Of a DNA stretch of 64,000 nucleotides, positions 1 through 64,000 are shown in pieces; the stretch's first letter is position 1, and each line of letters starts with the position of its first letter. Under the pieces are notes generated by a model. The model was given only the letters and a program-made list of their open reading frames with translations, was not told the DNA's origin and did no database searches. The position numbers and the translations under genes are program-made. The stretch lies in NCBI RefSeq assembly GCF_014202975.1, contig NZ_JACHHZ010000006.1, positions 186,001-250,000 of the forward strand. The letters are read 5' to 3'. The DNA comes from Povalibacter uvarum. Its GTDB lineage: Bacteria > Pseudomonadota > Gammaproteobacteria > Steroidobacterales > Steroidobacteraceae.

Positions 1-1020
1 AATCTCGACCTGACGGTGAACCTCGACGGCGCTCGCTTCGGCGCGCCGGGCCTGCAGATCTTCGGTTACCTGCTCTACAACAACGGTCACAGCATCTCGG
101 ACCTGACCAACGTCGCACAGGGCACGAGCAACATCGAATCGTCGCGAGCCGTGCGCCTGTACGAGCTCTGGACCCAGTGGCAGTTCGGCGAAGGCGACAA
201 CTCGGTGAAGTTCGGTCTCTACGATCTGAACTCCGAGTTCGACAGCATCGAAACCTCGGGCCTGTTCATCAATCCCTCGCACGGCATCGGCGCCGATTTT
301 GCGCAGACGGGTGAGAACGGCCCCTCGATCTTCCCGACGACCAGCCTTGGCGTTCGCGCACTCAAATCGTTCGATGCGTGGACCGTGCAGGCCGCCGTGC
401 TCGACGGCGTGCCCGGCGACGTCGATCGTCCTGACCGCTCCGGCATTCACCTGTCGTCAGACGAAGGCGCCCTCGTCGTGGGCGAGCTCAACTATCGCAC
501 CGAATCGGGTGCGCGCTTCGGTGGCGGCTACTGGCGCTACACCGCGCAGTTCGACGATCTGACGGCGACGGATGTTGCTGGTGAGCCGGCGCAGCGCAAC
601 GACAACGCGGGTCACTACCTGATCGCCGAGTCGCCACTGTTGTTCTCCGAGGGCGAAGACCTCGGCACGCGACTGTTCGCGCGCACTGGCGTCGCGAACG
701 ATCACATCAATGCAATCCGTCGTTACTACGGCGCGGGCATCGCTCGCACGGGTGTCGGTTCGCGCGCCGCCGATCAAGTCGGCTTCGCCATCGCCGTCGC
801 CGAACTCGGCGATCCGTTCCGTCAGGCCGAGGCTCTCGCCGGCACGGAAACGACGCGACGCGAGTACAACTACGAACTCACCTATCGCTCAGAGATCACG
901 GACTGGCTGGCCTTGCAGATGGATCTGCAGTACGTCGACAACCCCGGCATGACGCCGTTTGTGGAGTCGGATTGGGCGGTCGGACTGCGGCTCGAGGTGG
1001 GCAGCAGCTGGGCGTGGTGA
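1..1020 (+). CDS. OprB-family carbohydrate porin, 5' truncated by window
   Basis: This is the C-terminal 339 residues of an outer-membrane beta-barrel of the carbohydrate-selective porin OprB family. The frame is open to base 1, so the true start lies outside the window; the GTG at 16 is only an internal codon. Visible family features are the opening strand with YLLYNNGHSISDL, alternating aromatic/polar beta-strand patterning throughout, and a terminal Trp typical of outer-membrane barrels recognised by the BAM machinery. The family passively transports mono- and oligosaccharides; the substrate here is unknown. The gene converges on the amidase gene, with a REP-like repeat between the two stop codons. 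Confidence 0.85.
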   Translation, partial: NLDLTVNLDGARFGAPGLQIFGYLLYNNGHSISDLTNVAQGTSNIESSRAVRLYELWTQWQFGEGDNSVKFGLYDLNSEFDSIETSGLFINPSHGIGADFAQTGENGPSIFPTTSLGVRALKSFDAWTVQAAVLDGVPGDVDRPDRSGIHLSSDEGALVVGELNYRTESGARFGGGYWRYTAQFDDLTATDVAGEPAQRNDNAGHYLIAESPLLFSEGEDLGTRLFARTGVANDHINAIRRYYGAGIARTGVGSRAADQVGFAIAVAELGDPFRQAEALAGTETTRREYNYELTYRSEITDWLALQMDLQYVDNPGMTPFVESDWAVGLRLEVGSSWAW

Positions 1021-1079
1021 AGAAGAAGCAGATAGCGGATGGGGACTAGGCATAGCCGTTCAACAAGCTGCCTCTGGTT

Positions 1080-1163
1080 GTGGGTCCGGCTTTAGCCGGA
1101 CGTTGGCCGGCGGAGCCGGCTCTGTCGCCTTCGGCGATGACGTCCGACTAAAGTCGGACCCAC
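1080..1163. repeat. REP-like inverted repeat, copy 1
   Basis: The outer arms GTGGGTCC (1080-1087) and GGACCCAC (1156-1163) enclose two hairpins, GTCCGGCTTTAGCCGGAC on the left and GTCCGACTAAAGTCGGAC on the right. A second copy lies at 7617-7697 in the same orientation, and both are followed by an identical AGCAAGA. The element fills the space between two converging genes, so it could also act as a bidirectional terminator or mRNA-stabilising structure. Confidence 0.8.
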
Positions 1164-1190
1164 AGCAAGAGCGCTCTGCCCAGTCGCCAT

Positions 1191-1976
1191 CTATTTCAGC
1201 CCAAACTCATCCGCATCCATGTGCGCCGGAAACTTTGCCCTGAACGCTTTCAGCGCCGTGTAGTCGAGCGTCACCGTCTGCACTGCCTCGCCTGCCAGGT
1301 CCGGAATCAACGGCTGGCCCATGAAATCGAGCGCAGCGCTGTCGCCCGTGTAGCTGACATCGAGACCGTCGGTGCCGACGCGATTCACGCCGATGCAGTA
1401 GCTGAGATTCTCGATCGCTCGCGCCTTCAGCAACGTTTGCCATGCATAGCGGCGGCGCTCCGGCCAGTTCGCTACGTACAGCAGCACATCATAAGCATGC
1501 GTCGCGCTGTGACGGCTCCACACGGGGAAACGCAGGTCGTAGCAGACGAGCGGACAGATCCGCCAGCCATTCAGATCGACCAGCAGTTGCTTCGAGCCAG
1601 ACGCGTAGTGCTTGTGCTCCAGCGCCATGCGAAACAGATGCCGCTTATCGTAAGTCGCATGGCTACCGTCGGGGCGCATCCAGATCAGGCGATTGAAATA
1701 GTGGTCACCATCCTGCGTCACGATGCTCCCGGTGACCACGGCATCGAGGCCTTTCGACAACGTCCGCATCCACTGCGTCGTCGGGCCTTCGACGGGCTCC
1801 GCCACCTGGGCGGCCGCCATCGTGAATCCGGTGCTGAACATCTCCGGGAGCACGACCAGATCAGTCTGACCCGCAAGCGGCGCCAGGAGATGATCGAAAC
1901 GGTCACGATTCGCCGCGGCGTCATGCCACGCAAGATCGGTCTGGATCAAGGAGACTTTGAGTGCAGCAGGCGTCAT
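1191..1976 (-). CDS. Nitrilase-superfamily amidohydrolase (YafV/omega-amidase-like)
   Basis: A 261-residue carbon-nitrogen hydrolase. The nitrilase triad is visible: Glu45 in LPEMFSTGF, Lys111 in YDKRHLF and Cys145 in CYDLRFP. This family includes omega-amidases that hydrolyse alpha-ketoglutaramate and alpha-ketosuccinamate, the products of glutamine or asparagine transamination. The start overlaps the stop of the upstream YbdL-like aminotransferase by four bases (ATGA), so the two are translationally coupled. An aminotransferase plus omega-amidase pair fits keto-acid salvage (methionine or glutamine transaminase pathway). Cytosolic, with no signal peptide. The family call is strong; the exact substrate is inferred from relatives and from the neighbour. 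Confidence 0.85.
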   Translation of the reverse strand: MTPAALKVSLIQTDLAWHDAAANRDRFDHLLAPLAGQTDLVVLPEMFSTGFTMAAAQVAEPVEGPTTQWMRTLSKGLDAVVTGSIVTQDGDHYFNRLIWMRPDGSHATYDKRHLFRMALEHKHYASGSKQLLVDLNGWRICPLVCYDLRFPVWSRHSATHAYDVLLYVANWPERRRYAWQTLLKARAIENLSYCIGVNRVGTDGLDVSYTGDSAALDFMGQPLIPDLAGEAVQTVTLDYTALKAFRAKFPAHMDADEFGLK

Positions 1977-3133
1977 GACGCGACGCGCTCGAGCTGCCGC
2001 AGCTTCGCAGCCGCCTCGATCAATGTTTCGTCCTTCTTCGCGAAACAGAAACGGATGACATCGAGATGCGGCGGCGATTGGTAAAACGGCGACACCGGGA
2101 TCGACGCAACCCCCGCGCTTCGCAATACGATGTCAGCGAACTCGGCATCCTGCACCGACGAGATGCCGCTGAAATCCAGCAGCTGAAAATACGTACCTTC
2201 GGACGGAATCCAGCGGAACGGTGATCCCTGCAACTGGCGCAGGAACAGATCGCGCTTGCGCTGGTAGAACCCAGACAGCTCGTTGCTGTGGCTCGGCTGC
2301 TGCTTCAGGAACTCCGCAATCGCGAGCTGCAACGGCGTCGCGATACTGAAGGTATTGAACTGGTGCACGCGCCGGATCTCGCGAGTGATGTCCGGCGGCG
2401 CGATCGCATAGCCGACGCGCCACCCCGTCGCATGCATCGTCTTGCCGAACGAGAAGCAGACGACTCCGCGCGCGTACAGTTCCTCGTGCCCGAACACACT
2501 GGCATGGCGCGCTCCGTCGTACACCATGTGCTCGTACACTTCGTCGGAGAGCACGAACGCATCCGTCGGTCGCAGCACTTCCGCAAGCTGATTCAGATCA
2601 TCGCCCGACAGGATCATCCCGGTGGGGTTGTGGGGTGTATTGATCATTACCATGCGCAGTTTCGGCGTCACGGCCTCGCGCACTCGTTGCCAGTCGATCC
2701 TGAAATGCGGCGCTTGCAGCGGAATGTGCACGGGTCGCCCGCCAGCGAGGATGACCGCCGGCCCGTAAGAATCGTACGAAGGATCGAACAGGATCACATC
2801 GTCGCCCGGATGCACGAGCGCGCTGATCGCCGAAAAGATCGCCTCGGTAGCACCGAGCGTGATTGTGATCTCTGCTTCCGGATTCACAGTACGCCCGTAG
2901 TTCGCCTGCATCTTGCGGGCGATCTGCTCCCGCAGCGATGACTCGCCGATCATCGGCGCGTACTGGTTGTGCCCCGCCGACGTCTTCTGCGCGAGCAACT
3001 CCTTCAGCAGCTCCGGCGAGTCGAAGTCGGGAAACCCTTGCGCGAGGTTGATCGCGCCCATCTCGCGGGCGCGATTGGTCATGACCGTGAAAATGGTCGT
3101 GCCGACGTGGGGAAGTTTGGATTTCAGAGCCAT
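1973..3133 (-). CDS. PLP-dependent aminotransferase, YbdL-like (methionine/glutamine transaminase type)
   Basis: 386 residues, class I/II fold-type I aminotransferase. Visible motifs are the N-terminal INLAQGFPDFDSP block typical of YbdL and kynurenine aminotransferases, NTPHNPTG near residue 166, and the PLP-binding Lys231 in SFGKTMHATGWR. The ATG at 3133 is preferred over an upstream in-frame codon because MALKSKLPHVGTTIF matches where the family begins and the extra upstream residues are Arg/His-rich and unlike it. The gene lies downstream of potI on the same strand and its stop overlaps the amidase start. YbdL-type enzymes prefer methionine, histidine and phenylalanine as amino donors; the actual donor here is not known. 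Confidence 0.87.
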   Translation of the reverse strand: MALKSKLPHVGTTIFTVMTNRAREMGAINLAQGFPDFDSPELLKELLAQKTSAGHNQYAPMIGESSLREQIARKMQANYGRTVNPEAEITITLGATEAIFSAISALVHPGDDVILFDPSYDSYGPAVILAGGRPVHIPLQAPHFRIDWQRVREAVTPKLRMVMINTPHNPTGMILSGDDLNQLAEVLRPTDAFVLSDEVYEHMVYDGARHASVFGHEELYARGVVCFSFGKTMHATGWRVGYAIAPPDITREIRRVHQFNTFSIATPLQLAIAEFLKQQPSHSNELSGFYQRKRDLFLRQLQGSPFRWIPSEGTYFQLLDFSGISSVQDAEFADIVLRSAGVASIPVSPFYQSPPHLDVIRFCFAKKDETLIEAAAKLRQLERVAS

Positions 3134-3199
3134 GCGACGAAAGTGACGAAAGTCACGCGAGTGACCGCGCGTGCGCAGTTGTGCAGCCACTACCGGCGG

Positions 3200-4042
3200 C
3201 TACTTTCCCCCCGCCGCCGCCATCTGCATGTCCCGCTGCCGCCGCTTTTCCTGGGCGTGCATGAGGAAGCCGGCGATGACTACGCCGACGGTCACCAGGA
3301 GCACCATGATCGAGGCGAGCGCATTGATGTCGGGACTGACGCCGAGGCGGACTTTGGAGAAGATCACCATCGGCAGCGTGCTGGAGCCGGGGCCCGAAAC
3401 GAAACTGGCGATGACGAGATCGTCGAGAGAAATCGTGAATGCGAGCAACCATCCCGACACGAGCGCCGGAGCGATGATGGGCAGTGTGATGAGGAAGAAA
3501 ATCTTGGCGGGCCGGGCGCCGAGGTCCATCGCAGCTTCTTCGAGAGAATCATCGAGCGTCGACAGGCGCGACTGCACGATGACGGTGACGTAAGCCATCG
3601 TCAGCGTCATGTGGGCGATCGTGATCGTCGTGACACCCCGCCCCTGCGGCCAGCCGAAGAACTGCTCCATCGCGACGAACAGCACGAGCAGCGACAGGCC
3701 GGTGATGACTTCAGGCATCACGAGCGGTGCCGTCGTCATGCCCGAGAACAGCGTCCGGCCGCTGAACTTGCCGAAGCGCGCGAGGGCGAGACCGGCGAGC
3801 GTACCGAGGATCACCGCGCCGGTGGCGTTGATGGCGGCAATCTTCAACGACAGCCAGGCGGCGCTGAGGATCTGGTCGTTCGCGAAGAGCTTGCCGTACC
3901 ACTCCGTCGAGAAGCCGCCCCACACCGTCACGAGTCGCGACTTGTTGAACGAGTAGATGACGAGCAACAGGATCGGGATGTAGAGGAACGCGAACCCGAA
4001 CACGAGCGCGGAGATGCGAAACAGCGGCACGCGATTGCTCAT
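3200..4042 (-). CDS. potI: Putrescine ABC transporter permease PotI
   Basis: 280 residues, one of the two inner-membrane permeases of the putrescine importer. It shows about six hydrophobic segments and the binding-protein-dependent permease (EAA) loop EEAAMDLGARPAKIFFLITLP, which contacts the ATPase PotG. The start overlaps the potH stop by four bases (ATGA), so potG, potH and potI form a chain of overlapping genes. The C-terminus is short, basic and cytoplasmic. The length is typical for PotI. A small GTGAC-GAAA-GTCAC hairpin (3143-3156) lies between this gene and the next gene downstream. Confidence 0.92.
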   Translation of the reverse strand: MSNRVPLFRISALVFGFAFLYIPILLLVIYSFNKSRLVTVWGGFSTEWYGKLFANDQILSAAWLSLKIAAINATGAVILGTLAGLALARFGKFSGRTLFSGMTTAPLVMPEVITGLSLLVLFVAMEQFFGWPQGRGVTTITIAHMTLTMAYVTVIVQSRLSTLDDSLEEAAMDLGARPAKIFFLITLPIIAPALVSGWLLAFTISLDDLVIASFVSGPGSSTLPMVIFSKVRLGVSPDINALASIMVLLVTVGVVIAGFLMHAQEKRRQRDMQMAAAGGK

Positions 4043-5046
4043 CGGTGTGCCCCCCTGGCCTCTGCACTCTGCGCCCGCTGCAGGAGCACGATCGGGATTA
4101 CGAGCAGCAGCAACAGCGCAATCGCGACGGCACTGGCGACCGGCCAGTCACGGTTACTGAAGAATTCAGTCCACAGTACTTTGCCGATCATCAGCGAATC
4201 CGGTGCGCCGAGAAGCGCGGGAATCACGAACTCACCCACAGCCGGAATGAAAACGAGCATCGATCCGGCGATGATGCCCGGCATCGACAGCGGCAGCGTG
4301 ATCGTGAGGAACGACTTGAAGGGCCGGCTGCCCAGATCCGCGGCAGCTTCGAGCAGCGTCAGGTCCATCTTCTCGAGGTTCGAATACAACGGCAGGATCA
4401 TGAACGGCAGGTACGAATACACGATGCCGACGTAGATGGCGAAGTCCGTCTGCAGCATCACGATCGGCTGATCGATGACCCCGAGCCACATGAGGAAGTT
4501 GTTGATGAAGCCATTGTTCTTCAGCAAGCCGATCCACGCGTAAACGCGCAGCAGGAACGACGTCCAGAAGGGCAGGATCACCATCATCAGCAGCACGTTG
4601 CGCCACGTCGACCTGGAGCGGGCGATCGCATAGGCAAGCGGATATCCGACGAGGAGACACAGCAGCGTGGAGATGAAGGCGACCTTCATCGAATTGAGAT
4701 AGGCCTTCCAGTACAGATTGTCCTCGAACAGGAACATGAAGTTGCCGAGATTGAGCTTGATCTCGAGGACCTTGTCCCCCGCCCATTGGAACAACGGCTG
4801 ATACGGAGGCGAGGCGATCTGCGTTTCCGAGAACGCGATCTTGAGAACGATGATGAAAGGAACGAGGAAGAACAGCAGCAGCCAGAAGTACGGGATCGCA
4901 ATGACGGCAGTGCGGCCCCGCACACCCCATCGCAGGAGCCGTGCCTGCGTCCAGCGGTACGGCGGAAATTGCTGCAGAACGCGCAGGATCAGCTGCGCAC
5001 CCGCGCTGTGTCGTTGCCCGCTGGGCGATTCCGCTTTGGCGATCAT
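4039..5046 (-). CDS. potH: Putrescine ABC transporter permease PotH
   Basis: 335 residues, the second membrane permease of the putrescine importer. It has a long polar N-terminal tail, then a hydrophobic segment (VIAIPYFWLLLFFLVPFII), further transmembrane helices, and the EAA-type loop LLEAAADLGSRPFKSFLTITLPLSMPG that docks on the ATPase. The ATG at 5046 overlaps the potG stop by four bases; an upstream in-frame extension would run through potG and is rejected. It acts with PotI as a heterodimeric channel in the inner membrane. Confidence 0.92.
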   Translation of the reverse strand: MIAKAESPSGQRHSAGAQLILRVLQQFPPYRWTQARLLRWGVRGRTAVIAIPYFWLLLFFLVPFIIVLKIAFSETQIASPPYQPLFQWAGDKVLEIKLNLGNFMFLFEDNLYWKAYLNSMKVAFISTLLCLLVGYPLAYAIARSRSTWRNVLLMMVILPFWTSFLLRVYAWIGLLKNNGFINNFLMWLGVIDQPIVMLQTDFAIYVGIVYSYLPFMILPLYSNLEKMDLTLLEAAADLGSRPFKSFLTITLPLSMPGIIAGSMLVFIPAVGEFVIPALLGAPDSLMIGKVLWTEFFSNRDWPVASAVAIALLLLLVIPIVLLQRAQSAEARGAHR

Positions 5047-6188
5047 TCGCCGAGCACCACGGGGCTCGAGGGATGCCAGTGCACGTAGACCGACTGATCC
5101 CAGGTAATGAGATCGTCGGCGTGCCGATACGCATTGGGCTGGGTCACGCGCACGACCTTGCCGGAATCGAGCTGCACGAGATAGATCGACATGTCGCCCA
5201 TGTATGCGATCTCTTTGACGACACCGTGCGCGACGTTGTCTGCCTGATCGGGCTTCTCGATCGAAATATTGATCTTCTCGGGCCGGACCGCGGCCCACAG
5301 CAGTACGTCCGGCGCCGAGCTCACACCGTGATCGACGAAGATCGTGCCGCCGAGTTCGGGCGATTCGATGCGCACCCGATCGGGCAGATCTTCGATCATG
5401 CGCCCCTGGAACATGTTGACGTTGCCGATGAACTCGGCGACGAACTTGCTGCTCGGATACTCGTAGATGTCTTTCGGCGTCCCGACCTGGACGATCTCGC
5501 CGAGATTCATCACGCCGATCCGGGACGAGAGCGTCATCGCCTCTTCCTGGTCGTGGGTGACGACGACGAATGTCACACCGAGCTGCTCCTGGAGGTTCAC
5601 AAGCTCGAACTGCGTGTGTTCGCGCAGCTTCTTGTCGAGTGCGCCGAGCGGCTCGTCGAGCAGCAGCAGCTTCGGGCGTTTCACGAGCGAGCGCGCAAGC
5701 GCAACACGCTGGCGCTGGCCGCCTGACAATTGGTGGGGCTTGCGCTTGGCGAACTGAGCGAGCTTTACGAGCGCGAGCATGTCGGCTACGCGCGTAGCGA
5801 TTTCCGCCTTCGGAACGCGGTCCTGCTTGAGGCCGAATGCAACATTCTGCTCGACCGTCATGTGCGGGAACAGCGCGTATGACTGGAACATCATGTTGAC
5901 GGGGCGCTCGTACGGCGGAATGCCCGCCATGTCGACACCGTCGATCAGAATCTTGCCGCTGGTAGGCTCTTCAAAGCCCGCCAGCATGCGCAGGAGCGTC
6001 GTCTTGCCGCAGCCCGAGCCGCCGAGCAGACAGAAGAGCTCCTTCTTGTAGATCTTCAGCGAAACGTCATTGACAGCGACGAAGTCCCCGAACTTCTTCG
6101 TGACTCGCTCGATGCTGATGTATGGGACGGCTTGCGGGTCGTTCCAGGGCTGAATCTTGAGTTCGGGGCGGCTGCTAGGGGTGGCCAT
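5043..6188 (-). CDS. potG: Putrescine ABC transporter ATP-binding protein PotG
   Basis: 381 residues, the ATPase of the putrescine importer. Visible motifs are Walker A GGSGCGKT (56-63), Q-loop FQSYALFP (about 101-108), signature LSGGQRQR (154-161) and Walker B LLLLDEP (174-180). After the nucleotide-binding domain comes a TOBE-type C-terminal domain (about 290-375), as in PotA, PotG and UgpC. It is the third-last gene of a potFGHI run on the minus strand, 113 bases after potF. It hydrolyses ATP on the cytoplasmic face to drive uptake through PotH and PotI. Confidence 0.93.
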   Translation of the reverse strand: MATPSSRPELKIQPWNDPQAVPYISIERVTKKFGDFVAVNDVSLKIYKKELFCLLGGSGCGKTTLLRMLAGFEEPTSGKILIDGVDMAGIPPYERPVNMMFQSYALFPHMTVEQNVAFGLKQDRVPKAEIATRVADMLALVKLAQFAKRKPHQLSGGQRQRVALARSLVKRPKLLLLDEPLGALDKKLREHTQFELVNLQEQLGVTFVVVTHDQEEAMTLSSRIGVMNLGEIVQVGTPKDIYEYPSSKFVAEFIGNVNMFQGRMIEDLPDRVRIESPELGGTIFVDHGVSSAPDVLLWAAVRPEKINISIEKPDQADNVAHGVVKEIAYMGDMSIYLVQLDSGKVVRVTQPNAYRHADDLITWDQSVYVHWHPSSPVVLGE

Positions 6189-6301
6189 GATTCACCGCTG
6201 TTGTTGTTTGCGTCGCACGGCCATCGGGCTACGGGAAAAGGGTCACGGCCAGAATGCTCTTCCGGCCGTCACCCGTCGTCCGCAGCCCGTAGCCTTCTTC
6301 A

Positions 6302-7441
6302 TCAGCTGCCCGTCGTGAACTTCGTCCACATACGGGTCATCAGGCGCGTGAAATCCTCGCCGTAGGCGAGCGAGGGGAACAGCTTCGCCTTCACTTCCGG
6401 CGTCGGGTAAATGCCCGGGTCGTTCTTCACTTCGTCGTTCACCATCGGCAGCGACGCGGCATTGCCGTTCGCGTAGTTCACGAAGTTCGAGTTGTTCGCG
6501 GCGACCTGCGGATCCATCAGGTAGTTGATGAAGGCGTGGGCATTCTTGGGATGCTTGGCATCCGTCGGAATGGCCAGCATGTCGAACCACACGATCGTGC
6601 CTTCCTTCGGGATGGCGTACTTGATGACCGTGCCCTGCCCTGCTTCCGCCGCGCGATCGCGCGACTGCAGGATGTCACCGCTCCAGCCCACGGCGACGCA
6701 AAGATCGCCGTTCGCGAGATCTTCGATGTACTGCGAGGAGTGGATCTTGCGGATGAACGGACGGATCGCCATCAGCTTCTCTTCGGCCGCCTTGAGATCT
6801 TCTTCCTTCTGGCTGTTCGGATCGCGGCCCATCCAGGCGAGCGTGATCTTCAGCAGCTCATCGGGAGCATCCAGCACGGACACGCCGCAATCCTTGAATT
6901 TCGCGATCTGCTTCGGATCGAAGATCAGATTCCAGCTGTCCACCGGCGTGTCGCCGAGGATCGCCTTGATCTTCGCCTCGTTGTAGCCGATGCCCGTCGT
7001 GCCCCAGAGATACGTGACCGAGTGTTCGTTGGCAGGATCGTGCAGGGCGACGCGCTGCATGATGTCCGGGTCCATGTTGCTCAGGTTCGGCAGCTGACCC
7101 TTGTCGAGCTTCTGGAAGACGCCGGCCTTGATCTGGCGCTCGAGGAACGATGCGGACGGGACGACCACGTCGAATCCGGAATTGCCCGCCAGCAACCGGG
7201 TTTCGAGCACGTCGTTGGAATCGAAGACGTCGTAGGTGACCTTGATGCCTGTCTTCTCTTCGAAGTTCTTGATGGTGTCTTCGGCGATGTAGTCCGACCA
7301 GTTGAAGACGTGAAGTACTTTCTCTTCTTCGCCCGCTGCAGCGGCCTGCGGTCCCTGCTGTGCCTCTTCCTTCTTGCCGCAAGCTGCCAGTACGACAGCG
7401 ACGGCGGTTGCAGTCAGGGCAACGCGCAATTTGTTGTTCAT
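6302..7441 (-). CDS. potF: Putrescine-binding protein PotF, predicted lipoprotein
   Basis: 379 residues, substrate-binding component of the polyamine importer. The ATG at 7441 is chosen because it directly precedes a secretion signal (MNNKLRVALTATAVAV) ending in a lipobox LAAC at Cys21; the upstream extension is Cys/Arg-rich and does not look like secreted protein. Family motifs include VFNWSDYIAEDTIKNFEEKTGI and the domain-linking VPSASFLERQ, typical of PotD/PotF. The protein would be anchored by lipid in the periplasm, whereas Escherichia coli PotF is a soluble periplasmic protein. It is the first gene of potFGHI. Specificity for putrescine rather than spermidine is inferred from potGHI and the surrounding putrescine enzymes. 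Confidence 0.9.
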   Translation of the reverse strand: MNNKLRVALTATAVAVVLAACGKKEEAQQGPQAAAAGEEEKVLHVFNWSDYIAEDTIKNFEEKTGIKVTYDVFDSNDVLETRLLAGNSGFDVVVPSASFLERQIKAGVFQKLDKGQLPNLSNMDPDIMQRVALHDPANEHSVTYLWGTTGIGYNEAKIKAILGDTPVDSWNLIFDPKQIAKFKDCGVSVLDAPDELLKITLAWMGRDPNSQKEEDLKAAEEKLMAIRPFIRKIHSSQYIEDLANGDLCVAVGWSGDILQSRDRAAEAGQGTVIKYAIPKEGTIVWFDMLAIPTDAKHPKNAHAFINYLMDPQVAANNSNFVNYANGNAASLPMVNDEVKNDPGIYPTPEVKAKLFPSLAYGEDFTRLMTRMWTKFTTGS

Positions 7442-7616
7442 CGGATGAGCTCTCCCCATGGTTGGTACGAGCCGGTCCCTACCGGCACCGGGCAACTGCG
7501 GGCAGCGTAGCGCACAGGAGGCCAGCAGGCCAACAGGCAGAGAAGATCGAACGCAGCCAGACCGACAACGAAAACACGGCCACAGCCACAACGGGTTCTC
7601 GTCCGAGTCCGGCCTG

Positions 7617-7697
7617 TGGGTCCCACTTCAGTGGGACGTCGGGGCCGAAGGCCTCTAGTCGCTAGCGCGATGACGTCCGGCTAAAGCCGGACCCACA
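7617..7697. repeat. REP-like inverted repeat, copy 2
   Basis: Second copy of the element at 1080-1163, in the same orientation. The outer arms are GTGGGTCC (7617-7624) and GGACCCAC (7690-7697). The inner hairpins are GTCCCACTTCAGTGGGAC and GTCCGGCTAAAGCCGGAC. It lies in the 343-base space (7442-7784) between the putrescine aminotransferase stop and the potF start. The rest of that space holds the potF leader and no recognisable gene. Confidence 0.8.
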
Positions 7698-7784
7698 GCA
7701 AGACACGGCTACCCGACGAAAAAATGAGCACTGACGGTGCAGCGATGCGAGCGAACGCACCGGCCTGGCAATCCGAGTCGTATT

Positions 7785-9182
7785 CTAGCCGGCCAGTTGG
7801 CTCGCCTTCTGCAGCGTCTCATCCAATGATCTGCGCGCTTTGTCCATCAACTCATCCACGTTCGCCCGTGTCATCACCAGCGGTGGCGCGATGATCATTG
7901 TGTCTCGCACGGCCCGCATCACCAGGCCATTTGAAATACAGATGTCACGACACAGTGTGCCGATCTCACCGGGGTCGGCGAAGCCCTGACGGGTTGCCTT
8001 GTCCTTGACCAGCTCGAGGGCTCCGATCAGGCCCACTCCGCGGGCCTCGCCCACCAGCGGGTGATCGGCGAGCTCGCGCCAGCGCTGCTGCAGATAGGGA
8101 CCGATGTCGCTCCGGACCCGATCGACGATGCCCTCGTTACGCAGAATGTTGATGGTGGCGCAGGCCACCGCGCAGGCCGCGGGATGGCCGGAGTAAGTGA
8201 AGCCGTGATTGAAATCGCCGCCCTTCTCGATCAGGACCCGGGCGACCCGGTCGGCGACCATCACGCCGCCGATGGGCAGGTAGCCCGATGACATTCCCTT
8301 GGCGATCGGCATCAGGTCCGCTTCGATGCCGAAGTACTGCGAGCCGAACCATTCGCCGGTCCGGCCGAAGCCGCAGATCACCTCGTCGGCCACCAGCAGG
8401 ATGCCGTAGCGCTGCGCGATCTTCTGGATCTCCGGCCAGTAGGTCGATGGCGGAATGATGACGCCCCCCGCACCCTGGATCGGTTCGCCGATGAAGGCCG
8501 CGACCTTGTCCGGTCCGATCTCGAGAATCTTTTCTTCCAGCGCGCGTGCCGCGACCTTGCCGAATTCCTCCGGCGACAGGTCCCCGCCTTCCCCGTACCA
8601 GTACGGCTGGCGAATATGCACGATACCCGGAATCGGCAGGCCGCCCTGGGCGTGCATCGGTGCCATGCCGCCGAGACTCGCCCCAGCCATGGTGCTGCCG
8701 TGATACGCATTCTTGCGGCTGATGATCACGGTGCGCTGCGGCTGTCCCAGCACATCCCAATAGCGGCGGACTGCACGGACCACCGTGTCATTCGCCTCCG
8801 ATCCCGAGCCTGTGAAGAACACGTGTGTGTATTGCGGCGGCGTGACTTCGACGAGCAGGCGAGCCAGTTCGATCGCCGGCGGATGAGCGGCCTGGAAAAA
8901 GCTGTTGTAGTAAGGAAGCTCGAGCATCTGCCGGTATGCCACTTCGGCAAGCTCGCGGCGTCCGTAGCCGAGATTCACACACCAGAGTCCCGACATCCCG
9001 TCGAGGATCTGTCGGCCATCGGAATCGTAGAGATACACGCCCTCCGCGCGCGTGATGACGCGGGTGCCCTTGCGAGCCAGTGCGGCGTGATCGGTGAAGG
9101 GATGCAGGTAGTGCGCGGCATCCAGTGCCTGCCAGTCAGCCGTGGAACGGGACGGAATGAACGAGCTGGATGACGCAGTCAT
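7785..9182 (-). CDS. spuC: Putrescine-pyruvate aminotransferase (SpuC-like, class III)
   Basis: 465 residues, a PLP-dependent class III aminotransferase. The sequence closely resembles Pseudomonas SpuC: HPFTDH near the N-terminus, LDGMSGLWCVNLGYGR (60-75), FFTGSGSEANDT (122-133), ADEVICGFGRTGEWFG (265-280) and the Schiff-base Lys295 in MPIAKGMSSGY. SpuC transfers an amino group from putrescine to pyruvate to give 4-aminobutyraldehyde and alanine. It follows the glutamate-putrescine ligase by 74 bases on the same strand, which suggests a puuD-puuA-spuC operon feeding into or next to potFGHI. Other diamines or beta-amino acids are possible substrates. Confidence 0.87.
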   Translation of the reverse strand: MTASSSSFIPSRSTADWQALDAAHYLHPFTDHAALARKGTRVITRAEGVYLYDSDGRQILDGMSGLWCVNLGYGRRELAEVAYRQMLELPYYNSFFQAAHPPAIELARLLVEVTPPQYTHVFFTGSGSEANDTVVRAVRRYWDVLGQPQRTVIISRKNAYHGSTMAGASLGGMAPMHAQGGLPIPGIVHIRQPYWYGEGGDLSPEEFGKVAARALEEKILEIGPDKVAAFIGEPIQGAGGVIIPPSTYWPEIQKIAQRYGILLVADEVICGFGRTGEWFGSQYFGIEADLMPIAKGMSSGYLPIGGVMVADRVARVLIEKGGDFNHGFTYSGHPAACAVACATINILRNEGIVDRVRSDIGPYLQQRWRELADHPLVGEARGVGLIGALELVKDKATRQGFADPGEIGTLCRDICISNGLVMRAVRDTMIIAPPLVMTRANVDELMDKARRSLDETLQKASQLAG

Positions 9183-9256
9183 GATTTCAGCGGAAGCGGC
9201 GTGAGTAGTTCATGAAGACTCCGAATGTGGGCCGGTGATCAGGTCATCGATCGCCG

Positions 9257-10591
9257 TCACACGTTCAACAGAAGATGTTCGCGTTCCCAGGAGCTGATCA
9301 CCTGCAGGAACGTCTCGTATTCGTTTTCCTTCACGGCGGCGTACGCCAGTACGAAACGCTCGCTCAGGATTTCGAGGAGCGGCCGGCAATCGCGCAGCAG
9401 GCGCAGCGCCTCTTCGATGTTTCGTGGCAATCCGAACGGCAGATCGTAGGCGCTGCCGGTGACAGGCTCAGTCGGCTTCAGACCCTCGATCATTCCCAGG
9501 TAGCCGCAAGTCAGCGATGCGGCGATCGCGATGTACGGATTTGCATCGGCACCAGCGATGCGATTCTCGACGCGGCGATTGGCCGGATTCGATACCGGCA
9601 CCCTGAGACCCGCGGTGCGATTGTCATAGCCCCACTGCGTGTTGATCGGTGCCGAGTGATGCCGCGTGATGCGGCGATAGGAGTTCACGTTCGGCGCGAA
9701 CAGCGACATCGCCGCGGGCAGGTACTTCTGCAGGCCGGCGATGTGAGAGAAGAACAGCTGTGACGGGCGGCCTTCCGCATCGCTGAAAACGTTCTTGCCG
9801 GTGCGACGGTCGATCACGCTCTGGTGAATGTGCATCGCGCTGCCCGGCTCGCGCGCCATCGGCTTCGCCATGAACGTCGCATACATCTTGTGACGCAGCG
9901 CTGCTTCGCGCGCCGTGCGCTTGAACAGGAACACCTGGTCCGCGAGCGACAGCGCGTTTCCGTGCAGCAGATTGATTTCCATCTGCGCGGCACCGTCTTC
10001 ATGAATCAGCGTGTCGATCGCGATGTCCTGCGCTTCGCAGAAGGCGTAGACGTCGTCGAACAGCGGATCGAATTCATTCACTGCCGCAATCGAGTATGCC
10101 TGGCGACCGATCTCCGGCCGGCCCGAGCGGCCCATCGGCGGCTTGAGCGGATAGTCCGCATCGATGTTCGGTTCGACGAGGAAGAACTCCAGCTCAGGCG
10201 CAACGACCGGCTCCCAGCCGTGCTGCGCATAGAGCTCCAGCACGTGCTGGAGCAGATAGCGCGGCGCCATCGTGACCGGGCGGCCATCGGAATAGAAACT
10301 GTCGTGGATGACCTGCGCCGTGGGTTCGGCGGTCCAGGGCACGACGCGAATCGTGCTCGGATCCGCCTTCAGCACGACGTCGATTTCAGAAGGGCTGATG
10401 GCGCGATCGTCGTCCGGATATTCGCCGGTGACGGTCTGCAGGAAGATGCTCTCGGGCAGTCGCATCCCCTCGTCTTCCGCGAACTTCGCCGCGGGCATGA
10501 TCTTTCCGCGCGGCACACCGGCCATGTCGGGAATTATCGCTTCGACTTCGGAGATACCGTGTTCTTTGAAGAATTGCTGGATGACGCTCAT
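9257..10591 (-). CDS. puuA: Gamma-glutamylputrescine synthetase (glutamine synthetase family)
   Basis: 444 residues, glutamine-synthetase fold. It ligates glutamate to putrescine with ATP, the first step of the gamma-glutamyl putrescine pathway. Visible features are PDMAGVPRGK near residue 20 (typical of the PuuA/GlnA-like branch), LEFFLVEP with metal-binding Glu, the ATP-site stretch MAKPMAREPGSAMHIHQS, and NSYRRITRHHSAPINTQWGYDNR. The ATG at 10591 overlaps the puuD stop by four bases, which decides the start against a longer upstream frame that lies inside puuD. A second family member is encoded divergently at 11603. Confidence 0.87.
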   Translation of the reverse strand: MSVIQQFFKEHGISEVEAIIPDMAGVPRGKIMPAAKFAEDEGMRLPESIFLQTVTGEYPDDDRAISPSEIDVVLKADPSTIRVVPWTAEPTAQVIHDSFYSDGRPVTMAPRYLLQHVLELYAQHGWEPVVAPELEFFLVEPNIDADYPLKPPMGRSGRPEIGRQAYSIAAVNEFDPLFDDVYAFCEAQDIAIDTLIHEDGAAQMEINLLHGNALSLADQVFLFKRTAREAALRHKMYATFMAKPMAREPGSAMHIHQSVIDRRTGKNVFSDAEGRPSQLFFSHIAGLQKYLPAAMSLFAPNVNSYRRITRHHSAPINTQWGYDNRTAGLRVPVSNPANRRVENRIAGADANPYIAIAASLTCGYLGMIEGLKPTEPVTGSAYDLPFGLPRNIEEALRLLRDCRPLLEILSERFVLAYAAVKENEYETFLQVISSWEREHLLLNV

Positions 10592-11361
10592 AAACGATCC
10601 TTGCGCGCGCGGGCGGTGGCGTATTGCCGGGCAGATTCGCCGAAGGCCGCAAACAGGGCGCGCGAAAACGGGTTGTCCTGGAATTTCCACTCGGGGTGCC
10701 ACTGCACCGCGTGGGCGAACGACGGCGCATTCCTCACCCGGAAGGCTTCGACGATGCCATCCGGAGCACGCGCCTCGATGTCGAGACCGCGACCGAGTGT
10801 CTGCACTCCCTGGGAGTGCAATGAATTGACCTGAATCTGGTTCTGACCGCCGGCGAGCTGGTGCAGAAAGCTGCCGGGCACCAGTTCGACTTCGTGGGCC
10901 GGGCCGTACTGGGTGTCGACGGGCGCCTCGAGATCCTCTCGGTGATCGCTGAAGCCGTCGACCTCGTGAATCCGCTGCCAGAGTGTTCCGCCAAACGCGA
11001 CGTTCATTTCCTGGAAACCCCGGCAGATCGCCAGCAAGGGCATCCCGGCTTCCACCACCCGCGGGATGAGCGGGAGGGTCGTCGCGTCGCGCTGAGGATC
11101 GTGCAACGTGCCCGGCGCGCTGCTGGGACCGCCGTAACGATGCGGCTCGACATTCGATGCGCTCCCCGTGAGCAGGATGCCGTCGAACCGCGAAAGCAGC
11201 TCCTCGAGGTTCGGCGAATCGCCGAACGAAGGAATGACGACGGGAATGGCGCCCGCACCCACTGCCACGGCATTGAGGTATTTCTCCCCCACACAGTGGA
11301 AGTAGTGATGTCCCAGCAGACGGCGGTCCGCAGGGACTCCTATGAGCGGCTTACCCGGCAT
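10588..11361 (-). CDS. puuD: Gamma-glutamyl-GABA hydrolase PuuD (class I glutamine amidotransferase-like)
   Basis: 257 residues. It releases GABA and glutamate from gamma-glutamyl-GABA, the last step of the gamma-glutamyl route. The triad is visible: Cys113 in AICRGFQEMN, His222 and Glu224 in AVQWHPEW. The opening block PLIGVPADRR matches the family start, so the ATG at 11361 is used. It overlaps the downstream puuA start by four bases. A near-palindrome lies three bases upstream of the start codon, which suggests repression at this promoter. Cytosolic. Confidence 0.9.
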   Translation of the reverse strand: MPGKPLIGVPADRRLLGHHYFHCVGEKYLNAVAVGAGAIPVVIPSFGDSPNLEELLSRFDGILLTGSASNVEPHRYGGPSSAPGTLHDPQRDATTLPLIPRVVEAGMPLLAICRGFQEMNVAFGGTLWQRIHEVDGFSDHREDLEAPVDTQYGPAHEVELVPGSFLHQLAGGQNQIQVNSLHSQGVQTLGRGLDIEARAPDGIVEAFRVRNAPSFAHAVQWHPEWKFQDNPFSRALFAAFGESARQYATARARKDRL

Positions 11362-11363
11362 AA

Positions 11364-11381
11364 CGTTTAATATCTTTAACG
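11364..11381. promoter_or_regulatory. Near-palindromic operator candidate upstream of puuD
   Basis: CGTTTAATATCTTTAACG is 14/18 self-complementary. It is AT-rich in otherwise GC-rich DNA and ends three bases before the puuD start, in the divergent region 11362-11602. A PuuR-like repressor is encoded at 18636. That the site is its operator is inference. Confidence 0.35.
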
Positions 11382-11518
11382 ACCGGCAGAGGTACCGGCG
11401 TCCAACCGACGGGGCATTTAACCACAACCGGGCCCTTTCCGCCCGCCCGAGGTTTACCGAGGGGGGCCATTTTCAGGCCTCACAAGGGCTTGCAGGCGGG
11501 TTCGGGGTGCCCGAAAGC

Positions 11519-11548
11519 TTGCCGGGCCGGCGATTGGGCCGGTATTCT
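11519..11548 (+). promoter_or_regulatory. Candidate sigma-70 promoter for the second puuA-like gene
   Basis: A TTGCCG (11519-11524), an 18-base spacer and TATTCT (11543-11548) lie about 55 bases upstream of the ATG at 11603. The match is moderate and was found by eye only. The remainder of the 241-base divergent region shows no gene. Confidence 0.3.
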
Positions 11549-11602
11549 CCCTGCGGCGGACGACGTCCAATCCGCTATCAAATCTTAAACAGGGTGCGCC
11601 TC

Positions 11603-12973
11603 ATGGCAGTCGAAACACCGATCTCCGAGATCGCTGCCTTGCGGCGCGAGCATCCTGCTACCCGCTTCGTTGACATTCTGCTCGCGGATATCTGCGGCGT
11701 GCCCCGCGGTAAGCGCGTGACGATAGAAGAGCTGCCCGGCGTTTACGAAGGCGAGTTCCTGCTGCCGGGATCGATGTTCGCGCTCGATGTTCAAGGCGGC
11801 ACGATCCAGGAAACGCACCTCGGCTTCGATGAAGGCGACGCCGACCGTGCATGCATGCCGATCGAAGGCACCCTGCTGCCGGTACCGTGGTGCAGCGGCG
11901 AAGTCGCGCAACTCCAGGTGACGATGCGCGATCGCGATCGCAGTCCCTTCTTCGGTGATCCGCGCCACGTGCTCGCGAACGTGCTGAAGCGATTCCGGTC
12001 GCTCGGCCTGACGCCGGTCGTCGCAGTGGAGCTCGAATTCTATTTCCTCGATCGCGAACGCACGCCGCAGGGGCGAATTCAGCCGCCGCGCATGCCGCTC
12101 ACCGGGCGCCGCGAATTCCGGACCCAGATCAACTCGATGGTGGATCTGAACGAGTACTCCTCGGTGCTCGCCGACATCTCAGCCGCATGCACTGCCCAGA
12201 AGATTCCTTCGGGCACGGCGCTCGCCGAATACGGCCCGGGCCAGTTCGAAGTGAATCTGCATCATTCCGCAGACGCACTCCGCGCCTGCGACGAAGCGAT
12301 CCGCTTCAAGCGACTGGTGCGTGGCGTGGCGACCCGTCACGGCATGGAAGCGACGTTCATGGCCAAGCCCTATGCCGAGATGGCCGGCAGCGGTGCTCAC
12401 CTTCACGTGAGCGTGCTCGACGAATCGGGACGCAACATCTTCGAATCGCCCGATGCCGGCGGCAACGAGACGCTGCATCACGCAATCGGCGGGCTCGCGG
12501 AAACGATGAACGACGTTATGCTGGTTCTCGCGCCGACCATCAACTCCTATCGCCGCTATCGTCCGGAGGCTTACGTTCCGCTGAACCCGTCGTGGGCGGT
12601 GAACAACCGGGGCACAGCGCTGCGCATTCCGGTGAGCTCACCGGTGAATCGACGCGTTGAACATCGCGTCGCCGGCGCGGATGCGAATCCATACTTGCTG
12701 ACCGCCGCGGTCCTCGCGGGCATTCACCACGGACTCGAGCGGAAGATCCAGCCCGGCCCGCCGCTCGCAGGCAACGCTTATCGCGATCACACGCCGTCAC
12801 TGCCGCTCACCTGGCCGGAAGCCGCATTCGCATTCGAGCGCAGTGAGTTCGTGAAAGACTACTTCGGGCCAGCCTTTCAATCGTTGTTTGCGACGACGCG
12901 CCGCGGCGAGTTCCGCGCCTTCGAGCTGAATGTGTCGCCGCTGGAATATGAGTGGTATGTGACGACCAGTTAG
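11603..12973 (+). CDS. Second glutamine-synthetase-family ligase (gamma-glutamylpolyamine synthetase-like)
   Basis: 456 residues, glutamine synthetase fold, paralogue of the puuA product at 9257-10591. Visible features are DILLADICGVPRGKRV (about 24-39), VAVELEFYFLDRE with metal-ligand Glu, MAKPYAEMAGSGAHLHVS and NSYRRYRPEAYVPLNPSWAVNNR. The ATG at 11603 is used; an earlier in-frame codon would extend the protein with low-complexity sequence through the divergent promoter region. It is followed, across an inverted repeat, by the puuB-like oxidase on the same strand, so it may be the ligase partnered with that oxidase. It may act on another polyamine or amine; Pseudomonas also carries several PuuA-like ligases with different amine preferences. 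Confidence 0.82.
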   Translation: MAVETPISEIAALRREHPATRFVDILLADICGVPRGKRVTIEELPGVYEGEFLLPGSMFALDVQGGTIQETHLGFDEGDADRACMPIEGTLLPVPWCSGEVAQLQVTMRDRDRSPFFGDPRHVLANVLKRFRSLGLTPVVAVELEFYFLDRERTPQGRIQPPRMPLTGRREFRTQINSMVDLNEYSSVLADISAACTAQKIPSGTALAEYGPGQFEVNLHHSADALRACDEAIRFKRLVRGVATRHGMEATFMAKPYAEMAGSGAHLHVSVLDESGRNIFESPDAGGNETLHHAIGGLAETMNDVMLVLAPTINSYRRYRPEAYVPLNPSWAVNNRGTALRIPVSSPVNRRVEHRVAGADANPYLLTAAVLAGIHHGLERKIQPGPPLAGNAYRDHTPSLPLTWPEAAFAFERSEFVKDYFGPAFQSLFATTRRGEFRAFELNVSPLEYEWYVTTS

Positions 12974-12974
12974 C

Positions 12975-13042
12975 GTCGTCATCCCGCGCAGGCGGGAATC
13001 CATGCCTTTAGAAGATGGATCCCCGTTTGCGCGGGGATGACA
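12975..13042. repeat. CGTCATCCCGC-type intergenic inverted repeat
   Basis: CGTCATCCCGCGCAGGCGGG at the left end and CCCCGTTTGCGCGGGGATGA near the right end form two hairpins with complementary outer ends (GTCATCCC and GGGGATGAC). This is the widespread proteobacterial intergenic repeat type. It fills nearly all the space between the second puuA-like gene and puuB. A half copy lies at 45220-45250. Confidence 0.7.
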
Positions 13043-13065
13043 ACTCCCACGTCGACAGCCGCTCC

Positions 13066-14343
13066 ATGACTCCACCGCATATCGATTCCTACTACGCGGC
13101 CTCCGCCAACCCGTCGCCGAGCCATCCTCAGCTCGCTGGCGACGTCGACGCGGACGTGTGCGTCATTGGCGGGGGCATCGCCGGCTGTTCGACTGCATTG
13201 CATCTCGCCGAGCGCGGTTATCGCGTCGCGCTGATCGAATCGAAGCGCATTGCATGGGGTGCTTCGGGCCGCAGCGGCGGCCAGGCGATCGTGGGTTTTG
13301 CGAGCGGACAGCAAAAGCTGATCGACCAGCTCGGGTTCGACGATGCACGCAAGCTCTGGGATGTCTCTGTCGAAGCATTGAGCCTGCTGAAGGATCGCGT
13401 TGCGCGCCACGCGATCGACTGCGACCTCCACTGGGGCCAGATGCACGTTGCGATCAAGCAGCGCCAGCGCGACGTATTGCTCGCTGAGAAAGAGGAACTC
13501 GAACGCAAATACGGATACTCGCATCTGCGCTTCGTCGAGCGAGACGCACTGCAGTCGTTGCTCACGACGCAGCGCTACTGCGCCGGCCTGTATGACAGCG
13601 GCAGCGCGCACCTGCATCCGCTGAACTACACGCTGGGCCTGGCCGCCGCGGCTCAAGCCGCAGGCGTCAGCATCTTTGAGAACACGACGGCACTGGAAAT
13701 CATCAAAGCCGATCCGGCCACGGTTCGCTGCGCTACCGGCCGTGTTCGAGCGCGCTTCGTCGCGGTCTGCTGTAACGCGTATATCGACGGCCTCGCGCCG
13801 GAACTCCAATCGCGCATCATGCCGGTCGGCACATACATCGTCGCGACCGCGCCGCTCGGCGAAGCCCGGATGACCGGGCTGATGCGCGAGAATATTGCGA
13901 TCACCGACATCAATTTCGTGCTCGATTACTTTCGCCGTTCCGCGGATCACCGCCTGCTCTTCGGCGGCCGCGTGAGCTACTCGGGCCTCGACGCATTCGA
14001 CACCAAGAGCGCCACTCGCAAGCGCATGGTGAAGGTATTCCCACAACTCGCCGACGTGCCCATCGAATACGCATGGGGCGGCTACGTCGACATCACGATG
14101 AATCGCGCCCCGGACTTCGGACGCATCGCTCCGAACGTGTACTACCTGCAGGGGTTCTCAGGTCACGGGATTGCGTTGACCGGCATTGCGGGGAAGCTCG
14201 TCGCCGATTCCATCTGCGGTCAAAGCGAGCGGTTCGATCTGTTCGCGAAAATTCAGCACCGCAAGTTCCCGGGCGGGAGCCTGCTTCGAACACCAGCGCT
14301 GGTGCTCGCCATGCTGTGGTACCGGATGAGGGATTGGCTGTAG
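13066..14343 (+). CDS. puuB: Gamma-glutamylputrescine oxidase PuuB (FAD-dependent, DAO family)
   Basis: 425 residues, FAD-dependent amine oxidase of the DAO fold. The dinucleotide-binding motif VIGGGIAG (33-40) precedes IESKRIAWGASGRSGGQ, typical of PuuB. Near the C-terminus YAWGGYVDITMNRAPDFGR and GFSGHGIALTGIAGKL give the second FAD-contact region. It oxidises gamma-glutamylputrescine to gamma-glutamyl-aminobutyraldehyde with release of ammonia and H2O2. The ATG at 13066 is preferred because the upstream in-frame codons come from the intergenic repeat. The next pathway enzyme, the aldehyde dehydrogenase PuuC, is not in this window. Confidence 0.88.
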   Translation: MTPPHIDSYYAASANPSPSHPQLAGDVDADVCVIGGGIAGCSTALHLAERGYRVALIESKRIAWGASGRSGGQAIVGFASGQQKLIDQLGFDDARKLWDVSVEALSLLKDRVARHAIDCDLHWGQMHVAIKQRQRDVLLAEKEELERKYGYSHLRFVERDALQSLLTTQRYCAGLYDSGSAHLHPLNYTLGLAAAAQAAGVSIFENTTALEIIKADPATVRCATGRVRARFVAVCCNAYIDGLAPELQSRIMPVGTYIVATAPLGEARMTGLMRENIAITDINFVLDYFRRSADHRLLFGGRVSYSGLDAFDTKSATRKRMVKVFPQLADVPIEYAWGGYVDITMNRAPDFGRIAPNVYYLQGFSGHGIALTGIAGKLVADSICGQSERFDLFAKIQHRKFPGGSLLRTPALVLAMLWYRMRDWL

Positions 14344-14358
14344 TACGACGAGCCGCGA

Positions 14359-14721
14359 TCAGCGAGCACTTTCCTCGTACACCGCCCCGCTCGTACACGT
14401 CTCGTGCACGACGACTTTCTGCAATAGCGGCAGCACTGCCTTCGTCTCATTCCACACCCAGCGCGCAAGATTCTCGCTGGTTGGATTCTCGAGGCCGGGA
14501 ATTTCGTTCAGGTAGTGATGATCGAGGCGATCGTAGATGGGCTGGAACGCCGCCTTCACGTCGGCGAAGTCCATCACCCAGCCGCTGTGCGGATCGACGG
14601 GCCCGCCGATGTGCAGCTCGATGCGAAAGGAATGACCGTGCAGTCGCGAGCACTTGTGACCCGCGGGCACGTTCGGCAAGCGATGCGCGGCTTCGATGGT
14701 GAACGCGCGAAAAATTTGCAT
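14359..14721 (-). CDS. queD: 6-carboxytetrahydropterin synthase QueD
   Basis: 120 residues, compact T-fold enzyme. It converts dihydroneopterin triphosphate to 6-carboxy-tetrahydropterin, the second step of queuosine (7-deazaguanine) biosynthesis. Zinc-binding His13 (EAAHRL) and His28/His30 are visible, and the catalytic Cys24 lies in the CxxxHGH motif C-SRL-HGH. The C-terminal catalytic His/Glu region is [15 protein letters not shown]. The gene is read towards puuB, with the two stop codons 15 bases apart. No other queuosine gene is in the window. Confidence 0.93.
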
Positions 14722-14814
14722 TCAGGTCACAGCGATCAGAGGACCGCGTCAGCGAGCGGCGGTCGATTCTCTCCGAACTAACCGCCAACCGCTAACCGCT
14801 AACCGCTTCTGCCT

Positions 14815-15189
14815 TCAAGCCGCTTTGCGGCGACGGGCGCTCGACGAGCAGCTGCAGGTGCCACAGGTGCAGCGGATCGCGCTGCAATCCTTGCAGACAG
14901 CGAAATCCACGGAACCGAAATGACGACGGCAATGCTCGCAATACGGCTTGCGACGGCCGCCACGGGCAGTGCGATACGAATCCACAGCCTCGACGTACTC
15001 AGCCGTCTGCGCATCGGGGCACTGGGCGAGATCCTTGCTGACGATCGCGCGCATGAAAGTCGTCGCCGTCATCGAGCCGACCTTGAACAGGCGCATCTGC
15101 TCTTTCGCGAGACCCATCTGCGCGACCGGGTCGTAAATCACCACGCCCAGCTTGGGATGAAACTGAACCTGAAAGGGATCGGCGCTCAT
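14815..15189 (-). CDS. Hypothetical protein with Cys-rich zinc-ribbon-like C-terminus
   Basis: 124 residues, family not recognised. The N-terminal half (1-75) is an acidic/basic mix without a membrane segment. The C-terminal part carries CEHC (84-87), CKDC (99-102) and then a Cys-rich tail with Cys107, 109, 112 and 114, followed by a basic end (ARRRKAA). Two CxxC pairs spaced 11 residues apart suggest a zinc ribbon or knuckle. The ATG at 15189 is chosen because the upstream extension contains unusual composition and crosses an inverted repeat (15259-15276). It stands alone between queD and rlmKL on the minus strand. No function is claimed. Confidence 0.55.
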   Translation of the reverse strand: MSADPFQVQFHPKLGVVIYDPVAQMGLAKEQMRLFKVGSMTATTFMRAIVSKDLAQCPDAQTAEYVEAVDSYRTARGGRRKPYCEHCRRHFGSVDFAVCKDCSAIRCTCGTCSCSSSARRRKAA

Positions 15190-15258
15190 AAGCGTGCACT
15201 CTATGCTGTGCCCTGGCCTCGTTGGCCGGACGTGAAATCGAAGTCTCGCGCAGGGGTT

Positions 15259-15276
15259 ATTACGGGGGCCCGTAAT
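15259..15276. promoter_or_regulatory. Perfect inverted repeat upstream of the zinc-ribbon gene
   Basis: ATTACGGG-GG-CCCGTAAT has 8-base arms and a 2-base spacer. It is centred about 80 bases upstream of the start at 15189 and is followed by a second weaker repeat GCAGC/GCTGC (about 15277-15295). It could be a dimeric regulator site; the regulator is unknown. Confidence 0.35.
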
Positions 15277-15415
15277 GCAGCCGCAATTGTGCTGCAACGC
15301 ACGAGTCACAATCAATCCATGACAACCCTATTTCCCTAGTTCGTATACAAGATTACGCCCCAGGGGCGACGACGTCCGTTCGTAGGTTCCGAGATGCGGC
15401 TGCTCTGACGCGGGT

Positions 15416-17659
15416 TCAAGGCGATCCGCCGGCGGATTGCGGCGAAAATGCCTGCGGAATCACTATTTTTGCCGGATCCGCCAGGGTCAACTGGTAGCAC
15501 TGGTGGATACGCGGGCTACGCCTGAAATCCCAGGGAAGCGTGGCTGTCGTGAGATCTTCGACCGCAAAAGCCCCCAGAGCGTTCCGGTCGAGGCGGAATC
15601 GCGTGTAGTTATTTGAGAACACGATCACACCCTGGGGCGCGAGCAACTTCGCGGCCAGCATCAAAAGCATTACGTGGTCGCGCTGCACATCGAAGTCATC
15701 TTCCATGCGCTTCGAACGCGAGTGGGTCGGCGGATCGATGAACATAAGCTCCCACGGCCGGAATCCCGCCGTCCGCGGTCTTTCCGCCTGCTCCCGCAAC
15801 CACGCCATGCAGTCCGCCTGCACGAATCCGTGTTCCGGCTGGGCCATGTCATTGAGCGCGAGGTTGCGCTTTGCCCACTCCAGGTAGGTGCGCGACATGT
15901 CGATGGTCGTCGAAGACGTCGCGCCACCGCCGGCCGCATACACAGTCGCGGTTCCGGTATAGGCGAACAGGTTGAGGAATTTCTTGCCGCGCGCGAGCTC
16001 GCCGACTCTTTGTCGCGTCAGCCGGTGATCGAGAAACAGCCCGGTGTCGAGATAGTCGTGGAAGTTCACGACGAAGCGATACGATCCCTCGCGCACCTCT
16101 TCGAACTGACGCTCGTTGCTGACCTTCTCGTATTGCGCGACGCCCTTCTGCTGCCTGCGCCGGCGCAGGTGAATCCGATCGGTCGGCAGCGCGAGCACTT
16201 CCGGAATCACGGCGAGAACTTCGCGCCTGCGTGCGCGAACCGCCTCGACCTCGATCGTGCGTGGCGCCTCGTATTCCTGAACATAAGCCCACGGCTGATC
16301 CGTACCGTTGCCATACAGATCGATCGCAAACGCGTACTCAGGCATGTCGGCGTCGTAGACGCGGTAGCAGTGAACGCCTTCGCGCTGCGCCCAATCCTTC
16401 GCTGCCTTCAGGTTCTTTCGCAGCCGATTCGCGAACATCTGTGCGCCCGGCTGATTGCGAATCGCCTGCTCGTCCTCTGCTGAACGCGCTGGCCGATCCG
16501 CGCCGCGATACTCCGATGGCTCGATATCGAAACGCAGCAGACGACATTCGATTCGTCCGTTGAACAGCGTGTGGCTGCGCTTCGCATTGATACCGATCGC
16601 TTTTGCGAGCGGTGGATTACCGGTGAACACCGCGCCCTTCCAGCCTTCGAAATGCTCGCGCAGTTTCGCGCCGAGCAGCTCGTAGACTGACTGCAGCCTC
16701 TCCTGATCGCCGATGCGCTCGCCGTAGGGAGGATTGGTGACAACGAGTCCGGTTGCGCCGCTGTCCCGCGTCAGCTGCGCAAGATCGCGCCGCTCGACGT
16801 GAATGAAGCCGCGCAGGCGAGCGCGCTCGACGTTCTCGATTGCCGCCCTCACGGCACCGGCATCCTGGTCGTAGCCGCGCAGCGTCAAACGTCTGTCCAG
16901 CGTCGCCGTGCGGCGCTCGCGAGCTTCCTCGACCAGGCGCCGCCACAACTCACGATCGTGACCCGCCCAGCCGATGAGGCCGAAATAACTGCGCATCGAA
17001 CCCGGCGCGATGTCGAGCGCCATCAGCGCAGCTTCGATCGGCAGCGTGCCGGAACCGCACATGGGGTCGACGAGCTCTCCACCGTCCTTCGCGATCGCGG
17101 GCCAGCCGCAGCGAAGCAGGATGGCTGCGGCGAGATTCTCCTTAAGCGGTGCAGCGACACCACGTGCGCGATACGCGCGTCGATGCAGACTGTCGCCTGA
17201 CAGATCGAGACTGACAGTCGCGCGGTCCCGGTCGAGACGCACATCGATCTGCACCTCGGGCTGCTCGAGCTGTACCGACGGACGCTCTCCGGTGCGCTCG
17301 CGCATGAAATCGACGATCGCATCCTTGGTCTTCAGCGCACCGAAATGCGTATGCGTGATGCCGCTCGTGGTTCCGGCGAGCTCGACCGCGAGTGTTCCAT
17401 TCGGCTTGATGTGATCCGCCCATGAAATGGACTTCACGCCTTCATACAAGGCCTCGGGCGTCGGCGCGGCGAAGGAGCCGACCGGCATGAGCACCCGGCT
17501 TGCCGTTCGCGACCACAGGCAGGCGCGATAGGCGACTTCGAGCGTGCCTTCGAACTGCACGCCGAGCTTGAACTCACGGCATTGAACAGCGCCGCAGTCG
17601 CGCAGCTCAGCGGCGGTCAGGTCGGCGACGCCAGGTGGACAGGAAGCGAAGAATTGCAT
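15416..17659 (-). CDS. rlmL: Bifunctional 23S rRNA methyltransferase RlmKL
   Basis: 747 residues, the fused enzyme that makes m2G2445 (RlmL half) and m7G2069 (RlmK half) in 23S rRNA. Order: an N-terminal ferredoxin-like/THUMP region (about 1-155), then the RlmL Rossmann methyltransferase with DPMCGSGT (198-205) and the catalytic NPPYGER (309-315). A linker follows, then the RlmK methyltransferase with FLNLFAYTGTATVYAA and FIDPPTHSRSKRM. Full length for the gammaproteobacterial fusion. The ATG at 17659 precedes MQFFASCPPGV, the usual family opening. Cytosolic, housekeeping. Confidence 0.95.
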   Translation of the reverse strand: MQFFASCPPGVADLTAAELRDCGAVQCREFKLGVQFEGTLEVAYRACLWSRTASRVLMPVGSFAAPTPEALYEGVKSISWADHIKPNGTLAVELAGTTSGITHTHFGALKTKDAIVDFMRERTGERPSVQLEQPEVQIDVRLDRDRATVSLDLSGDSLHRRAYRARGVAAPLKENLAAAILLRCGWPAIAKDGGELVDPMCGSGTLPIEAALMALDIAPGSMRSYFGLIGWAGHDRELWRRLVEEARERRTATLDRRLTLRGYDQDAGAVRAAIENVERARLRGFIHVERRDLAQLTRDSGATGLVVTNPPYGERIGDQERLQSVYELLGAKLREHFEGWKGAVFTGNPPLAKAIGINAKRSHTLFNGRIECRLLRFDIEPSEYRGADRPARSAEDEQAIRNQPGAQMFANRLRKNLKAAKDWAQREGVHCYRVYDADMPEYAFAIDLYGNGTDQPWAYVQEYEAPRTIEVEAVRARRREVLAVIPEVLALPTDRIHLRRRRQQKGVAQYEKVSNERQFEEVREGSYRFVVNFHDYLDTGLFLDHRLTRQRVGELARGKKFLNLFAYTGTATVYAAGGGATSSTTIDMSRTYLEWAKRNLALNDMAQPEHGFVQADCMAWLREQAERPRTAGFRPWELMFIDPPTHSRSKRMEDDFDVQRDHVMLLMLAAKLLAPQGVIVFSNNYTRFRLDRNALGAFAVEDLTTATLPWDFRRSPRIHQCYQLTLADPAKIVIPQAFSPQSAGGSP

Positions 17660-17676
17660 CGTATCAAGCCGAAGAT

Positions 17677-17756
17677 TTCACACGGAGTTCACGGAGCAAC
17701 GACCCGCAGACCGGATCATTCCATGGTCTGCGTGATCTCCGTGAACTTCATGTGAA
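17677..17756. repeat. CACGGAGTTCACGGAG-type inverted repeat, copy 1
   Basis: The left arm TTCACACGGAGTTCACGGAG and a right arm complementary to it with two changes (CTCCGTGAACTTCATGTGAA) enclose about 40 bases. It lies between the aguB stop and the rlmKL start, with both genes on the minus strand. A second copy is at 23076-23177. The function is unknown. Confidence 0.7.
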
Positions 17757-17760
17757 CCTC

Positions 17761-18633
17761 TTATTTTCTGGTATGCCCGTCGAGCGTCAGGAGGGGGCCG
17801 TAGTGCTCTGGACGACGATCGCGGAAAACGCCCCAGGCGTTGCGATAGTCGCGAATGGCATCCAGGTCGAACTTCGCCGTGAGGATCGACTCGGTGGTGC
17901 GATCAGCCTGCTTCACGAGCGCACCGGTGTGATCCGCGATGAACGAGGAACCGTAGTACGTCACGGACCAACGCTCGCCTTTTTCGGTGCCGATTCGATT
18001 CGATGCCACGAGCGGCATGATGTTCGACGCTGCGTGCCCCTGCATCGCGCGCTGCCAGTGATCGCGCGAATCGATGCTGGTGTCCTGCGGCTCGGCGCCA
18101 ATGGCCGTGGGATAGAAGAGAATCTCCGCACCGAGAAGCGCCATCGCCCGCGCGCTCTCCGGGAACCATTGATCCCAGCAGATCGCCACGCCGATCGTTC
18201 CGAACCGTGTCTTCCAGACTTTGAATCCGGTGTCGCCCGGCGAGAAATAGAACTTCTCGTGATAGCCGGGGCTCTCGGGAATGTGCGCCTTGCGATAGAT
18301 ACCGAGATTGCTGCCGTCGGCATCGATGATCGCCACCGTGTTGTAGAAGGCGTTGCCTTCGCGCTCGTACACGCTCGCAGGCAGCACGACGTTCAGCTCG
18401 CGAGCGAGGGCGCGGAATTTCGCGACCGCGGGATTCTCCTCGATCGTGCGAGCCAGCGAGAAATAGCGCTGGTCGTGGTCCTTGCAGAAGTACGGCGTCT
18501 CGAACAGCTCCTGGATCAGGATGACGTTCGCGCCCTGCGCGGCGGCGGCGCGGATCGTGCGCTCGGCAGTCGCGAGGTTCTGTTCACGATTGTCGGTGCA
18601 GGCGAATTGGGTGGCGGCGACTGTGACTTGCAT
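17761..18633 (-). CDS. aguB: N-carbamoylputrescine amidase AguB
   Basis: 290 residues, nitrilase superfamily. It hydrolyses N-carbamoylputrescine to putrescine, CO2 and ammonia, the last step of the agmatine deiminase route. The triad Glu42 (IQELFETPYF), Lys115 (YRKAHIPESPGYHEKFYF) and Cys152 (AICWDQWFPE) is visible, and the context motifs match AguB of plants and Pseudomonas. The start lies 2 bases after the stop of the PuuR-like regulator, so the two form an operon. Agmatine deiminase AguA, the expected partner, is not in this window. Confidence 0.93.
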   Translation of the reverse strand: MQVTVAATQFACTDNREQNLATAERTIRAAAAQGANVILIQELFETPYFCKDHDQRYFSLARTIEENPAVAKFRALARELNVVLPASVYEREGNAFYNTVAIIDADGSNLGIYRKAHIPESPGYHEKFYFSPGDTGFKVWKTRFGTIGVAICWDQWFPESARAMALLGAEILFYPTAIGAEPQDTSIDSRDHWQRAMQGHAASNIMPLVASNRIGTEKGERWSVTYYGSSFIADHTGALVKQADRTTESILTAKFDLDAIRDYRNAWGVFRDRRPEHYGPLLTLDGHTRK

Positions 18634-18635
18634 GG

Positions 18636-19184
18636 CTAGAACGTAGGCGGCGTACTGGCGCTGATGATCTCACAGGCCTCCGGGCCCAGGTTACGAAATC
18701 TATGCGGGACGGCGCTGGAGAAGTAATACGCATCTCCCGGCCCGAGCACCCGCGACTGGCCACCGACGGTCAGCTCGATCTTTCCGCTGATGACGATGCC
18801 GCCTTCTTCTCCTTTGTGACTCAGCATGTCCTCGCCGGTGTCGGCACCCGACAAATAGTGCTCGTGCATGATGGCCATGGCGCGATTGGGACGCTTCGCC
18901 GCAACGAGGCGCAGCAGCACGTTGCCGTCTCCGATGTCAGTCAACTCTTCGCGCGTGTAGAAAACTTGCGGGCTGGCCTGCAGATCGAGCGTGAAGAATT
19001 CGGCCAGCGACATCGGAATGCCGTCGAGAACTTTCTTGAGCGAACTGATCGACGGGCTCACGCGGTTCTGCTCGATCAGCGAAATCGTCCCGTTCGTCAC
19101 GCCAGCGCGCTTCGCAAGCTCTCGCTGCGAGAGGCCGTACATGATCCGTACGTTCTTCAGATGCGTGCCCACGTCGATGGTCAT
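18636..19184 (-). CDS. puuR: PuuR-like XRE/cupin transcriptional repressor
   Basis: 182 residues. The N-terminal helix-turn-helix (about 8-62) contains GLSQRELAKRAGVTNGTISLIEQNRVSPSISSL, and a C-terminal cupin sensor domain (about 110-178) contains GEEGGIVISGKIELTVGGQ and GDAYYFSSAVPHRF. This architecture matches PuuR, which represses puu genes and is relieved by putrescine. It is divergent from the beta-alanine aminotransferase gene and upstream of aguB in one operon, so it probably controls both and perhaps the puu genes 8 kb away. The targets are inferred from context. Confidence 0.85.
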   Translation of the reverse strand: MTIDVGTHLKNVRIMYGLSQRELAKRAGVTNGTISLIEQNRVSPSISSLKKVLDGIPMSLAEFFTLDLQASPQVFYTREELTDIGDGNVLLRLVAAKRPNRAMAIMHEHYLSGADTGEDMLSHKGEEGGIVISGKIELTVGGQSRVLGPGDAYYFSSAVPHRFRNLGPEACEIISASTPPTF

Positions 19185-19259
19185 GGTGTCGTTCCGTCTT
19201 CGAGGGTGTTTAGAATAATCGACACTCTGCGAGGATGGCCAGCTTTTCAGGCCCTTTCA

Positions 19260-19288
19260 TTGAGAGCCTTGTCTAATTTTCTTATCAT
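19260..19288 (+). promoter_or_regulatory. Candidate sigma-70 promoter for the bauA-like gene
   Basis: TTGAGA (19260-19265), a 17-base spacer and TATCAT (19283-19288) end 31 bases upstream of the ATG at 19320, in the PuuR/aminotransferase divergent region. Found by eye. Confidence 0.45.
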
Positions 19289-19319
19289 CGCCGCTGCCGT
19301 CCCCTCCGAGGTCCGATCC

Positions 19320-20642
19320 ATGTCCGCACAACCGAACCGCGCCGATCTCGAGGCGCTCTGGCTCCCCTTCACCGCGAACCGGCAGTTCAAGGCCAATCCC
19401 CGCCTGCTCGCGAAAGCCGAAGGGATGCACTACTGGACGCACGATGGCCGGAAGATTCTCGACGGCGTCGCGGGCTTGTGGTGCGTCAACGCGGGCCATG
19501 GTCGCCAGGAAATCGTCGAAGCTGTCAGCCGGCAGATCGCGACGATGGAATACGCGCCGCCCTTCCAGATGGGACATCCGCTGGCCTTCGAGCTCGCGAA
19601 CCGGCTGGTCGAACTGACGCCCGGCGACCTCGATCATGTGTTCTTCACGAACTCCGGCTCCGAGTCCGTCGATACCGCACTCAAGATCGCCATTGCATAT
19701 CAGCGCCTGCGCGGCGAAGGCACTCGCCAGCGCCTGATCGGTCGCGAGAAGGGCTACCACGGCGTGGGCTTCGGCGGCATCTCCGTCGGAGGCATGGTGA
19801 ACAACCGCAAATTCTTCGGCAGCATGCTGCCCGGTGTCGACCACCTGCGGCACACGCTCGATCTCGAGCACAACGCATTCACGCGCGGCTTGCCGGAATG
19901 GGGCGCGCATCTCGCCGACGATCTGGAGCGACTCGTTGCGCTTCATGACGCGTCGACGATCGCCGCGGTCATCGTCGAACCGGTCGCGGGATCCGCGGGC
20001 GTCGTGCTGCCACCGAAGGGCTATCTGCAGAAGCTGCGCGCGATCTGCGACAAGTACGGCATCCTGCTCATCTTCGACGAAGTGATCACGGGTTTCGGAA
20101 GACTGGGCGCGCCGTTCGGCGCGCAGTATTTCGATGTCATGCCGGACATCGTCACGACCGCGAAAGGCCTGACGAACGGCGCGATTCCGATGGGCGCCGT
20201 GTTCGTGCGCAAACACATCTACGAGGCGTTCATGCAGGGACCCGAGAACGCGATCGAGCTGTTCCATGGTTACACGTACTCGGCACATCCGGTTGCGTGC
20301 GCCGCAGCCCTGGCGACGCAGGAAATCTATCGTCGCGATGCGCTGCTGACACGCGGCGCGCAGCTCGCGAAGCAATGGGAAGACGCCGTTCACTCGCTTC
20401 GAGGCCTGCCCAACGTGATCGACATCCGCAACCTCGGACTGGTTGCGGGCATCGAGCTGCAGTCGCGAACCGGAGCCCCGGGGGCGCGCGCCTACGACGT
20501 GTTCCTGAAGGCCTACGAGAAAGGCATCCTGATCCGGTTTACAGGCGACATCCTTGCGCTGTCTCCACCACTGATCATCGAGCCGAAGCAGATCGATGAA
20601 CTGGTCGGCACGCTCGCGGAAGTGATCCGCGCGACAGCCTGA
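19320..20642 (+). CDS. bauA: Omega-amino acid:pyruvate (beta-alanine:pyruvate) aminotransferase
   Basis: 440 residues, PLP class III aminotransferase. Features are LEALWLPFTANRQFK near the start (typical of omega-amino acid:pyruvate transaminases), GVAGLWCVNAGHGR (49-62), FFTNSGSESVDTALK (108-122), IFDEVITGFGR (251-261) and Schiff-base Lys282 in TTAKGLTNGAIPMG. It converts beta-alanine plus pyruvate to malonate semialdehyde plus alanine. Beta-alanine arises from spermidine and spermine breakdown via 1,3-diaminopropane, which fits the polyamine setting. The ATG at 19320 fits the promoter position and family length; an upstream frame reads back into the divergent puuR gene. Confidence 0.85.
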   Translation: MSAQPNRADLEALWLPFTANRQFKANPRLLAKAEGMHYWTHDGRKILDGVAGLWCVNAGHGRQEIVEAVSRQIATMEYAPPFQMGHPLAFELANRLVELTPGDLDHVFFTNSGSESVDTALKIAIAYQRLRGEGTRQRLIGREKGYHGVGFGGISVGGMVNNRKFFGSMLPGVDHLRHTLDLEHNAFTRGLPEWGAHLADDLERLVALHDASTIAAVIVEPVAGSAGVVLPPKGYLQKLRAICDKYGILLIFDEVITGFGRLGAPFGAQYFDVMPDIVTTAKGLTNGAIPMGAVFVRKHIYEAFMQGPENAIELFHGYTYSAHPVACAAALATQEIYRRDALLTRGAQLAKQWEDAVHSLRGLPNVIDIRNLGLVAGIELQSRTGAPGARAYDVFLKAYEKGILIRFTGDILALSPPLIIEPKQIDELVGTLAEVIRATA

Positions 20643-20660
20643 TCACTGCCAAAAGAAAAA

Positions 20661-20688
20661 GGCCCCGGAGGCGTGAGCTTCCGGGGCC
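20661..20688 (-). terminator. Rho-independent terminator, bidirectional
   Basis: The stem GGCCCCGGA/TCCGGGGCC has a 10-base loop between two converging genes. On the minus strand it is followed by TTTTTCTTTT, so it is a strong terminator for the TorF porin gene. On the plus strand the tail is weaker (TTCGTTCG). Confidence 0.85.
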
Positions 20689-20721
20689 TTCGTTCGTCAG
20701 AAGACGACGATCAGACCGGGA

Positions 20722-21393
20722 TCAATCCTTGCCCCACGGGAACGTCGTGGCGACCGTGAAGATCACGCGATCGGTCTCGGCATCTTCGATATCAGTATCG
20801 ACGTACTTCAGCGAAAGACTGAAGTTGCCGATTTCATAGCCGACGCCCAGCGAGTAGTCCATGTAGGAATCGCCGTAGAGCACGTCGATCGCATCGCCGT
20901 CGCTATAGCCGATATGCGCCAGGAGCGAGAAGTTGGCAGGCAGCGGCACCGTTGCGGAGGTGTCGAGATAGAACGAACTCTCGCTCGTGGCGCCGAAGTC
21001 GTTCGAGTACCACAGCTTGCCCTTGAACCACTGGTAGCTGAGGCTGCCATAAATTTCGGGATAGTCGAGATCCGAGTCATCGGGATAGGCGTAGTACACC
21101 AAGCCGACGTCCCAGCCGAGGCCACCTTCGGTTTCGCCCGTGAAGCCGGTGTACAGATCGACTTCGTAGTCGACGTCGGTTCCGAAGTCCACGTTGCTCG
21201 CCCACGCACCGACGTACCAGCCGTTGTCGGCCGCGAAGTCCAAGCTGGCTTGCAGCGCCGGATCCTCGTCCGTCTGCGTGATGCCGCGATAGTCGTAGTC
21301 GCTGGTCAGCGTCCACGTCGAGCTCACGCCCGCATTGGCTGCTGCCGCGGTCGTCAGCAAGCCCAGTGCAGCCAGAATCCTCAGATTTCGCAT
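20722..21393 (-). CDS. TorF-family outer-membrane porin
   Basis: 223 residues. A signal peptide (MRNLRILAALGLLTTAAAANA) precedes a beta-barrel of the TorF/Gcw_chp family, opening with SSTWTLTSDYDYRGITQTDEDPALQASLDF and continuing with repeated aromatic beta-strands (GWYVGAWASNVDFG, DVGLVYYAYPD). The ATG at 21393 is preferred because it follows a clear ribosome-binding site (AGGGGAGA then TTT) and begins the signal peptide. It ends at a strong terminator. The transported solute is unknown; neighbours give no clear clue. Confidence 0.85.
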   Translation of the reverse strand: MRNLRILAALGLLTTAAAANAGVSSTWTLTSDYDYRGITQTDEDPALQASLDFAADNGWYVGAWASNVDFGTDVDYEVDLYTGFTGETEGGLGWDVGLVYYAYPDDSDLDYPEIYGSLSYQWFKGKLWYSNDFGATSESSFYLDTSATVPLPANFSLLAHIGYSDGDAIDVLYGDSYMDYSLGVGYEIGNFSLSLKYVDTDIEDAETDRVIFTVATTFPWGKD

Positions 21394-21729
21394 AAATCTC
21401 CCCTTGTGGTGAGAAAGAAACACGCCCCAACGGCGCGGATGATTGAGTTTACTTCGCGTAGCCGCTTTCGAGTCGTTTTGCGGTTAAAAAGCCACAGCTA
21501 CAGCCCGCGCTAAGAGATGCAGCAACTATGCCAAACGGATCACACAATCGTCGCAAGGGCGAACCAGGGGTCACGGCTGTACTTTGATGTTCAAGCGGCC
21601 GCAGACCTCAACGGTGGCGCGGCTTTACTGCAGCAAGTTGTATGCAGATCGGCTGACGCTGCGAAATCGCAGGGATTGCAGCTCCTCCGCCGATCGCCCC
21701 AACTCCGTGCAGGCAGGCTGGCGCCTGCG
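21394..21729. other. Intergenic region without a recognisable gene
   Basis: The 336 bases between the cupin gene stop and the TorF start hold the TorF leader and promoter region. I see no convincing coding frame, repeat or structured RNA. Confidence 0.5.
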
Positions 21730-22113
21730 CTATTTTGATGCAGCCTCGAAGATTGCGTAGAGCTTCAGCGTAGGTACTTTTACGTGCCACGTCCCAATGA
21801 AGCCCGCGGGCACCACAAACGAGTCGCCAGTCTGGAAAGTGCGTCCGTTTCCGCGCTCGTCTTCGATGTGAACCTGGCCGCGAAGGATGTGACAGAACTC
21901 GCTCTCTGCATACCGGACCCGCCATTTGCCCGGCGTGCTTTCCCAGGTGCCGGCGAAGAACTGCCCGGTCGAGTCACTGAAAAAATTGCGGGTCTTCTGC
22001 TCGGGCGTGCCGGCGAGCAGGCGATCGGGCGCCGGCTTCGAATGAGTCAGCTCCGGAGTCGCAACGGCGAAATCCACGATGCCGGAAATATCGCTCACGC
22101 TGGCGTCGGTCAT
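21730..22113 (-). CDS. EutQ/DUF861-type single-domain cupin
   Basis: 127 residues, one cupin barrel. The body reads RNFFSDSTGQFFAGTWESTPGKWRVRY, then the cupin core ESEFCHILRGQVHIEDERG and GDSFVVPAGFIGTWHVKVPTLKLYAIFE, matching cupins of the DUF861 (ureidoglycine aminohydrolase-like) group. The first motif has few of the usual His metal ligands, so metal binding is uncertain. The ATG at 22113 (MTDASVSDISGIVDFA) resembles family starts; another ATG at 22134 would add seven residues. Function unknown; such proteins often accompany amino-acid or polyamine catabolism. Confidence 0.75.
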   Translation of the reverse strand: MTDASVSDISGIVDFAVATPELTHSKPAPDRLLAGTPEQKTRNFFSDSTGQFFAGTWESTPGKWRVRYAESEFCHILRGQVHIEDERGNGRTFQTGDSFVVPAGFIGTWHVKVPTLKLYAIFEAASK

Positions 22114-22187
22114 GACGATGCTCGCAAGACACATGAAGAGGCCCTCGACTCTAAGAGGGGATCACGCCCCTGGCTACTGCGGACAAG

Positions 22188-22213
22188 GAGACCGGCGCTT
22201 TCGCGCCGGTCTC
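22188..22213. terminator. Strong hairpin, probable terminator after the OmpA-like gene
   Basis: An 11-base stem GAGACCGGCGC/GCGCCGGTCTC with a TTTC loop lies 15 bases past the stop of the minus-strand OmpA-like gene. There is no good T-run, so it may act as a stability hairpin. Confidence 0.55.
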
Positions 22214-22227
22214 GATAGCCGCTCAAC

Positions 22228-22917
22228 TCACTGGGCTTGTGCCACCGCCGACTCGGACGATGCCCCCACCGGGCGGATCGCGAGACTCACTCGCCGCTCC
22301 CACGCGTAGGCTTCGATATCGTCCTTTGCCGCTGTCGTCAGATCCTCACCATGCGCGGACAGGCGAATCTGCTCGGGGGTGACACCACCGCGAATCAGTG
22401 CTTCGCGGACGGCATCAGCGCGCCGCAGTGACAACTCCAGGTTCTGCTCGGGAGTTCCGCGCGGGTCGGCAAAGCCGTTGAGCTGGATTTCGAGCTGGCC
22501 GTGAGCGGCAAGCAGGGCTCCCAGCGCCTCGAGCTTCGCGGCGACCTGCGAATCGATATCCGAACTGCCCGTACGGAACATCACATCCGCATGGAGTTGC
22601 TCGGCAAGTCGATCGAGCATTTCGTCACCGCCCGTGCTTTCGCTGGCCTTCGCGAGCGCAACGCGCGTATCGATGAGCTCCTGTTCGAGCTGTTTCGCAT
22701 GCAGGTCCGCGCGCTTCGCCGTACCGACACTGTCGCCGAGAATGCCGCCGACCATCAGCCCGACGAAGGCGCCGATGGGGCCACCGACCACAGCGCCGAT
22801 CGCCGCGCCGCTGCCCATGCCAACGCCCTCTTCCTTGGTGAACTTGTTCTCACCCGCGTTTGCCACGCCCGTGCTCAACGCAATGGCAACCGCCCCGATC
22901 AGTGCTTTCTTGAACAT
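22228..22917 (-). CDS. OmpA-like cell-envelope protein with glycine zipper
   Basis: 229 residues. A signal peptide (1-22, ending VANAG) precedes a Gly-rich zipper segment (about 31-66, GSGAAIGAVVGGPIGAFVGLMVGGILG), a short helical stretch, then an OmpA C-terminal peptidoglycan-binding domain (about 105-215) with LNGFADPRGTPEQNLELSLRRADAVREAL. The architecture resembles the PdsO-type OmpA-like proteins found with dedicated sortases, but no sortase is adjacent. It probably links the outer envelope to peptidoglycan. Confidence 0.8.
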   Translation of the reverse strand: MFKKALIGAVAIALSTGVANAGENKFTKEEGVGMGSGAAIGAVVGGPIGAFVGLMVGGILGDSVGTAKRADLHAKQLEQELIDTRVALAKASESTGGDEMLDRLAEQLHADVMFRTGSSDIDSQVAAKLEALGALLAAHGQLEIQLNGFADPRGTPEQNLELSLRRADAVREALIRGGVTPEQIRLSAHGEDLTTAAKDDIEAYAWERRVSLAIRPVGASSESAVAQAQ

Positions 22918-23075
22918 GACTTCTCTCCCACACCACTCGTCGTTGCAGCAGGTGACGATTTACCCGTGGGAGCTATTCAAGGCCGCAATAGCGACGCAAC
23001 TGCGGGACCGGAGTGGCGGGAGAGAGAAGGATGATGGCGAATTGTGGCGGGAGCGCGGAGATACGGAACTCGGAT

Positions 23076-23177
23076 GTCACACGGAGTTCACGGAGATTGA
23101 AGAAGGCAGAGGGCCTCGGCGACCCTGCGATTTCCTGATCGTCAGATCTCCGTGCTCTCCGCGAACTCCGTGTGAAA
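23076..23177. repeat. CACGGAGTTCACGGAG-type inverted repeat, copy 2
   Basis: The left arm GTCACACGGAGTTCACGGAG and the right arm CTCCGCGAACTCCGTGTGAA are complementary with few mismatches. They lie in the 272-base gap between the SDR gene stop and the OmpA-like gene start. It is the same family as 17677-17756 but has an unrelated middle part. No gene is seen in the rest of the gap. Confidence 0.7.
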
Positions 23178-23189
23178 TCTTCTCCTGAT

Positions 23190-23960
23190 TCAGAGACTGC
23201 TACACAAATGACCGCCGTCCACAACGAGCGTCGAGCCCGTCATGTATCGCGAAGCATCGGATGCCAGCAGCAGCAGCGGGCCGTCGAGATCCTCATACTG
23301 CCCGACGCGACGCTGCGGAATGCGGCGGATGAGTGCCTGGCCCGGCTCGGTGTCGAAGAAGCCCTGGTTGATTTCGGTGGCGAAGTAGCCGGGTGCGATG
23401 CCGTTGACCCGAACTCCATTGCGAGCGAGCTCCAGCGCCATCGTGCGAGTGAGCTGCGTCAATCCGGCCTTCGATGCGGCATACGGCGCGACGTGCCCAG
23501 CCTGGCGAAAGCTCAGGATGGATTCGATGTTGATGATGCTGCCGCCCTGCCCCCGATCGCGCATCCGCCGCGCGACCTCGGTTGCCATCAGGAATGCACC
23601 TTTCAGATTCACATCGACGACGTCATCCCAGTCCTGCTCAGTCTGTTCGAGCACGCCCTTGGCCACTGACGTCCCGGAGTTGTTGACGAGCACATCGATC
23701 GGCCCCAGCTCCGATTCGATAGCTGCGACAGCTGCGGCGATCGACTTGCTGTCGGTCACATCGAGACGCGTTACCGCCGCCTTGCCGCCGCTGGCGGAGA
23801 TATCCGCGGCGAGCGCTTGCAACGCATCCGTCCGACGCGCTGCCAGGCCCACCTTCGCGCCTGCACTTGCGAGCACGCTCGCGAAATGTCGCCCAAGACC
23901 ACTGGACGCACCCGTGACGAGCGCTACTTTCCCCTGGAGCACCGAACGATCGACCGTCAT
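23190..23960 (-). CDS. Short-chain dehydrogenase/reductase (3-oxoacyl-ACP reductase-like)
   Basis: 256 residues, classical SDR. NAD(P)-binding TGASSGLG (16-23), a NNSG motif in place of the usual NNAG, IINIESILSFRQ, and the catalytic YAASK are visible, followed by NGIAPGYFATEINQGFF and the C-terminal YMTGSTLVVDGGHL. FabG-like SDRs reduce 3-oxoacyl substrates or oxidise alcohols and sugars; nothing nearby fixes the substrate. It is monocistronic, with GH1 downstream in the same orientation across 84 bases. Confidence 0.85.
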   Translation of the reverse strand: MTVDRSVLQGKVALVTGASSGLGRHFASVLASAGAKVGLAARRTDALQALAADISASGGKAAVTRLDVTDSKSIAAAVAAIESELGPIDVLVNNSGTSVAKGVLEQTEQDWDDVVDVNLKGAFLMATEVARRMRDRGQGGSIINIESILSFRQAGHVAPYAASKAGLTQLTRTMALELARNGVRVNGIAPGYFATEINQGFFDTEPGQALIRRIPQRRVGQYEDLDGPLLLLASDASRYMTGSTLVVDGGHLCSSL

Positions 23961-24044
23961 GGAATCCCCGCCTTATGCGACCTGAACAGGTCCGCGAGGA
24001 TAAAGCAGCTTTCCCGGACCTGCCCGGGAATCAGCCGGCCCGGC

Positions 24045-25409
24045 TCAGGCCGTTTGCGAATCCGGCTGCGGCTGTGCGTGCAGGAGCGCGCTGTACCATT
24101 GACCGCTCTTCTTCACGGTGCGCTTCTGCGTCGCATAGTCGACGTGAATGATGCCGAACCGCTTCCCGTAGCCCTGGGCCCACTCGAAGTTGTCCATCAG
24201 GCTCCAGACGAAGTAGCCCTTCATGTCGACGCCCTGGCGGATGACATCCGCCACGGCTGCGATGTGCGACTCGATGTACGCGCGCCGCAATTCATCGTCG
24301 ATGCGTCCGTCGACGACATGGTCCTCGTATGCGGCACCGTTCTCCGTGATGAAGATCGGCGGCAGCTTGTAGTCGCGCTTCAACCGCAGGAGCAGTGCCG
24401 CGAGGCTCTGCGGCGCAACCTCCCAACCCATGTGAGTTACCGCCGCCGTGCTGCTCGAAACAGGCGAAGTCGGATTCGCGCTGCTCGAGACGGTCGGGTG
24501 GTAGTAATTGATGCCGAGGAAATCGATCGGCTGGCTGATCAGCGCCGCATCGCCGCTCTGCACGACCGGAGCGTCGGCGCCGAGATGCTCGAGCATGTCG
24601 CTTGGGTACTCGCCTTTCAGCACGGCGTCGGTGTACCAGCGCACGAGCTTTCCATCCTCGAGCCGGGCGTGGAACGCATCGAGCTCCGAATCCGTCGCCG
24701 GGGAAATAGGCGACATGTTGAGCACGATGCCGACGTCGGCCTTCGTTCCCGTCTGACGGATTGCCTGCATTGCCAGGCCGTGACTGAGCAGCACATGGTG
24801 CGCGACCTGGTAAGCGACGCGGCGATTGCGAATGCCGGGCGCGAAGATGCCCTGCTCATGACCGAGAATTGCGGTGACCCACGGTTCGTTGTGAGTGGCG
24901 ATCGAAGCCATCCGATCACCGAGGCGACGCGTGACGATCTGCGCGTACTCCGCAAATCGCAGCGCTGTATCGCGCGACAGCCAACCTTCGTGCCGCTGCT
25001 GCAGCTCGATCGGCAGATCCCAGTGATAGAGCGTCGCGTAAGGCTGAATGTTGCGCTTCAGCAGGCCGTCGACCAGGCGCTCATAGAATGCGAGCCCCGC
25101 TTCGTTCGCAGGACCCGAACCGAGCGGCTGCACGCGCGGCCAGGAGATCGAGAACCGGTAAGCGTTGACGCCGAGCCCGGCGATCAGGTCGAGATCCGTT
25201 TCGAGACGATGATAGTGATCGCAGGCGATGTCACCGTTGCTGCCGTCAGCGATCGCGCCGGGCTGCCGGCAGAACTCATCCCAGATGGACAGAGCCTTGC
25301 CATCCGCGCGCGCGGCACCTTCGATCTGGAATGCGCTGGTGGCAGCACCCCAGATGAAATCGGACGGGAACCGGCGACGCAGTTCGAGAACGGAGCGGTT
25401 CTGAGTCAT
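24045..25409 (-). CDS. GH1 beta-glucosidase
   Basis: 454 residues, glycoside hydrolase family 1. FPSDFIWGAATSAFQIEGA at the start, the acid/base Glu175 in THNEP and the nucleophile Glu356 in FITENGAAY are visible, with YHWDLP and FSISWPRV as further family signatures. It has no signal peptide, so it is cytoplasmic and would split imported beta-linked disaccharides such as laminaribiose or cellobiose. The ATG at 25409 overlaps the MFS porter stop by four bases; this coupling to a sugar porter supports the role. The operon starts at a LacI-operator promoter (27096-27141). Confidence 0.93.
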   Translation of the reverse strand: MTQNRSVLELRRRFPSDFIWGAATSAFQIEGAARADGKALSIWDEFCRQPGAIADGSNGDIACDHYHRLETDLDLIAGLGVNAYRFSISWPRVQPLGSGPANEAGLAFYERLVDGLLKRNIQPYATLYHWDLPIELQQRHEGWLSRDTALRFAEYAQIVTRRLGDRMASIATHNEPWVTAILGHEQGIFAPGIRNRRVAYQVAHHVLLSHGLAMQAIRQTGTKADVGIVLNMSPISPATDSELDAFHARLEDGKLVRWYTDAVLKGEYPSDMLEHLGADAPVVQSGDAALISQPIDFLGINYYHPTVSSSANPTSPVSSSTAAVTHMGWEVAPQSLAALLLRLKRDYKLPPIFITENGAAYEDHVVDGRIDDELRRAYIESHIAAVADVIRQGVDMKGYFVWSLMDNFEWAQGYGKRFGIIHVDYATQKRTVKKSGQWYSALLHAQPQPDSQTA

Positions 25410-27013
25410 TGAATGGATGGCGTAACCGGATCCGCACTGCGTAGTGCATCCGTGCGGTTCGCACTCGTCCTGGCAGGTGACATGAGTTCGCTTTCGAGCT
25501 CTTCGAGCGTGCGACCCTTCGTTTCGGGAACGACGAACAGCACGAACAGGAACGCCGCGGAAGCAAAGAGACCGAAGATCAGGAAGGTCCCCGCCGACCC
25601 GAAGGTCGACAGCTCCCATGGAAAGATGAAGGTGACGCTGGCGCTCACGAGCGCGTTGAAGAAGCCGGCGACGGAAATCGCCGCCGCGCGCTGCTCGTTC
25701 GGGAAGATCTCCGACAACAACACCCACATGACCGGCCCGAGCGAAATGGCGAACGACGCCACGAAGCCGATGATGGCGATCAGCACCAGCTTCGCGTTCA
25801 TCGTCAGCGCCGCCGAAATGAACGACTGGCGGTGCGACTGGACCTGTTCCGCGCCGACTGCACCCGTGACAGCCGCGACGTAGGCACGCTCGGAGTCATA
25901 CGAAGTGCCGTCGAGTGTGCGAAGTTGCATGGCCAGCGAATCCGGAACGCCCGCCTTCTGCACGGCTGCGACGGTGTTTGCGTTGACTTGATACGTCGCA
26001 CTGTTGAACGCCGCGCTGATCGTCAGCAGCGAAAGCGCCATACCGGCCACACCAATGGCGAGAAGCGGCTTGCGGCCCAGTTTGTCGATGAGCCAGATCG
26101 CCACGAACGTCATGCCGACGTTCACGAGACCGACGAGCACGGCCTGACGGAAAGCATCGTCCACGCCGCCGCCCGCTTGCGCGAAGATCGTCGGCAGGTA
26201 ATAGAAGATCGCGTTGATGCCCGTGATCTGCTGGAAGAACGCCAGCCCCAGCGCGATCACCATGATGAACCGCATGCGGCTGTCGAGCAGCCCGCGGAAT
26301 CCCCGCGATACCGGCTTCGCAACGAGGCTCTGGCGAATCCGCTGCAGACTCGCCTGCGCCTGATCCGTGCCAGCAACTCGCGACAACACCTGCAGCGCCT
26401 GTTCGTCACGGCCCTTCAGCAGTAACCAACGCGGGCTTTCCGGCACGAACAGCAACAGCGCGAAATAGGCGATCGCCGGCAAAGTCTGCACGCCCAGCAT
26501 CCAGCGCCAGTTGTGATCGCCGACGCCGAGAAGGAAGTAGTTGGAGAAGAATGACGCGGAAATACCGATCACGATCATCAACTGATTGAGCGAGACGAGG
26601 CTGCCGCGCTTCTCGGCCGGCGAGATTTCCGCGATGTACATGGGCGCGATGAGGATTGCGCCACCCACCGCCAGGCCGCCGACGATGCGCGCAATGACGA
26701 AACCGGTGAAGGTGGTCGCCGTCGCAGCCAGCACGGAAGACACGACGAACAACAGCGCGGTGCCCAGCAGCACTCGGCGCCGACCGAAGCGATCGCTGAG
26801 CGGGCCTGCGATCGCATTGCCGGCCATCGCACCCCAGCCGAGGCTGCTGACGGCCCAGCCGAGCTTCAGGTCGCCTGCCGTTCCCGTGAGACTGAAGTAG
26901 TCGCGGATGAACGGCACGACGCCGGAGATGACCGTGGCATCGAAGCCGAGCAGAAAGCCGCCGATGGCGACCGTCAGCGCGACGAATGCAATGTTGAGCC
27001 TGCCCTGGGCCAT
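25406..27013 (-). CDS. MFS sugar:proton symporter (sugar porter family)
   Basis: 535 residues with 12 predicted transmembrane helices. Sugar-porter signatures are present: GPLSDRFGRRRVL between helices 2 and 3, PESPRWLLLKGR before the central loop, and PETKGRTLEELE at the end of helix 12. An enlarged loop near residues 330-400 separates the C-terminal helices. The ATG at 27013 is preferred over a TTG at 27049. It sits in the inner membrane and probably imports a beta-glucosyl disaccharide or glucose for the coupled GH1 enzyme. The leader carries a promoter and LacI-type operator. Confidence 0.88.
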   Translation of the reverse strand: MAQGRLNIAFVALTVAIGGFLLGFDATVISGVVPFIRDYFSLTGTAGDLKLGWAVSSLGWGAMAGNAIAGPLSDRFGRRRVLLGTALLFVVSSVLAATATTFTGFVIARIVGGLAVGGAILIAPMYIAEISPAEKRGSLVSLNQLMIVIGISASFFSNYFLLGVGDHNWRWMLGVQTLPAIAYFALLLFVPESPRWLLLKGRDEQALQVLSRVAGTDQAQASLQRIRQSLVAKPVSRGFRGLLDSRMRFIMVIALGLAFFQQITGINAIFYYLPTIFAQAGGGVDDAFRQAVLVGLVNVGMTFVAIWLIDKLGRKPLLAIGVAGMALSLLTISAAFNSATYQVNANTVAAVQKAGVPDSLAMQLRTLDGTSYDSERAYVAAVTGAVGAEQVQSHRQSFISAALTMNAKLVLIAIIGFVASFAISLGPVMWVLLSEIFPNEQRAAAISVAGFFNALVSASVTFIFPWELSTFGSAGTFLIFGLFASAAFLFVLFVVPETKGRTLEELESELMSPARTSANRTDALRSADPVTPSIQ

Positions 27014-27095
27014 GCGCGGATGATTCTTTACTTTCGGTTGTTGTCGCAACGGCGCTTCAGCCGCACCCCTGCTGCGACCGGCTGGAATCCAGCGA

Positions 27096-27109
27096 TGAAA
27101 GCGCTTACA
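27096..27109. promoter_or_regulatory. LacI-type operator, MFS/GH1 promoter
   Basis: TGAAAGCGCTTACA differs by one base from the perfect palindrome at 35551-35564. It begins four bases downstream of the -10 element of the minus-strand promoter, a position fit for repression. The likely regulator is the LacI-family protein encoded at 43597. Confidence 0.75.
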
Positions 27110-27112
27110 CGG

Positions 27113-27141
27113 AGTATTGGCAGATCAACGGGGAGTGTCAA
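27113..27141 (-). promoter_or_regulatory. Sigma-70 promoter for the MFS/GH1 operon
   Basis: Read on the minus strand: TTGACA (27141-27136), a 17-base spacer, then AATACT (27118-27113), followed three bases later by the LacI-type operator. The transcript would start inside the operator, about 90 bases ahead of the MFS start codon. Confidence 0.7.
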
Positions 27142-27177
27142 GCCAGACGCCGGAGCATTGTCACATCGGCCGCAAGG

Positions 27178-27513
27178 TCACGTCGGGGTTTCCAGCGCGT
27201 TCAGCTCGCCGCGCGCCCGCGCTTCGCGGCCGTAGACCCACTCGAAGACCGGGGAAGCCATGAGGGTGGTAACGATTGCCATGAGCACCAGCATCGAAAA
27301 AAGCGCGGGTCCGATGACGCCGGCCTGCAGTCCGATATTGATGATGATGAGCTCCATCAATCCGCGTGAATTCATCAGGGTCCCCATGCCGAGCGCCGTG
27401 CGGTTGTCCTGACCGCAAAGTCTTGCCGCGGCCCAGCATGCGCCGAATTTCGCGAAGATCGATGCCGCGAGAATCGCCATCGCGACGAACAGCAGCTGCG
27501 GATCGCTGACGAT
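27178..27513 (-). pseudogene. CPA2 cation:proton antiporter, C-terminal remnant
   Basis: About 110 codons that match only the end of the membrane domain of Kef/CPA2-type antiporters: SDPQLLFVAMAILAASIFAKFG, GMGTLMNSRGLMELIIINIGL, then GVIGPALFSMLVLMAIVTTLM. The upstream frame breaks down and meets a stop at 27544-27546; the first three-quarters of the protein is missing. It is probably a deletion remnant and is wedged between the MFS promoter and the halogenase gene. Confidence 0.65.
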
Positions 27514-27624
27514 GGTGCACCGCGCGGCATGGCGGCGGGCGTCTTATAGAGGACGCGTCGTGACGCGCTCAATTGCCGGCCGATTGATTCTCGCTATCGC
27601 GAAAGGCCCCCAGGCCCTGGCTCT

Positions 27625-29118
27625 TCAGCGATTCTGCGCGGAGAGGAATTCCTCATGGGTCGGCAGGTGCGACACCATGCCCTGGATGGCTGCCTTCGCG
27701 GTTTTCAACGCCCCCGCGATTCGGGCGTAGTCGACGTTCTCGACTCGCGGGCAATAGTGGCTGGGCTGGATTCCCATACCTTCGAAGATCGATTGCCAGC
27801 TCGTGTTGCGAAACAGCGGGTCCGTCCCATCACGCAATGCGCCGTGGCGCTTGAACAGTTCGATGCGCTCCTGCAGCGAGTCCGGCAATTCGATCTGGCT
27901 GCACCATTGCCAGAACGGCGAGTCATCGCGCGCCGTTGCGGCGTAGTGCAGCAACACGAAGTCCCGCACTTCCTCGAAGTCTCCGGTCATTCGACGGTTG
28001 TACTCACGCACGAGAGCGAGATCGCAGTCGCGGTCCGGGAAATACCGCAGGAAGAAGTCGATGCCGCGAGCGATGAGATGAATCGACGTCGCTTCCAGCG
28101 GCTCGAGGAATCCTGCCGCCAGCCCCAGCGACAGGCAATTGTGTTTCCAGAGCTCACGCCGGTGACCCGTGACGAATGGAATGATCCGCGGCTCGTCGAC
28201 GACGGGACCATCGAGACCGCGGATCAGCGTCGCCTTCGCGGTCGAGTCGCTGCAGAACTGGCTCGAGTAGACGTAGCCATTGCCGACGCGTTGCTGCAGC
28301 GGGATTCGCCAGCTCCAGCCAGACGATTGCGCCGTCGCTCGCGTGTACGGCAACAGCGGCCCGCGTCCTTCGCTGCGCATCGCCACCGCGCGATCGCACG
28401 GAAGATAGTTCGACCAGTCGATGTGCTCGACCGCGAGCGCCTTGCCGATCAGCAACGCCTTGAAGCCGGTGCAGTCGATGAAGAAATCACCCCGGATCTC
28501 GCGGCCGTCCTCGAGCACGACCGATTCGATGAACCCGCTCTCGCGCTGCTTCACGCTGGTGACCTTCCCTTCCGTGCGCACCAGGCCACGGGACTGGGAG
28601 TAGTCACGCAGATAACGGGCAACGAGCGTGGCATCGACATGAAGCGCGTAGTTCGCGCCGCCGATCGGCGTGTTAGGCACCTTCGCGGGTGGGAAAAAGC
28701 GGCCGCTGTCCGCCATGACACTGCATGGCGAGAAATCCATGAGCGACGACGTATCGCCCTGCGCGCGCGCCCTGAGCCAGCACTGGTAGAAATCGTGCCC
28801 ACCGATCGGCTGACCGATCACACCGAAGGGATGGAAATACGACTTCGCCCGCTGGTGCCAGCCGACGAACTGGATCCCGAGCTTGTAGGTGGCGTCGGTC
28901 GCGCGAATGAATTCCTTCTCGTCGATCCCGAGCCGTTGAATCAGACCCACGAACGGCGGCACCGTGGACTCGCCGACGCCGATCGTGCCGATCTCCTCGG
29001 ATTCGATCAGCTCGATTTCACACAGCTCGCGCTTCAGGTGACGGCTCAGCATCGCGCCCGCGAGCCACCCGGAAGTACCACCGCCGATGATCACGATTCG
29101 GGAAAGAGGTTTCATCAC
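27625..29118 (-). CDS. Flavin-dependent halogenase (tryptophan halogenase family)
   Basis: 497 residues, PF04820-type. The FAD motif GGGTSG (12-17), catalytic Lys79 (same number as PrnA) in TYKLGIQFVGW, the WSWRIP motif (268-273), which is the WxWxIP signature that blocks monooxygenation, and the active-site Glu342 in FLEPLEATSIH are all present. It is therefore likely competent to make HOCl/HOBr at FAD and halogenate an electron-rich substrate via a Lys chloramine. No flavin reductase is nearby. GTG at 29118 and ATG at 29115 are alternative starts; both overlap the LysR stop (GTGATG), so the gene is translationally coupled to that regulator. The substrate is unknown. Confidence 0.85.
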   Translation of the reverse strand: MMKPLSRIVIIGGGTSGWLAGAMLSRHLKRELCEIELIESEEIGTIGVGESTVPPFVGLIQRLGIDEKEFIRATDATYKLGIQFVGWHQRAKSYFHPFGVIGQPIGGHDFYQCWLRARAQGDTSSLMDFSPCSVMADSGRFFPPAKVPNTPIGGANYALHVDATLVARYLRDYSQSRGLVRTEGKVTSVKQRESGFIESVVLEDGREIRGDFFIDCTGFKALLIGKALAVEHIDWSNYLPCDRAVAMRSEGRGPLLPYTRATAQSSGWSWRIPLQQRVGNGYVYSSQFCSDSTAKATLIRGLDGPVVDEPRIIPFVTGHRRELWKHNCLSLGLAAGFLEPLEATSIHLIARGIDFFLRYFPDRDCDLALVREYNRRMTGDFEEVRDFVLLHYAATARDDSPFWQWCSQIELPDSLQERIELFKRHGALRDGTDPLFRNTSWQSIFEGMGIQPSHYCPRVENVDYARIAGALKTAKAAIQGMVSHLPTHEEFLSAQNR

Positions 29119-30080
29119 CAGTCTCGATTCTCGAGGAGCACGCCGGGCGATCCGGTCTCGCGCATCGTGTTGTAGTTCCAGTAGGCCGCGCTGCTCGCCT
29201 GGATTGCACGACGCAACAGATCGATCGCCTTGTGCCTGGGAAAGCTGACTCGCCAGGCGAGCACGAGCGTACGCCTCGGCGCGGGTTCCTGAAATGGCCG
29301 GCTCACGAGAATCTGCGGCGCATAGAGGGGCAGGCTGGCCGCGGTCTGCGGAAGGATCGTCACCCCCAGCCGCGAAGCGACCATATGACGTAACGTCTCC
29401 AGGGTGCTGCCGCTGACGCCGCTTCGCACCAATTCACCTTGCGGCCGCAGATGCGGAAATGCGTCCAGCACCTGCTCGCGAAACGGATCGCCCTCGCCAA
29501 GCAACAGCACCTCGACGGGATCGAGGTCCGTCGGTGCGATAGCGGTCTTCGCCGCGAGCGGATGACTCGGCGGCAACAGCAGAACGAATGGTTCTTCGAA
29601 CAACGTCTGCGCAACGATATCGGGCTCATTGAAGGGCGCAGCGACCAGAATCGCGTCGAGCTCGCCGCCGCGCAGCTTCGCGGTGAGTACCGGCAGCTTG
29701 TCTTCCTCGACGTACAGAGAAAGATGATTCGCCGACTGCTGCAGCAGCGGGATGAATTGCGGCAACAGATACGGACCGATCGTGCCCAGCGTGCCCAATG
29801 CGAGCGGCCCTTCGAGCTGATCCTTGTCGGCAGCCGCGACATCCTTGATCGCCGCCGCTTGCTCGAGCACACCGCTCGCCATGGCGACGACGCGCTGACC
29901 GATCGGCGTCGTCAGCACGCCTTGTTTGCCGCGCTCGAACAGCGACACGCCCAGCTCGTCCTCGAGCTTCTTGATGGCAACGCTGAGCGTCGGCTGGCTG
30001 ACATTGCATTGCTCGGCCGCGCGCCCGAAGTGCTGTTCGCGGGCAAGCGTGACGATGTATCTGAGCTCAGTCAGCGTCAC
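29115..30080 (-). CDS. LysR-family regulator, OxyR-like but lacking the redox cysteines
   Basis: 321 residues. A winged helix (1-60, LAREQHFGRAAEQCNVSQPTLSVAIKKLE) precedes a periplasmic-binding-like effector domain. The overall sequence is OxyR-like, but the peroxide loop reads LLGEGDPFREQVLDAF: positions equivalent to E. coli OxyR Cys199 and Cys208 are Pro199 and Phe208, and Cys25 is the only cysteine seen. It therefore cannot use the OxyR disulfide switch. GTG start at 30080. It overlaps the downstream halogenase gene, which suggests that it controls it. The ligand is unknown. Confidence 0.85.
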   Translation of the reverse strand: MTLTELRYIVTLAREQHFGRAAEQCNVSQPTLSVAIKKLEDELGVSLFERGKQGVLTTPIGQRVVAMASGVLEQAAAIKDVAAADKDQLEGPLALGTLGTIGPYLLPQFIPLLQQSANHLSLYVEEDKLPVLTAKLRGGELDAILVAAPFNEPDIVAQTLFEEPFVLLLPPSHPLAAKTAIAPTDLDPVEVLLLGEGDPFREQVLDAFPHLRPQGELVRSGVSGSTLETLRHMVASRLGVTILPQTAASLPLYAPQILVSRPFQEPAPRRTLVLAWRVSFPRHKAIDLLRRAIQASSAAYWNYNTMRETGSPGVLLENRDW

Positions 30081-30154
30081 GCTCGCGGATCCTCTGATGC
30101 TTTCGCTATGCTCGGCACAGCCCGATTCCCGATCTGCGTTACAGGACGACGTTC

Positions 30155-30976
30155 ATGGTGCGACAACTCCTCATCCTGGCCACCCTGGGCCTGATCGGCT
30201 CCACGACCGTGGCGCTTGCAGAGGATAAGCCTTTCTCCTGGCCGCGCGGAGCGAAAGCCGCTGTAAGTCTTGCGTATGACGATGCGGCGCCGTCGCAGCT
30301 GGACCATGCAATCCCGACCCTCGATCGGTACGGGCTGAAAGGCAGCTTCTACCTGACCCTGGGCAATGACACGATCGCAAAACGCCTGCCGGAATGGCGT
30401 GCGGCCGCAGCCAACGGCCACGAACTCGCGAATCACACGCTGTTCCATCAATGCTCGCGCTCCGTCCCGGGGCATGAATGGGTCGTTGCCGACAACGACC
30501 TGGACACGATCAGTGTCGGGCAACTGGCCGCGCAGATCCGGCTCGCCAACACCATGCTGCACGCGATCGACGGGCGAACAGAACGCACGTACACCGTTCC
30601 GTGCGGCGATCTCAAGGCGGCTGGAGAGCTCTATCTTCCCGCGGTGCGCAGCGAGTTCGTCGCGATCAAGTCCGGTGCCGGCGCAGTCACTCCTGACATG
30701 CGAACGGTCGATCCGTACTCGGTTCCGGTCGGGACACCGTCGAACGTGACCGGCGAACAACTCATCGCCATCGTCACGGAAGCTGCGGCGAGGGGCACGA
30801 TGGCCAACTTCACCTTTCACGGCGTGGGCGGGGATCACCTCGCGGTTTCCGCGGAGGCCCATGCGCAACTCGTTCAGTATTTGGCGAAGCACAAGGACAT
30901 CTACTGGACGGATACGTTTCTCAACATCATGACGTACGTGAAGCAGGAGCAGGCTCGCGTGCGGACGGGACGCTGA
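30155..30976 (+). CDS. Secreted polysaccharide deacetylase-family protein (NodB/CE4-like)
   Basis: 273 residues. A signal peptide (1-22, ending ALA-ED) precedes a NodB-type barrel. Visible motifs are the first block LAYDDAAPSQLDHAIP (metal Asp-Asp), HELANHTLFHQC (His-x3-His metal ligands) and the late FTFHGVGGDHL. It is divergent from the LysR gene and its stop faces the GH17 gene stop. Members remove acetyl groups from polysaccharides or peptidoglycan in the periplasm, and some act on non-sugar amides. The location beside beta-glucan enzymes suggests a carbohydrate role, but this is inference. Confidence 0.8.
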   Translation: MVRQLLILATLGLIGSTTVALAEDKPFSWPRGAKAAVSLAYDDAAPSQLDHAIPTLDRYGLKGSFYLTLGNDTIAKRLPEWRAAAANGHELANHTLFHQCSRSVPGHEWVVADNDLDTISVGQLAAQIRLANTMLHAIDGRTERTYTVPCGDLKAAGELYLPAVRSEFVAIKSGAGAVTPDMRTVDPYSVPVGTPSNVTGEQLIAIVTEAAARGTMANFTFHGVGGDHLAVSAEAHAQLVQYLAKHKDIYWTDTFLNIMTYVKQEQARVRTGR

Positions 30977-30982
30977 GCAGCA

Positions 30983-32332
30983 TCACCGCTCCACCTTGCG
31001 CGACGCGACAGCCGTCGCTTCCACTTCCGCGGGAATCGCAGGACTCCCCTCCTCCACGATCGGCACGCGATACGCCACCGGCAGCACAAAGCCCGCGATT
31101 CGCGTCGCCGCCTCGTCGCCGTTACCGGTTGTGATGTCCGCGCTCCATGTACCGTCGATACCCGGATAAATCGTCGGCGACGTGTAGGACGGCTTGGGGT
31201 ACCACAGACCCTCCGCCTGGATGTAGATCGCGACGCGATACAGCGCGGGATCCACACCCGTCACCTGCCCGCGCAGATCTTCTGTCGAACCCAGTACCGG
31301 CATCGAGGTGAATTGCAATTGCGCCGGCCCCGCCCCGCCGGGGATCTGTCGACTCCAGGTATCCGCGGCATTCGTTCCGTCGAACCCGGCGTTCATGCCG
31401 GTTTTCATGTTGCCCGACGAGTCGAGCACACCCCAGTGAGGACCTTGCGATCCCTCATCCGTCTTCCACGCTTCGTTGAAAGCTTCGAAGTAGAAGTACT
31501 CCACCTGCTTTGTCCGCGCCCACGAAACGAAGCTGTCGAAATAGTTTGCCGCGTTCGTTGCAGATGGAATCGCTCCGCCGCGCTGCGCGCCGGCAGTCGG
31601 CCAGCCGGTCTCGCTCACGACAACCTTCTTTGGATGAACCGCCGCCTGCAGTCGCGTGAAGATGAAATCGAAATGTCGCATCGACTGCTCGATGGGCACG
31701 CCATCGAAGTACGGGTAGATGTTCGCAAAGGCCACATCCACCTCATCGACGACGTCCGGATGCGCCAGCAACTGATACGCCGTGTCGGCATATCCGAGTT
31801 GAATGCGTGCGGGCAGCGTTTGCCTCACATCGCGGATCTGGGAGATGAGCGCATCCTCGGACAAGTCGGCGCGCTCGAGCACTTCCGAGCCGGCAATCAC
31901 GACATCGCCCGTATCGCCGGCCAGCGCCGCGGTGATCAGACCGTTCTTCTCGCGTTCATTCTGAGCAGCGTCACGGGAGAAAAACGCGCCGACGGTGATG
32001 CCGACACCGAGATTGCGCGCAACTCGCCCGGCGTTCTCGAGCCCATGAGTCATCGAATACGTACGCACGGAGTTCGTCATCGGCGCGACCACCTGCATGC
32101 GCGCGGTCAACTGGCTCTCGCTGATCACGATGCCCTGATTCGGGCTCTGGCCATCGAGATATGGCCCAAAGTTGAGCCCAGTTACTTTCTCGACGATGCG
32201 CGGCGGAGTCTGCGGAGGCGGCGACGAGCCTCCGGGCGGCGCAGCGTCACCGCCACCTCCGCCGCCACCCGAGCAAGCCGACAGCATGAGCGCCTGGATG
32301 CAGACACCAGCGATGAAGACGGACCGCATCAC
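30983..32332 (-). CDS. GH17 beta-1,3-glucanase-like lipoprotein
   Basis: 449 residues. A lipoprotein signal with LSAC lipobox (Cys20) and a Gly/Pro-rich linker (21-44) precede a GH17 TIM barrel. The family catalytic residues are visible: acid/base Glu150 in IAGSEVL and nucleophile Glu241 in VVSETGWPTAG, together with GLNFGPYLDGQ and NIYPYFDG. A C-terminal beta-rich region (about 330-449) follows. GH17 cleaves beta-1,3-glucans such as laminarin. The start (GTG 32332 or ATG 32329) overlaps the GH55-like stop, so the two are coupled. It is probably anchored in the outer or inner membrane facing the periplasm. Confidence 0.87.
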   Translation of the reverse strand: MMRSVFIAGVCIQALMLSACSGGGGGGGDAAPPGGSSPPPQTPPRIVEKVTGLNFGPYLDGQSPNQGIVISESQLTARMQVVAPMTNSVRTYSMTHGLENAGRVARNLGVGITVGAFFSRDAAQNEREKNGLITAALAGDTGDVVIAGSEVLERADLSEDALISQIRDVRQTLPARIQLGYADTAYQLLAHPDVVDEVDVAFANIYPYFDGVPIEQSMRHFDFIFTRLQAAVHPKKVVVSETGWPTAGAQRGGAIPSATNAANYFDSFVSWARTKQVEYFYFEAFNEAWKTDEGSQGPHWGVLDSSGNMKTGMNAGFDGTNAADTWSRQIPGGAGPAQLQFTSMPVLGSTEDLRGQVTGVDPALYRVAIYIQAEGLWYPKPSYTSPTIYPGIDGTWSADITTGNGDEAATRIAGFVLPVAYRVPIVEEGSPAIPAEVEATAVASRKVER

Positions 32333-35328
32333 TCACGCCCCTTGGCTGCATCGCCGATGTGCGATGCGACTCGCGCAGCGTAGAGCGAGGTGCCTGCGCA
32401 GATGAACAGCGTACGGCCGTCCTCCCCGCCAAACGTCAGGCCATGCGGGCGTTCGGGAACCTGGACGATCTCGATCAGCTTGCCGTTCGGGTCGTAGACG
32501 AAGATGTGGCCATCGGCGATGTAGACATTGCCATTGGCATCGACAGCGAGAGATTCACCGCCCTGCTCGGCGAACAACCGAGGCGCAATCCATTCACCGT
32601 CTGCGCCGACCTGGGCGGAGAACGTCTTGCCGTGCCACTCCTGCGTGAAATAAGCGCGCTCGCCGGTGCGCGCACGAGTCATTCCATACGCACGCAGCAC
32701 GTCGTGGTCCTTCGTTCCCCAACTCAGCAGGCCTTTGATGAAGTCCTCGCCTGCCGGCACAAACGTCGTCCCGTCCGGCGAAACGTAGTGTGCCGGACGC
32801 TTCGGCGATTCCCCTTTCGACACTTCGATGTCGAAGGTCCAGTAGTTCTGCGGCAGGATCACATCCAGCCCCGCGCGATCCTTGGCCACCTGGATCGGCA
32901 GCGCGTGGATCGGGCGATCCGGATGATCCGGCGCCAGCGCATACACAGAGCCGGCGTGAGAGATCACGAGCAGATTGCCCGCTCTGTCGATTGCGAGATT
33001 CACCGGCTCCAGTGACGCATCGGAGATCTCTTCGGGCAGTTTGCTCGGCAAGGTCCAGCGATAAATGCGCTGACGCTGTGCATCGACCGCATAGAAGCGC
33101 CCTTGCCGGTCAGCCGCGCCGCCAGCCAGACGCACGAAGCCGTCCGCCACTTTCTCTATGCGAGTTCCCTGCTCGAGCACGATCGATGCAGTGATCTGAT
33201 CCGGCACACGACGATCGTTCAACGTCGCTGCCGCAAACTCACGCGGCCTGATGTCGAGATCGTTTGCCGCATCGACGACCGCACTGCTGAAGTCCGCCTT
33301 GCTGTTGGTCCACCAGTGAAAGCCACGGAAGCGGATGTCGCTTGAGCCGCTGACCTTGACCGCGTGAGGGAATGACTGAGTGGAGCTGATCACCCGATAG
33401 ATGAAGAGATTCGCCAGCGTGATATTGCGGCTGCGGGAAATCTCGACCGGCAGTGCATGACCGCTTTCGCCACGCTCTTCCTCCAGTTGCAGCGCGTAGA
33501 GATCCCAGTTCGCGACCCGATCCAGCTTCACTTCCGTACGAACGTGATGCTCGCTCGACATCTGATAGACGCGCCCGGGCGTCGTTGTGTCTGTAACGAG
33601 CAGCCCCGCCTGCGCGTAAGGAGTCGGCGTCCATATATCGAGGAACGTTCCCCCACCTCCCTGTGTGACCCAGAGACTCGGATACTGTGAATCCCATCGC
33701 CGTCGCGGATCGGGATCCGCTGTCTTGTTGCTGTTGTAGATCGGCTCGGGCTCACCGCTCAGTTGCGCCGTTCCATGGCCGCCGAGGAACCGCACGTCAT
33801 TCATCAGCGATTTCTCGCCCGACATCCACTTCACACCCACCGCGCGCGGATTGACGCCATTCGTGTACACGCCGAGGCCGATCATGATGTTCGCGCCGCC
33901 TGACGGAGCCTCGATCATCGCCACCGGTTCGCCGACGCCCTGGAACGCCGGCGTGTCGTCAGCAAGGAAAATACGCACAGCGCCGGCATGCAGTCCGATC
34001 AGCGCCGTGTCCGGTTTCAGTTTCAGCGTTTCCGAAATCCGATAGGCGCCCATCGGGAAATAGAGTGCGCGATGCTTGTCGATCGCCGCACGAAGCGCAT
34101 TCGTGTCGTCCGCGATCCCGTCACCCTTCGCTCCCAGCGTTCGAACGTCGACCCAGCTGCTCTGCGGTGGCAGTGGAGCGATGTCGCTCGAGACGGCCAG
34201 CGGCAAGGCTGCGATGGATTCGATCCGCGATCGCGTCTCGAGCACCAACTGCTCTTTGGCGACACCCGAACCTTCAATGTGAAGGCCGTGAGAGAAGCTT
34301 GCGACCTTGTACGTACGACCTGGAGCGCGAATCTTCTTGCCGCTGGACCGGTAGGTCGCAAACGTCGGCGCATCGCGCGCGACGACATTCTCTATGTTGA
34401 TCTGATTACGGCTGTTGTATTCGTTGCCTATGACAAGCGCGGGCCCCGTAATGTTTTCGAGTCGCCCGTCCTTGATCCAGAGCTGTTCGCCTTTCTCGGC
34501 TCCCATCGAAACGGCGGTCGGCACATTCCGGAACAGCGGGCGGATCAGCGTCAACCCAGCGGCTTCAGATGCGATGGCCGCGGTGCGCTGCCCTTCGAAT
34601 TGCGTATCGATGACGGTGTATTGCCATCCCGGAGATGGCGTCTTCGTCATGATTGCGTAGCGCCCGCCGACGAAAGCGACGTCTTCCACCACATTGCCGC
34701 CATCGTGTACGCCCGCGAGGCCCGCGCCGATGTCGATCCGCATATGCGCCAGGAAACAGTGCTGTGCGAAAGTCGAGCGAACCGCGACGGCCGAGGGATT
34801 TCCCTTGCCCAGCACGATGTCGACGTTGCTGAGCGCGGAATAGAACGTGCCCGGATTCGCATCGCGTACCGGCTCGCTGAAGTCGATCGACTTCGCCTGT
34901 TGCGACGCAGACTGGAATACGAAACCCGCATTGCCCGGATGACCCGGAATGTTGCCGGTGAAATGAAACAGGTAAGCGGGCTCACGCTGGAATCCCGGCG
35001 AGCGATCCGCAAGCGCAAACACCGGGCGCTTCTTGCCGTAGCCGATCACCCGGATGCCGGGCCAGATGCGGATCGTGCGACTGAGCTTGTAGCGACCCTC
35101 GGGCACGAAGACGATGCCGCGAATGGTCGTTGCCACGACCGTGTCGATCGCCTTCTGCAGCGCAATCGAGTCGTCACCGACACCATCGCCATGAACACCG
35201 AACGCCTCTCGGGTGAGATAGATCGCCTTCGGATCGTCTGGCCGCTGCGTGTAATAAGAGTCCGCATGCGAACGATCGAGAGCCAGCAGGCCGCAGAGCG
35301 ACATAAGAACAGCGTGGAGTCTGGTCAT
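32329..35328 (-). CDS. GH55-like tandem beta-helix glucanase with C-terminal beta-propeller
   Basis: 999 residues, secreted (signal peptide about 1-22). Two parallel beta-helix modules of the pectate-lyase-3/GH55 type are visible, each opened by the same signature: REAFGVHGDGVGDDSIALQKAI (about 40-62) and VRTLGAKGDGIADDTNALRAAI (about 397-418). Such paired helices are the hallmark of GH55 exo-beta-1,3-glucanases. A third part (about 735-990) resembles NHL/SMP-30 beta-propellers, with repeats such as NLAIDRAGNLLVISHAGSVYAL and LAVDANGNVYIADGHIFVYD. It is coupled to the GH17 gene and divergent from the TonB receptor. The family call is moderate because catalytic residues are not confirmed. Confidence 0.72.
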   Translation of the reverse strand: MTRLHAVLMSLCGLLALDRSHADSYYTQRPDDPKAIYLTREAFGVHGDGVGDDSIALQKAIDTVVATTIRGIVFVPEGRYKLSRTIRIWPGIRVIGYGKKRPVFALADRSPGFQREPAYLFHFTGNIPGHPGNAGFVFQSASQQAKSIDFSEPVRDANPGTFYSALSNVDIVLGKGNPSAVAVRSTFAQHCFLAHMRIDIGAGLAGVHDGGNVVEDVAFVGGRYAIMTKTPSPGWQYTVIDTQFEGQRTAAIASEAAGLTLIRPLFRNVPTAVSMGAEKGEQLWIKDGRLENITGPALVIGNEYNSRNQINIENVVARDAPTFATYRSSGKKIRAPGRTYKVASFSHGLHIEGSGVAKEQLVLETRSRIESIAALPLAVSSDIAPLPPQSSWVDVRTLGAKGDGIADDTNALRAAIDKHRALYFPMGAYRISETLKLKPDTALIGLHAGAVRIFLADDTPAFQGVGEPVAMIEAPSGGANIMIGLGVYTNGVNPRAVGVKWMSGEKSLMNDVRFLGGHGTAQLSGEPEPIYNSNKTADPDPRRRWDSQYPSLWVTQGGGGTFLDIWTPTPYAQAGLLVTDTTTPGRVYQMSSEHHVRTEVKLDRVANWDLYALQLEEERGESGHALPVEISRSRNITLANLFIYRVISSTQSFPHAVKVSGSSDIRFRGFHWWTNSKADFSSAVVDAANDLDIRPREFAAATLNDRRVPDQITASIVLEQGTRIEKVADGFVRLAGGAADRQGRFYAVDAQRQRIYRWTLPSKLPEEISDASLEPVNLAIDRAGNLLVISHAGSVYALAPDHPDRPIHALPIQVAKDRAGLDVILPQNYWTFDIEVSKGESPKRPAHYVSPDGTTFVPAGEDFIKGLLSWGTKDHDVLRAYGMTRARTGERAYFTQEWHGKTFSAQVGADGEWIAPRLFAEQGGESLAVDANGNVYIADGHIFVYDPNGKLIEIVQVPERPHGLTFGGEDGRTLFICAGTSLYAARVASHIGDAAKGRE

Positions 35329-35415
35329 GCGAGCCGCTCCAGTGCGGCGAACGATTCATGGGTGGAGCCGGGCAATACGGATATGACGAAGGCAACTTTC
35401 ACTGCTGCACGCCGA

Positions 35416-35429
35416 TGACAGCGCTTGCC
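35416..35429. promoter_or_regulatory. Weak LacI-type operator candidate near the GH55 start
   Basis: TGACAGCGCTTGCC matches the 14-base palindrome at 35551-35564 at 10 positions, including the central AGCGCTT. It lies 87 bases upstream of the GH55-like start in the 279-base divergent region. It could serve the minus-strand promoter, but the match is only partial. Confidence 0.35.
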
Positions 35430-35515
35430 ACGACGAACGTGACTCGCGGGCGCAACAGAAAAGCCACAACTGCGATCCAGTTCATGAAACATGGTTGCGT
35501 CATCAACGGATTGTC

Positions 35516-35545
35516 TTGCCATCCGCGCTGGCGCCATGCTAACGT
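35516..35545 (+). promoter_or_regulatory. Candidate sigma-70 promoter for the TonB receptor
   Basis: TTGCCA (35516-35521), an 18-base spacer and TAACGT (35540-35545) are followed five bases later by the LacI-type palindrome. The order and spacing mirror the MFS/GH1 promoter. Confidence 0.5.
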
Positions 35546-35550
35546 AAATT

Positions 35551-35564
35551 TGTAAGCGCTTACA
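35551..35564. promoter_or_regulatory. LacI-type operator, TonB-receptor promoter
   Basis: TGTAAGCGCTTACA is a perfect 14-base palindrome of the LacI-family class (central GC flanked by AAGC/GCTT), just downstream of a candidate -10 and 44 bases ahead of the GTG start. A one-mismatch copy precedes the MFS/GH1 operon. The likely binder is the LacI protein encoded at the end of the same gene run. Confidence 0.8.
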
Positions 35565-35607
35565 TCCGCGCCAGAACAATCATCACGAGCCTCAGGGGGG
35601 CATCGAC

Positions 35608-38600
35608 GTGAACGATCGCGCACGCAGACCTACACAGGTGGCGCAAGCCATCTCATTGATTCTCGGAACAACAGTCGTCTTCTCGACGGCCCTGTCACAG
35701 GAGACTCAGGGACTCGAAGAAGTCATTGTCACCGGCATCCGCGGCAGTCTCACTTCCTCCATGGAGTTGAAGCGCGACTCGCAGGGCGTGGTCGACGGCA
35801 TCGTCGCCGAAGACATCGGCAAGTTCCCGGACACCAACCTCGCCGAATCGCTGCAGCGTATTACCGGCGTGTCGATCGACCGCACGGCGATCGGCGAAGG
35901 TTCACGCGTCACGGTTCGCGGTGTCGGCCCCGACTTCAACCTGGTGCTGTTGAACGGCCGCCAGATGCCGGCATCGTCGATCGAAGCCACCACCGCATCG
36001 AACTCCCGCGCCTTCGACTTCGCCAACCTCGCTTCCGAAGCGATTTCGGCGATCGAGGTCTACAAGACCAGCCGCTCCTCCACTCCGACGGGCGGCATCG
36101 GCGCGACCATCAACGTGAAGACCGCCCGCCCGCTGGATGCGCCTGGATTGCACTCGAGCTTCGGCGTCAAAGGCGTGATCGACACATCCGCCGGCAACCT
36201 GCCGAGCAATCTCGAAGGCGACAGCATCACGCCTGAAATTTCAGGCATCTACAGCAACACTTTCGGCGACGACAAGTTCGGCATCGCGATCAGCGGCAGC
36301 TACCAGGAACGTGACCTCGGCTACAACCAGGCCACGACGGGTGGCTGGCGCGCATTCGGCGGCGACGAGGTGAACTGGGGCACGATCCCGCTGCCCGGTC
36401 AGCCCGGCTCCGAGCGCATCACGAACCGTCCCGACGCAAGCGACACCTACTCCGTGCCGCAGAGCCTGGGTTACAGCTTCAACTCCGTGCAGCGCAAGCG
36501 CACGAACGGCCAGCTGGCACTGCAGTGGGCACCGGTCGACAACGTCACCGCGACACTCGACTACACCTACTCCGAAAACAAGATCGCGACACAGCGCAAC
36601 GAACTGTCGGCGTGGTTCAATTTCGGCGCGTCGAGCAGCAGCTGGACCGATGGTCCTGTTGCAGCGCCTGACGTCTACACCGAGCTTCTCCCGGGCGGAA
36701 ACAGCGACGTCGGCATGGGCGGCGCGCAGTTCGCCACGAAGAACGAGAACAACTCCGTCGGCTTCAACCTCGAATGGGAAGTCAGCGACCGCTTCGGCCT
36801 GCAGCTCGACTTCCATGATTCGACCGCGGAATCCGGCCCGGACAGCCCGTACGGCTCGAACGTCGCCTTCGGCGTCTCGGACCTGAGCCGCGGCGATACG
36901 ACCGGCATCTTCTCGAACGACTTCCCGATCCTCGGCATGCAGCTGGCCAACGGCCGCACGCAGATCGACCCGAGCTTCATGGAAGTCACGGGCTCGAGCT
37001 TCCGCAACAGCTACATGAAGTCGGAAGTGCAGCAGGGCCAGTTGAGCGGCGACTTCGCGTTCACCGACAGCTCCCGCCTCGACTTCGGCGTCGGCTTCAC
37101 GGAAGTGAACAACCGTTCCGCGTTCTCTAACGTGCAGTCCGACAACACCTGGACCGGCATCCGCAACGCCAACGGCGGTCTGACGGCCGCGAGCTTCGAC
37201 GACGACATCTGGCGCGCGGACACCGTGTCCAAGTACTTCGACCAGATCTCCGGCAGCGGCGATCCACGCCTGTTCAACCAGTTCTTCACGTTCGACTTCG
37301 AAAGACTGCGCAATCAGGTCGCGCAGCTGCGCGGCGCGTTGCCCGATCAGTCGCTGGCCACGTGCCCGCTGAACGGCAATCAGTCGATCCGCGTGCCCTG
37401 CTACGAAGCTTCGAGCATCTACGGCACGGATCGTCGCGTCGAAGAGAAGTCGAAGAGCGCCTACGTCCAGTTCAGCCAGGACTGGGAATGGGGCAAGCCG
37501 ATGCATGCGGCTCTCGGACTGCGCTACGAGGAAACCGACGTTACGTCGAGCGCCCTCGTGCCGATTCCCACCGGCATCGCCTGGGCGGGCAACAACGAGT
37601 TCACGATCCAGTTCGGCGCACCCGACTTCACGACGCTCGAAGGCAGCTACGACTACCTGCTGCCGAGCTTCGACTTCAGCGTCGATCTGACCGATGACCT
37701 CAAGCTGCGCGCCAGCTACGGCGAGACGATCGGTCGCCCGCAATGGGGCGACATCCAGGGCGGACAGACCCTGGACGCTCTCGCTCGCATCAACGGCGGT
37801 ACTGGCAGACAGGGTGATCCGGGCCTGAAGCCGCTCGAGTCGCAGAACATCGACTTCTCGGTCGAGTACTACTACGGCGAATCGAACTACCTGTCGGTCG
37901 GCTACTTCCGCAAGAACATCGACAACTACATCGGTGTTTCGACGATCCAGGAAACGCCCTTCGATCTGCCGCACCCGGCGAACGGCGGGTACTTCAACGA
38001 AGCCAACACGAACGGTGCGTGTGCGGGTGACCTCACCTGTATCCGTCAGTACATCTTCGCCAATCATGACGGCGATCCGGGCGTGAACGCTGCCACGGGG
38101 ACGATCCTGGGCATCGCCGGCGATCCGATCGCGGTGTTCGACATCCAGGTGCCGAGCAACCAGAAGTCGGCGACGCTGGATGGCTGGGAAATGAACCTCC
38201 AGCACGTGTTCGGCCAGAGCGGCTTCGGCTTTGCCGTCAACTACACGATGGTGGATTCGAACATCAGCTACGACGACCAGAGCCGCCAGGATCAGTTTGC
38301 GATCGTCGGTCTGAGCGACTCCGCCAACTTCGTGGCCTTCTACGAGAACTACGGCTTCGGGATTCGCGCGGCCTACAACTGGCGCGATGAGTTCCTGTCG
38401 GCCACGTTCGACAGTACGGGCACACCGAACCCGAACTACACGGAGGCCTACGGCCAGATCGACGTCAGCGCGAGCTACGACATCACGGACGCGTTCACGG
38501 TCCAGGCGGAAGTCATCAACCTCACGGACGAGACTCAGCGAGTGCATGGCCGCAACGACAACCAGCTGCTTTTCGCAACCCAGACGGGTCCGCGCTACAT

Positions 38601-38631
38601 GATCGGCGCCCGTTACAAGTTCGGACAGTAG
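35608..38631 (+). CDS. TonB-dependent receptor, oligosaccharide type
   Basis: 1007 residues, outer-membrane active transporter. A signal peptide (about 1-30) is followed by a TonB-box-like LEEVIVTGIRGSL (36-48), the plug (about 50-170) with VAEDIGKFPDTNLAESLQRITGVSID, and a 22-strand barrel ending ARYKFG. The EEVIVTGIRxSL opening and the extra length are typical of the Xanthomonas/Caulobacter family of carbohydrate receptors. The start is GTG, preceded by a strong AGGGGGG ribosome-binding site. Expression is probably controlled by the LacI operator at 35551. Neighbouring GH17 and GH55-like enzymes suggest a beta-1,3-glucan oligomer as the substrate. Confidence 0.92.
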   Translation: MNDRARRPTQVAQAISLILGTTVVFSTALSQETQGLEEVIVTGIRGSLTSSMELKRDSQGVVDGIVAEDIGKFPDTNLAESLQRITGVSIDRTAIGEGSRVTVRGVGPDFNLVLLNGRQMPASSIEATTASNSRAFDFANLASEAISAIEVYKTSRSSTPTGGIGATINVKTARPLDAPGLHSSFGVKGVIDTSAGNLPSNLEGDSITPEISGIYSNTFGDDKFGIAISGSYQERDLGYNQATTGGWRAFGGDEVNWGTIPLPGQPGSERITNRPDASDTYSVPQSLGYSFNSVQRKRTNGQLALQWAPVDNVTATLDYTYSENKIATQRNELSAWFNFGASSSSWTDGPVAAPDVYTELLPGGNSDVGMGGAQFATKNENNSVGFNLEWEVSDRFGLQLDFHDSTAESGPDSPYGSNVAFGVSDLSRGDTTGIFSNDFPILGMQLANGRTQIDPSFMEVTGSSFRNSYMKSEVQQGQLSGDFAFTDSSRLDFGVGFTEVNNRSAFSNVQSDNTWTGIRNANGGLTAASFDDDIWRADTVSKYFDQISGSGDPRLFNQFFTFDFERLRNQVAQLRGALPDQSLATCPLNGNQSIRVPCYEASSIYGTDRRVEEKSKSAYVQFSQDWEWGKPMHAALGLRYEETDVTSSALVPIPTGIAWAGNNEFTIQFGAPDFTTLEGSYDYLLPSFDFSVDLTDDLKLRASYGETIGRPQWGDIQGGQTLDALARINGGTGRQGDPGLKPLESQNIDFSVEYYYGESNYLSVGYFRKNIDNYIGVSTIQETPFDLPHPANGGYFNEANTNGACAGDLTCIRQYIFANHDGDPGVNAATGTILGIAGDPIAVFDIQVPSNQKSATLDGWEMNLQHVFGQSGFGFAVNYTMVDSNISYDDQSRQDQFAIVGLSDSANFVAFYENYGFGIRAAYNWRDEFLSATFDSTGTPNPNYTEAYGQIDVSASYDITDAFTVQAEVINLTDETQRVHGRNDNQLLFATQTGPRYMIGARYKFGQ

Positions 38632-38650
38632 AAAACTGTGTTTGCAGGTG

Positions 38651-38674
38651 CTGCGCGGTCTCCCTACCGCGCAG
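38651..38674 (+). other. Stable hairpin 3' of the TonB receptor gene
   Basis: CTGCGCGGT/ACCGCGCAG with a 6-base loop lies 20 bases after the receptor stop and directly precedes the terminator at 38681. It has no T-run of its own, so it is probably a 3'-end stabilising structure. Confidence 0.55.
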
Positions 38675-38680
38675 CCGGAG

Positions 38681-38713
38681 AAGCCGCTGTCCCCCACAGC
38701 GGCTTTTTCGTTT
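38681..38713 (+). terminator. Rho-independent terminator after the TonB receptor
   Basis: A 10-base stem AAGCCGCTGT/ACAGCGGCTT with a CCCCC loop is followed by TTTCGTTT. It separates the receptor from the halogenase cassette, which must then depend on read-through or on its own promoter; a TATAGT at about 38744 is a weak -10 candidate. Confidence 0.85.
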
Positions 38714-38777
38714 CAGCGGGTGCCGGAACGGCGTCCGCTGCTTATAGTATCGAGAGCGTTCGTATAGGCCTTTTGCG

Positions 38778-40331
38778 TTGACGAATCCGATTCGACATGT
38801 GGTGATCGTGGGTGGCGGCTCGGCCGGCTGGTTGACGGCCGGGGTCGTCGCGGCGGATCACTGCGCAAAGTCGGAATCCGGGTTGCGGGTTACGCTGATC
38901 GAATCCCCCGACGTCGGCCCGATCGGCGTCGGCGAAGGCACCTGGCCCACGATGCGCGACACGCTGCGGCGAATCGGCGTCACCGAGAGCGACTTCATCC
39001 GCGAATGCGATGCGTCGTTCAAGCAGGGGTCCCGGTTCAATCAGTGGGCTACCGGCGCCGAGGGCGATTACTACTATCACCCGTTCGTTCTGCCCCAGGG
39101 CTATACGGACACGAGCCTCGTTGCGAGCTGGCTGCAACGCCACAGCGACGTTCCCTTCGCCGATCTCGTGAGCTTCCAGCCGCATCTATGCGTTCACGGC
39201 AAAGCGCCGAAGCAGATGTCGACGCCGGAGTACGCCGCGGTCGCGAACTACGCGTATCACCTCGATGCCGGCAAGTTCGGCATGTTCCTGCGCAAGCACT
39301 GCACGGAAAAGCTGGGGGTAAAGCTCGTGCTGGATCACGTCGTAGCGATTCAGACGCGCGACAACGGCGATATCGCCGCCGTCCAGACCCGTGAGCAGGG
39401 CCCTATCGAAGGCGATCTATTCATCGACTGCACGGGCCTGCAATCACTGCTGATCGGCAAGCACTACGAGATTCCGTTCCTCTCGCAGAAGCACGTGCTC
39501 TTCAACGACACGGCCCTTGTGGTGCAGGTACCCTACCCTCACGAAGATAGCCCCATCGCCTCCCAGACGATTTCAACCGCGCAGACGAGCGGCTGGATCT
39601 GGGACATCGGCCTGCCGACACGCCGCGGCATCGGCCACGTCTATTCGAGCGCTCACACGACCGATGAAGCCGCGGAGCGCGAACTGCGCAGCTACGTCGA
39701 GCGCACCGGCGGTCCCGCGAATGCGCCGAGTCCGCGAAAGCTCTCGTTCCATCCGGGCTACCGCACGAAGTTCTGGCATCGCAACTGCGTCGCCATCGGA
39801 CTCTCCGGCGGATTCATCGAGCCGCTGGAAGCGTCGGCACTGGCGATCGTCGAGTTTTCGGCGGCGATGCTCAGCGACCAGCTGCCCGCCACACGCAGCG
39901 CGATGGACACCGTGGCCCGGCGCTTCAATGATGCCTTCCTCTATCGCTGGGAGCGCGTCATCGATTTCCTGAAGCTCCATTACATCCTGACGCGCCGCAC
40001 CGATTCCGCGTACTGGCGGGACAACTGCCGCACCGACTCGATTCCGGACCGGCTGCAGGATCTCACCGAATTTTGGCGCTACCAGCCGCCGTCCCGGTAC
40101 GATCTGCCTCGTATCGAGGAGATCTTTCCGTCCGCCAGCTATCAGTACGTGCTCTATGGCATGGGCTTCCGTCCGCAGTCGCCGCCCGCGATGCGGCGCA
40201 GCGACGATCCGGAACGTGCCGACGAGTTCTTCCGCGAAGCCGCGGCGCTCACCGGCAAGATGCTGAAAGCGCTGCCGACCAATCGCGAACTGATCAGCCA
40301 TATCAAACGCAACGGGCTGCCTCGCATCTAG
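38778..40331 (+). CDS. Tryptophan halogenase-family flavoprotein, divergent motif
   Basis: 517 residues, PF04820-type. The FAD motif GGGSAG (12-17), Lys82 in SFKQGSRFNQW (equivalent to PrnA Lys79) and Glu351 in FIEPLEASAL are present, but the WxWxIP signature reads WIWDIG (273-278), with Gly in place of Pro. It also has a longer insert around 92-150 than the other two copies. The start appears to be TTG at 38778, directly before the beta-strand entering the FAD motif, with no strong ribosome-binding site. It is the first gene of a five-gene run. Whether it halogenates or has a different flavin activity is open. Confidence 0.82.
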   Translation: MTNPIRHVVIVGGGSAGWLTAGVVAADHCAKSESGLRVTLIESPDVGPIGVGEGTWPTMRDTLRRIGVTESDFIRECDASFKQGSRFNQWATGAEGDYYYHPFVLPQGYTDTSLVASWLQRHSDVPFADLVSFQPHLCVHGKAPKQMSTPEYAAVANYAYHLDAGKFGMFLRKHCTEKLGVKLVLDHVVAIQTRDNGDIAAVQTREQGPIEGDLFIDCTGLQSLLIGKHYEIPFLSQKHVLFNDTALVVQVPYPHEDSPIASQTISTAQTSGWIWDIGLPTRRGIGHVYSSAHTTDEAAERELRSYVERTGGPANAPSPRKLSFHPGYRTKFWHRNCVAIGLSGGFIEPLEASALAIVEFSAAMLSDQLPATRSAMDTVARRFNDAFLYRWERVIDFLKLHYILTRRTDSAYWRDNCRTDSIPDRLQDLTEFWRYQPPSRYDLPRIEEIFPSASYQYVLYGMGFRPQSPPAMRRSDDPERADEFFREAAALTGKMLKALPTNRELISHIKRNGLPRI

Positions 40332-40346
40332 CAGCCGGAGACCCGC

Positions 40347-41060
40347 ATGCCGAAGAACGTGTTACTGAACAACATCGAGCACAAGGACCTGCACATCGTC
40401 ACTGCGCGCGGCGCGCAGTACGGCGACGATGTCATGTTCGCTCTGACCTTCCCTGCCGAGTTCCGCAGCATTCAGGCGCACTACCCGATCGTGTTCAGCA
40501 AGGGACCGGACGGCAAGTTTCAGCCGCTGGCGCTGTTTGGATTCAAGCAGAACCAGAATCTCTTTCTATCGAACGACAGCTGGGACGCGACCTACGTCCC
40601 TCTGATGGTCGAGCGCCAGCCGTTCCTGATCGGCTCGGGCCCGAATGGTGAGCTGCTCGTGCACGTCGACCTCGATCATCCACGCGTCAGCCGCACGCAG
40701 GGCGAAGCCGTCTTCCGCGAACACGGCGGCACCACCGACTATCTCGAACGCATCAATTCCACGCTCATGACGCTCCACCAGGGAATCGCGGCTACGGCGC
40801 CTTTCGTCGATGCGCTGATCGAGCACAACCTGCTGGAGTCGTTCGTGTTCGACATCCAGCTCGCCGACGGTTCGCAGAATCGTCTCTCGGGCTTCTACAC
40901 TGTTCACGAAGACCGGCTGCGCAACCTCGACGGCGCGGCGCTGGAGCGACTCCACAAGACCGGCTACCTGCAGGCGATCTTCATGGTGATCGCTTCGCTG
41001 TCGAACTTCCGCGCGCTGATCGAGCGGCAGCAGAAGCTGCTGAAGACAGGTCATGCCTGA
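40347..41060 (+). CDS. SapC-family protein
   Basis: 237 residues, PF07277 SapC-type. Visible blocks are the opening LNNIEHKDLHIVTARGAQYGDDVMF, the middle FKQNQNLFLSNDSWDATYVPLMVERQPFLIG, and the late FDIQLADGSQNRLSGFYTVHEDRL. There is no signal peptide or membrane segment, so it is probably cytosolic. The name comes from the S-layer-associated region of Campylobacter, but the biochemical role is unknown. It is preceded by a GGAGA ribosome-binding site 15 bases after the halogenase stop, and overlaps the next gene by eight bases. This family repeatedly occurs beside TonB receptors and halogenases, a recurring link that is still unexplained. Confidence 0.85.
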   Translation: MPKNVLLNNIEHKDLHIVTARGAQYGDDVMFALTFPAEFRSIQAHYPIVFSKGPDGKFQPLALFGFKQNQNLFLSNDSWDATYVPLMVERQPFLIGSGPNGELLVHVDLDHPRVSRTQGEAVFREHGGTTDYLERINSTLMTLHQGIAATAPFVDALIEHNLLESFVFDIQLADGSQNRLSGFYTVHEDRLRNLDGAALERLHKTGYLQAIFMVIASLSNFRALIERQQKLLKTGHA

Positions 41061-42057
41061 GCGGATGAAGGAAATCGCGGGACTCGATCCGCGCTCGCTG
41101 CCGGACGATGTGCTGAGCTCGACTCAGCCGTTGGTGCTGCGCGGACTGATCTCGAGCTGGCCAATGGTGCAGGCGGCTCTCGAATCGAGCGCCGCGGCGC
41201 GAGCCTACGTCCTCAAGTTCTATCGTGATGCCACCGTGGGCGCGTTCCTCGGCATGCCGGACATCAATGGCCGGTTCTTCTACAACGACGACCTCAGCAA
41301 CTTCAATTTCCGCGCGGTGAAGATCAAGCTCGACACCGTCGTCAATGAAATCGCGAGACACGAAGCCGCCGCGAACCCGCCTGCGATCTACGTCGGCTCG
41401 ACTACCGTCGATACGTGCCTGCCGGGCTTCCGCGCCGAGAACGATCTCGATCTCGGCGATCGTCGCGCACTGGCCAGCGTGTGGATCGGCAACCAGACGC
41501 GCATCGCGGCGCATCATGACCTGCCCGACAACATCGCCTGCGTCGCCGCCGGGCATCGGCGCTTTACTGTCTTTCCGCCCGAGCAGATCGACAATCTCTA
41601 TGTCGGCCCGGTCGACTTCACGCCCGCGGGCCAGGCCGTCAGTCTCGTCGACTTCCACGAGCCCGACCTGGACCGGTTCCCACGCTTCGCGACCGCGCTG
41701 GAACATGCGCAGATCGCCGAGCTCGGCCCGGGTGATGCGATCTTCATTCCCAGCTTGTGGTGGCATCACGTCGAATCGCTGGATACGTTCAACGTGCTGG
41801 TGAATTACTGGTGGCGGCAATCGCCTGCATGGATGGACACACCGATGCACGCACTGACGCTCGCGATGATGACGGTGCGCGACCTGCCGCCCGCGCAGCG
41901 CGATGCGCTGAAGAAGATGTTCGATCACTACGTTTTCGACGTGAACGACGCCACCGCTGCGCACATTCCCGAGGGCGCGCGACGCTCGCTGGCGCCGATG
42001 ACGGAAGACATGATGCGGGAGCTTCGCGTGCGCCTGCTGCAGAGACTGAATCGTTGA
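41053..42057 (+). CDS. Cupin_8 (JmjC-like) putative 2-oxoglutarate oxygenase
   Basis: 334 residues, Cupin_8/JmjC-like double-stranded beta-helix. The Fe(II) ligands are visible: the H-x-D pair His154/Asp156 in IAAHHDLPDN and the distal His238 in PSLWWHHV. A 2-oxoglutarate-binding Arg/Lys region (GHRRFTVFPPEQIDNLY) lies between. The family includes FIH-like protein and small-molecule hydroxylases. The start overlaps SapC by eight bases. Its position between two halogenases suggests that it hydroxylates a shared substrate, possibly a protein or peptide; this is inference. Confidence 0.83.
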   Translation: MPERMKEIAGLDPRSLPDDVLSSTQPLVLRGLISSWPMVQAALESSAAARAYVLKFYRDATVGAFLGMPDINGRFFYNDDLSNFNFRAVKIKLDTVVNEIARHEAAANPPAIYVGSTTVDTCLPGFRAENDLDLGDRRALASVWIGNQTRIAAHHDLPDNIACVAAGHRRFTVFPPEQIDNLYVGPVDFTPAGQAVSLVDFHEPDLDRFPRFATALEHAQIAELGPGDAIFIPSLWWHHVESLDTFNVLVNYWWRQSPAWMDTPMHALTLAMMTVRDLPPAQRDALKKMFDHYVFDVNDATAAHIPEGARRSLAPMTEDMMRELRVRLLQRLNR

Positions 42058-42067
42058 GGGGATTGCA

Positions 42068-43576
42068 GTGAATCAGAAGCGTATTCGCAGAATCGTCATC
42101 GCCGGCGGCGGCACCGCGGGCTGGATGGTCGCAGCGTGCATTTCGAAGATCATGGGAAAGATCCTCGACATCAAGCTCATCGAATCGGATGAGATCGGCA
42201 CCGTCGGTGTCGGCGAAGCGACGATTCCCACGCTCGTTGCCTTCCATCGCCTGCTCGACATCAACGAGCAGGAGTTCATGGCAGCCACGCAGGCGACGTT
42301 CAAGCTCGGCATCGGCTTCGACAACTGGCGCGACCGCGGCCTGAACTACATCCATTCGTTCGGCATCACGGGCACCGATCACTGGACGGCTGGCTTTCAG
42401 CATTTCTGGCTCAAGGGCCGCGAACGCAATCTCGCCAGCGACTACGGCGACTACTGTCTTGAGCTCGTGGCCAGCCTCGCCAATCGCTTCGCGCACTTGC
42501 CGCGCGACGGGATGAACTACGCGTTCCATCTCGACGCCGGTCTCTACGCCAAATTCCTGCGACGCTTCAGCGAGGGCTACGGCGTCAAGCGCATCGAAGG
42601 GAAGATCGTCGAGGTGAAGACGAACGCAGAGAGCGGCTATATCGAATCGCTCCGGCTCGACTCCGGCAACGACATCGAAGGCGATCTGTTCATCGATTGC
42701 ACCGGCTTCCGCGGCCTGCTGATCGGACAAGCGCTCAAGATCGGCTACGACGACTGGTCGCACTGGCTGTTCAACGACAGCGCCCTCGCCTTGCAGACGG
42801 AGTCTGTCGGCGAGCCTGTGCCATACACGCGATCGATCGCGCATGAGTCCGGTTGGCAGTGGCGCATTCCGCTGCAGAGTCGCGTCGGCAACGGCATCGT
42901 CTACAGCAGCCGCTACATCGACGATGAACAGGCAAAACAGACGCTGCTGGGCAACATCCAAGGCAAGATCCTGACGGAACCGCGCGTCATCCGCTTCAAG
43001 CCCTGCCAGCGGCAACAGGTCTGGAGCAAGAACTGTATCGCCATGGGTCTCGCGAGCGGATTCCTCGAGCCGATCGAATCGACGAGCATTCATCTGATCT
43101 CGCGCGCCGTGAGCCGCCTGATGCAGAGCTTCCCGAGCGAAGGCATCCAGCAGTCGGACATCGACGAGTACAACGAGCGCAGCAACTGGGAAATCCAGCA
43201 CATCCGCGACTTCATCATCCTGCACTACCATGTCACCCAGCGGCAGGACAGCCCGTACTGGCGCGCGTGCCGCGAGATGAAGATCCCCGCGAGCCTGCAG
43301 CATCGCATCGACCTGTTCCGGGAAACGGGCCGCGTCTTCCGGGTGCCGAACGAGCTGTTCGCCGAGAATTCCTGGGTCCAGGTCATGCTGGGCCAGGGAT
43401 TGATGCCGGAACAGCATCACCAGGTCGCCGATCTCATGGGCGACGCCGAACTGGCGAACTTCCTCGGCACGATCAAGGCCAGGATCGCCAAGACGGTGGC
43501 GCAGCTCCCTTCTCATCAGGCTTACGTCGAGCAATACTGCAAGGCGCCGGACATGAACGCCGCCATGGCGAAATAA
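42068..43576 (+). CDS. Flavin-dependent halogenase (tryptophan halogenase family)
   Basis: 502 residues, PF04820-type. All signatures are present: GGGTAG (13-18), Lys79 in TFKLGIGFDNW (same number as PrnA), WQWRIP near 267-272 and Glu in FLEPIESTSIHLI. It is more similar to the copy at 27625-29118 than to the one at 38778. The GTG start at 42068 has a good ribosome-binding site (GAGGGGA, 5-base spacer) and lies 10 bases after the Cupin_8 stop. Followed 20 bases later by the LacI regulator. No flavin reductase is seen nearby, so reduced FAD would have to come from elsewhere. Confidence 0.87.
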   Translation: MNQKRIRRIVIAGGGTAGWMVAACISKIMGKILDIKLIESDEIGTVGVGEATIPTLVAFHRLLDINEQEFMAATQATFKLGIGFDNWRDRGLNYIHSFGITGTDHWTAGFQHFWLKGRERNLASDYGDYCLELVASLANRFAHLPRDGMNYAFHLDAGLYAKFLRRFSEGYGVKRIEGKIVEVKTNAESGYIESLRLDSGNDIEGDLFIDCTGFRGLLIGQALKIGYDDWSHWLFNDSALALQTESVGEPVPYTRSIAHESGWQWRIPLQSRVGNGIVYSSRYIDDEQAKQTLLGNIQGKILTEPRVIRFKPCQRQQVWSKNCIAMGLASGFLEPIESTSIHLISRAVSRLMQSFPSEGIQQSDIDEYNERSNWEIQHIRDFIILHYHVTQRQDSPYWRACREMKIPASLQHRIDLFRETGRVFRVPNELFAENSWVQVMLGQGLMPEQHHQVADLMGDAELANFLGTIKARIAKTVAQLPSHQAYVEQYCKAPDMNAAMAK

Positions 43577-43596
43577 CAAAGAAGCGAGCGGGACGG

Positions 43597-44598
43597 ATGG
43601 CCAATATCTACGAAGTCGCGGAGCTCGCCGGCGTGTCGCTGGCGACGGTCTCGCGCGTCATCAATCCAGGCGCGAAGGTCAGCGACAAGACGCGGCAGAA
43701 GGTGCTGGCCGCGATGAAGCAGCTCGGCTATCGGCCGAATTCGATCGCTCAATCGCTCGCGACCCGCAGCTCCAACACAGTGGGCGTACTCGTCTCCGAA
43801 CTGCACGGTCCGTTCTTCGGCGCGATGCTGAGCGCGATCGAGGAAACACTGCGCGCCAACGGCAAGTTCGTGCTGGTGGCGGCGAGTCACAGCAAGGAAG
43901 AGCTGGAAGCCGAGGCGATCAAGTTCCTCGTGGGCCGCAACTGCGATGCGCTCATTGCCCACATCGAAGCGCTGCCCGATAAATTCATCGTCGAGCACAA
44001 CAAGAAATCCGCGCCGCTCGTCGTGCTCAACCGGAAGGTCCGCGGCCTCGCCGATCGCTGCTTCAGCCTGAACAACGAGCTGGGCGGTTACCTGGCCGCT
44101 CAGTCGCTGCTCCAGCTCGGCCATCGCAACATCGCGTACATCTCGGGCCCGCTCGACTTCGTCGATGCGCAGCAGCGTCTGCTTGGGCACAAACGCGCAT
44201 TGACGGAAGCCGGCGTGACTTTCGATGACCGGCTGCTGCATGAAGGCGACTATCACGAGACGGGCGGCAGCGACGCTCTGAACGACCTGTTCAATCAAGG
44301 CGTGAAGTTCAGCGCAGTGATCTGCGCGAACGACGACATGGCGGCAGGTGCCATGGCTGCCGCGCACGATCGTGGATTGAGACTGCCGGAGGAACTATCC
44401 ATCGTCGGCTTCGACGATTCGCCGATCGCGCGCTACGTCTACCCGAAGCTCTCGACGGTCCACTACCCGATTGCGGACATGAGTCACATGGCGGCGCGAT
44501 GGGTCCTGCGCAATGTCTACCAGCAGAGCAGTCTGGAAGTGCAACAGGCCTTCGAGCCTCGTTACATCGCCCGCGACTCCGTGAGTCGCCCGGCCTGA
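43597..44598 (+). CDS. LacI-family transcriptional repressor
   Basis: 333 residues. The LacI helix-turn-helix (1-25, ANIYEVAELAGVSLATVSRVINPGAKVS) and hinge (about 45-60, YRPNSIAQSLATRSSNTVGVL) are followed by a periplasmic-binding-like sugar sensor. It ends the receptor-halogenase gene run on the plus strand. Its recognition helix (SLATVSR) fits class palindromes with central GC such as those at 35551 and 27096. An oligosaccharide, probably a laminari-oligomer, is expected as inducer by inference. The ATG at 43597 is chosen because it begins directly at the HTH; the upstream in-frame codons lie inside the halogenase gene. Confidence 0.9.
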   Translation: MANIYEVAELAGVSLATVSRVINPGAKVSDKTRQKVLAAMKQLGYRPNSIAQSLATRSSNTVGVLVSELHGPFFGAMLSAIEETLRANGKFVLVAASHSKEELEAEAIKFLVGRNCDALIAHIEALPDKFIVEHNKKSAPLVVLNRKVRGLADRCFSLNNELGGYLAAQSLLQLGHRNIAYISGPLDFVDAQQRLLGHKRALTEAGVTFDDRLLHEGDYHETGGSDALNDLFNQGVKFSAVICANDDMAAGAMAAAHDRGLRLPEELSIVGFDDSPIARYVYPKLSTVHYPIADMSHMAARWVLRNVYQQSSLEVQQAFEPRYIARDSVSRPA

Positions 44599-44608
44599 AG
44601 GTCCAGCG

Positions 44609-45166
44609 CTACAGCAGCTCGTAGAAGCGAATGATGGCAACGTCGGCCTTGCGCTCCGCAACGCCGATGAAGATCGCCCGATTCAGCCAGGCGTGTTCGC
44701 TCTCGAGCGGCGCTTCGAACTCCGCAGTCGTGCGAAAGTAGTAGGACTGCGGATCGACCGATTCCCCACGAGCGAGCTTCGCGATGACGTCAGGCGGACC
44801 GTGCCGCATCCCGCGGTTGGTCACCATGATCAGCGCGCCGTCCTTTGCTTGAAGGGTGTACTTGGCTTCGATGGCGAGAACACCGTCGGGGCGCACGAAC
44901 TGCCAGTCCGCACCACCCGGTACCACTGTTCCTTCGATTCGCGGCCCAGCGAACGTGCCGCCGGTGATCGGGACAATGCGTCGCAACCCATGCGAACTGG
45001 GGCCGACAACCTGCGGGGTGCTGACCGAAACGCGGGCCTCGAAAGCAAAGCGGCTACGAACCTCGCTGGCGGGACTTTCAGCGGCGCTCGCTGTGCCCAA
45101 CCCGGCGAGCGAAACACCCGCCATCGAGCCCACAACGTGTTCCAGAACATGTCGACGGGAAGGCAT
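44609..45166 (-). CDS. DUF3237 protein with signal sequence
   Basis: 185 residues. An N-terminal twin-arginine-like leader (PSRRHVLEHVVGSMAGVSLAGLGTASA) is followed by a DUF3237 domain: FEARVSVSTPQVVGPSSHGLRRIVPITGGTFAGPRIEGTVVPGGADWQ and YTLQAKDGALIMVTNRG. DUF3237 proteins are small beta-barrels of unknown function. The gene converges on LacI with 10 bases between the stops. Upstream lies 220 bases with a half intergenic repeat and the tRNA promoter. Export by Tat is inferred from the double Arg and is not certain. Confidence 0.82.
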   Translation of the reverse strand: MPSRRHVLEHVVGSMAGVSLAGLGTASAAESPASEVRSRFAFEARVSVSTPQVVGPSSHGLRRIVPITGGTFAGPRIEGTVVPGGADWQFVRPDGVLAIEAKYTLQAKDGALIMVTNRGMRHGPPDVIAKLARGESVDPQSYYFRTTAEFEAPLESEHAWLNRAIFIGVAERKADVAIIRFYELL

Positions 45167-45219
45167 CGCGTGACTCCTGAAAAGCCCTCAAAATCGGCCG
45201 GTGATGGGCCCGGCCTGTG

Positions 45220-45250
45220 TCGTCATTCCCGCAAACGCGGGAATCCATCC
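45220..45250. repeat. CGTCATTCCCGC-type repeat, half copy
   Basis: The hairpin TTCCCGCAAACGCGGGAA, preceded by CGTCA, matches the left half of the element at 12975-13042. The second half is missing. Confidence 0.6.
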
Positions 45251-45304
45251 GGCTCGGACCGCAGCCTCAGCTGCCCGCGGCCCTTCAGGGAAACTCCGAT
45301 TCCT

Positions 45305-45333
45305 TGACAGCTCACGGCCCGGTCCAGACAATG
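45305..45333 (+). promoter_or_regulatory. Promoter for tRNA-Met
   Basis: TTGACA (45305-45310), a 17-base spacer and GACAAT (45328-45333) lie 53 bases upstream of the mature tRNA 5' end. Confidence 0.6.
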
Positions 45334-45386
45334 CCCGCCCTTCTGTCTCCGGCTCGACGGCCCCACCGTTGTCCGGGCGCAAAAAA

Positions 45387-45463
45387 GGCTAGGTAGCTCA
45401 GCTGGTTAGAGCGTGGCACTCATAATGCCGAGGTCGTGGGTTCGAGTCCCACCCTAGCCACCA
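45387..45463 (+). tRNA. tRNA-Met (CAT), elongator type
   Basis: 77 bases with encoded CCA. Acceptor arms GGCTAGG/CCTAGCC, D-loop AGCTCAGCTGGTTAGAGC, anticodon loop CTCATAA with anticodon CAT, and T-arm GTGGGTTCGAGTCCCAC are visible. The paired first base of the acceptor stem (G-C) marks an elongator, not an initiator, tRNA. Its 3' end adjoins a truncated integrase gene, so it was probably used as an integration site. Confidence 0.95.
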
Positions 45464-45576
45464 TTCGATTCGCCGGCGCTGTCCGGACTCTTCCCCGAAA
45501 TCTCTTTCTTTCAGATGCTTAGCGGCATCTGACGTCCATAGATTGCCACCGATTTGCGTCGAAATACGGCATTGAG

Positions 45577-45638
45577 CAGGGGTACCGAATAGGGGTACCT
45601 AGTCATATCTGCCGAGGACGCGGAAATCGGTACCCCTA
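45577..45638. repeat. Three GGGGTACC iterons ahead of the integrase fragment
   Basis: Two direct copies (GGGGTACC at 45579-45586 and 45592-45599) and one inverted copy (GGTACCCC at 45629-45636) lie between the tRNA and the integrase start. The outer pair forms a perfect 10-base inverted repeat, TAGGGGTACC/GGTACCCCTA. They may be integrase or excisionase binding sites. Confidence 0.45.
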
Positions 45639-45919
45639 TGACACGGCTTTCAGACACGAAAATAAGGGCTGCGAGGCCTCGGGTACGTCCGTACAAACTG
45701 TTCGATACGGACGGACTTTTCTTGCTCATCACGCCGACCGGTCGCAGGTGGTGGCGGCAAAGATATCGCTTTGCCGGGAAGGAACGCTTGCGAGGACTCG
45801 GCACCTATCCCGAGATCAGCCTGGCTGAAGCACGTGAAGAGAGTCTGGCGATTCGCAAGCTGCTCGCCAAGGGACTTGTTCGGCCAGCGCGCGGAAGCGC
45901 GCCTTGGTCAGCGACGTAA
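45638..45919 (+). pseudogene. Tyrosine integrase, N-terminal fragment (P4-type, DUF4102)
   Basis: 93 codons. The first 80 match the arm-DNA-binding domain of tRNA-targeting integrases: LSDTKIRAARPRVRPYKLFDTDGLFLLITPTGRRWWRQRYRFAGKERLRGLGTYPEISLAEARE. After about residue 80 the match stops (GLVRPARGSAPWSAT) and a stop codon follows. The core-binding and catalytic domains with the Tyr nucleophile are absent, so it cannot recombine. This is the remnant of an element inserted at the tRNA-Met 3' end. Confidence 0.8.
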
Positions 45920-45930
45920 CTCGTGCACCG

Positions 45931-46047
45931 ATGAGTTCTGTGCAAGCCATGGCCCAATTGTTAGCACATGGCCGCCGCGAAGCTATCCTGCAATTCACCC
46001 CAAATAGCGCCGAAACTCAGAGACACATTCTCCGCGCAATGTGCTAG
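45931..46047 (+). pseudogene. Short unidentified coding fragment
   Basis: 38 codons (MSSVQAMAQLLAHGRREAILQF...), also open upstream (RALVSDVTRAP). The composition is protein-like and unlike its out-of-frame neighbours, but I do not recognise it. It may be the tail of an island gene truncated by the same deletion that cut the integrase. Confidence 0.3.
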
Positions 46048-46119
46048 ATAGACTGGAGCAGCACCGCATCAACAGTGCTGCGATTCGATGATTGTTCTAC
46101 TGCGAAGGAGTCTCGAACT

Positions 46120-46201
46120 CTCAAATCCGAAGCGGCGCCCGCCGGTGCTAGTAACACCAACGGACGCCTAACCACCGCCCTACCTATCTAGAGGTACGAC
46201 C
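46120..46201 (+). promoter_or_regulatory. Leader with small hairpins before an island gene
   Basis: GGTG-CTAGTAA-CACC (46144-46158) and TACC-TATCTAGA-GGTA (46181-46196) lie directly before the ATG at 46202. They may be structured leader elements or operators. No T-run is present. Confidence 0.3.
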
Positions 46202-46534
46202 ATGGCTACGCGCGATTGTATCGAGGCCCGGCTCTCGGGCTTACGTAATTATCCCCAGCGGTCGCAATGCGACCTCCATTTCGCCTTGAACTTCCCCACC
46301 CTGGCCGTCCGGGAATCCGATCCGCCGCCGGAGACAAGTGCTGAGCTGCTGGGTCGCTTCAGCGACGCCCGCGACTTCCTCCAGTGTGCTCTCAGCTCGC
46401 TAACCGCACGTGATCAAGGCTGCTTCTACAGCCCCGAAGTCGCGTGCCTGCAGCATGGGCTGGAGTTGCTGGGGAAGGCCTACAACGATCTGGACTTCTG
46501 GCTGGTCCGCGAATCCAAACCGCCCCGGGCTTAG
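46202..46534 (+). CDS. Small hypothetical protein of the island remnant
   Basis: 110 residues, family not recognised, no signal peptide or membrane segment. The sequence is mildly acidic, with a helical C-terminal part (SAELLGRFSDARDFLQCALSSL and CLQHGLELLGKAYNDLDFWLVRE). The ATG at 46202 follows a GAGGTACGACC stretch that could serve as a ribosome-binding site. It sits between the integrase fragment and a radC-like gene, a setting typical of small accessory proteins on integrative elements. Codon use is similar to its surroundings. Confidence 0.5.
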   Translation: MATRDCIEARLSGLRNYPQRSQCDLHFALNFPTLAVRESDPPPETSAELLGRFSDARDFLQCALSSLTARDQGCFYSPEVACLQHGLELLGKAYNDLDFWLVRESKPPRA

Positions 46535-46593
46535 AGCCAGCGCTGATGGGACACCGGCCGTGACGTCGACCGCCAGGCCGGTTCGGCGCTCTC

Positions 46594-47154
46594 TTATAAG
46601 AGGCCGCGTTCCGCAAAGGACTCGACAACCGCATCGCCCACGATGAGGTGATCGAGCACCCGGATGTCCACCAATGCCAGCGCCTGCTTGAGCCGGCGCG
46701 TCAGCAACTCATCCGCCTGCGATGGCTCGGCTACTCCTGACGGATGGTTGTGCACCAGGATCACTGCCGCAGCGTTGTGCGCCAGCGCCTCCTTCACGAC
46801 CTCGCGAGGATGGACACTCGCGCCGTCGATCGTGCCTCGGAAGAGCTCCTGACAACACATCACCCGGTTTCGGTTGTCGAGGTACAGGCACGAGAACACT
46901 TCGTGTTCCACGCCACCGAACCGGACCGCGAGATACTCGCGCGTCACCCTCGGGTTCGACAGTGCACCAGACTCCAGAACTCGAGTCGACAGAATACGCA
47001 GTGCCGCCGCGATCACTTCGTCGTCGCTCACACTCCCCTGGCTCTCCCCAACTCCTGTCTTAAAGCGAGTGCTGTAGCGCGGCTCGGTGACCATCATGGC
47101 ACCGCTGTGCGAACGGACATTCAAACTGTGAACGCTGCGCTTCGAAGTATTCAT
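46594..47154 (-). CDS. RadC-family JAB-domain protein (mobile-element type)
   Basis: 186 residues. The JAMM-like metalloprotease/deaminase-fold motif is visible: [14 protein letters not shown] (His-x-His...Asp), with an upstream Glu-containing [25 protein letters not shown]. It lacks the N-terminal helix-hairpin-helix part of chromosomal RadC, as is usual for short RadC copies carried by islands and phages. The ATG at 47154 has a good ribosome-binding site (GGAGA) 7 bases ahead, which decides the start. Despite the name, a DNA-repair role has not been established. Confidence 0.85.
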
Positions 47155-47371
47155 GGCGGATCTCCTTCTCCAGGCGGGATTGCCTGTCGGAGATCCCTCG
47201 TCACAGCGCTGCGCAGTCGTCAGGGCCGCGCGTAGCGCGCTTGCGAGCACGGCGTAGCCGCGCGCAGGCCTTGACGACGAGAACGGTGTGACAACCTATA
47301 CGTCGACCAGGCGATCCCTCTCTCTCCGCTGCCCCTAGTACGCATACCACCTGTCGGGTCGGTAAACCAAT

Positions 47372-47391
47372 ATTCAACAGGCTAGTTGAAT
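47372..47391. promoter_or_regulatory. Inverted repeat ATTCAAC-6-GTTGAAT
   Basis: Perfect 7-base arms with a 6-base spacer, about 92 bases upstream of the DUF1254 start. Possible dimeric regulator site. Confidence 0.35.
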
Positions 47392-47452
47392 CGGAACTCT
47401 GAGGCCGACGCACGCACCTGCGATGCCCGCCAACACCCCGCTATCACGCAAG

Positions 47453-47472
47453 TCGCATCAAGCTTGATGCGA
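47453..47472. promoter_or_regulatory. Perfect 20-base palindrome before the DUF1254 gene
   Basis: TCGCATCAAGCTTGATGCGA is fully self-complementary and ends 11 bases before the ATG at 47484, overlapping the place of the ribosome-binding site or transcript start. It is a strong candidate operator or translation-control hairpin. The regulator is unknown. Confidence 0.55.
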
Positions 47473-47483
47473 ACGAGGGAAGC

Positions 47484-49001
47484 ATGATGTTTGCCGCAAG
47501 ACTGCTGACTCTGAGCATCGTGTTGCCAACTCTGCTTGCGGGCTGCCAAGGCAAGGAAAGACCAGCTGCTGCCACCGCGACGACCGCGGCCACAGCATCT
47601 GCCAATGCGACCAGTTTCTCCGAGCGCTACGAGTTCAAGGGTGGGTATCCGACTGACGAGACAGCACAACGTGCCCACGATTCTCTCGATCTGAATCGAG
47701 CCCTCTCCGCCTACCGGTTCTTCTATCCCACCGTATCCGGCGCAGCGATCTTCGCCGGCACGGCCAAGGTCGGGGTTGTACCGAACAAGAAGTTCGGCTA
47801 CATGGACACGCAACCGAAACACGTCGGTTACACGCTCAACTCCGATACCCCCTACGGTGCCGTGCTGCTCGATCTTCACGCGGGGCCGATGGTGATCGAC
47901 GTGCCTCCAGGTCCACTGCTGGGTGCCGCGCTCGACTACAACCAGCGCTGGATTGCGGACATGGGAATTCCCGGTCCCGATGCCGGAAAGGGAGGCAAGC
48001 ACCTGATCCTGCCCCCCGATTTCAAGGGCAATGTGCCGCGCGGCTACTACGTCAGCAAGGCAACATCGTTTCGTGTCGTCGGTGGCATGCGTTCGATTCC
48101 GGAGCAAGGAGACCTCGCAGGCGCCATCGAGCGCCTCAAGTCGGTGAAGGCGTATCCGCTGAACAAGCCGACCGATTGGACCGATCCGATTTGGTTTGAC
48201 ATGACACCGCAGCCGCAGGACACCACACCCCATTCCTTCGAAGAAAGCATCGAGTACTGGCGCGTGCTTCATCAGGCCGTGACCGACGAGCCGCCCCTCG
48301 AGGACTCACGGTCATACTATGGTGATCTTGCCGCCCTCGGCATCGTCAAAGGCCAGCCCTTCAATCCTGATGAACGCATGACACGCATCCTCGAACAAGC
48401 CGCGAAAATCGGTAGTGCACAAATGCGTGCAGAGGCATTCGCCGACAACAGGGCCGACCGCGTCGTCTGGCCGGATCGGCAATGGCAATGGGCCTCGCTG
48501 CGCTTCGAGAACGGTTCGTTCGATGCAGCGGATTACCGCGACACGTACGCCATCGACAAGTGGTTCTATCAGGCGATCGCGGCGTCGCCTGCGATGTTCC
48601 GCCGCGATACGAGCGCCGGCTCGCTCTACTGGCTCGGACTGCGCGACGGCAGCGGGGCATACCTGGACGGTGGCAAGACCTACAAGCTCACCGTACCCCT
48701 GCCTGTGCCCGCTCGACTGTTCTGGTCAGTCACGGTCTACGACGCAATCACGCGCAGCCAGATACAAACCGATCAGGCCAAAGCCGCGTTGCGCTCACTC
48801 TTTGAACTGAAAGAACTGTCCGGCGACTCCGTCGATCTGTACTTCGGACCCAAAGCGCCGGCGGGGCAGGAATCGCGCTGGATCCAGACGCTTCCGGAAA
48901 GAGGCTGGTTCGTCTATTTCCGAATCTACGGCCCGCAAGGCCCTGCCTTCGATGCCAGCTGGAAGCCGGGAGACTTCGTGGAAGTGAATCAGTCGCTGTA
49001 G
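47484..49001 (+). CDS. DUF1254/DUF1214 lipoprotein
   Basis: 505 residues. A lipoprotein signal with LLAGC lipobox (Cys21) and an Ala/Thr linker are followed by a DUF1254 domain (about 55-190; AYRFFYPTVSGAAIF, GYTLNSDTPYGAVLLDL) and a C-terminal DUF1214 domain (about 370-490; DGGKTYKLTVPLPVPARLFWSVTVYD and WFVYFRIYGP). Many copies exist in soil bacteria, and no enzyme activity is established. It converges on the alkylsulfatase gene with one base between the stops. It is probably anchored on the periplasmic side of a membrane. Confidence 0.85.
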   Translation: MMFAARLLTLSIVLPTLLAGCQGKERPAAATATTAATASANATSFSERYEFKGGYPTDETAQRAHDSLDLNRALSAYRFFYPTVSGAAIFAGTAKVGVVPNKKFGYMDTQPKHVGYTLNSDTPYGAVLLDLHAGPMVIDVPPGPLLGAALDYNQRWIADMGIPGPDAGKGGKHLILPPDFKGNVPRGYYVSKATSFRVVGGMRSIPEQGDLAGAIERLKSVKAYPLNKPTDWTDPIWFDMTPQPQDTTPHSFEESIEYWRVLHQAVTDEPPLEDSRSYYGDLAALGIVKGQPFNPDERMTRILEQAAKIGSAQMRAEAFADNRADRVVWPDRQWQWASLRFENGSFDAADYRDTYAIDKWFYQAIAASPAMFRRDTSAGSLYWLGLRDGSGAYLDGGKTYKLTVPLPVPARLFWSVTVYDAITRSQIQTDQAKAALRSLFELKELSGDSVDLYFGPKAPAGQESRWIQTLPERGWFVYFRIYGPQGPAFDASWKPGDFVEVNQSL

Positions 49002-49002
49002 T

Positions 49003-50970
49003 TCACGGTGCAATGATATTGAACGATGGCGTGAACGTGGCGAGCATTCCCATCAGCTCGGACAGCTTTCGACCGTCGCCTTCGATCCGGATATCGCCTT
49101 GCTTCAAAGCCGTTGGCAGATCGATCTGACGCAAGCCGATCCGATCAAGGGTTGCCTTGGTCAGCGTGACTGTCGCGTCCGCGTTCGCATGTCTGCTGTT
49201 GTCGCGGTACGTCAGTACGCCGTTGCGCAGCGTCAGCGCGAATGATTCCTGTCGATCGCTGAATATCCAGTTGATGGTCATGTCGTGACCTTGCGCCTTC
49301 TCTGAATCGAGGCGCACGGCCATGAAGTCGAAGAACATGCCGGGTTCCAGTGCCTTGATCAGGTCCGCAGAGCTGCGCCCGGACTGCTGGCGCACACCGT
49401 TGCGCAGCTCCATCGCACCCGTGAGATACATGTTGCGCCACAGAGCGCTTTCCGACTGGTAACCCAACTGCTCAAGCGCCTCCGCTTGCGCTTCACGCGC
49501 CTTTGCGTTTTCCGGCTCCGCAAACACGAGGTGGTTGCCGAGCTGAACGGCCCATCGGTAATCGCCCTTCTCCATCGCCCCGCGAATCAACTCCAACACC
49601 TTCGCGCTGCCACCCAACGCCTCGACATAGCGTTTGCCGGCTTCGACCGGCGTCAGCGGGTCCAGGTTGGCAGGATTCGCATCGTAGAAACCAAGGTAGC
49701 GCTGGTACACCGCTCGCGCATTGAAGCTGAGCGTGCCGTAGTAGCCGCGGGTGTACCACTTGTTCTCCAGTTCGCCCGGAAGCCGCTGCATGGCTTCGGC
49801 GATCTCCGTCGGAGTCATCCCAAGATTCAGCAGGTGCAGCGTCCGGTCATTCACGAATGCATACATATCGCGCTGATCCGCCAGCAGCGTGCGAACGTGC
49901 TCGCCGCCCCAGGTCGGCCAGTTGTGCTGCGCGAACAGGACGTCAGTCTTCTCGCCGTAGCGCACCAGCGTTTCGTCGAGATAGCGGCTCCACGCCTTCG
50001 CATCGCGCACCTCGGCGCCGCGCGGAGTGAGGATGTTGTGCATCGCCGGCAGCAGGTTGTCGGCCATGCACAACGCACGCAGCTGCGGTAGATAGATGTT
50101 CATATCTGCCGGCGCCTCGGCTCCCTGCGTCAGCTGAAACTCGATCTCGATCCCGTCGATGCGATGAGTCTCGTAGTTCTGTTTCAACTCCACCGTCGGC
50201 GCGATAAGACTGATCGTGCCTCCGGCGGGAACCGTCTTCCCGAACCCAGTGTCCACCTGGCCGCGCTCGCCGCGGGGCGTGAGTGCCGCAGACTGATACT
50301 GCGCACGACGGAACATGGCGTTCCCCGCGAAGACGTTCTCACTCACCGTCTCCTGCATGAAACCGCCCGGCGCATAGATCGCTACCTTGCCGGCTTTGAC
50401 GTCCGCCTCATCCACCACGCCGCGCACACCGCCGAAATGATCGATGTGACTGTGTGTATGAATCACGGCAACGACAGGTTTGCGTGGCCGGTGTTGATAG
50501 TAGAGATCAAGCGCCGCGCGTGAGGTTTCCATGACCGTCAAGGGATCGATGACGATCAATCCCGTGTCGCCTTCGATGATCGTCATGTTTGCCAGATCGA
50601 ACCCGCGCATCTGGTAGACGCGTTCGGTGACCCGAAACAGTCCGGCGATCGTATTGAGCTTTGCGATGCGCCACAGGCTCGGATTTACGGTATCTGGACT
50701 CTGTTCGGCCTGCAGAAATTCGTACGAACGCAGGCTCCAGATCGTGTTGCCGGCGACGTCCTTGATTTCTCCTTTGAATGGCGCAATCAGGCCGCGCGTC
50801 GCCGATTCGTAGTCGCCGCGATCGTCGAGTGGCAGGTGCTTCAGCACTGCGGCGTTTTTCTCGACCGTCGCGCTGCTCGCGGGCTTTCCCTGCGTCGGAG
50901 AAGATTCAGCGGCTGCGGCCGTCCCAACGACCGAAGCCAGCACCACGGCGAGAATTCCCATGCGCAACAT
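49003..50970 (-). CDS. Alkyl sulfatase, SdsA1-like (metallo-beta-lactamase fold)
   Basis: 655 residues. A signal peptide (1-21) precedes a metallo-beta-lactamase domain with the dizinc motif HTHSHIDH (171-178), the later APGGFMQETVSENVFAGNAM and AQHNWPTWGGEHV blocks, then a dimerisation domain and a C-terminal SCP2-like lipid-binding domain (about 530-650, ADATVTLTKATLDRIGL). This architecture is that of the SdsA1-type linear alkylsulfatases, which hydrolyse alkyl sulfates such as dodecyl sulfate to alcohol and sulfate in the periplasm. The ATG at 50970 begins the signal peptide. Confidence 0.9.
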   Translation of the reverse strand: MLRMGILAVVLASVVGTAAAAESSPTQGKPASSATVEKNAAVLKHLPLDDRGDYESATRGLIAPFKGEIKDVAGNTIWSLRSYEFLQAEQSPDTVNPSLWRIAKLNTIAGLFRVTERVYQMRGFDLANMTIIEGDTGLIVIDPLTVMETSRAALDLYYQHRPRKPVVAVIHTHSHIDHFGGVRGVVDEADVKAGKVAIYAPGGFMQETVSENVFAGNAMFRRAQYQSAALTPRGERGQVDTGFGKTVPAGGTISLIAPTVELKQNYETHRIDGIEIEFQLTQGAEAPADMNIYLPQLRALCMADNLLPAMHNILTPRGAEVRDAKAWSRYLDETLVRYGEKTDVLFAQHNWPTWGGEHVRTLLADQRDMYAFVNDRTLHLLNLGMTPTEIAEAMQRLPGELENKWYTRGYYGTLSFNARAVYQRYLGFYDANPANLDPLTPVEAGKRYVEALGGSAKVLELIRGAMEKGDYRWAVQLGNHLVFAEPENAKAREAQAEALEQLGYQSESALWRNMYLTGAMELRNGVRQQSGRSSADLIKALEPGMFFDFMAVRLDSEKAQGHDMTINWIFSDRQESFALTLRNGVLTYRDNSRHANADATVTLTKATLDRIGLRQIDLPTALKQGDIRIEGDGRKLSELMGMLATFTPSFNIIAP

Positions 50971-51103
50971 TGTTAGCCTCCAGAAAGCCTGCCTGCAGAT
51001 CGCGGGATTCGCTTCGCGTTTGTAGCCTGACATTCCAGGACGGCTATGGCCAGCGCGAAATACCCCAGCAAGGCGCGCTCACAGGCAGAGACAGGTTCCG
51101 AGT

Positions 51104-52252
51104 TCAGACGAACGACGAGAAGCCGGTGAGTTGACGAGAGATCAGAAGCTTCTGAATCTCCGTCGTGCCGTCGGGAATCGGGATCACGATCGCTTCGCGC
51201 AACAGACGCTCGACCTGAAACTCTTTGGTGAGCCCGTTGCCGCCGTGCAGCTGAACGGCATCCCGGCACACCTTGACCGCCGATTCGGTCGCAAACCATT
51301 TCGCCATCGACGATTCGACCTCACAGCGAATCCCAGCATCGATGAGTGCGAAGGCCCGCAGGCACATGAGTCGCGAAGCATCGGCGAGCGTGGCCATCTC
51401 AGCAAGCTTTTCCGCGATCAGCTGATGCGAGGCGATCACTTTTCCGAACTGCTTACGCTCCTTCGCATACGCAATCGACTCCTCCAGAGACGCACGCATG
51501 AGACCAACGGACAGCATGCCGACGTGGGCACGTGCCTTCTCGAACACCTTCATCGTGTTCCTCAGGCCCTCGCCTTCCCCACCAATGACATTGGTCGCCG
51601 GCACACGGGCGTCGGTGATGAACACCTGTGCTGTGGACTGAGAGTTCATGCCGATCTTCTCAATGTTGCGCGCCTCGTAACCGTGCTCCCTGCGATCGAT
51701 CAGGATATGCGACAGCCCCTTGTCGCTCGTGCGCGTGGTGCAGATGATGAAGTCCGAGTAGACGCCGTTGGTGATCCAGGTCTTTTCACCGTTGATGACG
51801 AAATGATCGCCGTCACGCACGCCGCGCGTCTTGATGTCGGCGACATTCGAGCCCACGTCGGGCTCGCTGATGCCAAAGCAGCCGAAGACCGTGCCGGCCA
51901 AGAGTCCAGGCAGATACCTATCACGCAAATGAGCCGGGGCATTCGTGACCATGAACTCCGCCGTTCCTGCGTTGATCATCGCGCACAGACCGATATCGCA
52001 GGAGACCGCCACGATCTCCTCGAACAGCATCGCCTTGGTGAGAAAGCTGAGCCCAAGACCACCGTACTGCGTGGGCACCGTGGTGCCGAAGAACCCGAAC
52101 TCCGCGATCATCTGCTGGATCTCGGTCATTTTCTCCTTGGGAAGGAACCGGTCCCGATACTCGCGGGCGATCGGCTTGATCTCTGCCTGAAGAAATTTGC
52201 GGAAGCTGTCGACCGCGGCGCGTTGCTCTTCGGTGGGCGGGAAGAGATTCAT
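51104..52252 (-). CDS. Acyl-CoA dehydrogenase
   Basis: 382 residues, FAD-dependent acyl-CoA dehydrogenase fold: N-terminal helical domain, central beta-domain (GVRDGDHFVINGEKTWITNGVYSDFIICTTR) and C-terminal four-helix bundle with LHGGNGLTKEFQVERLLREA. The family start EEQRAAVDSFRKFLQAEIKPIARE is seen. It makes the 2,3-enoyl-CoA in beta-oxidation. Last gene of a minus-strand run ECH-thiolase-ACAD, 36 bases after the thiolase. The substrate chain is unknown. Confidence 0.9.
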   Translation of the reverse strand: MNLFPPTEEQRAAVDSFRKFLQAEIKPIAREYRDRFLPKEKMTEIQQMIAEFGFFGTTVPTQYGGLGLSFLTKAMLFEEIVAVSCDIGLCAMINAGTAEFMVTNAPAHLRDRYLPGLLAGTVFGCFGISEPDVGSNVADIKTRGVRDGDHFVINGEKTWITNGVYSDFIICTTRTSDKGLSHILIDRREHGYEARNIEKIGMNSQSTAQVFITDARVPATNVIGGEGEGLRNTMKVFEKARAHVGMLSVGLMRASLEESIAYAKERKQFGKVIASHQLIAEKLAEMATLADASRLMCLRAFALIDAGIRCEVESSMAKWFATESAVKVCRDAVQLHGGNGLTKEFQVERLLREAIVIPIPDGTTEIQKLLISRQLTGFSSFV

Positions 52253-52288
52253 GGTGGTGTCGTGTTCAATGAGGATGTGAGCAGCCGC

Positions 52289-53533
52289 TCAGGCGCGGCT
52301 GAAGATACCGACGTGCTCGGTGGACTCTTCCACGCGCCACAAACCACCACCGTTGCCCTGCAACGCAAAGTGGGCGTCCTCGACCTGACGCGGGCCGCAG
52401 TTACCTCGCAGCTGCTCGACCAGCTCGTAGATCTGTCCTATGCCGGTGGCGCCGATGGGATGGCCTTTTGACTCGAGCCCCCCGGACGGGTTGATGGGCA
52501 GCTTGCCGCCGATGGTCGTGTCCCCACGCTCGGCCATGACTCCGCTCGTTCCCGGTTCGCACAGTCCCAAGGCCTCGACCGCCAGCAGCTCACCGATGGC
52601 GGTCGCATCGTGCAGTTCCGCCACATCGATGTCTGACGGGCTGATGCCCGCCTGCTCGAATGCCAGCTTGCCCGCGAGATGCGTGCAGCCTTTGTCGAAG
52701 TCCTCAGCTGCGCGGGCCGACGCCGAACGCACAATGCTGGCCATCACCTTGACCGCGCGCTTGCGATCAAAACCATATTTCTTGAGTGCAGCCTCCGTGC
52801 ACACGATCGCCGCGGCTGCACCATCGGAAATGGGCGAGCACATCGGCAGGGTGACCGGATAGGTGATGGGTGGCGCTGCGAGGATCTCCTCGATGCTCAT
52901 CGGCATGCGGTACTGAGATCGCTCGTTGTGTACCGAATGGCTGTGATTCTTCGATGCGACGGCGGCGAGCTGGCGCTGCGTGACGCCGTAGCGCGCCATC
53001 AGTCCGCCACGACCGAGTGCCGCATACACATCCATGAAGCGGCTGTACGGCTTCGGTGATTGCGTTCCCGGCGGCGGCACGATGGACTTGCCCATCTCGG
53101 CCAGGTAGTTCGCATTGTCATCCGCGGTCTCGACATCCCAGGCGGAGTCGAATGCCGAGAACATCTTTGCCTTGTCGGCCGTGTACATCTTCTCTGCACC
53201 AACCGCGAGCACGACGTCCGTTGCTCCGGCCCGCAACTGGTTGACGGCAAGATTGAACGCGTGGCTCGAGGAGGCACACGCGCCTTCGAGATTGAAGATC
53301 GGAATGCTGTCGAAGCCCAGCGGCAGCAAGGCCACCTGGCCCCGAATCATGTGCTGGCCTTCAAAATGTCCCTGCGTACAGTTGCCGAAGAACGCCGCCT
53401 GCACCCACTTGCGATCACAGCCGGCGTCCTTCAACGCATCGCCCACGGCCCACGCCGTCAGCTGCTTGATCGACTTGTCGAGGTGTCGACCGAAGGTCGT
53501 CATGCCGACGCCGACGATGTAGATATCTTGCAT
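52289..53533 (-). CDS. SCP-x-type thiolase
   Basis: 414 residues, thiolase superfamily, SCP-x/lipid-transfer-like branch. The active-site Cys86 in LEGACASSSHAF, His in AELHDATA, and the C-terminal NPSGGLESKGHPIGATG are visible. This branch lacks the usual C-x-G second Cys motif and often works on branched or steroid side chains. It begins one base before the crotonase gene stop, in an ECH-thiolase-ACAD run. The reaction would be CoA-dependent cleavage of a 3-oxoacyl-CoA; the substrate is inferred only. Confidence 0.87.
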   Translation of the reverse strand: MQDIYIVGVGMTTFGRHLDKSIKQLTAWAVGDALKDAGCDRKWVQAAFFGNCTQGHFEGQHMIRGQVALLPLGFDSIPIFNLEGACASSSHAFNLAVNQLRAGATDVVLAVGAEKMYTADKAKMFSAFDSAWDVETADDNANYLAEMGKSIVPPPGTQSPKPYSRFMDVYAALGRGGLMARYGVTQRQLAAVASKNHSHSVHNERSQYRMPMSIEEILAAPPITYPVTLPMCSPISDGAAAAIVCTEAALKKYGFDRKRAVKVMASIVRSASARAAEDFDKGCTHLAGKLAFEQAGISPSDIDVAELHDATAIGELLAVEALGLCEPGTSGVMAERGDTTIGGKLPINPSGGLESKGHPIGATGIGQIYELVEQLRGNCGPRQVEDAHFALQGNGGGLWRVEESTEHVGIFSRA

Positions 53534-53534
53534 G

Positions 53535-54302
53535 TCAGTAGCCTTTGAATCGAGGTTCGCGTTTCTCCACGAAGGCCTTGAGTCCCTCGCTCAGGTCGTA
53601 GGAACGCTGGTGATTGCGGCAGACGAGCTGTTCATGGCGCAGCGCATCCTCCACGGACTTGTCGAGTGCTTCGTTGGCGACGGCCTTCATGTTCGCCAGC
53701 ACCAGCGGACTCTTTTTCGAGAGCTTGTCGCCAAGGCCCTGCACGCGGCTTTCCAGATCGGCGTCCGGGACGACTTCGTTGACGAGGCCGTAGTGCCGCG
53801 CCTCCACAGCGCTGATCGGGTCGCCCGTGAAAAGCAGATAGCGGGCCACGTTCTGCGGGATCTTCCGTGGCAGGATCGCCGCACCTCCACCGCCCGGAAA
53901 GACGCCGAAGTTGGAATGCGCATCTGCGAACTTCGCGCTCTCGCCGGCAATCACGAGGTCGCACGCGAGCACGAGCTCGAGTCCACCGGCGTATGCCAGT
54001 CCGTTCACGGCCGCGATCACCGGCTTTGGATAGCTGCGCAGTGTGTCGAAGAGTTCGACGATCACGTCGAGCAGGTCCTTCTGACCCGGCTCTCGTTCGG
54101 AAGCGGCTTTCAGATCCGCGCCCGCACAGAACGCACGACCGCGACCTGTCACGACGATGACGCGGACTTCCGCGTCGTTACGCCATTGCCCCAGCTTCTC
54201 GATGAACTGCGTGCAAAGTTCCTGCGTGAGGCTGTTCAGCGCGCTGGGACGGTCGAGCGTTACCCACGCAACTGCGCCTTGGCGCACGTGAGAAATCGTC
54301 AT
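53535..54302 (-). CDS. Enoyl-CoA hydratase/isomerase (crotonase family)
   Basis: 255 residues, crotonase fold. The oxyanion-hole motifs AFCAGADLKAA (58-68) and AYAGGLELVLACDLVIAG are present, with the Glu that corresponds to rat crotonase Glu144. The second catalytic Glu (rat Glu164, usually PEILLG) is replaced by AHSNFG before VFPGGGG, so simple hydration is uncertain; isomerase or hydrolase activity is possible. It is the first gene of a run with the thiolase and acyl-CoA dehydrogenase, preceded by the TonB receptor terminator. Confidence 0.85.
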   Translation of the reverse strand: MTISHVRQGAVAWVTLDRPSALNSLTQELCTQFIEKLGQWRNDAEVRVIVVTGRGRAFCAGADLKAASEREPGQKDLLDVIVELFDTLRSYPKPVIAAVNGLAYAGGLELVLACDLVIAGESAKFADAHSNFGVFPGGGGAAILPRKIPQNVARYLLFTGDPISAVEARHYGLVNEVVPDADLESRVQGLGDKLSKKSPLVLANMKAVANEALDKSVEDALRHEQLVCRNHQRSYDLSEGLKAFVEKREPRFKGY

Positions 54303-54430
54303 GCATGGCTCCTGACGGATGGTGGATTCAGGCCAGAGTAGCGATGCGGCCCTGCGCTTCCGACCCCTCTCGCTGAGGGGGATGCGCGACCACCTTGGCC
54401 GAGGGAGCGAGAAGCTGCCCTCGAAAACAA

Positions 54431-54458
54431 AGCGGCCTGTCGTCTCCGACAGGCCGCT
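54431..54458 (-). terminator. Rho-independent terminator after the TonB receptor
   Basis: A 12-base stem AGCGGCCTGTCG/CGACAGGCCGCT with a TCTC loop (GAGA on the minus strand) is followed on the minus strand by TTGTTTTCGA. It lies 29 bases past the receptor stop and isolates it from the beta-oxidation genes downstream. Confidence 0.85.
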
Positions 54459-54486
54459 ACGTCGCGATGATCCGCTCGAACAGATA

Positions 54487-56919
54487 TCAGAAGCGGAAGT
54501 TGGCCTGGACCGCTACCGATCTGCCCGGCTCTATGTAACGCATGGCTGCGAACCCGCCGCGCGTGAGACTGTTGGCCAGCGGCAAGTCCGCGCCGTACGG
54601 CATGATCCGTTCGTCGGTCAGATTCTTGCCCACCAGCGCGATGTCCCACGCGCTGTCGGCGCGACCGAATGAAATCCGTCCATTCAGCTTCGTGTATGCC
54701 TCCTGCGTCTGCTTCGGATCGAGGTTCGGCGAGGCGAAGTAGTCGCCGGTGTAGTACGCATCCAGCACCGTACGCAACTCGAAGCGGCTGCCCATCGGAA
54801 TGCGATAGTCGGCCGATGCAGAAGCCGTCCAATCCGCAACGTACTGATTGGGTTTGCCGGCGTTATCGCACGTTACGCCGGCAGGTGCGGTCGCAGTTGA
54901 TGGCTCGATCGGGCACGGAGCGCCCGAAAATTCCGTGAACTCGAAATCGGTCCAGGCCACCGCGGCGCTGAAGAGCAGATTCGACGTGGCGCGCCAGCGC
55001 GAATCGAGTTCCACGCCCTTGATCTCCGCAGCGCCTGCGTTTGACACGTTGTAGCTCACGCCGTTGAAGACACTGACCTGCAGATCGTCAAACTCGGTGT
55101 AGTACGCGGCCAGATTCACTTCGAGCTGGCCCGCGAACGTCATCTTCGCGCCGATCTCGTAGTTCTCCGCCTTCTCCGGCTCGAACTCGAACGATCCGCC
55201 CTGCCCCGGAGGGGCATTCGAGATGGAATCATACCCGCCACCCTTTGCGCCCTTGGTCCACGTTGCGTAGGTCATGACGTCGTCGGTGATGTCGTACTGC
55301 AGACCAACGGATGGCAGCACATGATCTTCGCTGCGCTCGTCGCTGATGTTGTGGGCCACTTTCTGCAGCAAGGACCGATTCAGGAAGGCCACCACTTCCG
55401 CCCGCGTATCGATACCGAGTGTGTAGAACGAAGGCGGGAGGCCGGCGATCACCGTCGTCGAGTCCAGCGGCGCACCATTCAGGTCGGTGTAACGGACCGC
55501 GCGGCTCGCCGTCTTGTCTTCCTTGGTATAGCGCAGGCCGACGTTGCTGCGCAGCGCATCGGTGATGTTCCAGGTTACGTGCACGAAGCCGGCATAAGAC
55601 TCGCTTTCCTGGCTGAACGTGCGCGGACCATCGGTATCGGAGAGCTGCGACGCAGCCGTCGCGCCCACCTGCGCCGTAAGAATCGGAATCAGGAGCGTAT
55701 TCGAGTAGAAAGGAATCTTGGTCAGCGAATCGAGTTCGGTCTTCTCCCAGTACACGCCGGCGAGATATTCGATCCTGCCACCCGTGGGTGACGTCAGCCG
55801 CAATTCCTGGCTGACCTGCTCGAACTCCTCGTCCACCGACTGTACGAGAACCGGTGCGCCAGTAATGTCGGCGTCAGTGCTCTCGCCGAACTCGTACTCC
55901 GAGTAACCAGTGATCGCGGTCAGCGTGTGCTCGCCGAGCTGCCAGTCGACAAAGAAGCCGTACTCATTCATCTCGTTGTCGCTGAACTCGGCAGCATCCG
56001 CCGATCGCTTGCCGTCGGGAAAATTGTTCAGCACGCTCGCATCGGCACCAAGGGCGCGCAGGGTCTGCGCGTACGTCGCTGTCACAGGGCGCGTTGCTGA
56101 CGGCAATGCAGCCCGATCATCGACGACCTCGTAGGGGCGACCCGTCGAGTCGAACTTGCTGTGTTCGGCTTTCAGCGCGAGTTCGACGTTGTCCGTCAGG
56201 TCGAATTCCAGCCAGGCGCGGACCTGCGACTCTTCCTGCTCCGATTCATCGACCAACTTGGTCAGGTTCTCGATGTTGCCGCCATACTCCCGGTAGCGTG
56301 CGGCAACGCGGCCGCGCAAACGATCAGTACCCAGAGGCCCCGAGAGCACACCCGTGTAGAGTTGCTCGTCGTACTCCGGCTCGTACAACGCGCTGACGGA
56401 GCCCTCGAAAGAGCCGGTCGGGCGTGCACTCGTGATATTCAATGCGCCGGCCACGCTGTTCTTGCCGAACAGAATGCTCTGTGAGCCGCGCAGCACTTCG
56501 ATTCGCTCCAGATCGAGGAACGGCGTGCGCGCCTGCTGGCCGCGACCGCGATACAGGCCGTCGACATACGTGCCGACCGATTGTTCGAAACCTGCGTTGG
56601 TGCCGGAAAAAATGCCGCGGATGGAGATGGCATTGCCCTGCGGCGTCGGCTGCATGAGGAAACTGGGAGCATAGTTCTTCATGCCCTCCAGGCTGACGAT
56701 GCCAGCATCCTGCAGCTTGTCTGCAGAGATCGCGGTGATCGCGATCGGGACATCGGAAAGCGACTCCTCGCGCTTCTGCGCGGTCACCACAACTTCTTCG
56801 AGCGAACCCGCCTCGGCTGCTTCGGGTTGAGCGTTCTGTGCGCCGGCGGCGCTACCGAGCAGCACAAGTGAGATCGCGGTGACAAGGTCGCGTCGCGCGA
56901 CTCTATTCAGATCGGACAT
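54487..56919 (-). CDS. TonB-dependent receptor, lipid/steroid-locus type
   Basis: 810 residues. A signal peptide (about 1-28), a TonB-box-like LEEVVVTAQKREESLSDVPIAITAI (40-64), a plug domain and a 22-strand barrel ending FRF are visible. The AQKREESLxDVPIAITA opening is typical of receptors in catabolic loci of sphingomonads and related gammaproteobacteria. The start is preceded by a strong GGGGGGAATGA ribosome-binding site. Divergent from the MalT-like regulator, with an inverted repeat TGGTGTT-AA-AACACCA (56932-56947) just ahead of its start. Confidence 0.92.
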   Translation of the reverse strand: MSDLNRVARRDLVTAISLVLLGSAAGAQNAQPEAAEAGSLEEVVVTAQKREESLSDVPIAITAISADKLQDAGIVSLEGMKNYAPSFLMQPTPQGNAISIRGIFSGTNAGFEQSVGTYVDGLYRGRGQQARTPFLDLERIEVLRGSQSILFGKNSVAGALNITSARPTGSFEGSVSALYEPEYDEQLYTGVLSGPLGTDRLRGRVAARYREYGGNIENLTKLVDESEQEESQVRAWLEFDLTDNVELALKAEHSKFDSTGRPYEVVDDRAALPSATRPVTATYAQTLRALGADASVLNNFPDGKRSADAAEFSDNEMNEYGFFVDWQLGEHTLTAITGYSEYEFGESTDADITGAPVLVQSVDEEFEQVSQELRLTSPTGGRIEYLAGVYWEKTELDSLTKIPFYSNTLLIPILTAQVGATAASQLSDTDGPRTFSQESESYAGFVHVTWNITDALRSNVGLRYTKEDKTASRAVRYTDLNGAPLDSTTVIAGLPPSFYTLGIDTRAEVVAFLNRSLLQKVAHNISDERSEDHVLPSVGLQYDITDDVMTYATWTKGAKGGGYDSISNAPPGQGGSFEFEPEKAENYEIGAKMTFAGQLEVNLAAYYTEFDDLQVSVFNGVSYNVSNAGAAEIKGVELDSRWRATSNLLFSAAVAWTDFEFTEFSGAPCPIEPSTATAPAGVTCDNAGKPNQYVADWTASASADYRIPMGSRFELRTVLDAYYTGDYFASPNLDPKQTQEAYTKLNGRISFGRADSAWDIALVGKNLTDERIMPYGADLPLANSLTRGGFAAMRYIEPGRSVAVQANFRF

Positions 56920-56931
56920 TCATTCCCCCCG

Positions 56932-56947
56932 TGGTGTTAAAACACCA
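56932..56947. promoter_or_regulatory. Inverted repeat in the TonB-receptor leader
   Basis: TGGTGTT-AA-AACACCA has perfect 7-base arms and ends 12 bases upstream of the receptor start codon. A possible operator or leader hairpin in the 245-base divergent region, which otherwise holds no gene; a TGGGGTTACCCCCCCC tract lies at 57021-57036. Confidence 0.4.
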
Positions 56948-57164
56948 GATCCCTGCGTAGTGTGGTTTATGGATCGAAACCTACAAGGGCACTGGCGCGG
57001 AGGTTAGCAAGCGATCTTTGTGGGGTTACCCCCCCCAGTTGAGGAGTCAGGGAGTGCCTGCATTGTGTTGCGGCTTTCCTACTACGTTCTGGACGCGCTC
57101 GAAGCGTCGGGTGTACAAGGCGGGTCCCGCGTTTGTTCACGCGCGTCACACGCGCCGAGCGCCG

Positions 57165-59846
57165 ATGAGTCTCAACAAGCTGCTGGTCTCGACCAAGTTT
57201 TCGCCGCCGCGCGTCGGGTCCCGCTATGTGCAGCGCAAACAACTTCTCGAAGCGCTCGAGGGCGGCAAGAACTGCAAGCTCACGCTCGTCAGCGGCAGCG
57301 CAGGCTTTGGCAAGACCATTCTGCTCGCACAATGGCGACAGGAACTGATGAAGGCTGGCCTGCAGGTCGCCTGGCTGTCGCTCAGCCACGATGAAAGGCT
57401 GCTGCCCAATTTTTGCGCGCACTTGTTCGATGCACTCGCCCGCCTCGGCGTCCCGCTCGATGAAGAGGTGCTGCTGGCTGGCGATGGCAGCGCATCGATC
57501 GACGGCATCGTTGCCGCGCTCGTCAATGGCCTTGCCGCAATCGATGACGATCTCTATCTGATCCTGGATGACTGTCACCACGTCGAGGATCCATTGGCGC
57601 ATCGGCTGATCCAGAAGCTGCTCGACCATGGCTCCGGCAACCTGCATCTCATCATCGCGTCGCGCTCTGCTCCGCCCCTGAGTCTTGCGCGGCTGCGTGT
57701 CATGGGCCAGGTCGCGGAAGTCGAGTGCGCGGATCTGCCCTTCGATCTCGCCGAGACGCGTGCATTCCTCGAACAGAACGTGAGCGGCATGCGCTTCAGC
57801 GCTGATGAAGTCGGCGAGATCCACAACGTGACGAACGGCTGGCCGGCCAGCCTGCAACTGCTCGCCATCTCGCTGAAGAGTCGGCCCGAGAACCGCGCGA
57901 CCCTCCACAATCTGGGCGCGCAGTCCGCGAACCTGCAGAACTATCTTTCCGAGGATGTGGTGGCACGCCTGTCGGCAGAACTGGCGCAGTTCATGGAATC
58001 GATCTCTATCTGCCGACGCTTCAATGCTGCGCTTGCCGAGGCAATCACCGGCAACAAGAACACTGCGCTGCTGTTGCAGCAGATCGAGGACGAGAACCTG
58101 CTGATCATGCGAGCCGAATCGGAGGATCGTTCGCCGTGGTACCGCTTCCATCCGCTGTTTGCGGAGTTCCTCATGGCTCGTCTGGAGCGGCGCGGCGAAG
58201 AGGCCGTGAATGCACTGCATCGCCGTGCCAGCTTGTGGTTTGCAGAGAAGGGGCTGATCGTCGAGGCGCTGCGCCATGCGACTCTGGGCCATGATGTCCC
58301 TTCGGCGGTGTCGATCACCGAGCGCACCGCACAAGGTGCCTGGAGCGTGCGGCATCTCGGCCCCATGCTGCACCTGGTGAACAATCTCTCGCCGGAAAGC
58401 ATCGCGTCGCATTCGCGCCTGCTCTATCTCGGCGCGCTCACACTGGCGATCACCGGGCGGCACAATCGGGCGGCGGCATGGATCGAGCAGATGCGCTCCG
58501 GCGATTCCATGAACACTCGCGACACCGTCTTTCGCGTCGCGCTCGCGAGCGCCCTGAGCGCCTTGCAGAGAGACGACACTGCGAAGGCCATCGACTATCT
58601 CGAACCTCTGCGCAGCGACGACGCCACGAGCGCGTTCGAACGGAACATCTTCGTCACCACACTTGCGACTTCTCTGGCGGCCGCTGGCCGCTATGCCGAC
58701 GCGCATCGCCTGCTGGATGCCCATCCTCATGCAACGGATGGGGATCGCGACGACACAGGGCTCCTGCTCGTCGCCGGCTGCCGCGACATCATCTTCCTGA
58801 TCGAAGGCAAGGTGATCGAAGCAGAGCGCGCATCCATCTATACGCGCGCACTCGCATCCTATGGTCGGGGCTCGGTCTGGACCAGCATGAGTGCTGCGAC
58901 GCTCGCGAGCGTGCTGTACGAGCAGGACCGGATCGAAGACGCTCGGGAACTGCTCGCGAACCGACTGCATATCGTCGGCGCCTCCTCACCGGAGATCATG
59001 ACCCGCGCAGTCCTGTGCCAGGCGAGGCTGGACTGCCTGCAGGATTCGGCGGAGGCCGCACTCGCGCTGCTCGAACGACAGGCGGCCTTCTTTCGTTCGA
59101 TCGGGCTCGATCGTCCTTTTGTCTATACCGGCGCGGAGCAGGTACGCATTCTCGTTGCGAAGGGTGATGTACAGAGCGCAGCCGATGTGACCGGACGCCT
59201 CGAACAGATCGCCGGATCGCATGTCGGCGCGGGCGGCTTTCGTGCGGAGATTCCGGCGGTCGCTGCCCTGGCACGCGCTCGTGTTGAACTGGCGAACGGC
59301 CGACACGATGCGGCCATGCAGGCCATCGAGACCGCAAGAGCGATAAGCGACAGGCTCGACCGAGGCTGGCTGAAGACCGTATGCCGACTACTCGCGGCGA
59401 CGACGCTGTGCGTCGCGGGCCGGACGACCGAAGCATCGGTTGAGTTGATCGACGCGCTACGCATCGGACAGCAGCTCGGCCTGACTCGCACCTTCGTGGA
59501 CGAAGGAGAATCGCTGTATCAGCAGATGCAGAGAATGCAGACCGGAGGCGCCTTCGATGAGTCGATCGCGAAGTATGCGCAGCAAGTCCTCAATAGCTTC
59601 GAGGGGGCTCGACGCACGGCAACCACAGCTGACGTGAGTGCCGAGGGCAAGGCGGCACTGACGCCGCGAGAGATGGAGATGGTCGGCCTGATTGCAGCCG
59701 GCATGTCGAACAAGCGCATCGCACAGACGCTCAACATTCGGCTCGAAACCGTGAAATGGAACCTCAAGAACGTGTTCGTGAAGCTCAAGGTGTCGAGCCG
59801 CTATGACGCGACGATCCGTGCGCGGCGACTGGGCCTGATCAAGTGA
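57165..59846 (+). CDS. MalT-like LuxR-family ATP-dependent regulator
   Basis: 893 residues. An N-terminal STAND ATPase domain with Walker A GSAGFGKT (44-51) and LYLILDDCHHVED (Walker B), a winged-helix/TPR-type middle (about 300-800) and a C-terminal LuxR HTH (about 825-893, LTPREMEMVGLIAAGMSNKRIAQTLNIRLETVKWNLKNVF) match MalT-type activators. Such proteins need ATP and a ligand to form multimers on DNA. The ATG at 57165 begins MSLNKLLVSTKFSPP, the usual family start; the longer in-frame extension is rejected. Divergent from a TonB receptor and flanked by acyl-CoA genes, which it probably activates. Confidence 0.9.
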   Translation: MSLNKLLVSTKFSPPRVGSRYVQRKQLLEALEGGKNCKLTLVSGSAGFGKTILLAQWRQELMKAGLQVAWLSLSHDERLLPNFCAHLFDALARLGVPLDEEVLLAGDGSASIDGIVAALVNGLAAIDDDLYLILDDCHHVEDPLAHRLIQKLLDHGSGNLHLIIASRSAPPLSLARLRVMGQVAEVECADLPFDLAETRAFLEQNVSGMRFSADEVGEIHNVTNGWPASLQLLAISLKSRPENRATLHNLGAQSANLQNYLSEDVVARLSAELAQFMESISICRRFNAALAEAITGNKNTALLLQQIEDENLLIMRAESEDRSPWYRFHPLFAEFLMARLERRGEEAVNALHRRASLWFAEKGLIVEALRHATLGHDVPSAVSITERTAQGAWSVRHLGPMLHLVNNLSPESIASHSRLLYLGALTLAITGRHNRAAAWIEQMRSGDSMNTRDTVFRVALASALSALQRDDTAKAIDYLEPLRSDDATSAFERNIFVTTLATSLAAAGRYADAHRLLDAHPHATDGDRDDTGLLLVAGCRDIIFLIEGKVIEAERASIYTRALASYGRGSVWTSMSAATLASVLYEQDRIEDARELLANRLHIVGASSPEIMTRAVLCQARLDCLQDSAEAALALLERQAAFFRSIGLDRPFVYTGAEQVRILVAKGDVQSAADVTGRLEQIAGSHVGAGGFRAEIPAVAALARARVELANGRHDAAMQAIETARAISDRLDRGWLKTVCRLLAATTLCVAGRTTEASVELIDALRIGQQLGLTRTFVDEGESLYQQMQRMQTGGAFDESIAKYAQQVLNSFEGARRTATTADVSAEGKAALTPREMEMVGLIAAGMSNKRIAQTLNIRLETVKWNLKNVFVKLKVSSRYDATIRARRLGLIK

Positions 59847-59895
59847 CGGTGATCGGCAGCGGCATGCCTGGCGACCACCCTCGTCGTAACCGCGT

Positions 59896-60789
59896 TCAGA
59901 TCTTCCCCATCGCCACGGCGCTCTGCAGCATGGCGTTGTCCAGCAACAGCTCGCCTTCGCGGTTGCCGATGGCGTCGAAGCGCGCCGCGACCGTTTCCGG
60001 GGTCGACTCTTCGCTCGTGACCTGGATGCCGCGTGTGAGCGTGATGTAGGCACGCTCGACGCCGCCCGCGCCGGCAGCCAGCGTGGCCCTGTTCGGTGCG
60101 CCCTCACTCACTAGGTACAGCGCGGTCGCGACGACAGCCTCGGGACCCATCTTCGACAGCAACTCCGGCGGAAGGATGTCTTCGGTCATGCGCGTCGCAG
60201 CTGCCGGCGCGATCGTGTTGACGTGCACATTGCTCTTCGCGCCTTCGATGCCGAGCGAGCCCATGAAGCCGACAAGAGCAAGCTTTGCCGCAGCGTAATT
60301 GCTCTGGCCAAAATTCCCATAAAGCCCGGTGCCCGACGTCGTCATCAGAATGCGTCCGTACTTCTGCTCCCTCATGATGTCCCACACCGCCTTTGTGCAG
60401 ATGACCGACCCCATCAGATGCACTTCGAGGACGGTACGGAAGTCCGCCATCGTCATCTTTGCAAAGCTCTTGTCGCGCAGAATGCCGGCGTTGTTGATGA
60501 GGATGTCGATCCGGCCCCACTTGTTCTTTGCTTCGGCGACCATCGCAGCCACACCGGCCTCGTCGGTCACACTGCAGCCGCTGGCGATTGCTTCGCCGCC
60601 GAGTTTCACGATCTCGTCGACGACCGCCTGCGCCGCACTCGATGAGCTGCCCGTGCCGTCGCGTGCGCCTCCAAGGTCATTGACGACGACCCGGGCGCCG
60701 CGGCGTGCCAGTTCCAGCGCGTATTCGCGGCCGAGCCCATTGCCTGCACCGGTGACGATTGCAACCCGATTGTCGAAACGAATGGCCAT
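59896..60789 (-). CDS. SDR, (3R)-hydroxyacyl-CoA dehydrogenase-like (MFE-2 type)
   Basis: 297 residues, SDR with the extended form found in the first half of peroxisomal multifunctional enzyme 2. TGAGNGLG (13-20), VVVNDLGGARDGTG (35-47), NNAG (99-102), Ser152, and Y165-x3-K169 are visible, and the tail (about 230-297) exceeds a classical FabG. It would oxidise (3R)-hydroxyacyl-CoA with NAD. The ATG at 60789 is chosen since the upstream extension lies in the divergent promoter region. It converges on the MalT-like regulator and is divergent from acyl-CoA ligase. Confidence 0.85.
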   Translation of the reverse strand: MAIRFDNRVAIVTGAGNGLGREYALELARRGARVVVNDLGGARDGTGSSSSAAQAVVDEIVKLGGEAIASGCSVTDEAGVAAMVAEAKNKWGRIDILINNAGILRDKSFAKMTMADFRTVLEVHLMGSVICTKAVWDIMREQKYGRILMTTSGTGLYGNFGQSNYAAAKLALVGFMGSLGIEGAKSNVHVNTIAPAAATRMTEDILPPELLSKMGPEAVVATALYLVSEGAPNRATLAAGAGGVERAYITLTRGIQVTSEESTPETVAARFDAIGNREGELLLDNAMLQSAVAMGKI

Positions 60790-60851
60790 GGGACGGTCAG
60801 CTCCTGCAGTTGAGGATCGGGAGACTAGCAATGGCCCGCGGCGCAGCTGTA

Positions 60852-60869
60852 CCTCCCTTAAAGGGGGGG
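60852..60869. promoter_or_regulatory. CCCTTAAAGGG-type palindrome in SDR/ligase divergent region
   Basis: CCTCCCTTAAAGGGGGGG contains the inverted repeat CCCTT-A-AAGGG. It lies 63 bases upstream of the SDR start and 165 bases upstream of the ligase start. A G/C-run motif also precedes the MalT-like gene, so both could be MalT-type activator sites; this is speculative. Confidence 0.3.
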
Positions 60870-61033
60870 CCCATCCCTTACCCTTGACGAAAATCAGGCA
60901 ATGGAAGACAGATATCGGCCTTATGCTTTGCGGCCCCAAAATCGGCCGTGCCCCCTCCGGGAGAGGTGGGGTGTGATCGCAAGACGCCCGGTAACCTCGG
61001 TTCACAGGGCATCGCACGCCACGAGACACACGT

Positions 61034-62611
61034 ATGAAAACGAACTTTGCACAGCAGACGGCGCAACTTGCACGGCGCTATGGCGATCGCGAGGCACTGG
61101 TCAACATCGAACGTGGCCGCCGCTACACCTGTCGTGAGCTGCATCTGCTCACCAATCGCATCGTCAACATGATGCGCGAGCGCCTTGCGCTGCGGCGCGG
61201 TGATACCTGGCTGTGCATTCTCGAAAACGACAACCTCTCGCTGCTGCACGCCTGGACGGCACTGAAGAGCGAGGCCGCCGCAGCCTGGACGAACTACCGA
61301 GACTCATTCGACGAGCATCTCTGGCAGATCGACCACATCACACCGAAAGTCGTGTTCGTCGAGAGCGCACTGATCGATCGCTACTACGCGCCGCTGCGTT
61401 CCCGCGGCATCACGATCGTCTGCATGGACCGTATCACCGAGCCCCGCGAGGGCCTGCAATCCTTCTGGGATCTTCTCGAAGACGTTTCAGACGCCGATCC
61501 GGGTATCGAGAGCGATATCCACAAGGATGTGCTCATTTATCGCTTCACTGGCGGCACGACCGGCCGAGGCAAATGCGCGCAGTACACCATGGACAACTGG
61601 CTGGCGAGCCGCGACAGCCTCTACGCGCCGCAAGAGCAGTACTTCGATTGTGAGACGCGCAATCTCATCATGGCACCGATCAGCCACGGCGCCGGTCTCG
61701 GGACGATTGCAGTCTTCTTTCGCGGCGGTTGCTGTGTTACCCAGAACACGCCAGACCTCGCGCAATGGTGCCGCAATATCCAGAACGAGAAGATCACCCT
61801 CTCCACCCTGGTCCCCACCCTGCTCTATCGGCTGCTCGAGCTGGAAGAATCGAAGAGATGCGATCTTTCCTCGCTGCGTACGCTGTTCTACGGCGCTGCG
61901 CCGATGAGTCCGCCCAAGCTGCGCCTGCTGCAGGAGCGCTTCGGCAACATCTTCGTCCAGAGTTACGGGGCGACGGAATCCTTCTCCATGATTGCGCTGC
62001 TGCTGAAGAGTGATCATGTCAGCGGGCCCGATGGCGCGCCCGGGCATCTCGCTTCGGCCGGCTGCATCGCAGCCGATGTCGAAGTCCGGATTGTCGACGA
62101 CAACGGCGCCACCGTGCCGGACGGCGAAACCGGAGAAATCTGGATTCGCTCGCGCAGCACCATCTCTGGCTACTACGGCAATCCGGAAGCCACCCAGCAG
62201 GAGTTCAGCGACGGCTTCTGGAAATCCGGCGACCTGGGTTATCGCGATGCGCAGGGCTATCTCTATATCGTCGATCGCAAGAAGGACATGATCATCACCG
62301 GCGGATTCAACGTGTACGCGATCGAGGTCGAGAATGCGATCAGCACGTACCCGGGCGTCATCATGTCCGCGGTGGTCGGCATGCCCCATCCCGAATGGGG
62401 CGAAGCCATTCACGCGGAAGTCATTCTGCGCGCCGGCACGACGGCGTCCGCCGAGCAGATCATCCAGCACGTCAAGGACCGGATCGGGAAGTTCAAGGCG
62501 CCGAAATCCGTCACCCTTGTCGATGAACTGCCGCTCAGCGCGGCTGGCAAGGTACTGCGGCGCAAGGTCCGCGAGAAGTACTGGAAGGACCAGGCGCGAC
62601 GCGTTGGCTGA
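61034..62611 (+). CDS. Acyl-CoA synthetase (AMP-binding)
   Basis: 525 residues, ANL superfamily. The phosphate-binding loop FTGGTTGRGK (171-180) is slightly unusual (SSGTTGxPK is commoner). FVQSYGATESFSMIAL, GDLGYRDAQGYLYIVDRKKDMIITGGFNVYAIEVENAI and the C-terminal lysine in SAAGKVLRRKVREKY are present. It activates a carboxylic acid to its CoA thioester with ATP. Divergent from the SDR. Substrate likely a fatty or side-chain acid; unknown. Confidence 0.88.
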   Translation: MKTNFAQQTAQLARRYGDREALVNIERGRRYTCRELHLLTNRIVNMMRERLALRRGDTWLCILENDNLSLLHAWTALKSEAAAAWTNYRDSFDEHLWQIDHITPKVVFVESALIDRYYAPLRSRGITIVCMDRITEPREGLQSFWDLLEDVSDADPGIESDIHKDVLIYRFTGGTTGRGKCAQYTMDNWLASRDSLYAPQEQYFDCETRNLIMAPISHGAGLGTIAVFFRGGCCVTQNTPDLAQWCRNIQNEKITLSTLVPTLLYRLLELEESKRCDLSSLRTLFYGAAPMSPPKLRLLQERFGNIFVQSYGATESFSMIALLLKSDHVSGPDGAPGHLASAGCIAADVEVRIVDDNGATVPDGETGEIWIRSRSTISGYYGNPEATQQEFSDGFWKSGDLGYRDAQGYLYIVDRKKDMIITGGFNVYAIEVENAISTYPGVIMSAVVGMPHPEWGEAIHAEVILRAGTTASAEQIIQHVKDRIGKFKAPKSVTLVDELPLSAAGKVLRRKVREKYWKDQARRVG

Positions 62612-62676
62612 TGGAAGACAAGCAGACTGTGGCGGACAGCCGTTGACGAGCTGCGCCAGCAGAGAGCCTGGCTTGC

Positions 62677-62727
62677 ATGACCGCTGAGCTCATCTCACGC
62701 CGTGACATCGACTTCCTGCTCTACTGA
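62677..62727 (+). pseudogene. Acyl-CoA dehydrogenase N-terminal stub
   Basis: 16 codons, MTAELISRRDIDFLLY then a stop. The sequence SRRDxDFLLY is the opening of a large subfamily of acyl-CoA dehydrogenases. The following bases do not continue the family in any frame I could follow. It is probably the remains of a gene lost after the ligase. The rest of 62612-62838 holds no recognisable gene. Confidence 0.45.
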
Positions 62728-62838
62728 AGCGACTCATCGCAGCCACGATCGAACGCACCGGCGCGTCGGACCTGACACCGTTGGCCCAGTCGACCGGACT
62801 TGCCTGGAGATGCAGCCGGCCTGGTTCTGAAGACAGGA

Positions 62839-64000
62839 TCAGTGCATCTCGAACCTCACCTTCTCGATCTCCCCTGTAAACCTGAACGGGGGCTTGTACG
62901 AGAAGTCCACTGGCGAGCCGACGTCTTCGCCGATATCCATCCCTTCGTTGAGAGAGATCAGCGCGGGAATCGTCTTGCTCAGCCTGCCTTCGGCGACTTT
63001 CGCGCCCTTCACGGACAGGGTGATGACAGCGCCTTTGCCACGTTCTTTTGGGCTGCCCTGATATGAGAATTCGACTTCGATCTGGACCTTGCCGCTCGGC
63101 AGCGGTTGCTGGCTCGTCAGCATCAGTCGCTCCTCGGCAAGATAGTTGTAGACGAACGTTGGCTTTCCATCGCGCACGTACAGCGCGTAGCCACCGACCA
63201 TGCCGCCCTGAGTGACGATGATGCCGTTCACATCGGCACCGGATGAGTTGATGTCCGCAGTGACTGTCCAGGAGCGGTTGAGAACGCGGGGCGAGACATC
63301 ATTGGGCAGCCCGACCTGTCCTGGATAGTAAGTGAGCGTCTTCCCCGCACCGAGCGTCGGCCGCCCCATAAGGGCACCGTTGAACCGTTCGACAGTTCGC
63401 CAATCGAGGGGCAGCACGTTGTGGCGCGCGGCCTCCGCCCACCACAGGTCCTGCAATTCGCGCAGCTTCTGCGGGTATCGTGCGGCGAGGTCGACCGCCT
63501 GCGTGAAATCTTCGTCGATGTGATACAGCTCCCACTGCTGCTGATCGGGCACGAAGTCATTTCGCGGAAACCACGGCGCCGATCCCATCGCGGATGCCAT
63601 CCAGCCATCATGATAGAGACCGCGTTTTGAGCCGAGCTCGAAATACTGTGTCGTGTGCCGATCCTTCGCGTTCGCGTCGTTCAGCGAGTAGGCGAAGCTC
63701 ACTCCTTCGATGGGCTTCTGCGCAACGCCGTTCAGCATGGTCGGCGGGGTGATGCCGGTGAGCTCGTAGAGGGTCGGTACGATATCGACCACGTGCGTGA
63801 ACTGCGTGCGAAGCCCGCCGCTCTCCTTGATCTTTCCCGGCCAGGAAACAACCAGTGGATTGCGAATGCCCCCGAAGTGGCTCGCGATGCGCTTGGTCCA
63901 CTTGAAGGGCGTATTCATTGCGTGCGCCCAGGCGGCCGGAAAGTGATTGAAGTGCTTCGGCCCCCCGAGTTCGTCGATGACTTCGAGATTGTGCTGCCAT
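62839..64000 (-). CDS. Type I (formylglycine) sulfatase, C-terminal part
   Basis: About 387 residues of an arylsulfatase, open past base 64000, so the N-terminal part with the Cys/Ser-x-Pro-x-Arg formylglycine site is outside the window. Visible family blocks are FPAAWAHAMNTPFKWTKRIASHFGGIRNPLVVSWPGKIKESGGLRTQFTHVVDIVPTLYELTGI and the later QWELYHIDEDFTQAVDLAARYP. A long C-terminal beta-rich region (about 240-387) completes it. Sulfatases of this type act on aryl, steroid or carbohydrate sulfates. It is the second, mechanistically unrelated sulfatase in the region. The true start is not known. Confidence 0.9.
   Translation of the reverse strand, partial: WQHNLEVIDELGGPKHFNHFPAAWAHAMNTPFKWTKRIASHFGGIRNPLVVSWPGKIKESGGLRTQFTHVVDIVPTLYELTGITPPTMLNGVAQKPIEGVSFAYSLNDANAKDRHTTQYFELGSKRGLYHDGWMASAMGSAPWFPRNDFVPDQQQWELYHIDEDFTQAVDLAARYPQKLRELQDLWWAEAARHNVLPLDWRTVERFNGALMGRPTLGAGKTLTYYPGQVGLPNDVSPRVLNRSWTVTADINSSGADVNGIIVTQGGMVGGYALYVRDGKPTFVYNYLAEERLMLTSQQPLPSGKVQIEVEFSYQGSPKERGKGAVITLSVKGAKVAEGRLSKTIPALISLNEGMDIGEDVGSPVDFSYKPPFRFTGEIEKVRFEMH

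Follow-up and report, generated by a model that had tools for sequence, protein, structure and literature searches.

BrvH and Xcc4156 are close described relatives of HalB, one of the halogenases at the locus studied here. According to the available excerpts of two papers, small indoles are brominated in vitro by BrvH and by the Xcc enzymes, while what BrvH-type halogenases act on in nature is given as unknown (PMC5945002, PMC7336383), as the initial annotation of our locus had said. The first excerpt also describes the catalytic role of the halogenase Lys, a low activity of BrvH on indole, a failure to accept free Trp, an active site that may admit larger substrates and a lack of the residues that bind the Trp carboxylate and amino groups in free-tryptophan halogenases; the BrvH gene, too, is adjoined by a second halogenase gene (PMC5945002). 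A term search found TonB unmentioned in both papers (PMC5945002, PMC7336383). QhpG, a related flavoprotein monooxygenase, is described as hydroxylating Trp within a protein (excerpt of PMC7876137). The CUT loci of Xanthomonas and Caulobacter are carbohydrate utilisation loci in which a TonB receptor goes with an inner-membrane sugar transporter, degradative enzymes and a sugar-type regulator, and a term search of the main text returned no use of halogenase, SapC or oxygenase (PMC1790865).

The window that we analysed (a stretch of 64,000 nucleotides from Povalibacter uvarum, Table 1) contains the same combination of TonB receptor, sugar transporter, degradative enzymes and sugar regulator, but differs from the CUT loci in a four-gene halogenase/SapC/oxygenase block fixed behind the receptor. 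Profile matches and coordinates agree with the gene set and order first proposed, namely receptor (TIGR01782), HalA, SapC, Cupin_8, HalB and LacI regulator. The tight packing described earlier is likewise present: the SapC and Cupin_8 genes share 8 bases (41053-41060), gaps of 15 and 10 bases separate HalA from SapC and Cupin_8 from HalB, and the LacI gene starts 17 bases after HalB. The gap between receptor and HalA measures 146 bases. A third halogenase gene lies within the same glycan locus; two weak parts of one ORF (C2:1153462-1154556; 42 and 46 bits) were left out of the halogenase count. Since the GH1 domain begins at residue 118, the true start of that gene is probably internal, and we take the pectate-lyase-fold protein to be GH55-like.

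Table 1. Features of the receptor operon and the adjoining glycan locus (positions in the window)
Feature	Position	Strand	Remarks
GH1 glycosidase	24045..25727	-	domain from residue 118
Sugar (MFS) transporter, same presumed regulon	25406..27049	-	
Second operator-like site	27096..27109	none	1 mismatch; 46 bases before sugar-transporter ORF
Third PF04820 halogenase	27625..29118	-	4-base overlap with LysR gene
GH17 glycosidase	30983..32332	-	
Pectate-lyase-fold protein	32329..35328	-	divergent from receptor
Operator, LacI-type, TGTAAGCGCTTACA	35551..35564	none	perfect 14-base palindrome
TonB-dependent receptor, TIGR01782 (TonB-Xanth-Caul)	35608..38631	+	GTG start; 648.6 bits against a cut-off of 310
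Terminator/attenuator-like hairpin between receptor and cassette	38676..38710	+	-24.4 kcal/mol, z -6.9
HalA, divergent flavin halogenase-like protein	38778..40331	+	PF04820, 4e-118
SapC	40347..41060	+	PF07277, 2e-72; 243.8 bits against a cut-off of 28.9
Cupin_8, FIH/JmjC-like Fe(II)/2-oxoglutarate oxygenase	41053..42057	+	PF13621, 7e-71
HalB, flavin halogenase of BrvH/Xcc4156 type	42068..43576	+	GTG start; PF04820, 1e-192
LacI-family regulator	43594..44598	+	last gene of presumed operon

HalB has the hallmark sequence features of a flavin-dependent halogenase: the GxGxxG motif (GGGTAG), the catalytic Lys (K79), WxWxIP (WQWRIP, residues 263-268) and the catalytic Glu (E337), as aligned over 78 rows. 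It is closest to Xcc4156 (6y1w, 1.1e-230), 9luq and BrvH (6frl, 1.2e-140), and its alignment to 5lv9, a Trp halogenase by name, stops at residue 418. BrvH and Xcc4156 are close homologues that have K79, WxWxIP and E337 in common with HalB. HalA retains GGGSAG (G12-G17), K82 and E351 (63 rows), but its conserved motif is W273-x-W275-D-I-G-L, read as WIWDIGLP in the window; as the spacing to the Pro differs from that in WxWxIP, we class HalA as halogenase-like only. The best PDB matches of HalA are 2pyx (8.9e-180), presumably from Shewanella, 9ltb (5.8e-147) and 9lu2 (6.5e-130), none of which has a functional paper in the literature searched; 9ltb and 9lu2 aside, 2pyx is listed as an unpublished, halogenase-like structural-genomics entry (excerpt of PMC7336383). 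QhpG resembles both proteins as a halogenase-like flavoprotein, in its case one acting on Trp inside a protein (excerpt of PMC7876137), but HalA and HalB score 38 and 19.6 against a cut-off of 240 for NCBIfam NF049967 and fall outside the QhpG family.

Cupin_8 belongs to PF13621 and conserves H154-x-D156 and H239, corresponding to the HxD...H iron triad of Cupin_8/FIH-like 2OG oxygenases. Its nearest solved structures are FIH (4e-21) and JMJD5, which have the same triad and act on proteins; their substrates are eukaryotic. Judged by family, the enzymes are consistent with halogenation and hydroxylation, as originally suggested. For SapC we obtained a confident AF2 model (pLDDT 96.6) whose predicted fold has no match at E <= 0.001 in the PDB or a viral library (best E 0.43 and 0.047, TM-scores below 0.2 on the query), and the SapC sequence has no PDB match up to E 1. 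This confident model with no PDB fold match is new here.

We compared the neighbourhoods of 80 named SapC relatives and found the order receptor-HalA-SapC-Cupin_8-HalB kept in 57 of them and a receptor at 77. Two of the three receptor-less loci (L074, L075) lie at contig ends, and in the third (L133) the contig stops within the receptor gene, one end of which is present. A single clade of 183 receptors takes in every one of the 140 SapC-linked receptors examined, and none of 32 receptors outside it is linked; the linkage was also present in each of eight fetched regions from outside the class of the window. The control genome, that of Caulobacter vibrioides, has matches to PF04820, PF07277, PF13621 and TIGR01782. 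Support for the clade is 0.68 in the tree with these 183 leaves and SH-aLRT 100 in a thinned tree of 101 rows. Receptor and SapC distances correlate over the 140 pairs (r 0.87), with no value as high in 500 permutations. Among 11 same-genome pairs from nine genomes, the partner of the nearest SapC was one of the five nearest receptors in 18 of 22 comparisons. The association of cassette and receptor is therefore not chance, and the co-occurrence that the earlier reading had called for is both conserved and specific. Because the block recurs in many bacteria beside one receptor lineage, the search for the substrate of its halogenases can start with the receptor and the sugars taken up through it.

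For tree and column work we excluded the split receptors L072 and L090 and short receptors, the latter at <=850 aa for the named loci (72 of 77 used) and at cuts of 780 to 900 aa for the other sets. The clade also holds 43 receptors (of 183) with no adjacent SapC, for some of which a cassette is present at a distance or in trans. This applies to 12 of 41 clade receptors in the phylum set, 10 of them with no cassette gene in the fetched region. In the order set it applies to 28 of 51, and the flanks fetched for 26 of them contain no cassette. Lineage D accounts for nine of the 26; in it SapC was found farther along the same contig or on another in seven of eight genomes.

These cassette-free receptors, together with the altered WxWxIP of HalA, would fit enzymes that have no specific substrate now and persist by operon inertia or as flavin/iron stress proteins. 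We consider this highly improbable: in alignments of 78 HalB and 79 Cupin_8 sequences the hallmark residues are kept in 95 % or more, the gene order is kept as described above, and close relatives are active enzymes (excerpts of PMC5945002 and PMC7336383).

The enzyme set itself varies. Among the 80 named loci HalA is absent in 14, any halogenase in three and Cupin_8 in two; in seven fetched stretches (L193, L194, L273, L294 and L364-L366) the receptor stands with a HalA-type protein and SapC alone, and other sets combine a receptor with three halogenases, or with two halogenases, Cupin_8 and a DUF6445 protein. An exported partner that stays constant while the enzymes vary fits several independent marks on one object better than one biosynthetic pathway. 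Flavin halogenases are usually found in natural-product pathways and receptors commonly import such products, so the cassette might instead make a small halogenated or hydroxylated product (a signal, a peptide or a metal-binding compound) to be taken up again through the receptor, in the way of a siderophore. Such a product seems improbable to us given the modular enzyme sets and the typed part of the recurring neighbour clusters, in which we recognised no scaffold-building genes. The packed block also has little room for a precursor gene, as only the 146-base gap would suffice for a peptide precursor and much of it is hairpin.

The operator TGTAAGCGCTTACA upstream of the receptor is the sole exact copy in the 6.3-Mb genome. 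We label this palindrome LacI-type, presuming that it corresponds to the known operators of the LacI family. An operator-type palindrome lies 5' of the receptor in 66 of 72 named loci, against 2.8 expected. A hairpin followed by T residues occurs between receptor and cassette in 31 of 75 named loci, compared with 0/59 after HalA, 0/75 after SapC, 0/73 after Cupin_8 and 8/72 after HalB, of which the first three are weak controls, falling mostly within the following coding sequence, and the last is the fairer one. As far as the literature searched goes, both the palindrome before the receptor and the terminator-like hairpin between receptor and cassette are new here. The strong hairpin in the 146-base gap suggests that expression of the cassette may depend on read-through and be lower than that of the receptor. 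Taken together, the fixed order, the co-inheritance with one receptor lineage and the operator focus the search on the receptor, on its ligand or on an exported protein made along with it.

The operator-type site is shared with the sugar transporter of the GH1 locus. Hydrolases of the beta-glucan type dominate the cassette neighbourhoods (GH3 in 28/80 and 15/38 loci, GH1 in 22/80), and a neighbourhood this uniform would likewise be compatible with a glycan-linked substrate. Both observations, and the bromination of small indoles by BrvH and the Xcc enzymes (PMC5945002, PMC7336383), are in line with the main alternative, that the enzymes modify small aromatics imported through the receptor, such as phenolic or indolic aglycones of plant glycosides, or detoxify them once the glycosidases have set them free. 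We hold it to be rather unlikely, as some cassettes sit beside GH2 or pullulanase genes instead, neither the FIH-like Cupin_8 nor SapC has an obvious part to play, SapC genes outside the cassette are often found by giant, partly secreted-type proteins, and the activity of BrvH on indole is low (PMC5945002).

Our preferred reading, which we put forward tentatively, is that the cassette encodes inducible cytoplasmic enzymes whose target, prior to export, is the receptor chain or some other exported protein. A LacI-repressed promoter would yield the TonB receptor in quantity, while the terminator-like hairpin 3' of it would let only part of the transcription enter the cassette. HalA, SapC, Cupin_8 and HalB, in which we saw no signal peptide by eye, would remain in the cytoplasm and act in catalytic amounts on the new receptor chain or a co-made exported protein, before or during export. 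There HalB, and perhaps HalA, may halogenate or hydroxylate aromatic side chains, Cupin_8 may act like FIH and hydroxylate a side chain, and SapC may bind or present the exported chain. We infer an exported protein as the substrate from the single, co-inherited clade of SapC-linked receptors, the giant neighbours of SapC elsewhere (some with RTX repeats or a TPS secretion domain), the relation of Cupin_8 to FIH and JMJD5, the action of QhpG on protein Trp, the hairpin between receptor and enzymes, and the rejection of free Trp by BrvH together with an active site that may admit larger substrates (excerpt of PMC5945002).

The initial annotation had named the receptor itself as one possible substrate of a modification system tied to receptor function. 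The tie to the receptor stands, through co-inheritance, the LacI-type site and the sibling site before the sugar transporter; the receptor as substrate is not supported so far, with clade receptors lacking an adjacent SapC common and no residue tracking cassette presence in column scans of the receptor alignments. No column 90 % conserved in linked receptors is altered in more than four of nine unlinked lineages, and HalA-present and HalA-absent receptors show no residue difference above 0.76. Trp336 was a candidate, being the only one of 88 near-invariant columns altered in both of the first cassette-free lineages (L198/L200 and L207). In a first extension, W was present in 110 of 111 linked receptors (F in L278), and 15 of 29 receptors with no cassette in the fetched flanks kept it (10 F, 2 Y, 2 gaps). 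Nine of these 15 belong to the eight genomes of lineage D, where SapC and halogenases are inverted on the same contig in G271 and G386 and on other contigs in G336, G356, G327 and G372, a halogenase fragment shares the contig in G364 with SapC on another, and G418 has no SapC match. L270 also keeps W336 and has its cassette elsewhere in the genome, while lineage F keeps it without SapC in 5/5 genomes, four of them with no strong halogenase match. For a held-out test we picked 40 regions with 41 receptors before inspecting the residue, taking 41 of 51 receptors, skipping 10 (mostly same-genus repeats, one partial) and excluding G000 and G010; all 41 fall inside the clade. W336 was found in 28 of 29 linked receptors (Y in the other), in one halogenase-only and one Cupin_8-only case, and in 10 of 10 cassette-free receptors, and we reject it as the marked residue.

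SapC genes that stand without the cassette are often beside giant ORFs, a further new observation. An ORF of 1300 or more aa lies within 2.5 kb of 10 of 18 such genes, two more (L047, L053) adjoin a slightly shorter ORF, and six have no giant neighbour in view. Twelve giant-ORF stretches were scanned, with RTX repeats in one, a TPS secretion domain in two and no strong Pfam domain in eight; these eight, and the six genes lacking a giant neighbour, count against an exported protein as substrate. As these neighbours are partly secreted-type proteins and not receptors, the enzymes could instead modify a surface glycan, a lipid or an exported protein other than the receptor, and the receptor gene would then share no more than the regulon. 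We judge this no less improbable than a recovered small product, since SapC tracks its own receptor in the same-genome comparisons, which a regulon alone would not need, and we recognised no surface-glycan genes in the typed part of the recurring neighbours. SapC represents an unsolved fold linked to large surface-type proteins. SapC of the Campylobacter fetus S-layer locus, from which PF07277 reportedly has its name, is said to be tied to an exported surface protein, whereas SapC in the window adjoins a TonB receptor and redox enzymes. It is conceivable, though in our view doubtful, that inducible post-translational halogenation and hydroxylation of outer-membrane receptors is widespread and that SapC is a general partner, as adaptor or enzyme, for exported surface proteins, including giant adhesin-like proteins elsewhere. 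If outer-membrane proteins are halogenated, this would, to our knowledge, add a type of protein modification not described before in bacteria. In all 10 cases the giant ORF nearest to the solo SapC gene is on the same strand.

Among the best 80 of 488 SapC relatives, a sample biased to close kin that came from a search of genome_contigs with an alignment of SapC sequences, 57 loci carry receptor, HalA, SapC, Cupin_8 and HalB in this order, and the co-occurrence that the initial annotation proposed to look for is conserved. The departures among the 80 lack HalA (14), both halogenases (3) or Cupin_8 (2), or have a doubled set (1). Only three of the 80 are without a receptor match, one locus having a cut receptor end (L133) and two lying at contig ends (L074, L075). 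The titles name Steroidobacter, Lysobacter, Pseudoxanthomonas, Luteimonas, Massilia, Duganella, Rubrivivax and others. Receptor-led searches at two levels gave independent sets: SapC adjoins 23/51 receptors fetched from the order (296 genomes) and 29/41 from the phylum (398 genomes), the latter including every one of the 8 regions fetched from genomes of another class. The receptor-cassette unit is real and conserved, well beyond chance. Three receptor matches (contigs G552:C8, G641:C1 and G754:C22) each contain a single stop codon within the part that matched.

In the window itself, ORF listing and Pfam bear out the four-gene cassette of HalA, SapC, Cupin_8 and HalB, and its placement between a TonB receptor (TIGR01782) upstream and a LacI gene downstream is confirmed. 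This locus of the 6.3 Mb host genome also encodes GH1 and GH17 enzymes, a protein with a pectate-lyase fold, a sugar transporter of the MFS type and a third halogenase. An uncultured Steroidobacter supplies the closest named relative of the window SapC (88% identity).

A tree of 215 receptors puts all 140 SapC-linked ones into a single clade with 183 members (support 0.68; SH-aLRT 100 in a thinned 101-row tree), and 0/32 receptors outside the clade are linked. In an earlier tree of 123 receptors, 88 of the clade's 91 members were linked (support 0.66). The distance matrices of receptor and SapC correlate (r 0.87 for 140 pairs, reached by 0/500 permutations), which partly reflects species history. 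Species history cancels in same-genome pairs: for 11 such pairs from 9 genomes, the nearest SapC partner was among the five nearest receptors in 18/22 comparisons. Within the clade of 183, 43 receptors have no adjacent SapC. Lineage D (L241, L256, L257, L259-L263 and L267) groups clade receptors without adjacent SapC in the fetched flanks; in two genomes where a single contig carries receptor and cassette gene alike (G271:C15, G386:C99), the nearest cassette gene is about 5 to 6.5 kb off in opposite orientation, not directly downstream.

None of the searchable papers, which exclude subscription papers, describes the receptor-cassette block as a unit. Within this scope, full-text search returned no paper in which halogenase appears together with SapC, or with both SapC and TonB, and the papers matching halogenase and TonB terms look unrelated. 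By term search, TonB, SapC and cupin are all absent from the BrvH paper (PMC5945002) and from a bacterial halogenase survey (PMC8269204), TonB is absent from the Xcc4156 paper (PMC7336383), and halogenase is mentioned neither in the Shewanella sugar encyclopaedia (PMC2996990) nor in the CUT-locus paper's main text (PMC1790865).

Upstream of the receptor, 43 bases separate its start codon from the end of a perfect palindrome, TGTAAGCGCTTACA, which has no second exact copy in the host genome; a one-mismatch copy lies upstream of the sugar transporter. Across the named loci, those around the best 80 SapC relatives, a palindromic TGNNANCGNTNNCA site is found upstream of the receptor in 66/72, where the background of these loci themselves predicts 2.8. 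The receptor-HalA gap contains a predicted 15-pair hairpin (-24.4 kcal/mol versus -9.3 in shuffles). A hairpin with a T tail occupies this gap in 31/75 named loci and follows HalB in 8/72 stretches; after HalA (0/59), SapC (0/75) and Cupin_8 (0/73), where the stretches are mostly coding, there is none. This placement of hairpin and palindrome, coming from sequence scans rather than proof of function, suggests that much receptor and little enzyme would be made.

HalB, whose nearest relatives are Xcc4156, 9luq and BrvH, shows the halogenase hallmarks in at least 95% of 78 rows. In HalA, closest to 2pyx, the flavin motif and the Lys and Glu residues are preserved but the WxWxIP motif is altered. 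Cupin_8 retains its iron ligands and is closest to FIH. The predicted SapC structure (pLDDT 96.6, 57-row alignment) has zero matches among solved and viral folds at E 0.001; H12, E38, W79, P85, P92, F93 and S217 are invariant in 20 diverse SapC proteins. The publications on BrvH (PMC5945002) and Xcc4156 (PMC7336383) leave open the native substrates of these enzymes. According to PMC7876137, the halogenase-like flavoprotein QhpG can act on Trp within a protein; HalA and HalB both fall outside QhpG by family profile comparison.

Across the compared loci the receptor is constant and the enzymes are modular; this modularity speaks for modification of the receptor, or of an exported protein made with it, more than for a pathway to a single small molecule. 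The initial annotation had proposed a system that modifies something tied to receptor function: the co-occurrence is upheld, while the receptor as substrate gained no positive residue-level support. Trp336 of the receptor looked promising and was then found kept by 10/10 cassette-free receptors of a held-out set; in a column scan no other receptor column did better than 4/9 lineages. Beta-glucan-type hydrolases predominate around the cassette, with a GH16/deacetylase family at 31, GH3 at 28 and GH1 at 22 of the 80 loci, GH3 near 15/38 more diverse loci, and GH94, GH2 or pullulanase at a few; a glycan-tied substrate would also be compatible with this theme. Our best reading, held tentatively and with less than even confidence, is that the enzymes modify the receptor chain or another exported protein before export. 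It is weakened because receptors without adjacent SapC are numerous and the hydrolase theme is uniform, and its main rival is the modification of imported aromatics.

A second, cassette-independent link may join SapC to large exported proteins; the sequence evidence is modest, the giant ORFs having been called mechanically. SapC is present in 19/140 genomes of the class. Besides those of the host genome there are 23 SapC loci, 5 in receptor cassettes (L050, L052, L054, L059, L061) and 18 elsewhere. An ORF of at least 1300 aa lies within 2.5 kb at 10/18 non-cassette loci versus 1/80 cassette loci, the closest being on the SapC strand in all 10; two further loci adjoin slightly shorter giant ORFs and six have none in view. 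Domain scans of 12 giant-ORF stretches gave RTX repeats (L041), TPS secretion domains (L049, L060) and repeat domains (L042), with nothing strong in 8/12.

PF04820 has 12 matches in the host genome, ten of which we counted after excluding two weak ones (pieces of one ORF). Nine of the ten lie downstream of a TIGR01782 receptor and on its strand; the remaining one, the third halogenase, is 6.5 kb off the window receptor in the same glycan locus. Both SapC copies follow such receptors, and all three Cupin_8 copies are within their operons, which are headed by 5 of the 18 over-cut-off TIGR01782 receptors. The paralogous enzyme sets differ, as tabulated below. DUF6445 (PF20043) adjoins such receptors in 18 loci (e.g. 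L016, L052, L105, L331, L335), is found in 0/14 control genomes, and is possibly another enzyme of modification.

Related operons of the host genome and minor features of the window
Feature	Position	Strand	Content
L014, host genome			receptor-SapC-Cupin_8-HalB plus receptor-Hal
L015, host genome	C4:505376-509831		receptor, then three tandem halogenase genes (receptor-Hal-Hal-Hal)
L016, host genome			DUF6445-receptor-Hal-Hal-Cupin_8
One-mismatch palindrome copy, window	27096-27109		
Third halogenase, window	27625-29118	minus	neither SapC nor Cupin_8 adjoining
Third halogenase and LysR-type regulator gene, window	27625-30080	minus	4-base overlap
ORF, window	30077-30892	minus	no Pfam match; 4-base overlap with LysR gene
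ORF, window	30155-30976	opposite to 30077-30892	
Aminotransferase group, window	7785-12973		class-III aminotransferase, two glutamine-synthetase-fold genes
ORF, window	46594-47250	minus	HNHPSG motif

Beyond the LysR gene, the opposite-strand ORF may be the real gene rather than the one without a Pfam match. The aminotransferase group we take to be possibly a polyamine-type pathway, and the ORF with the HNHPSG motif is presumably RadC-like.
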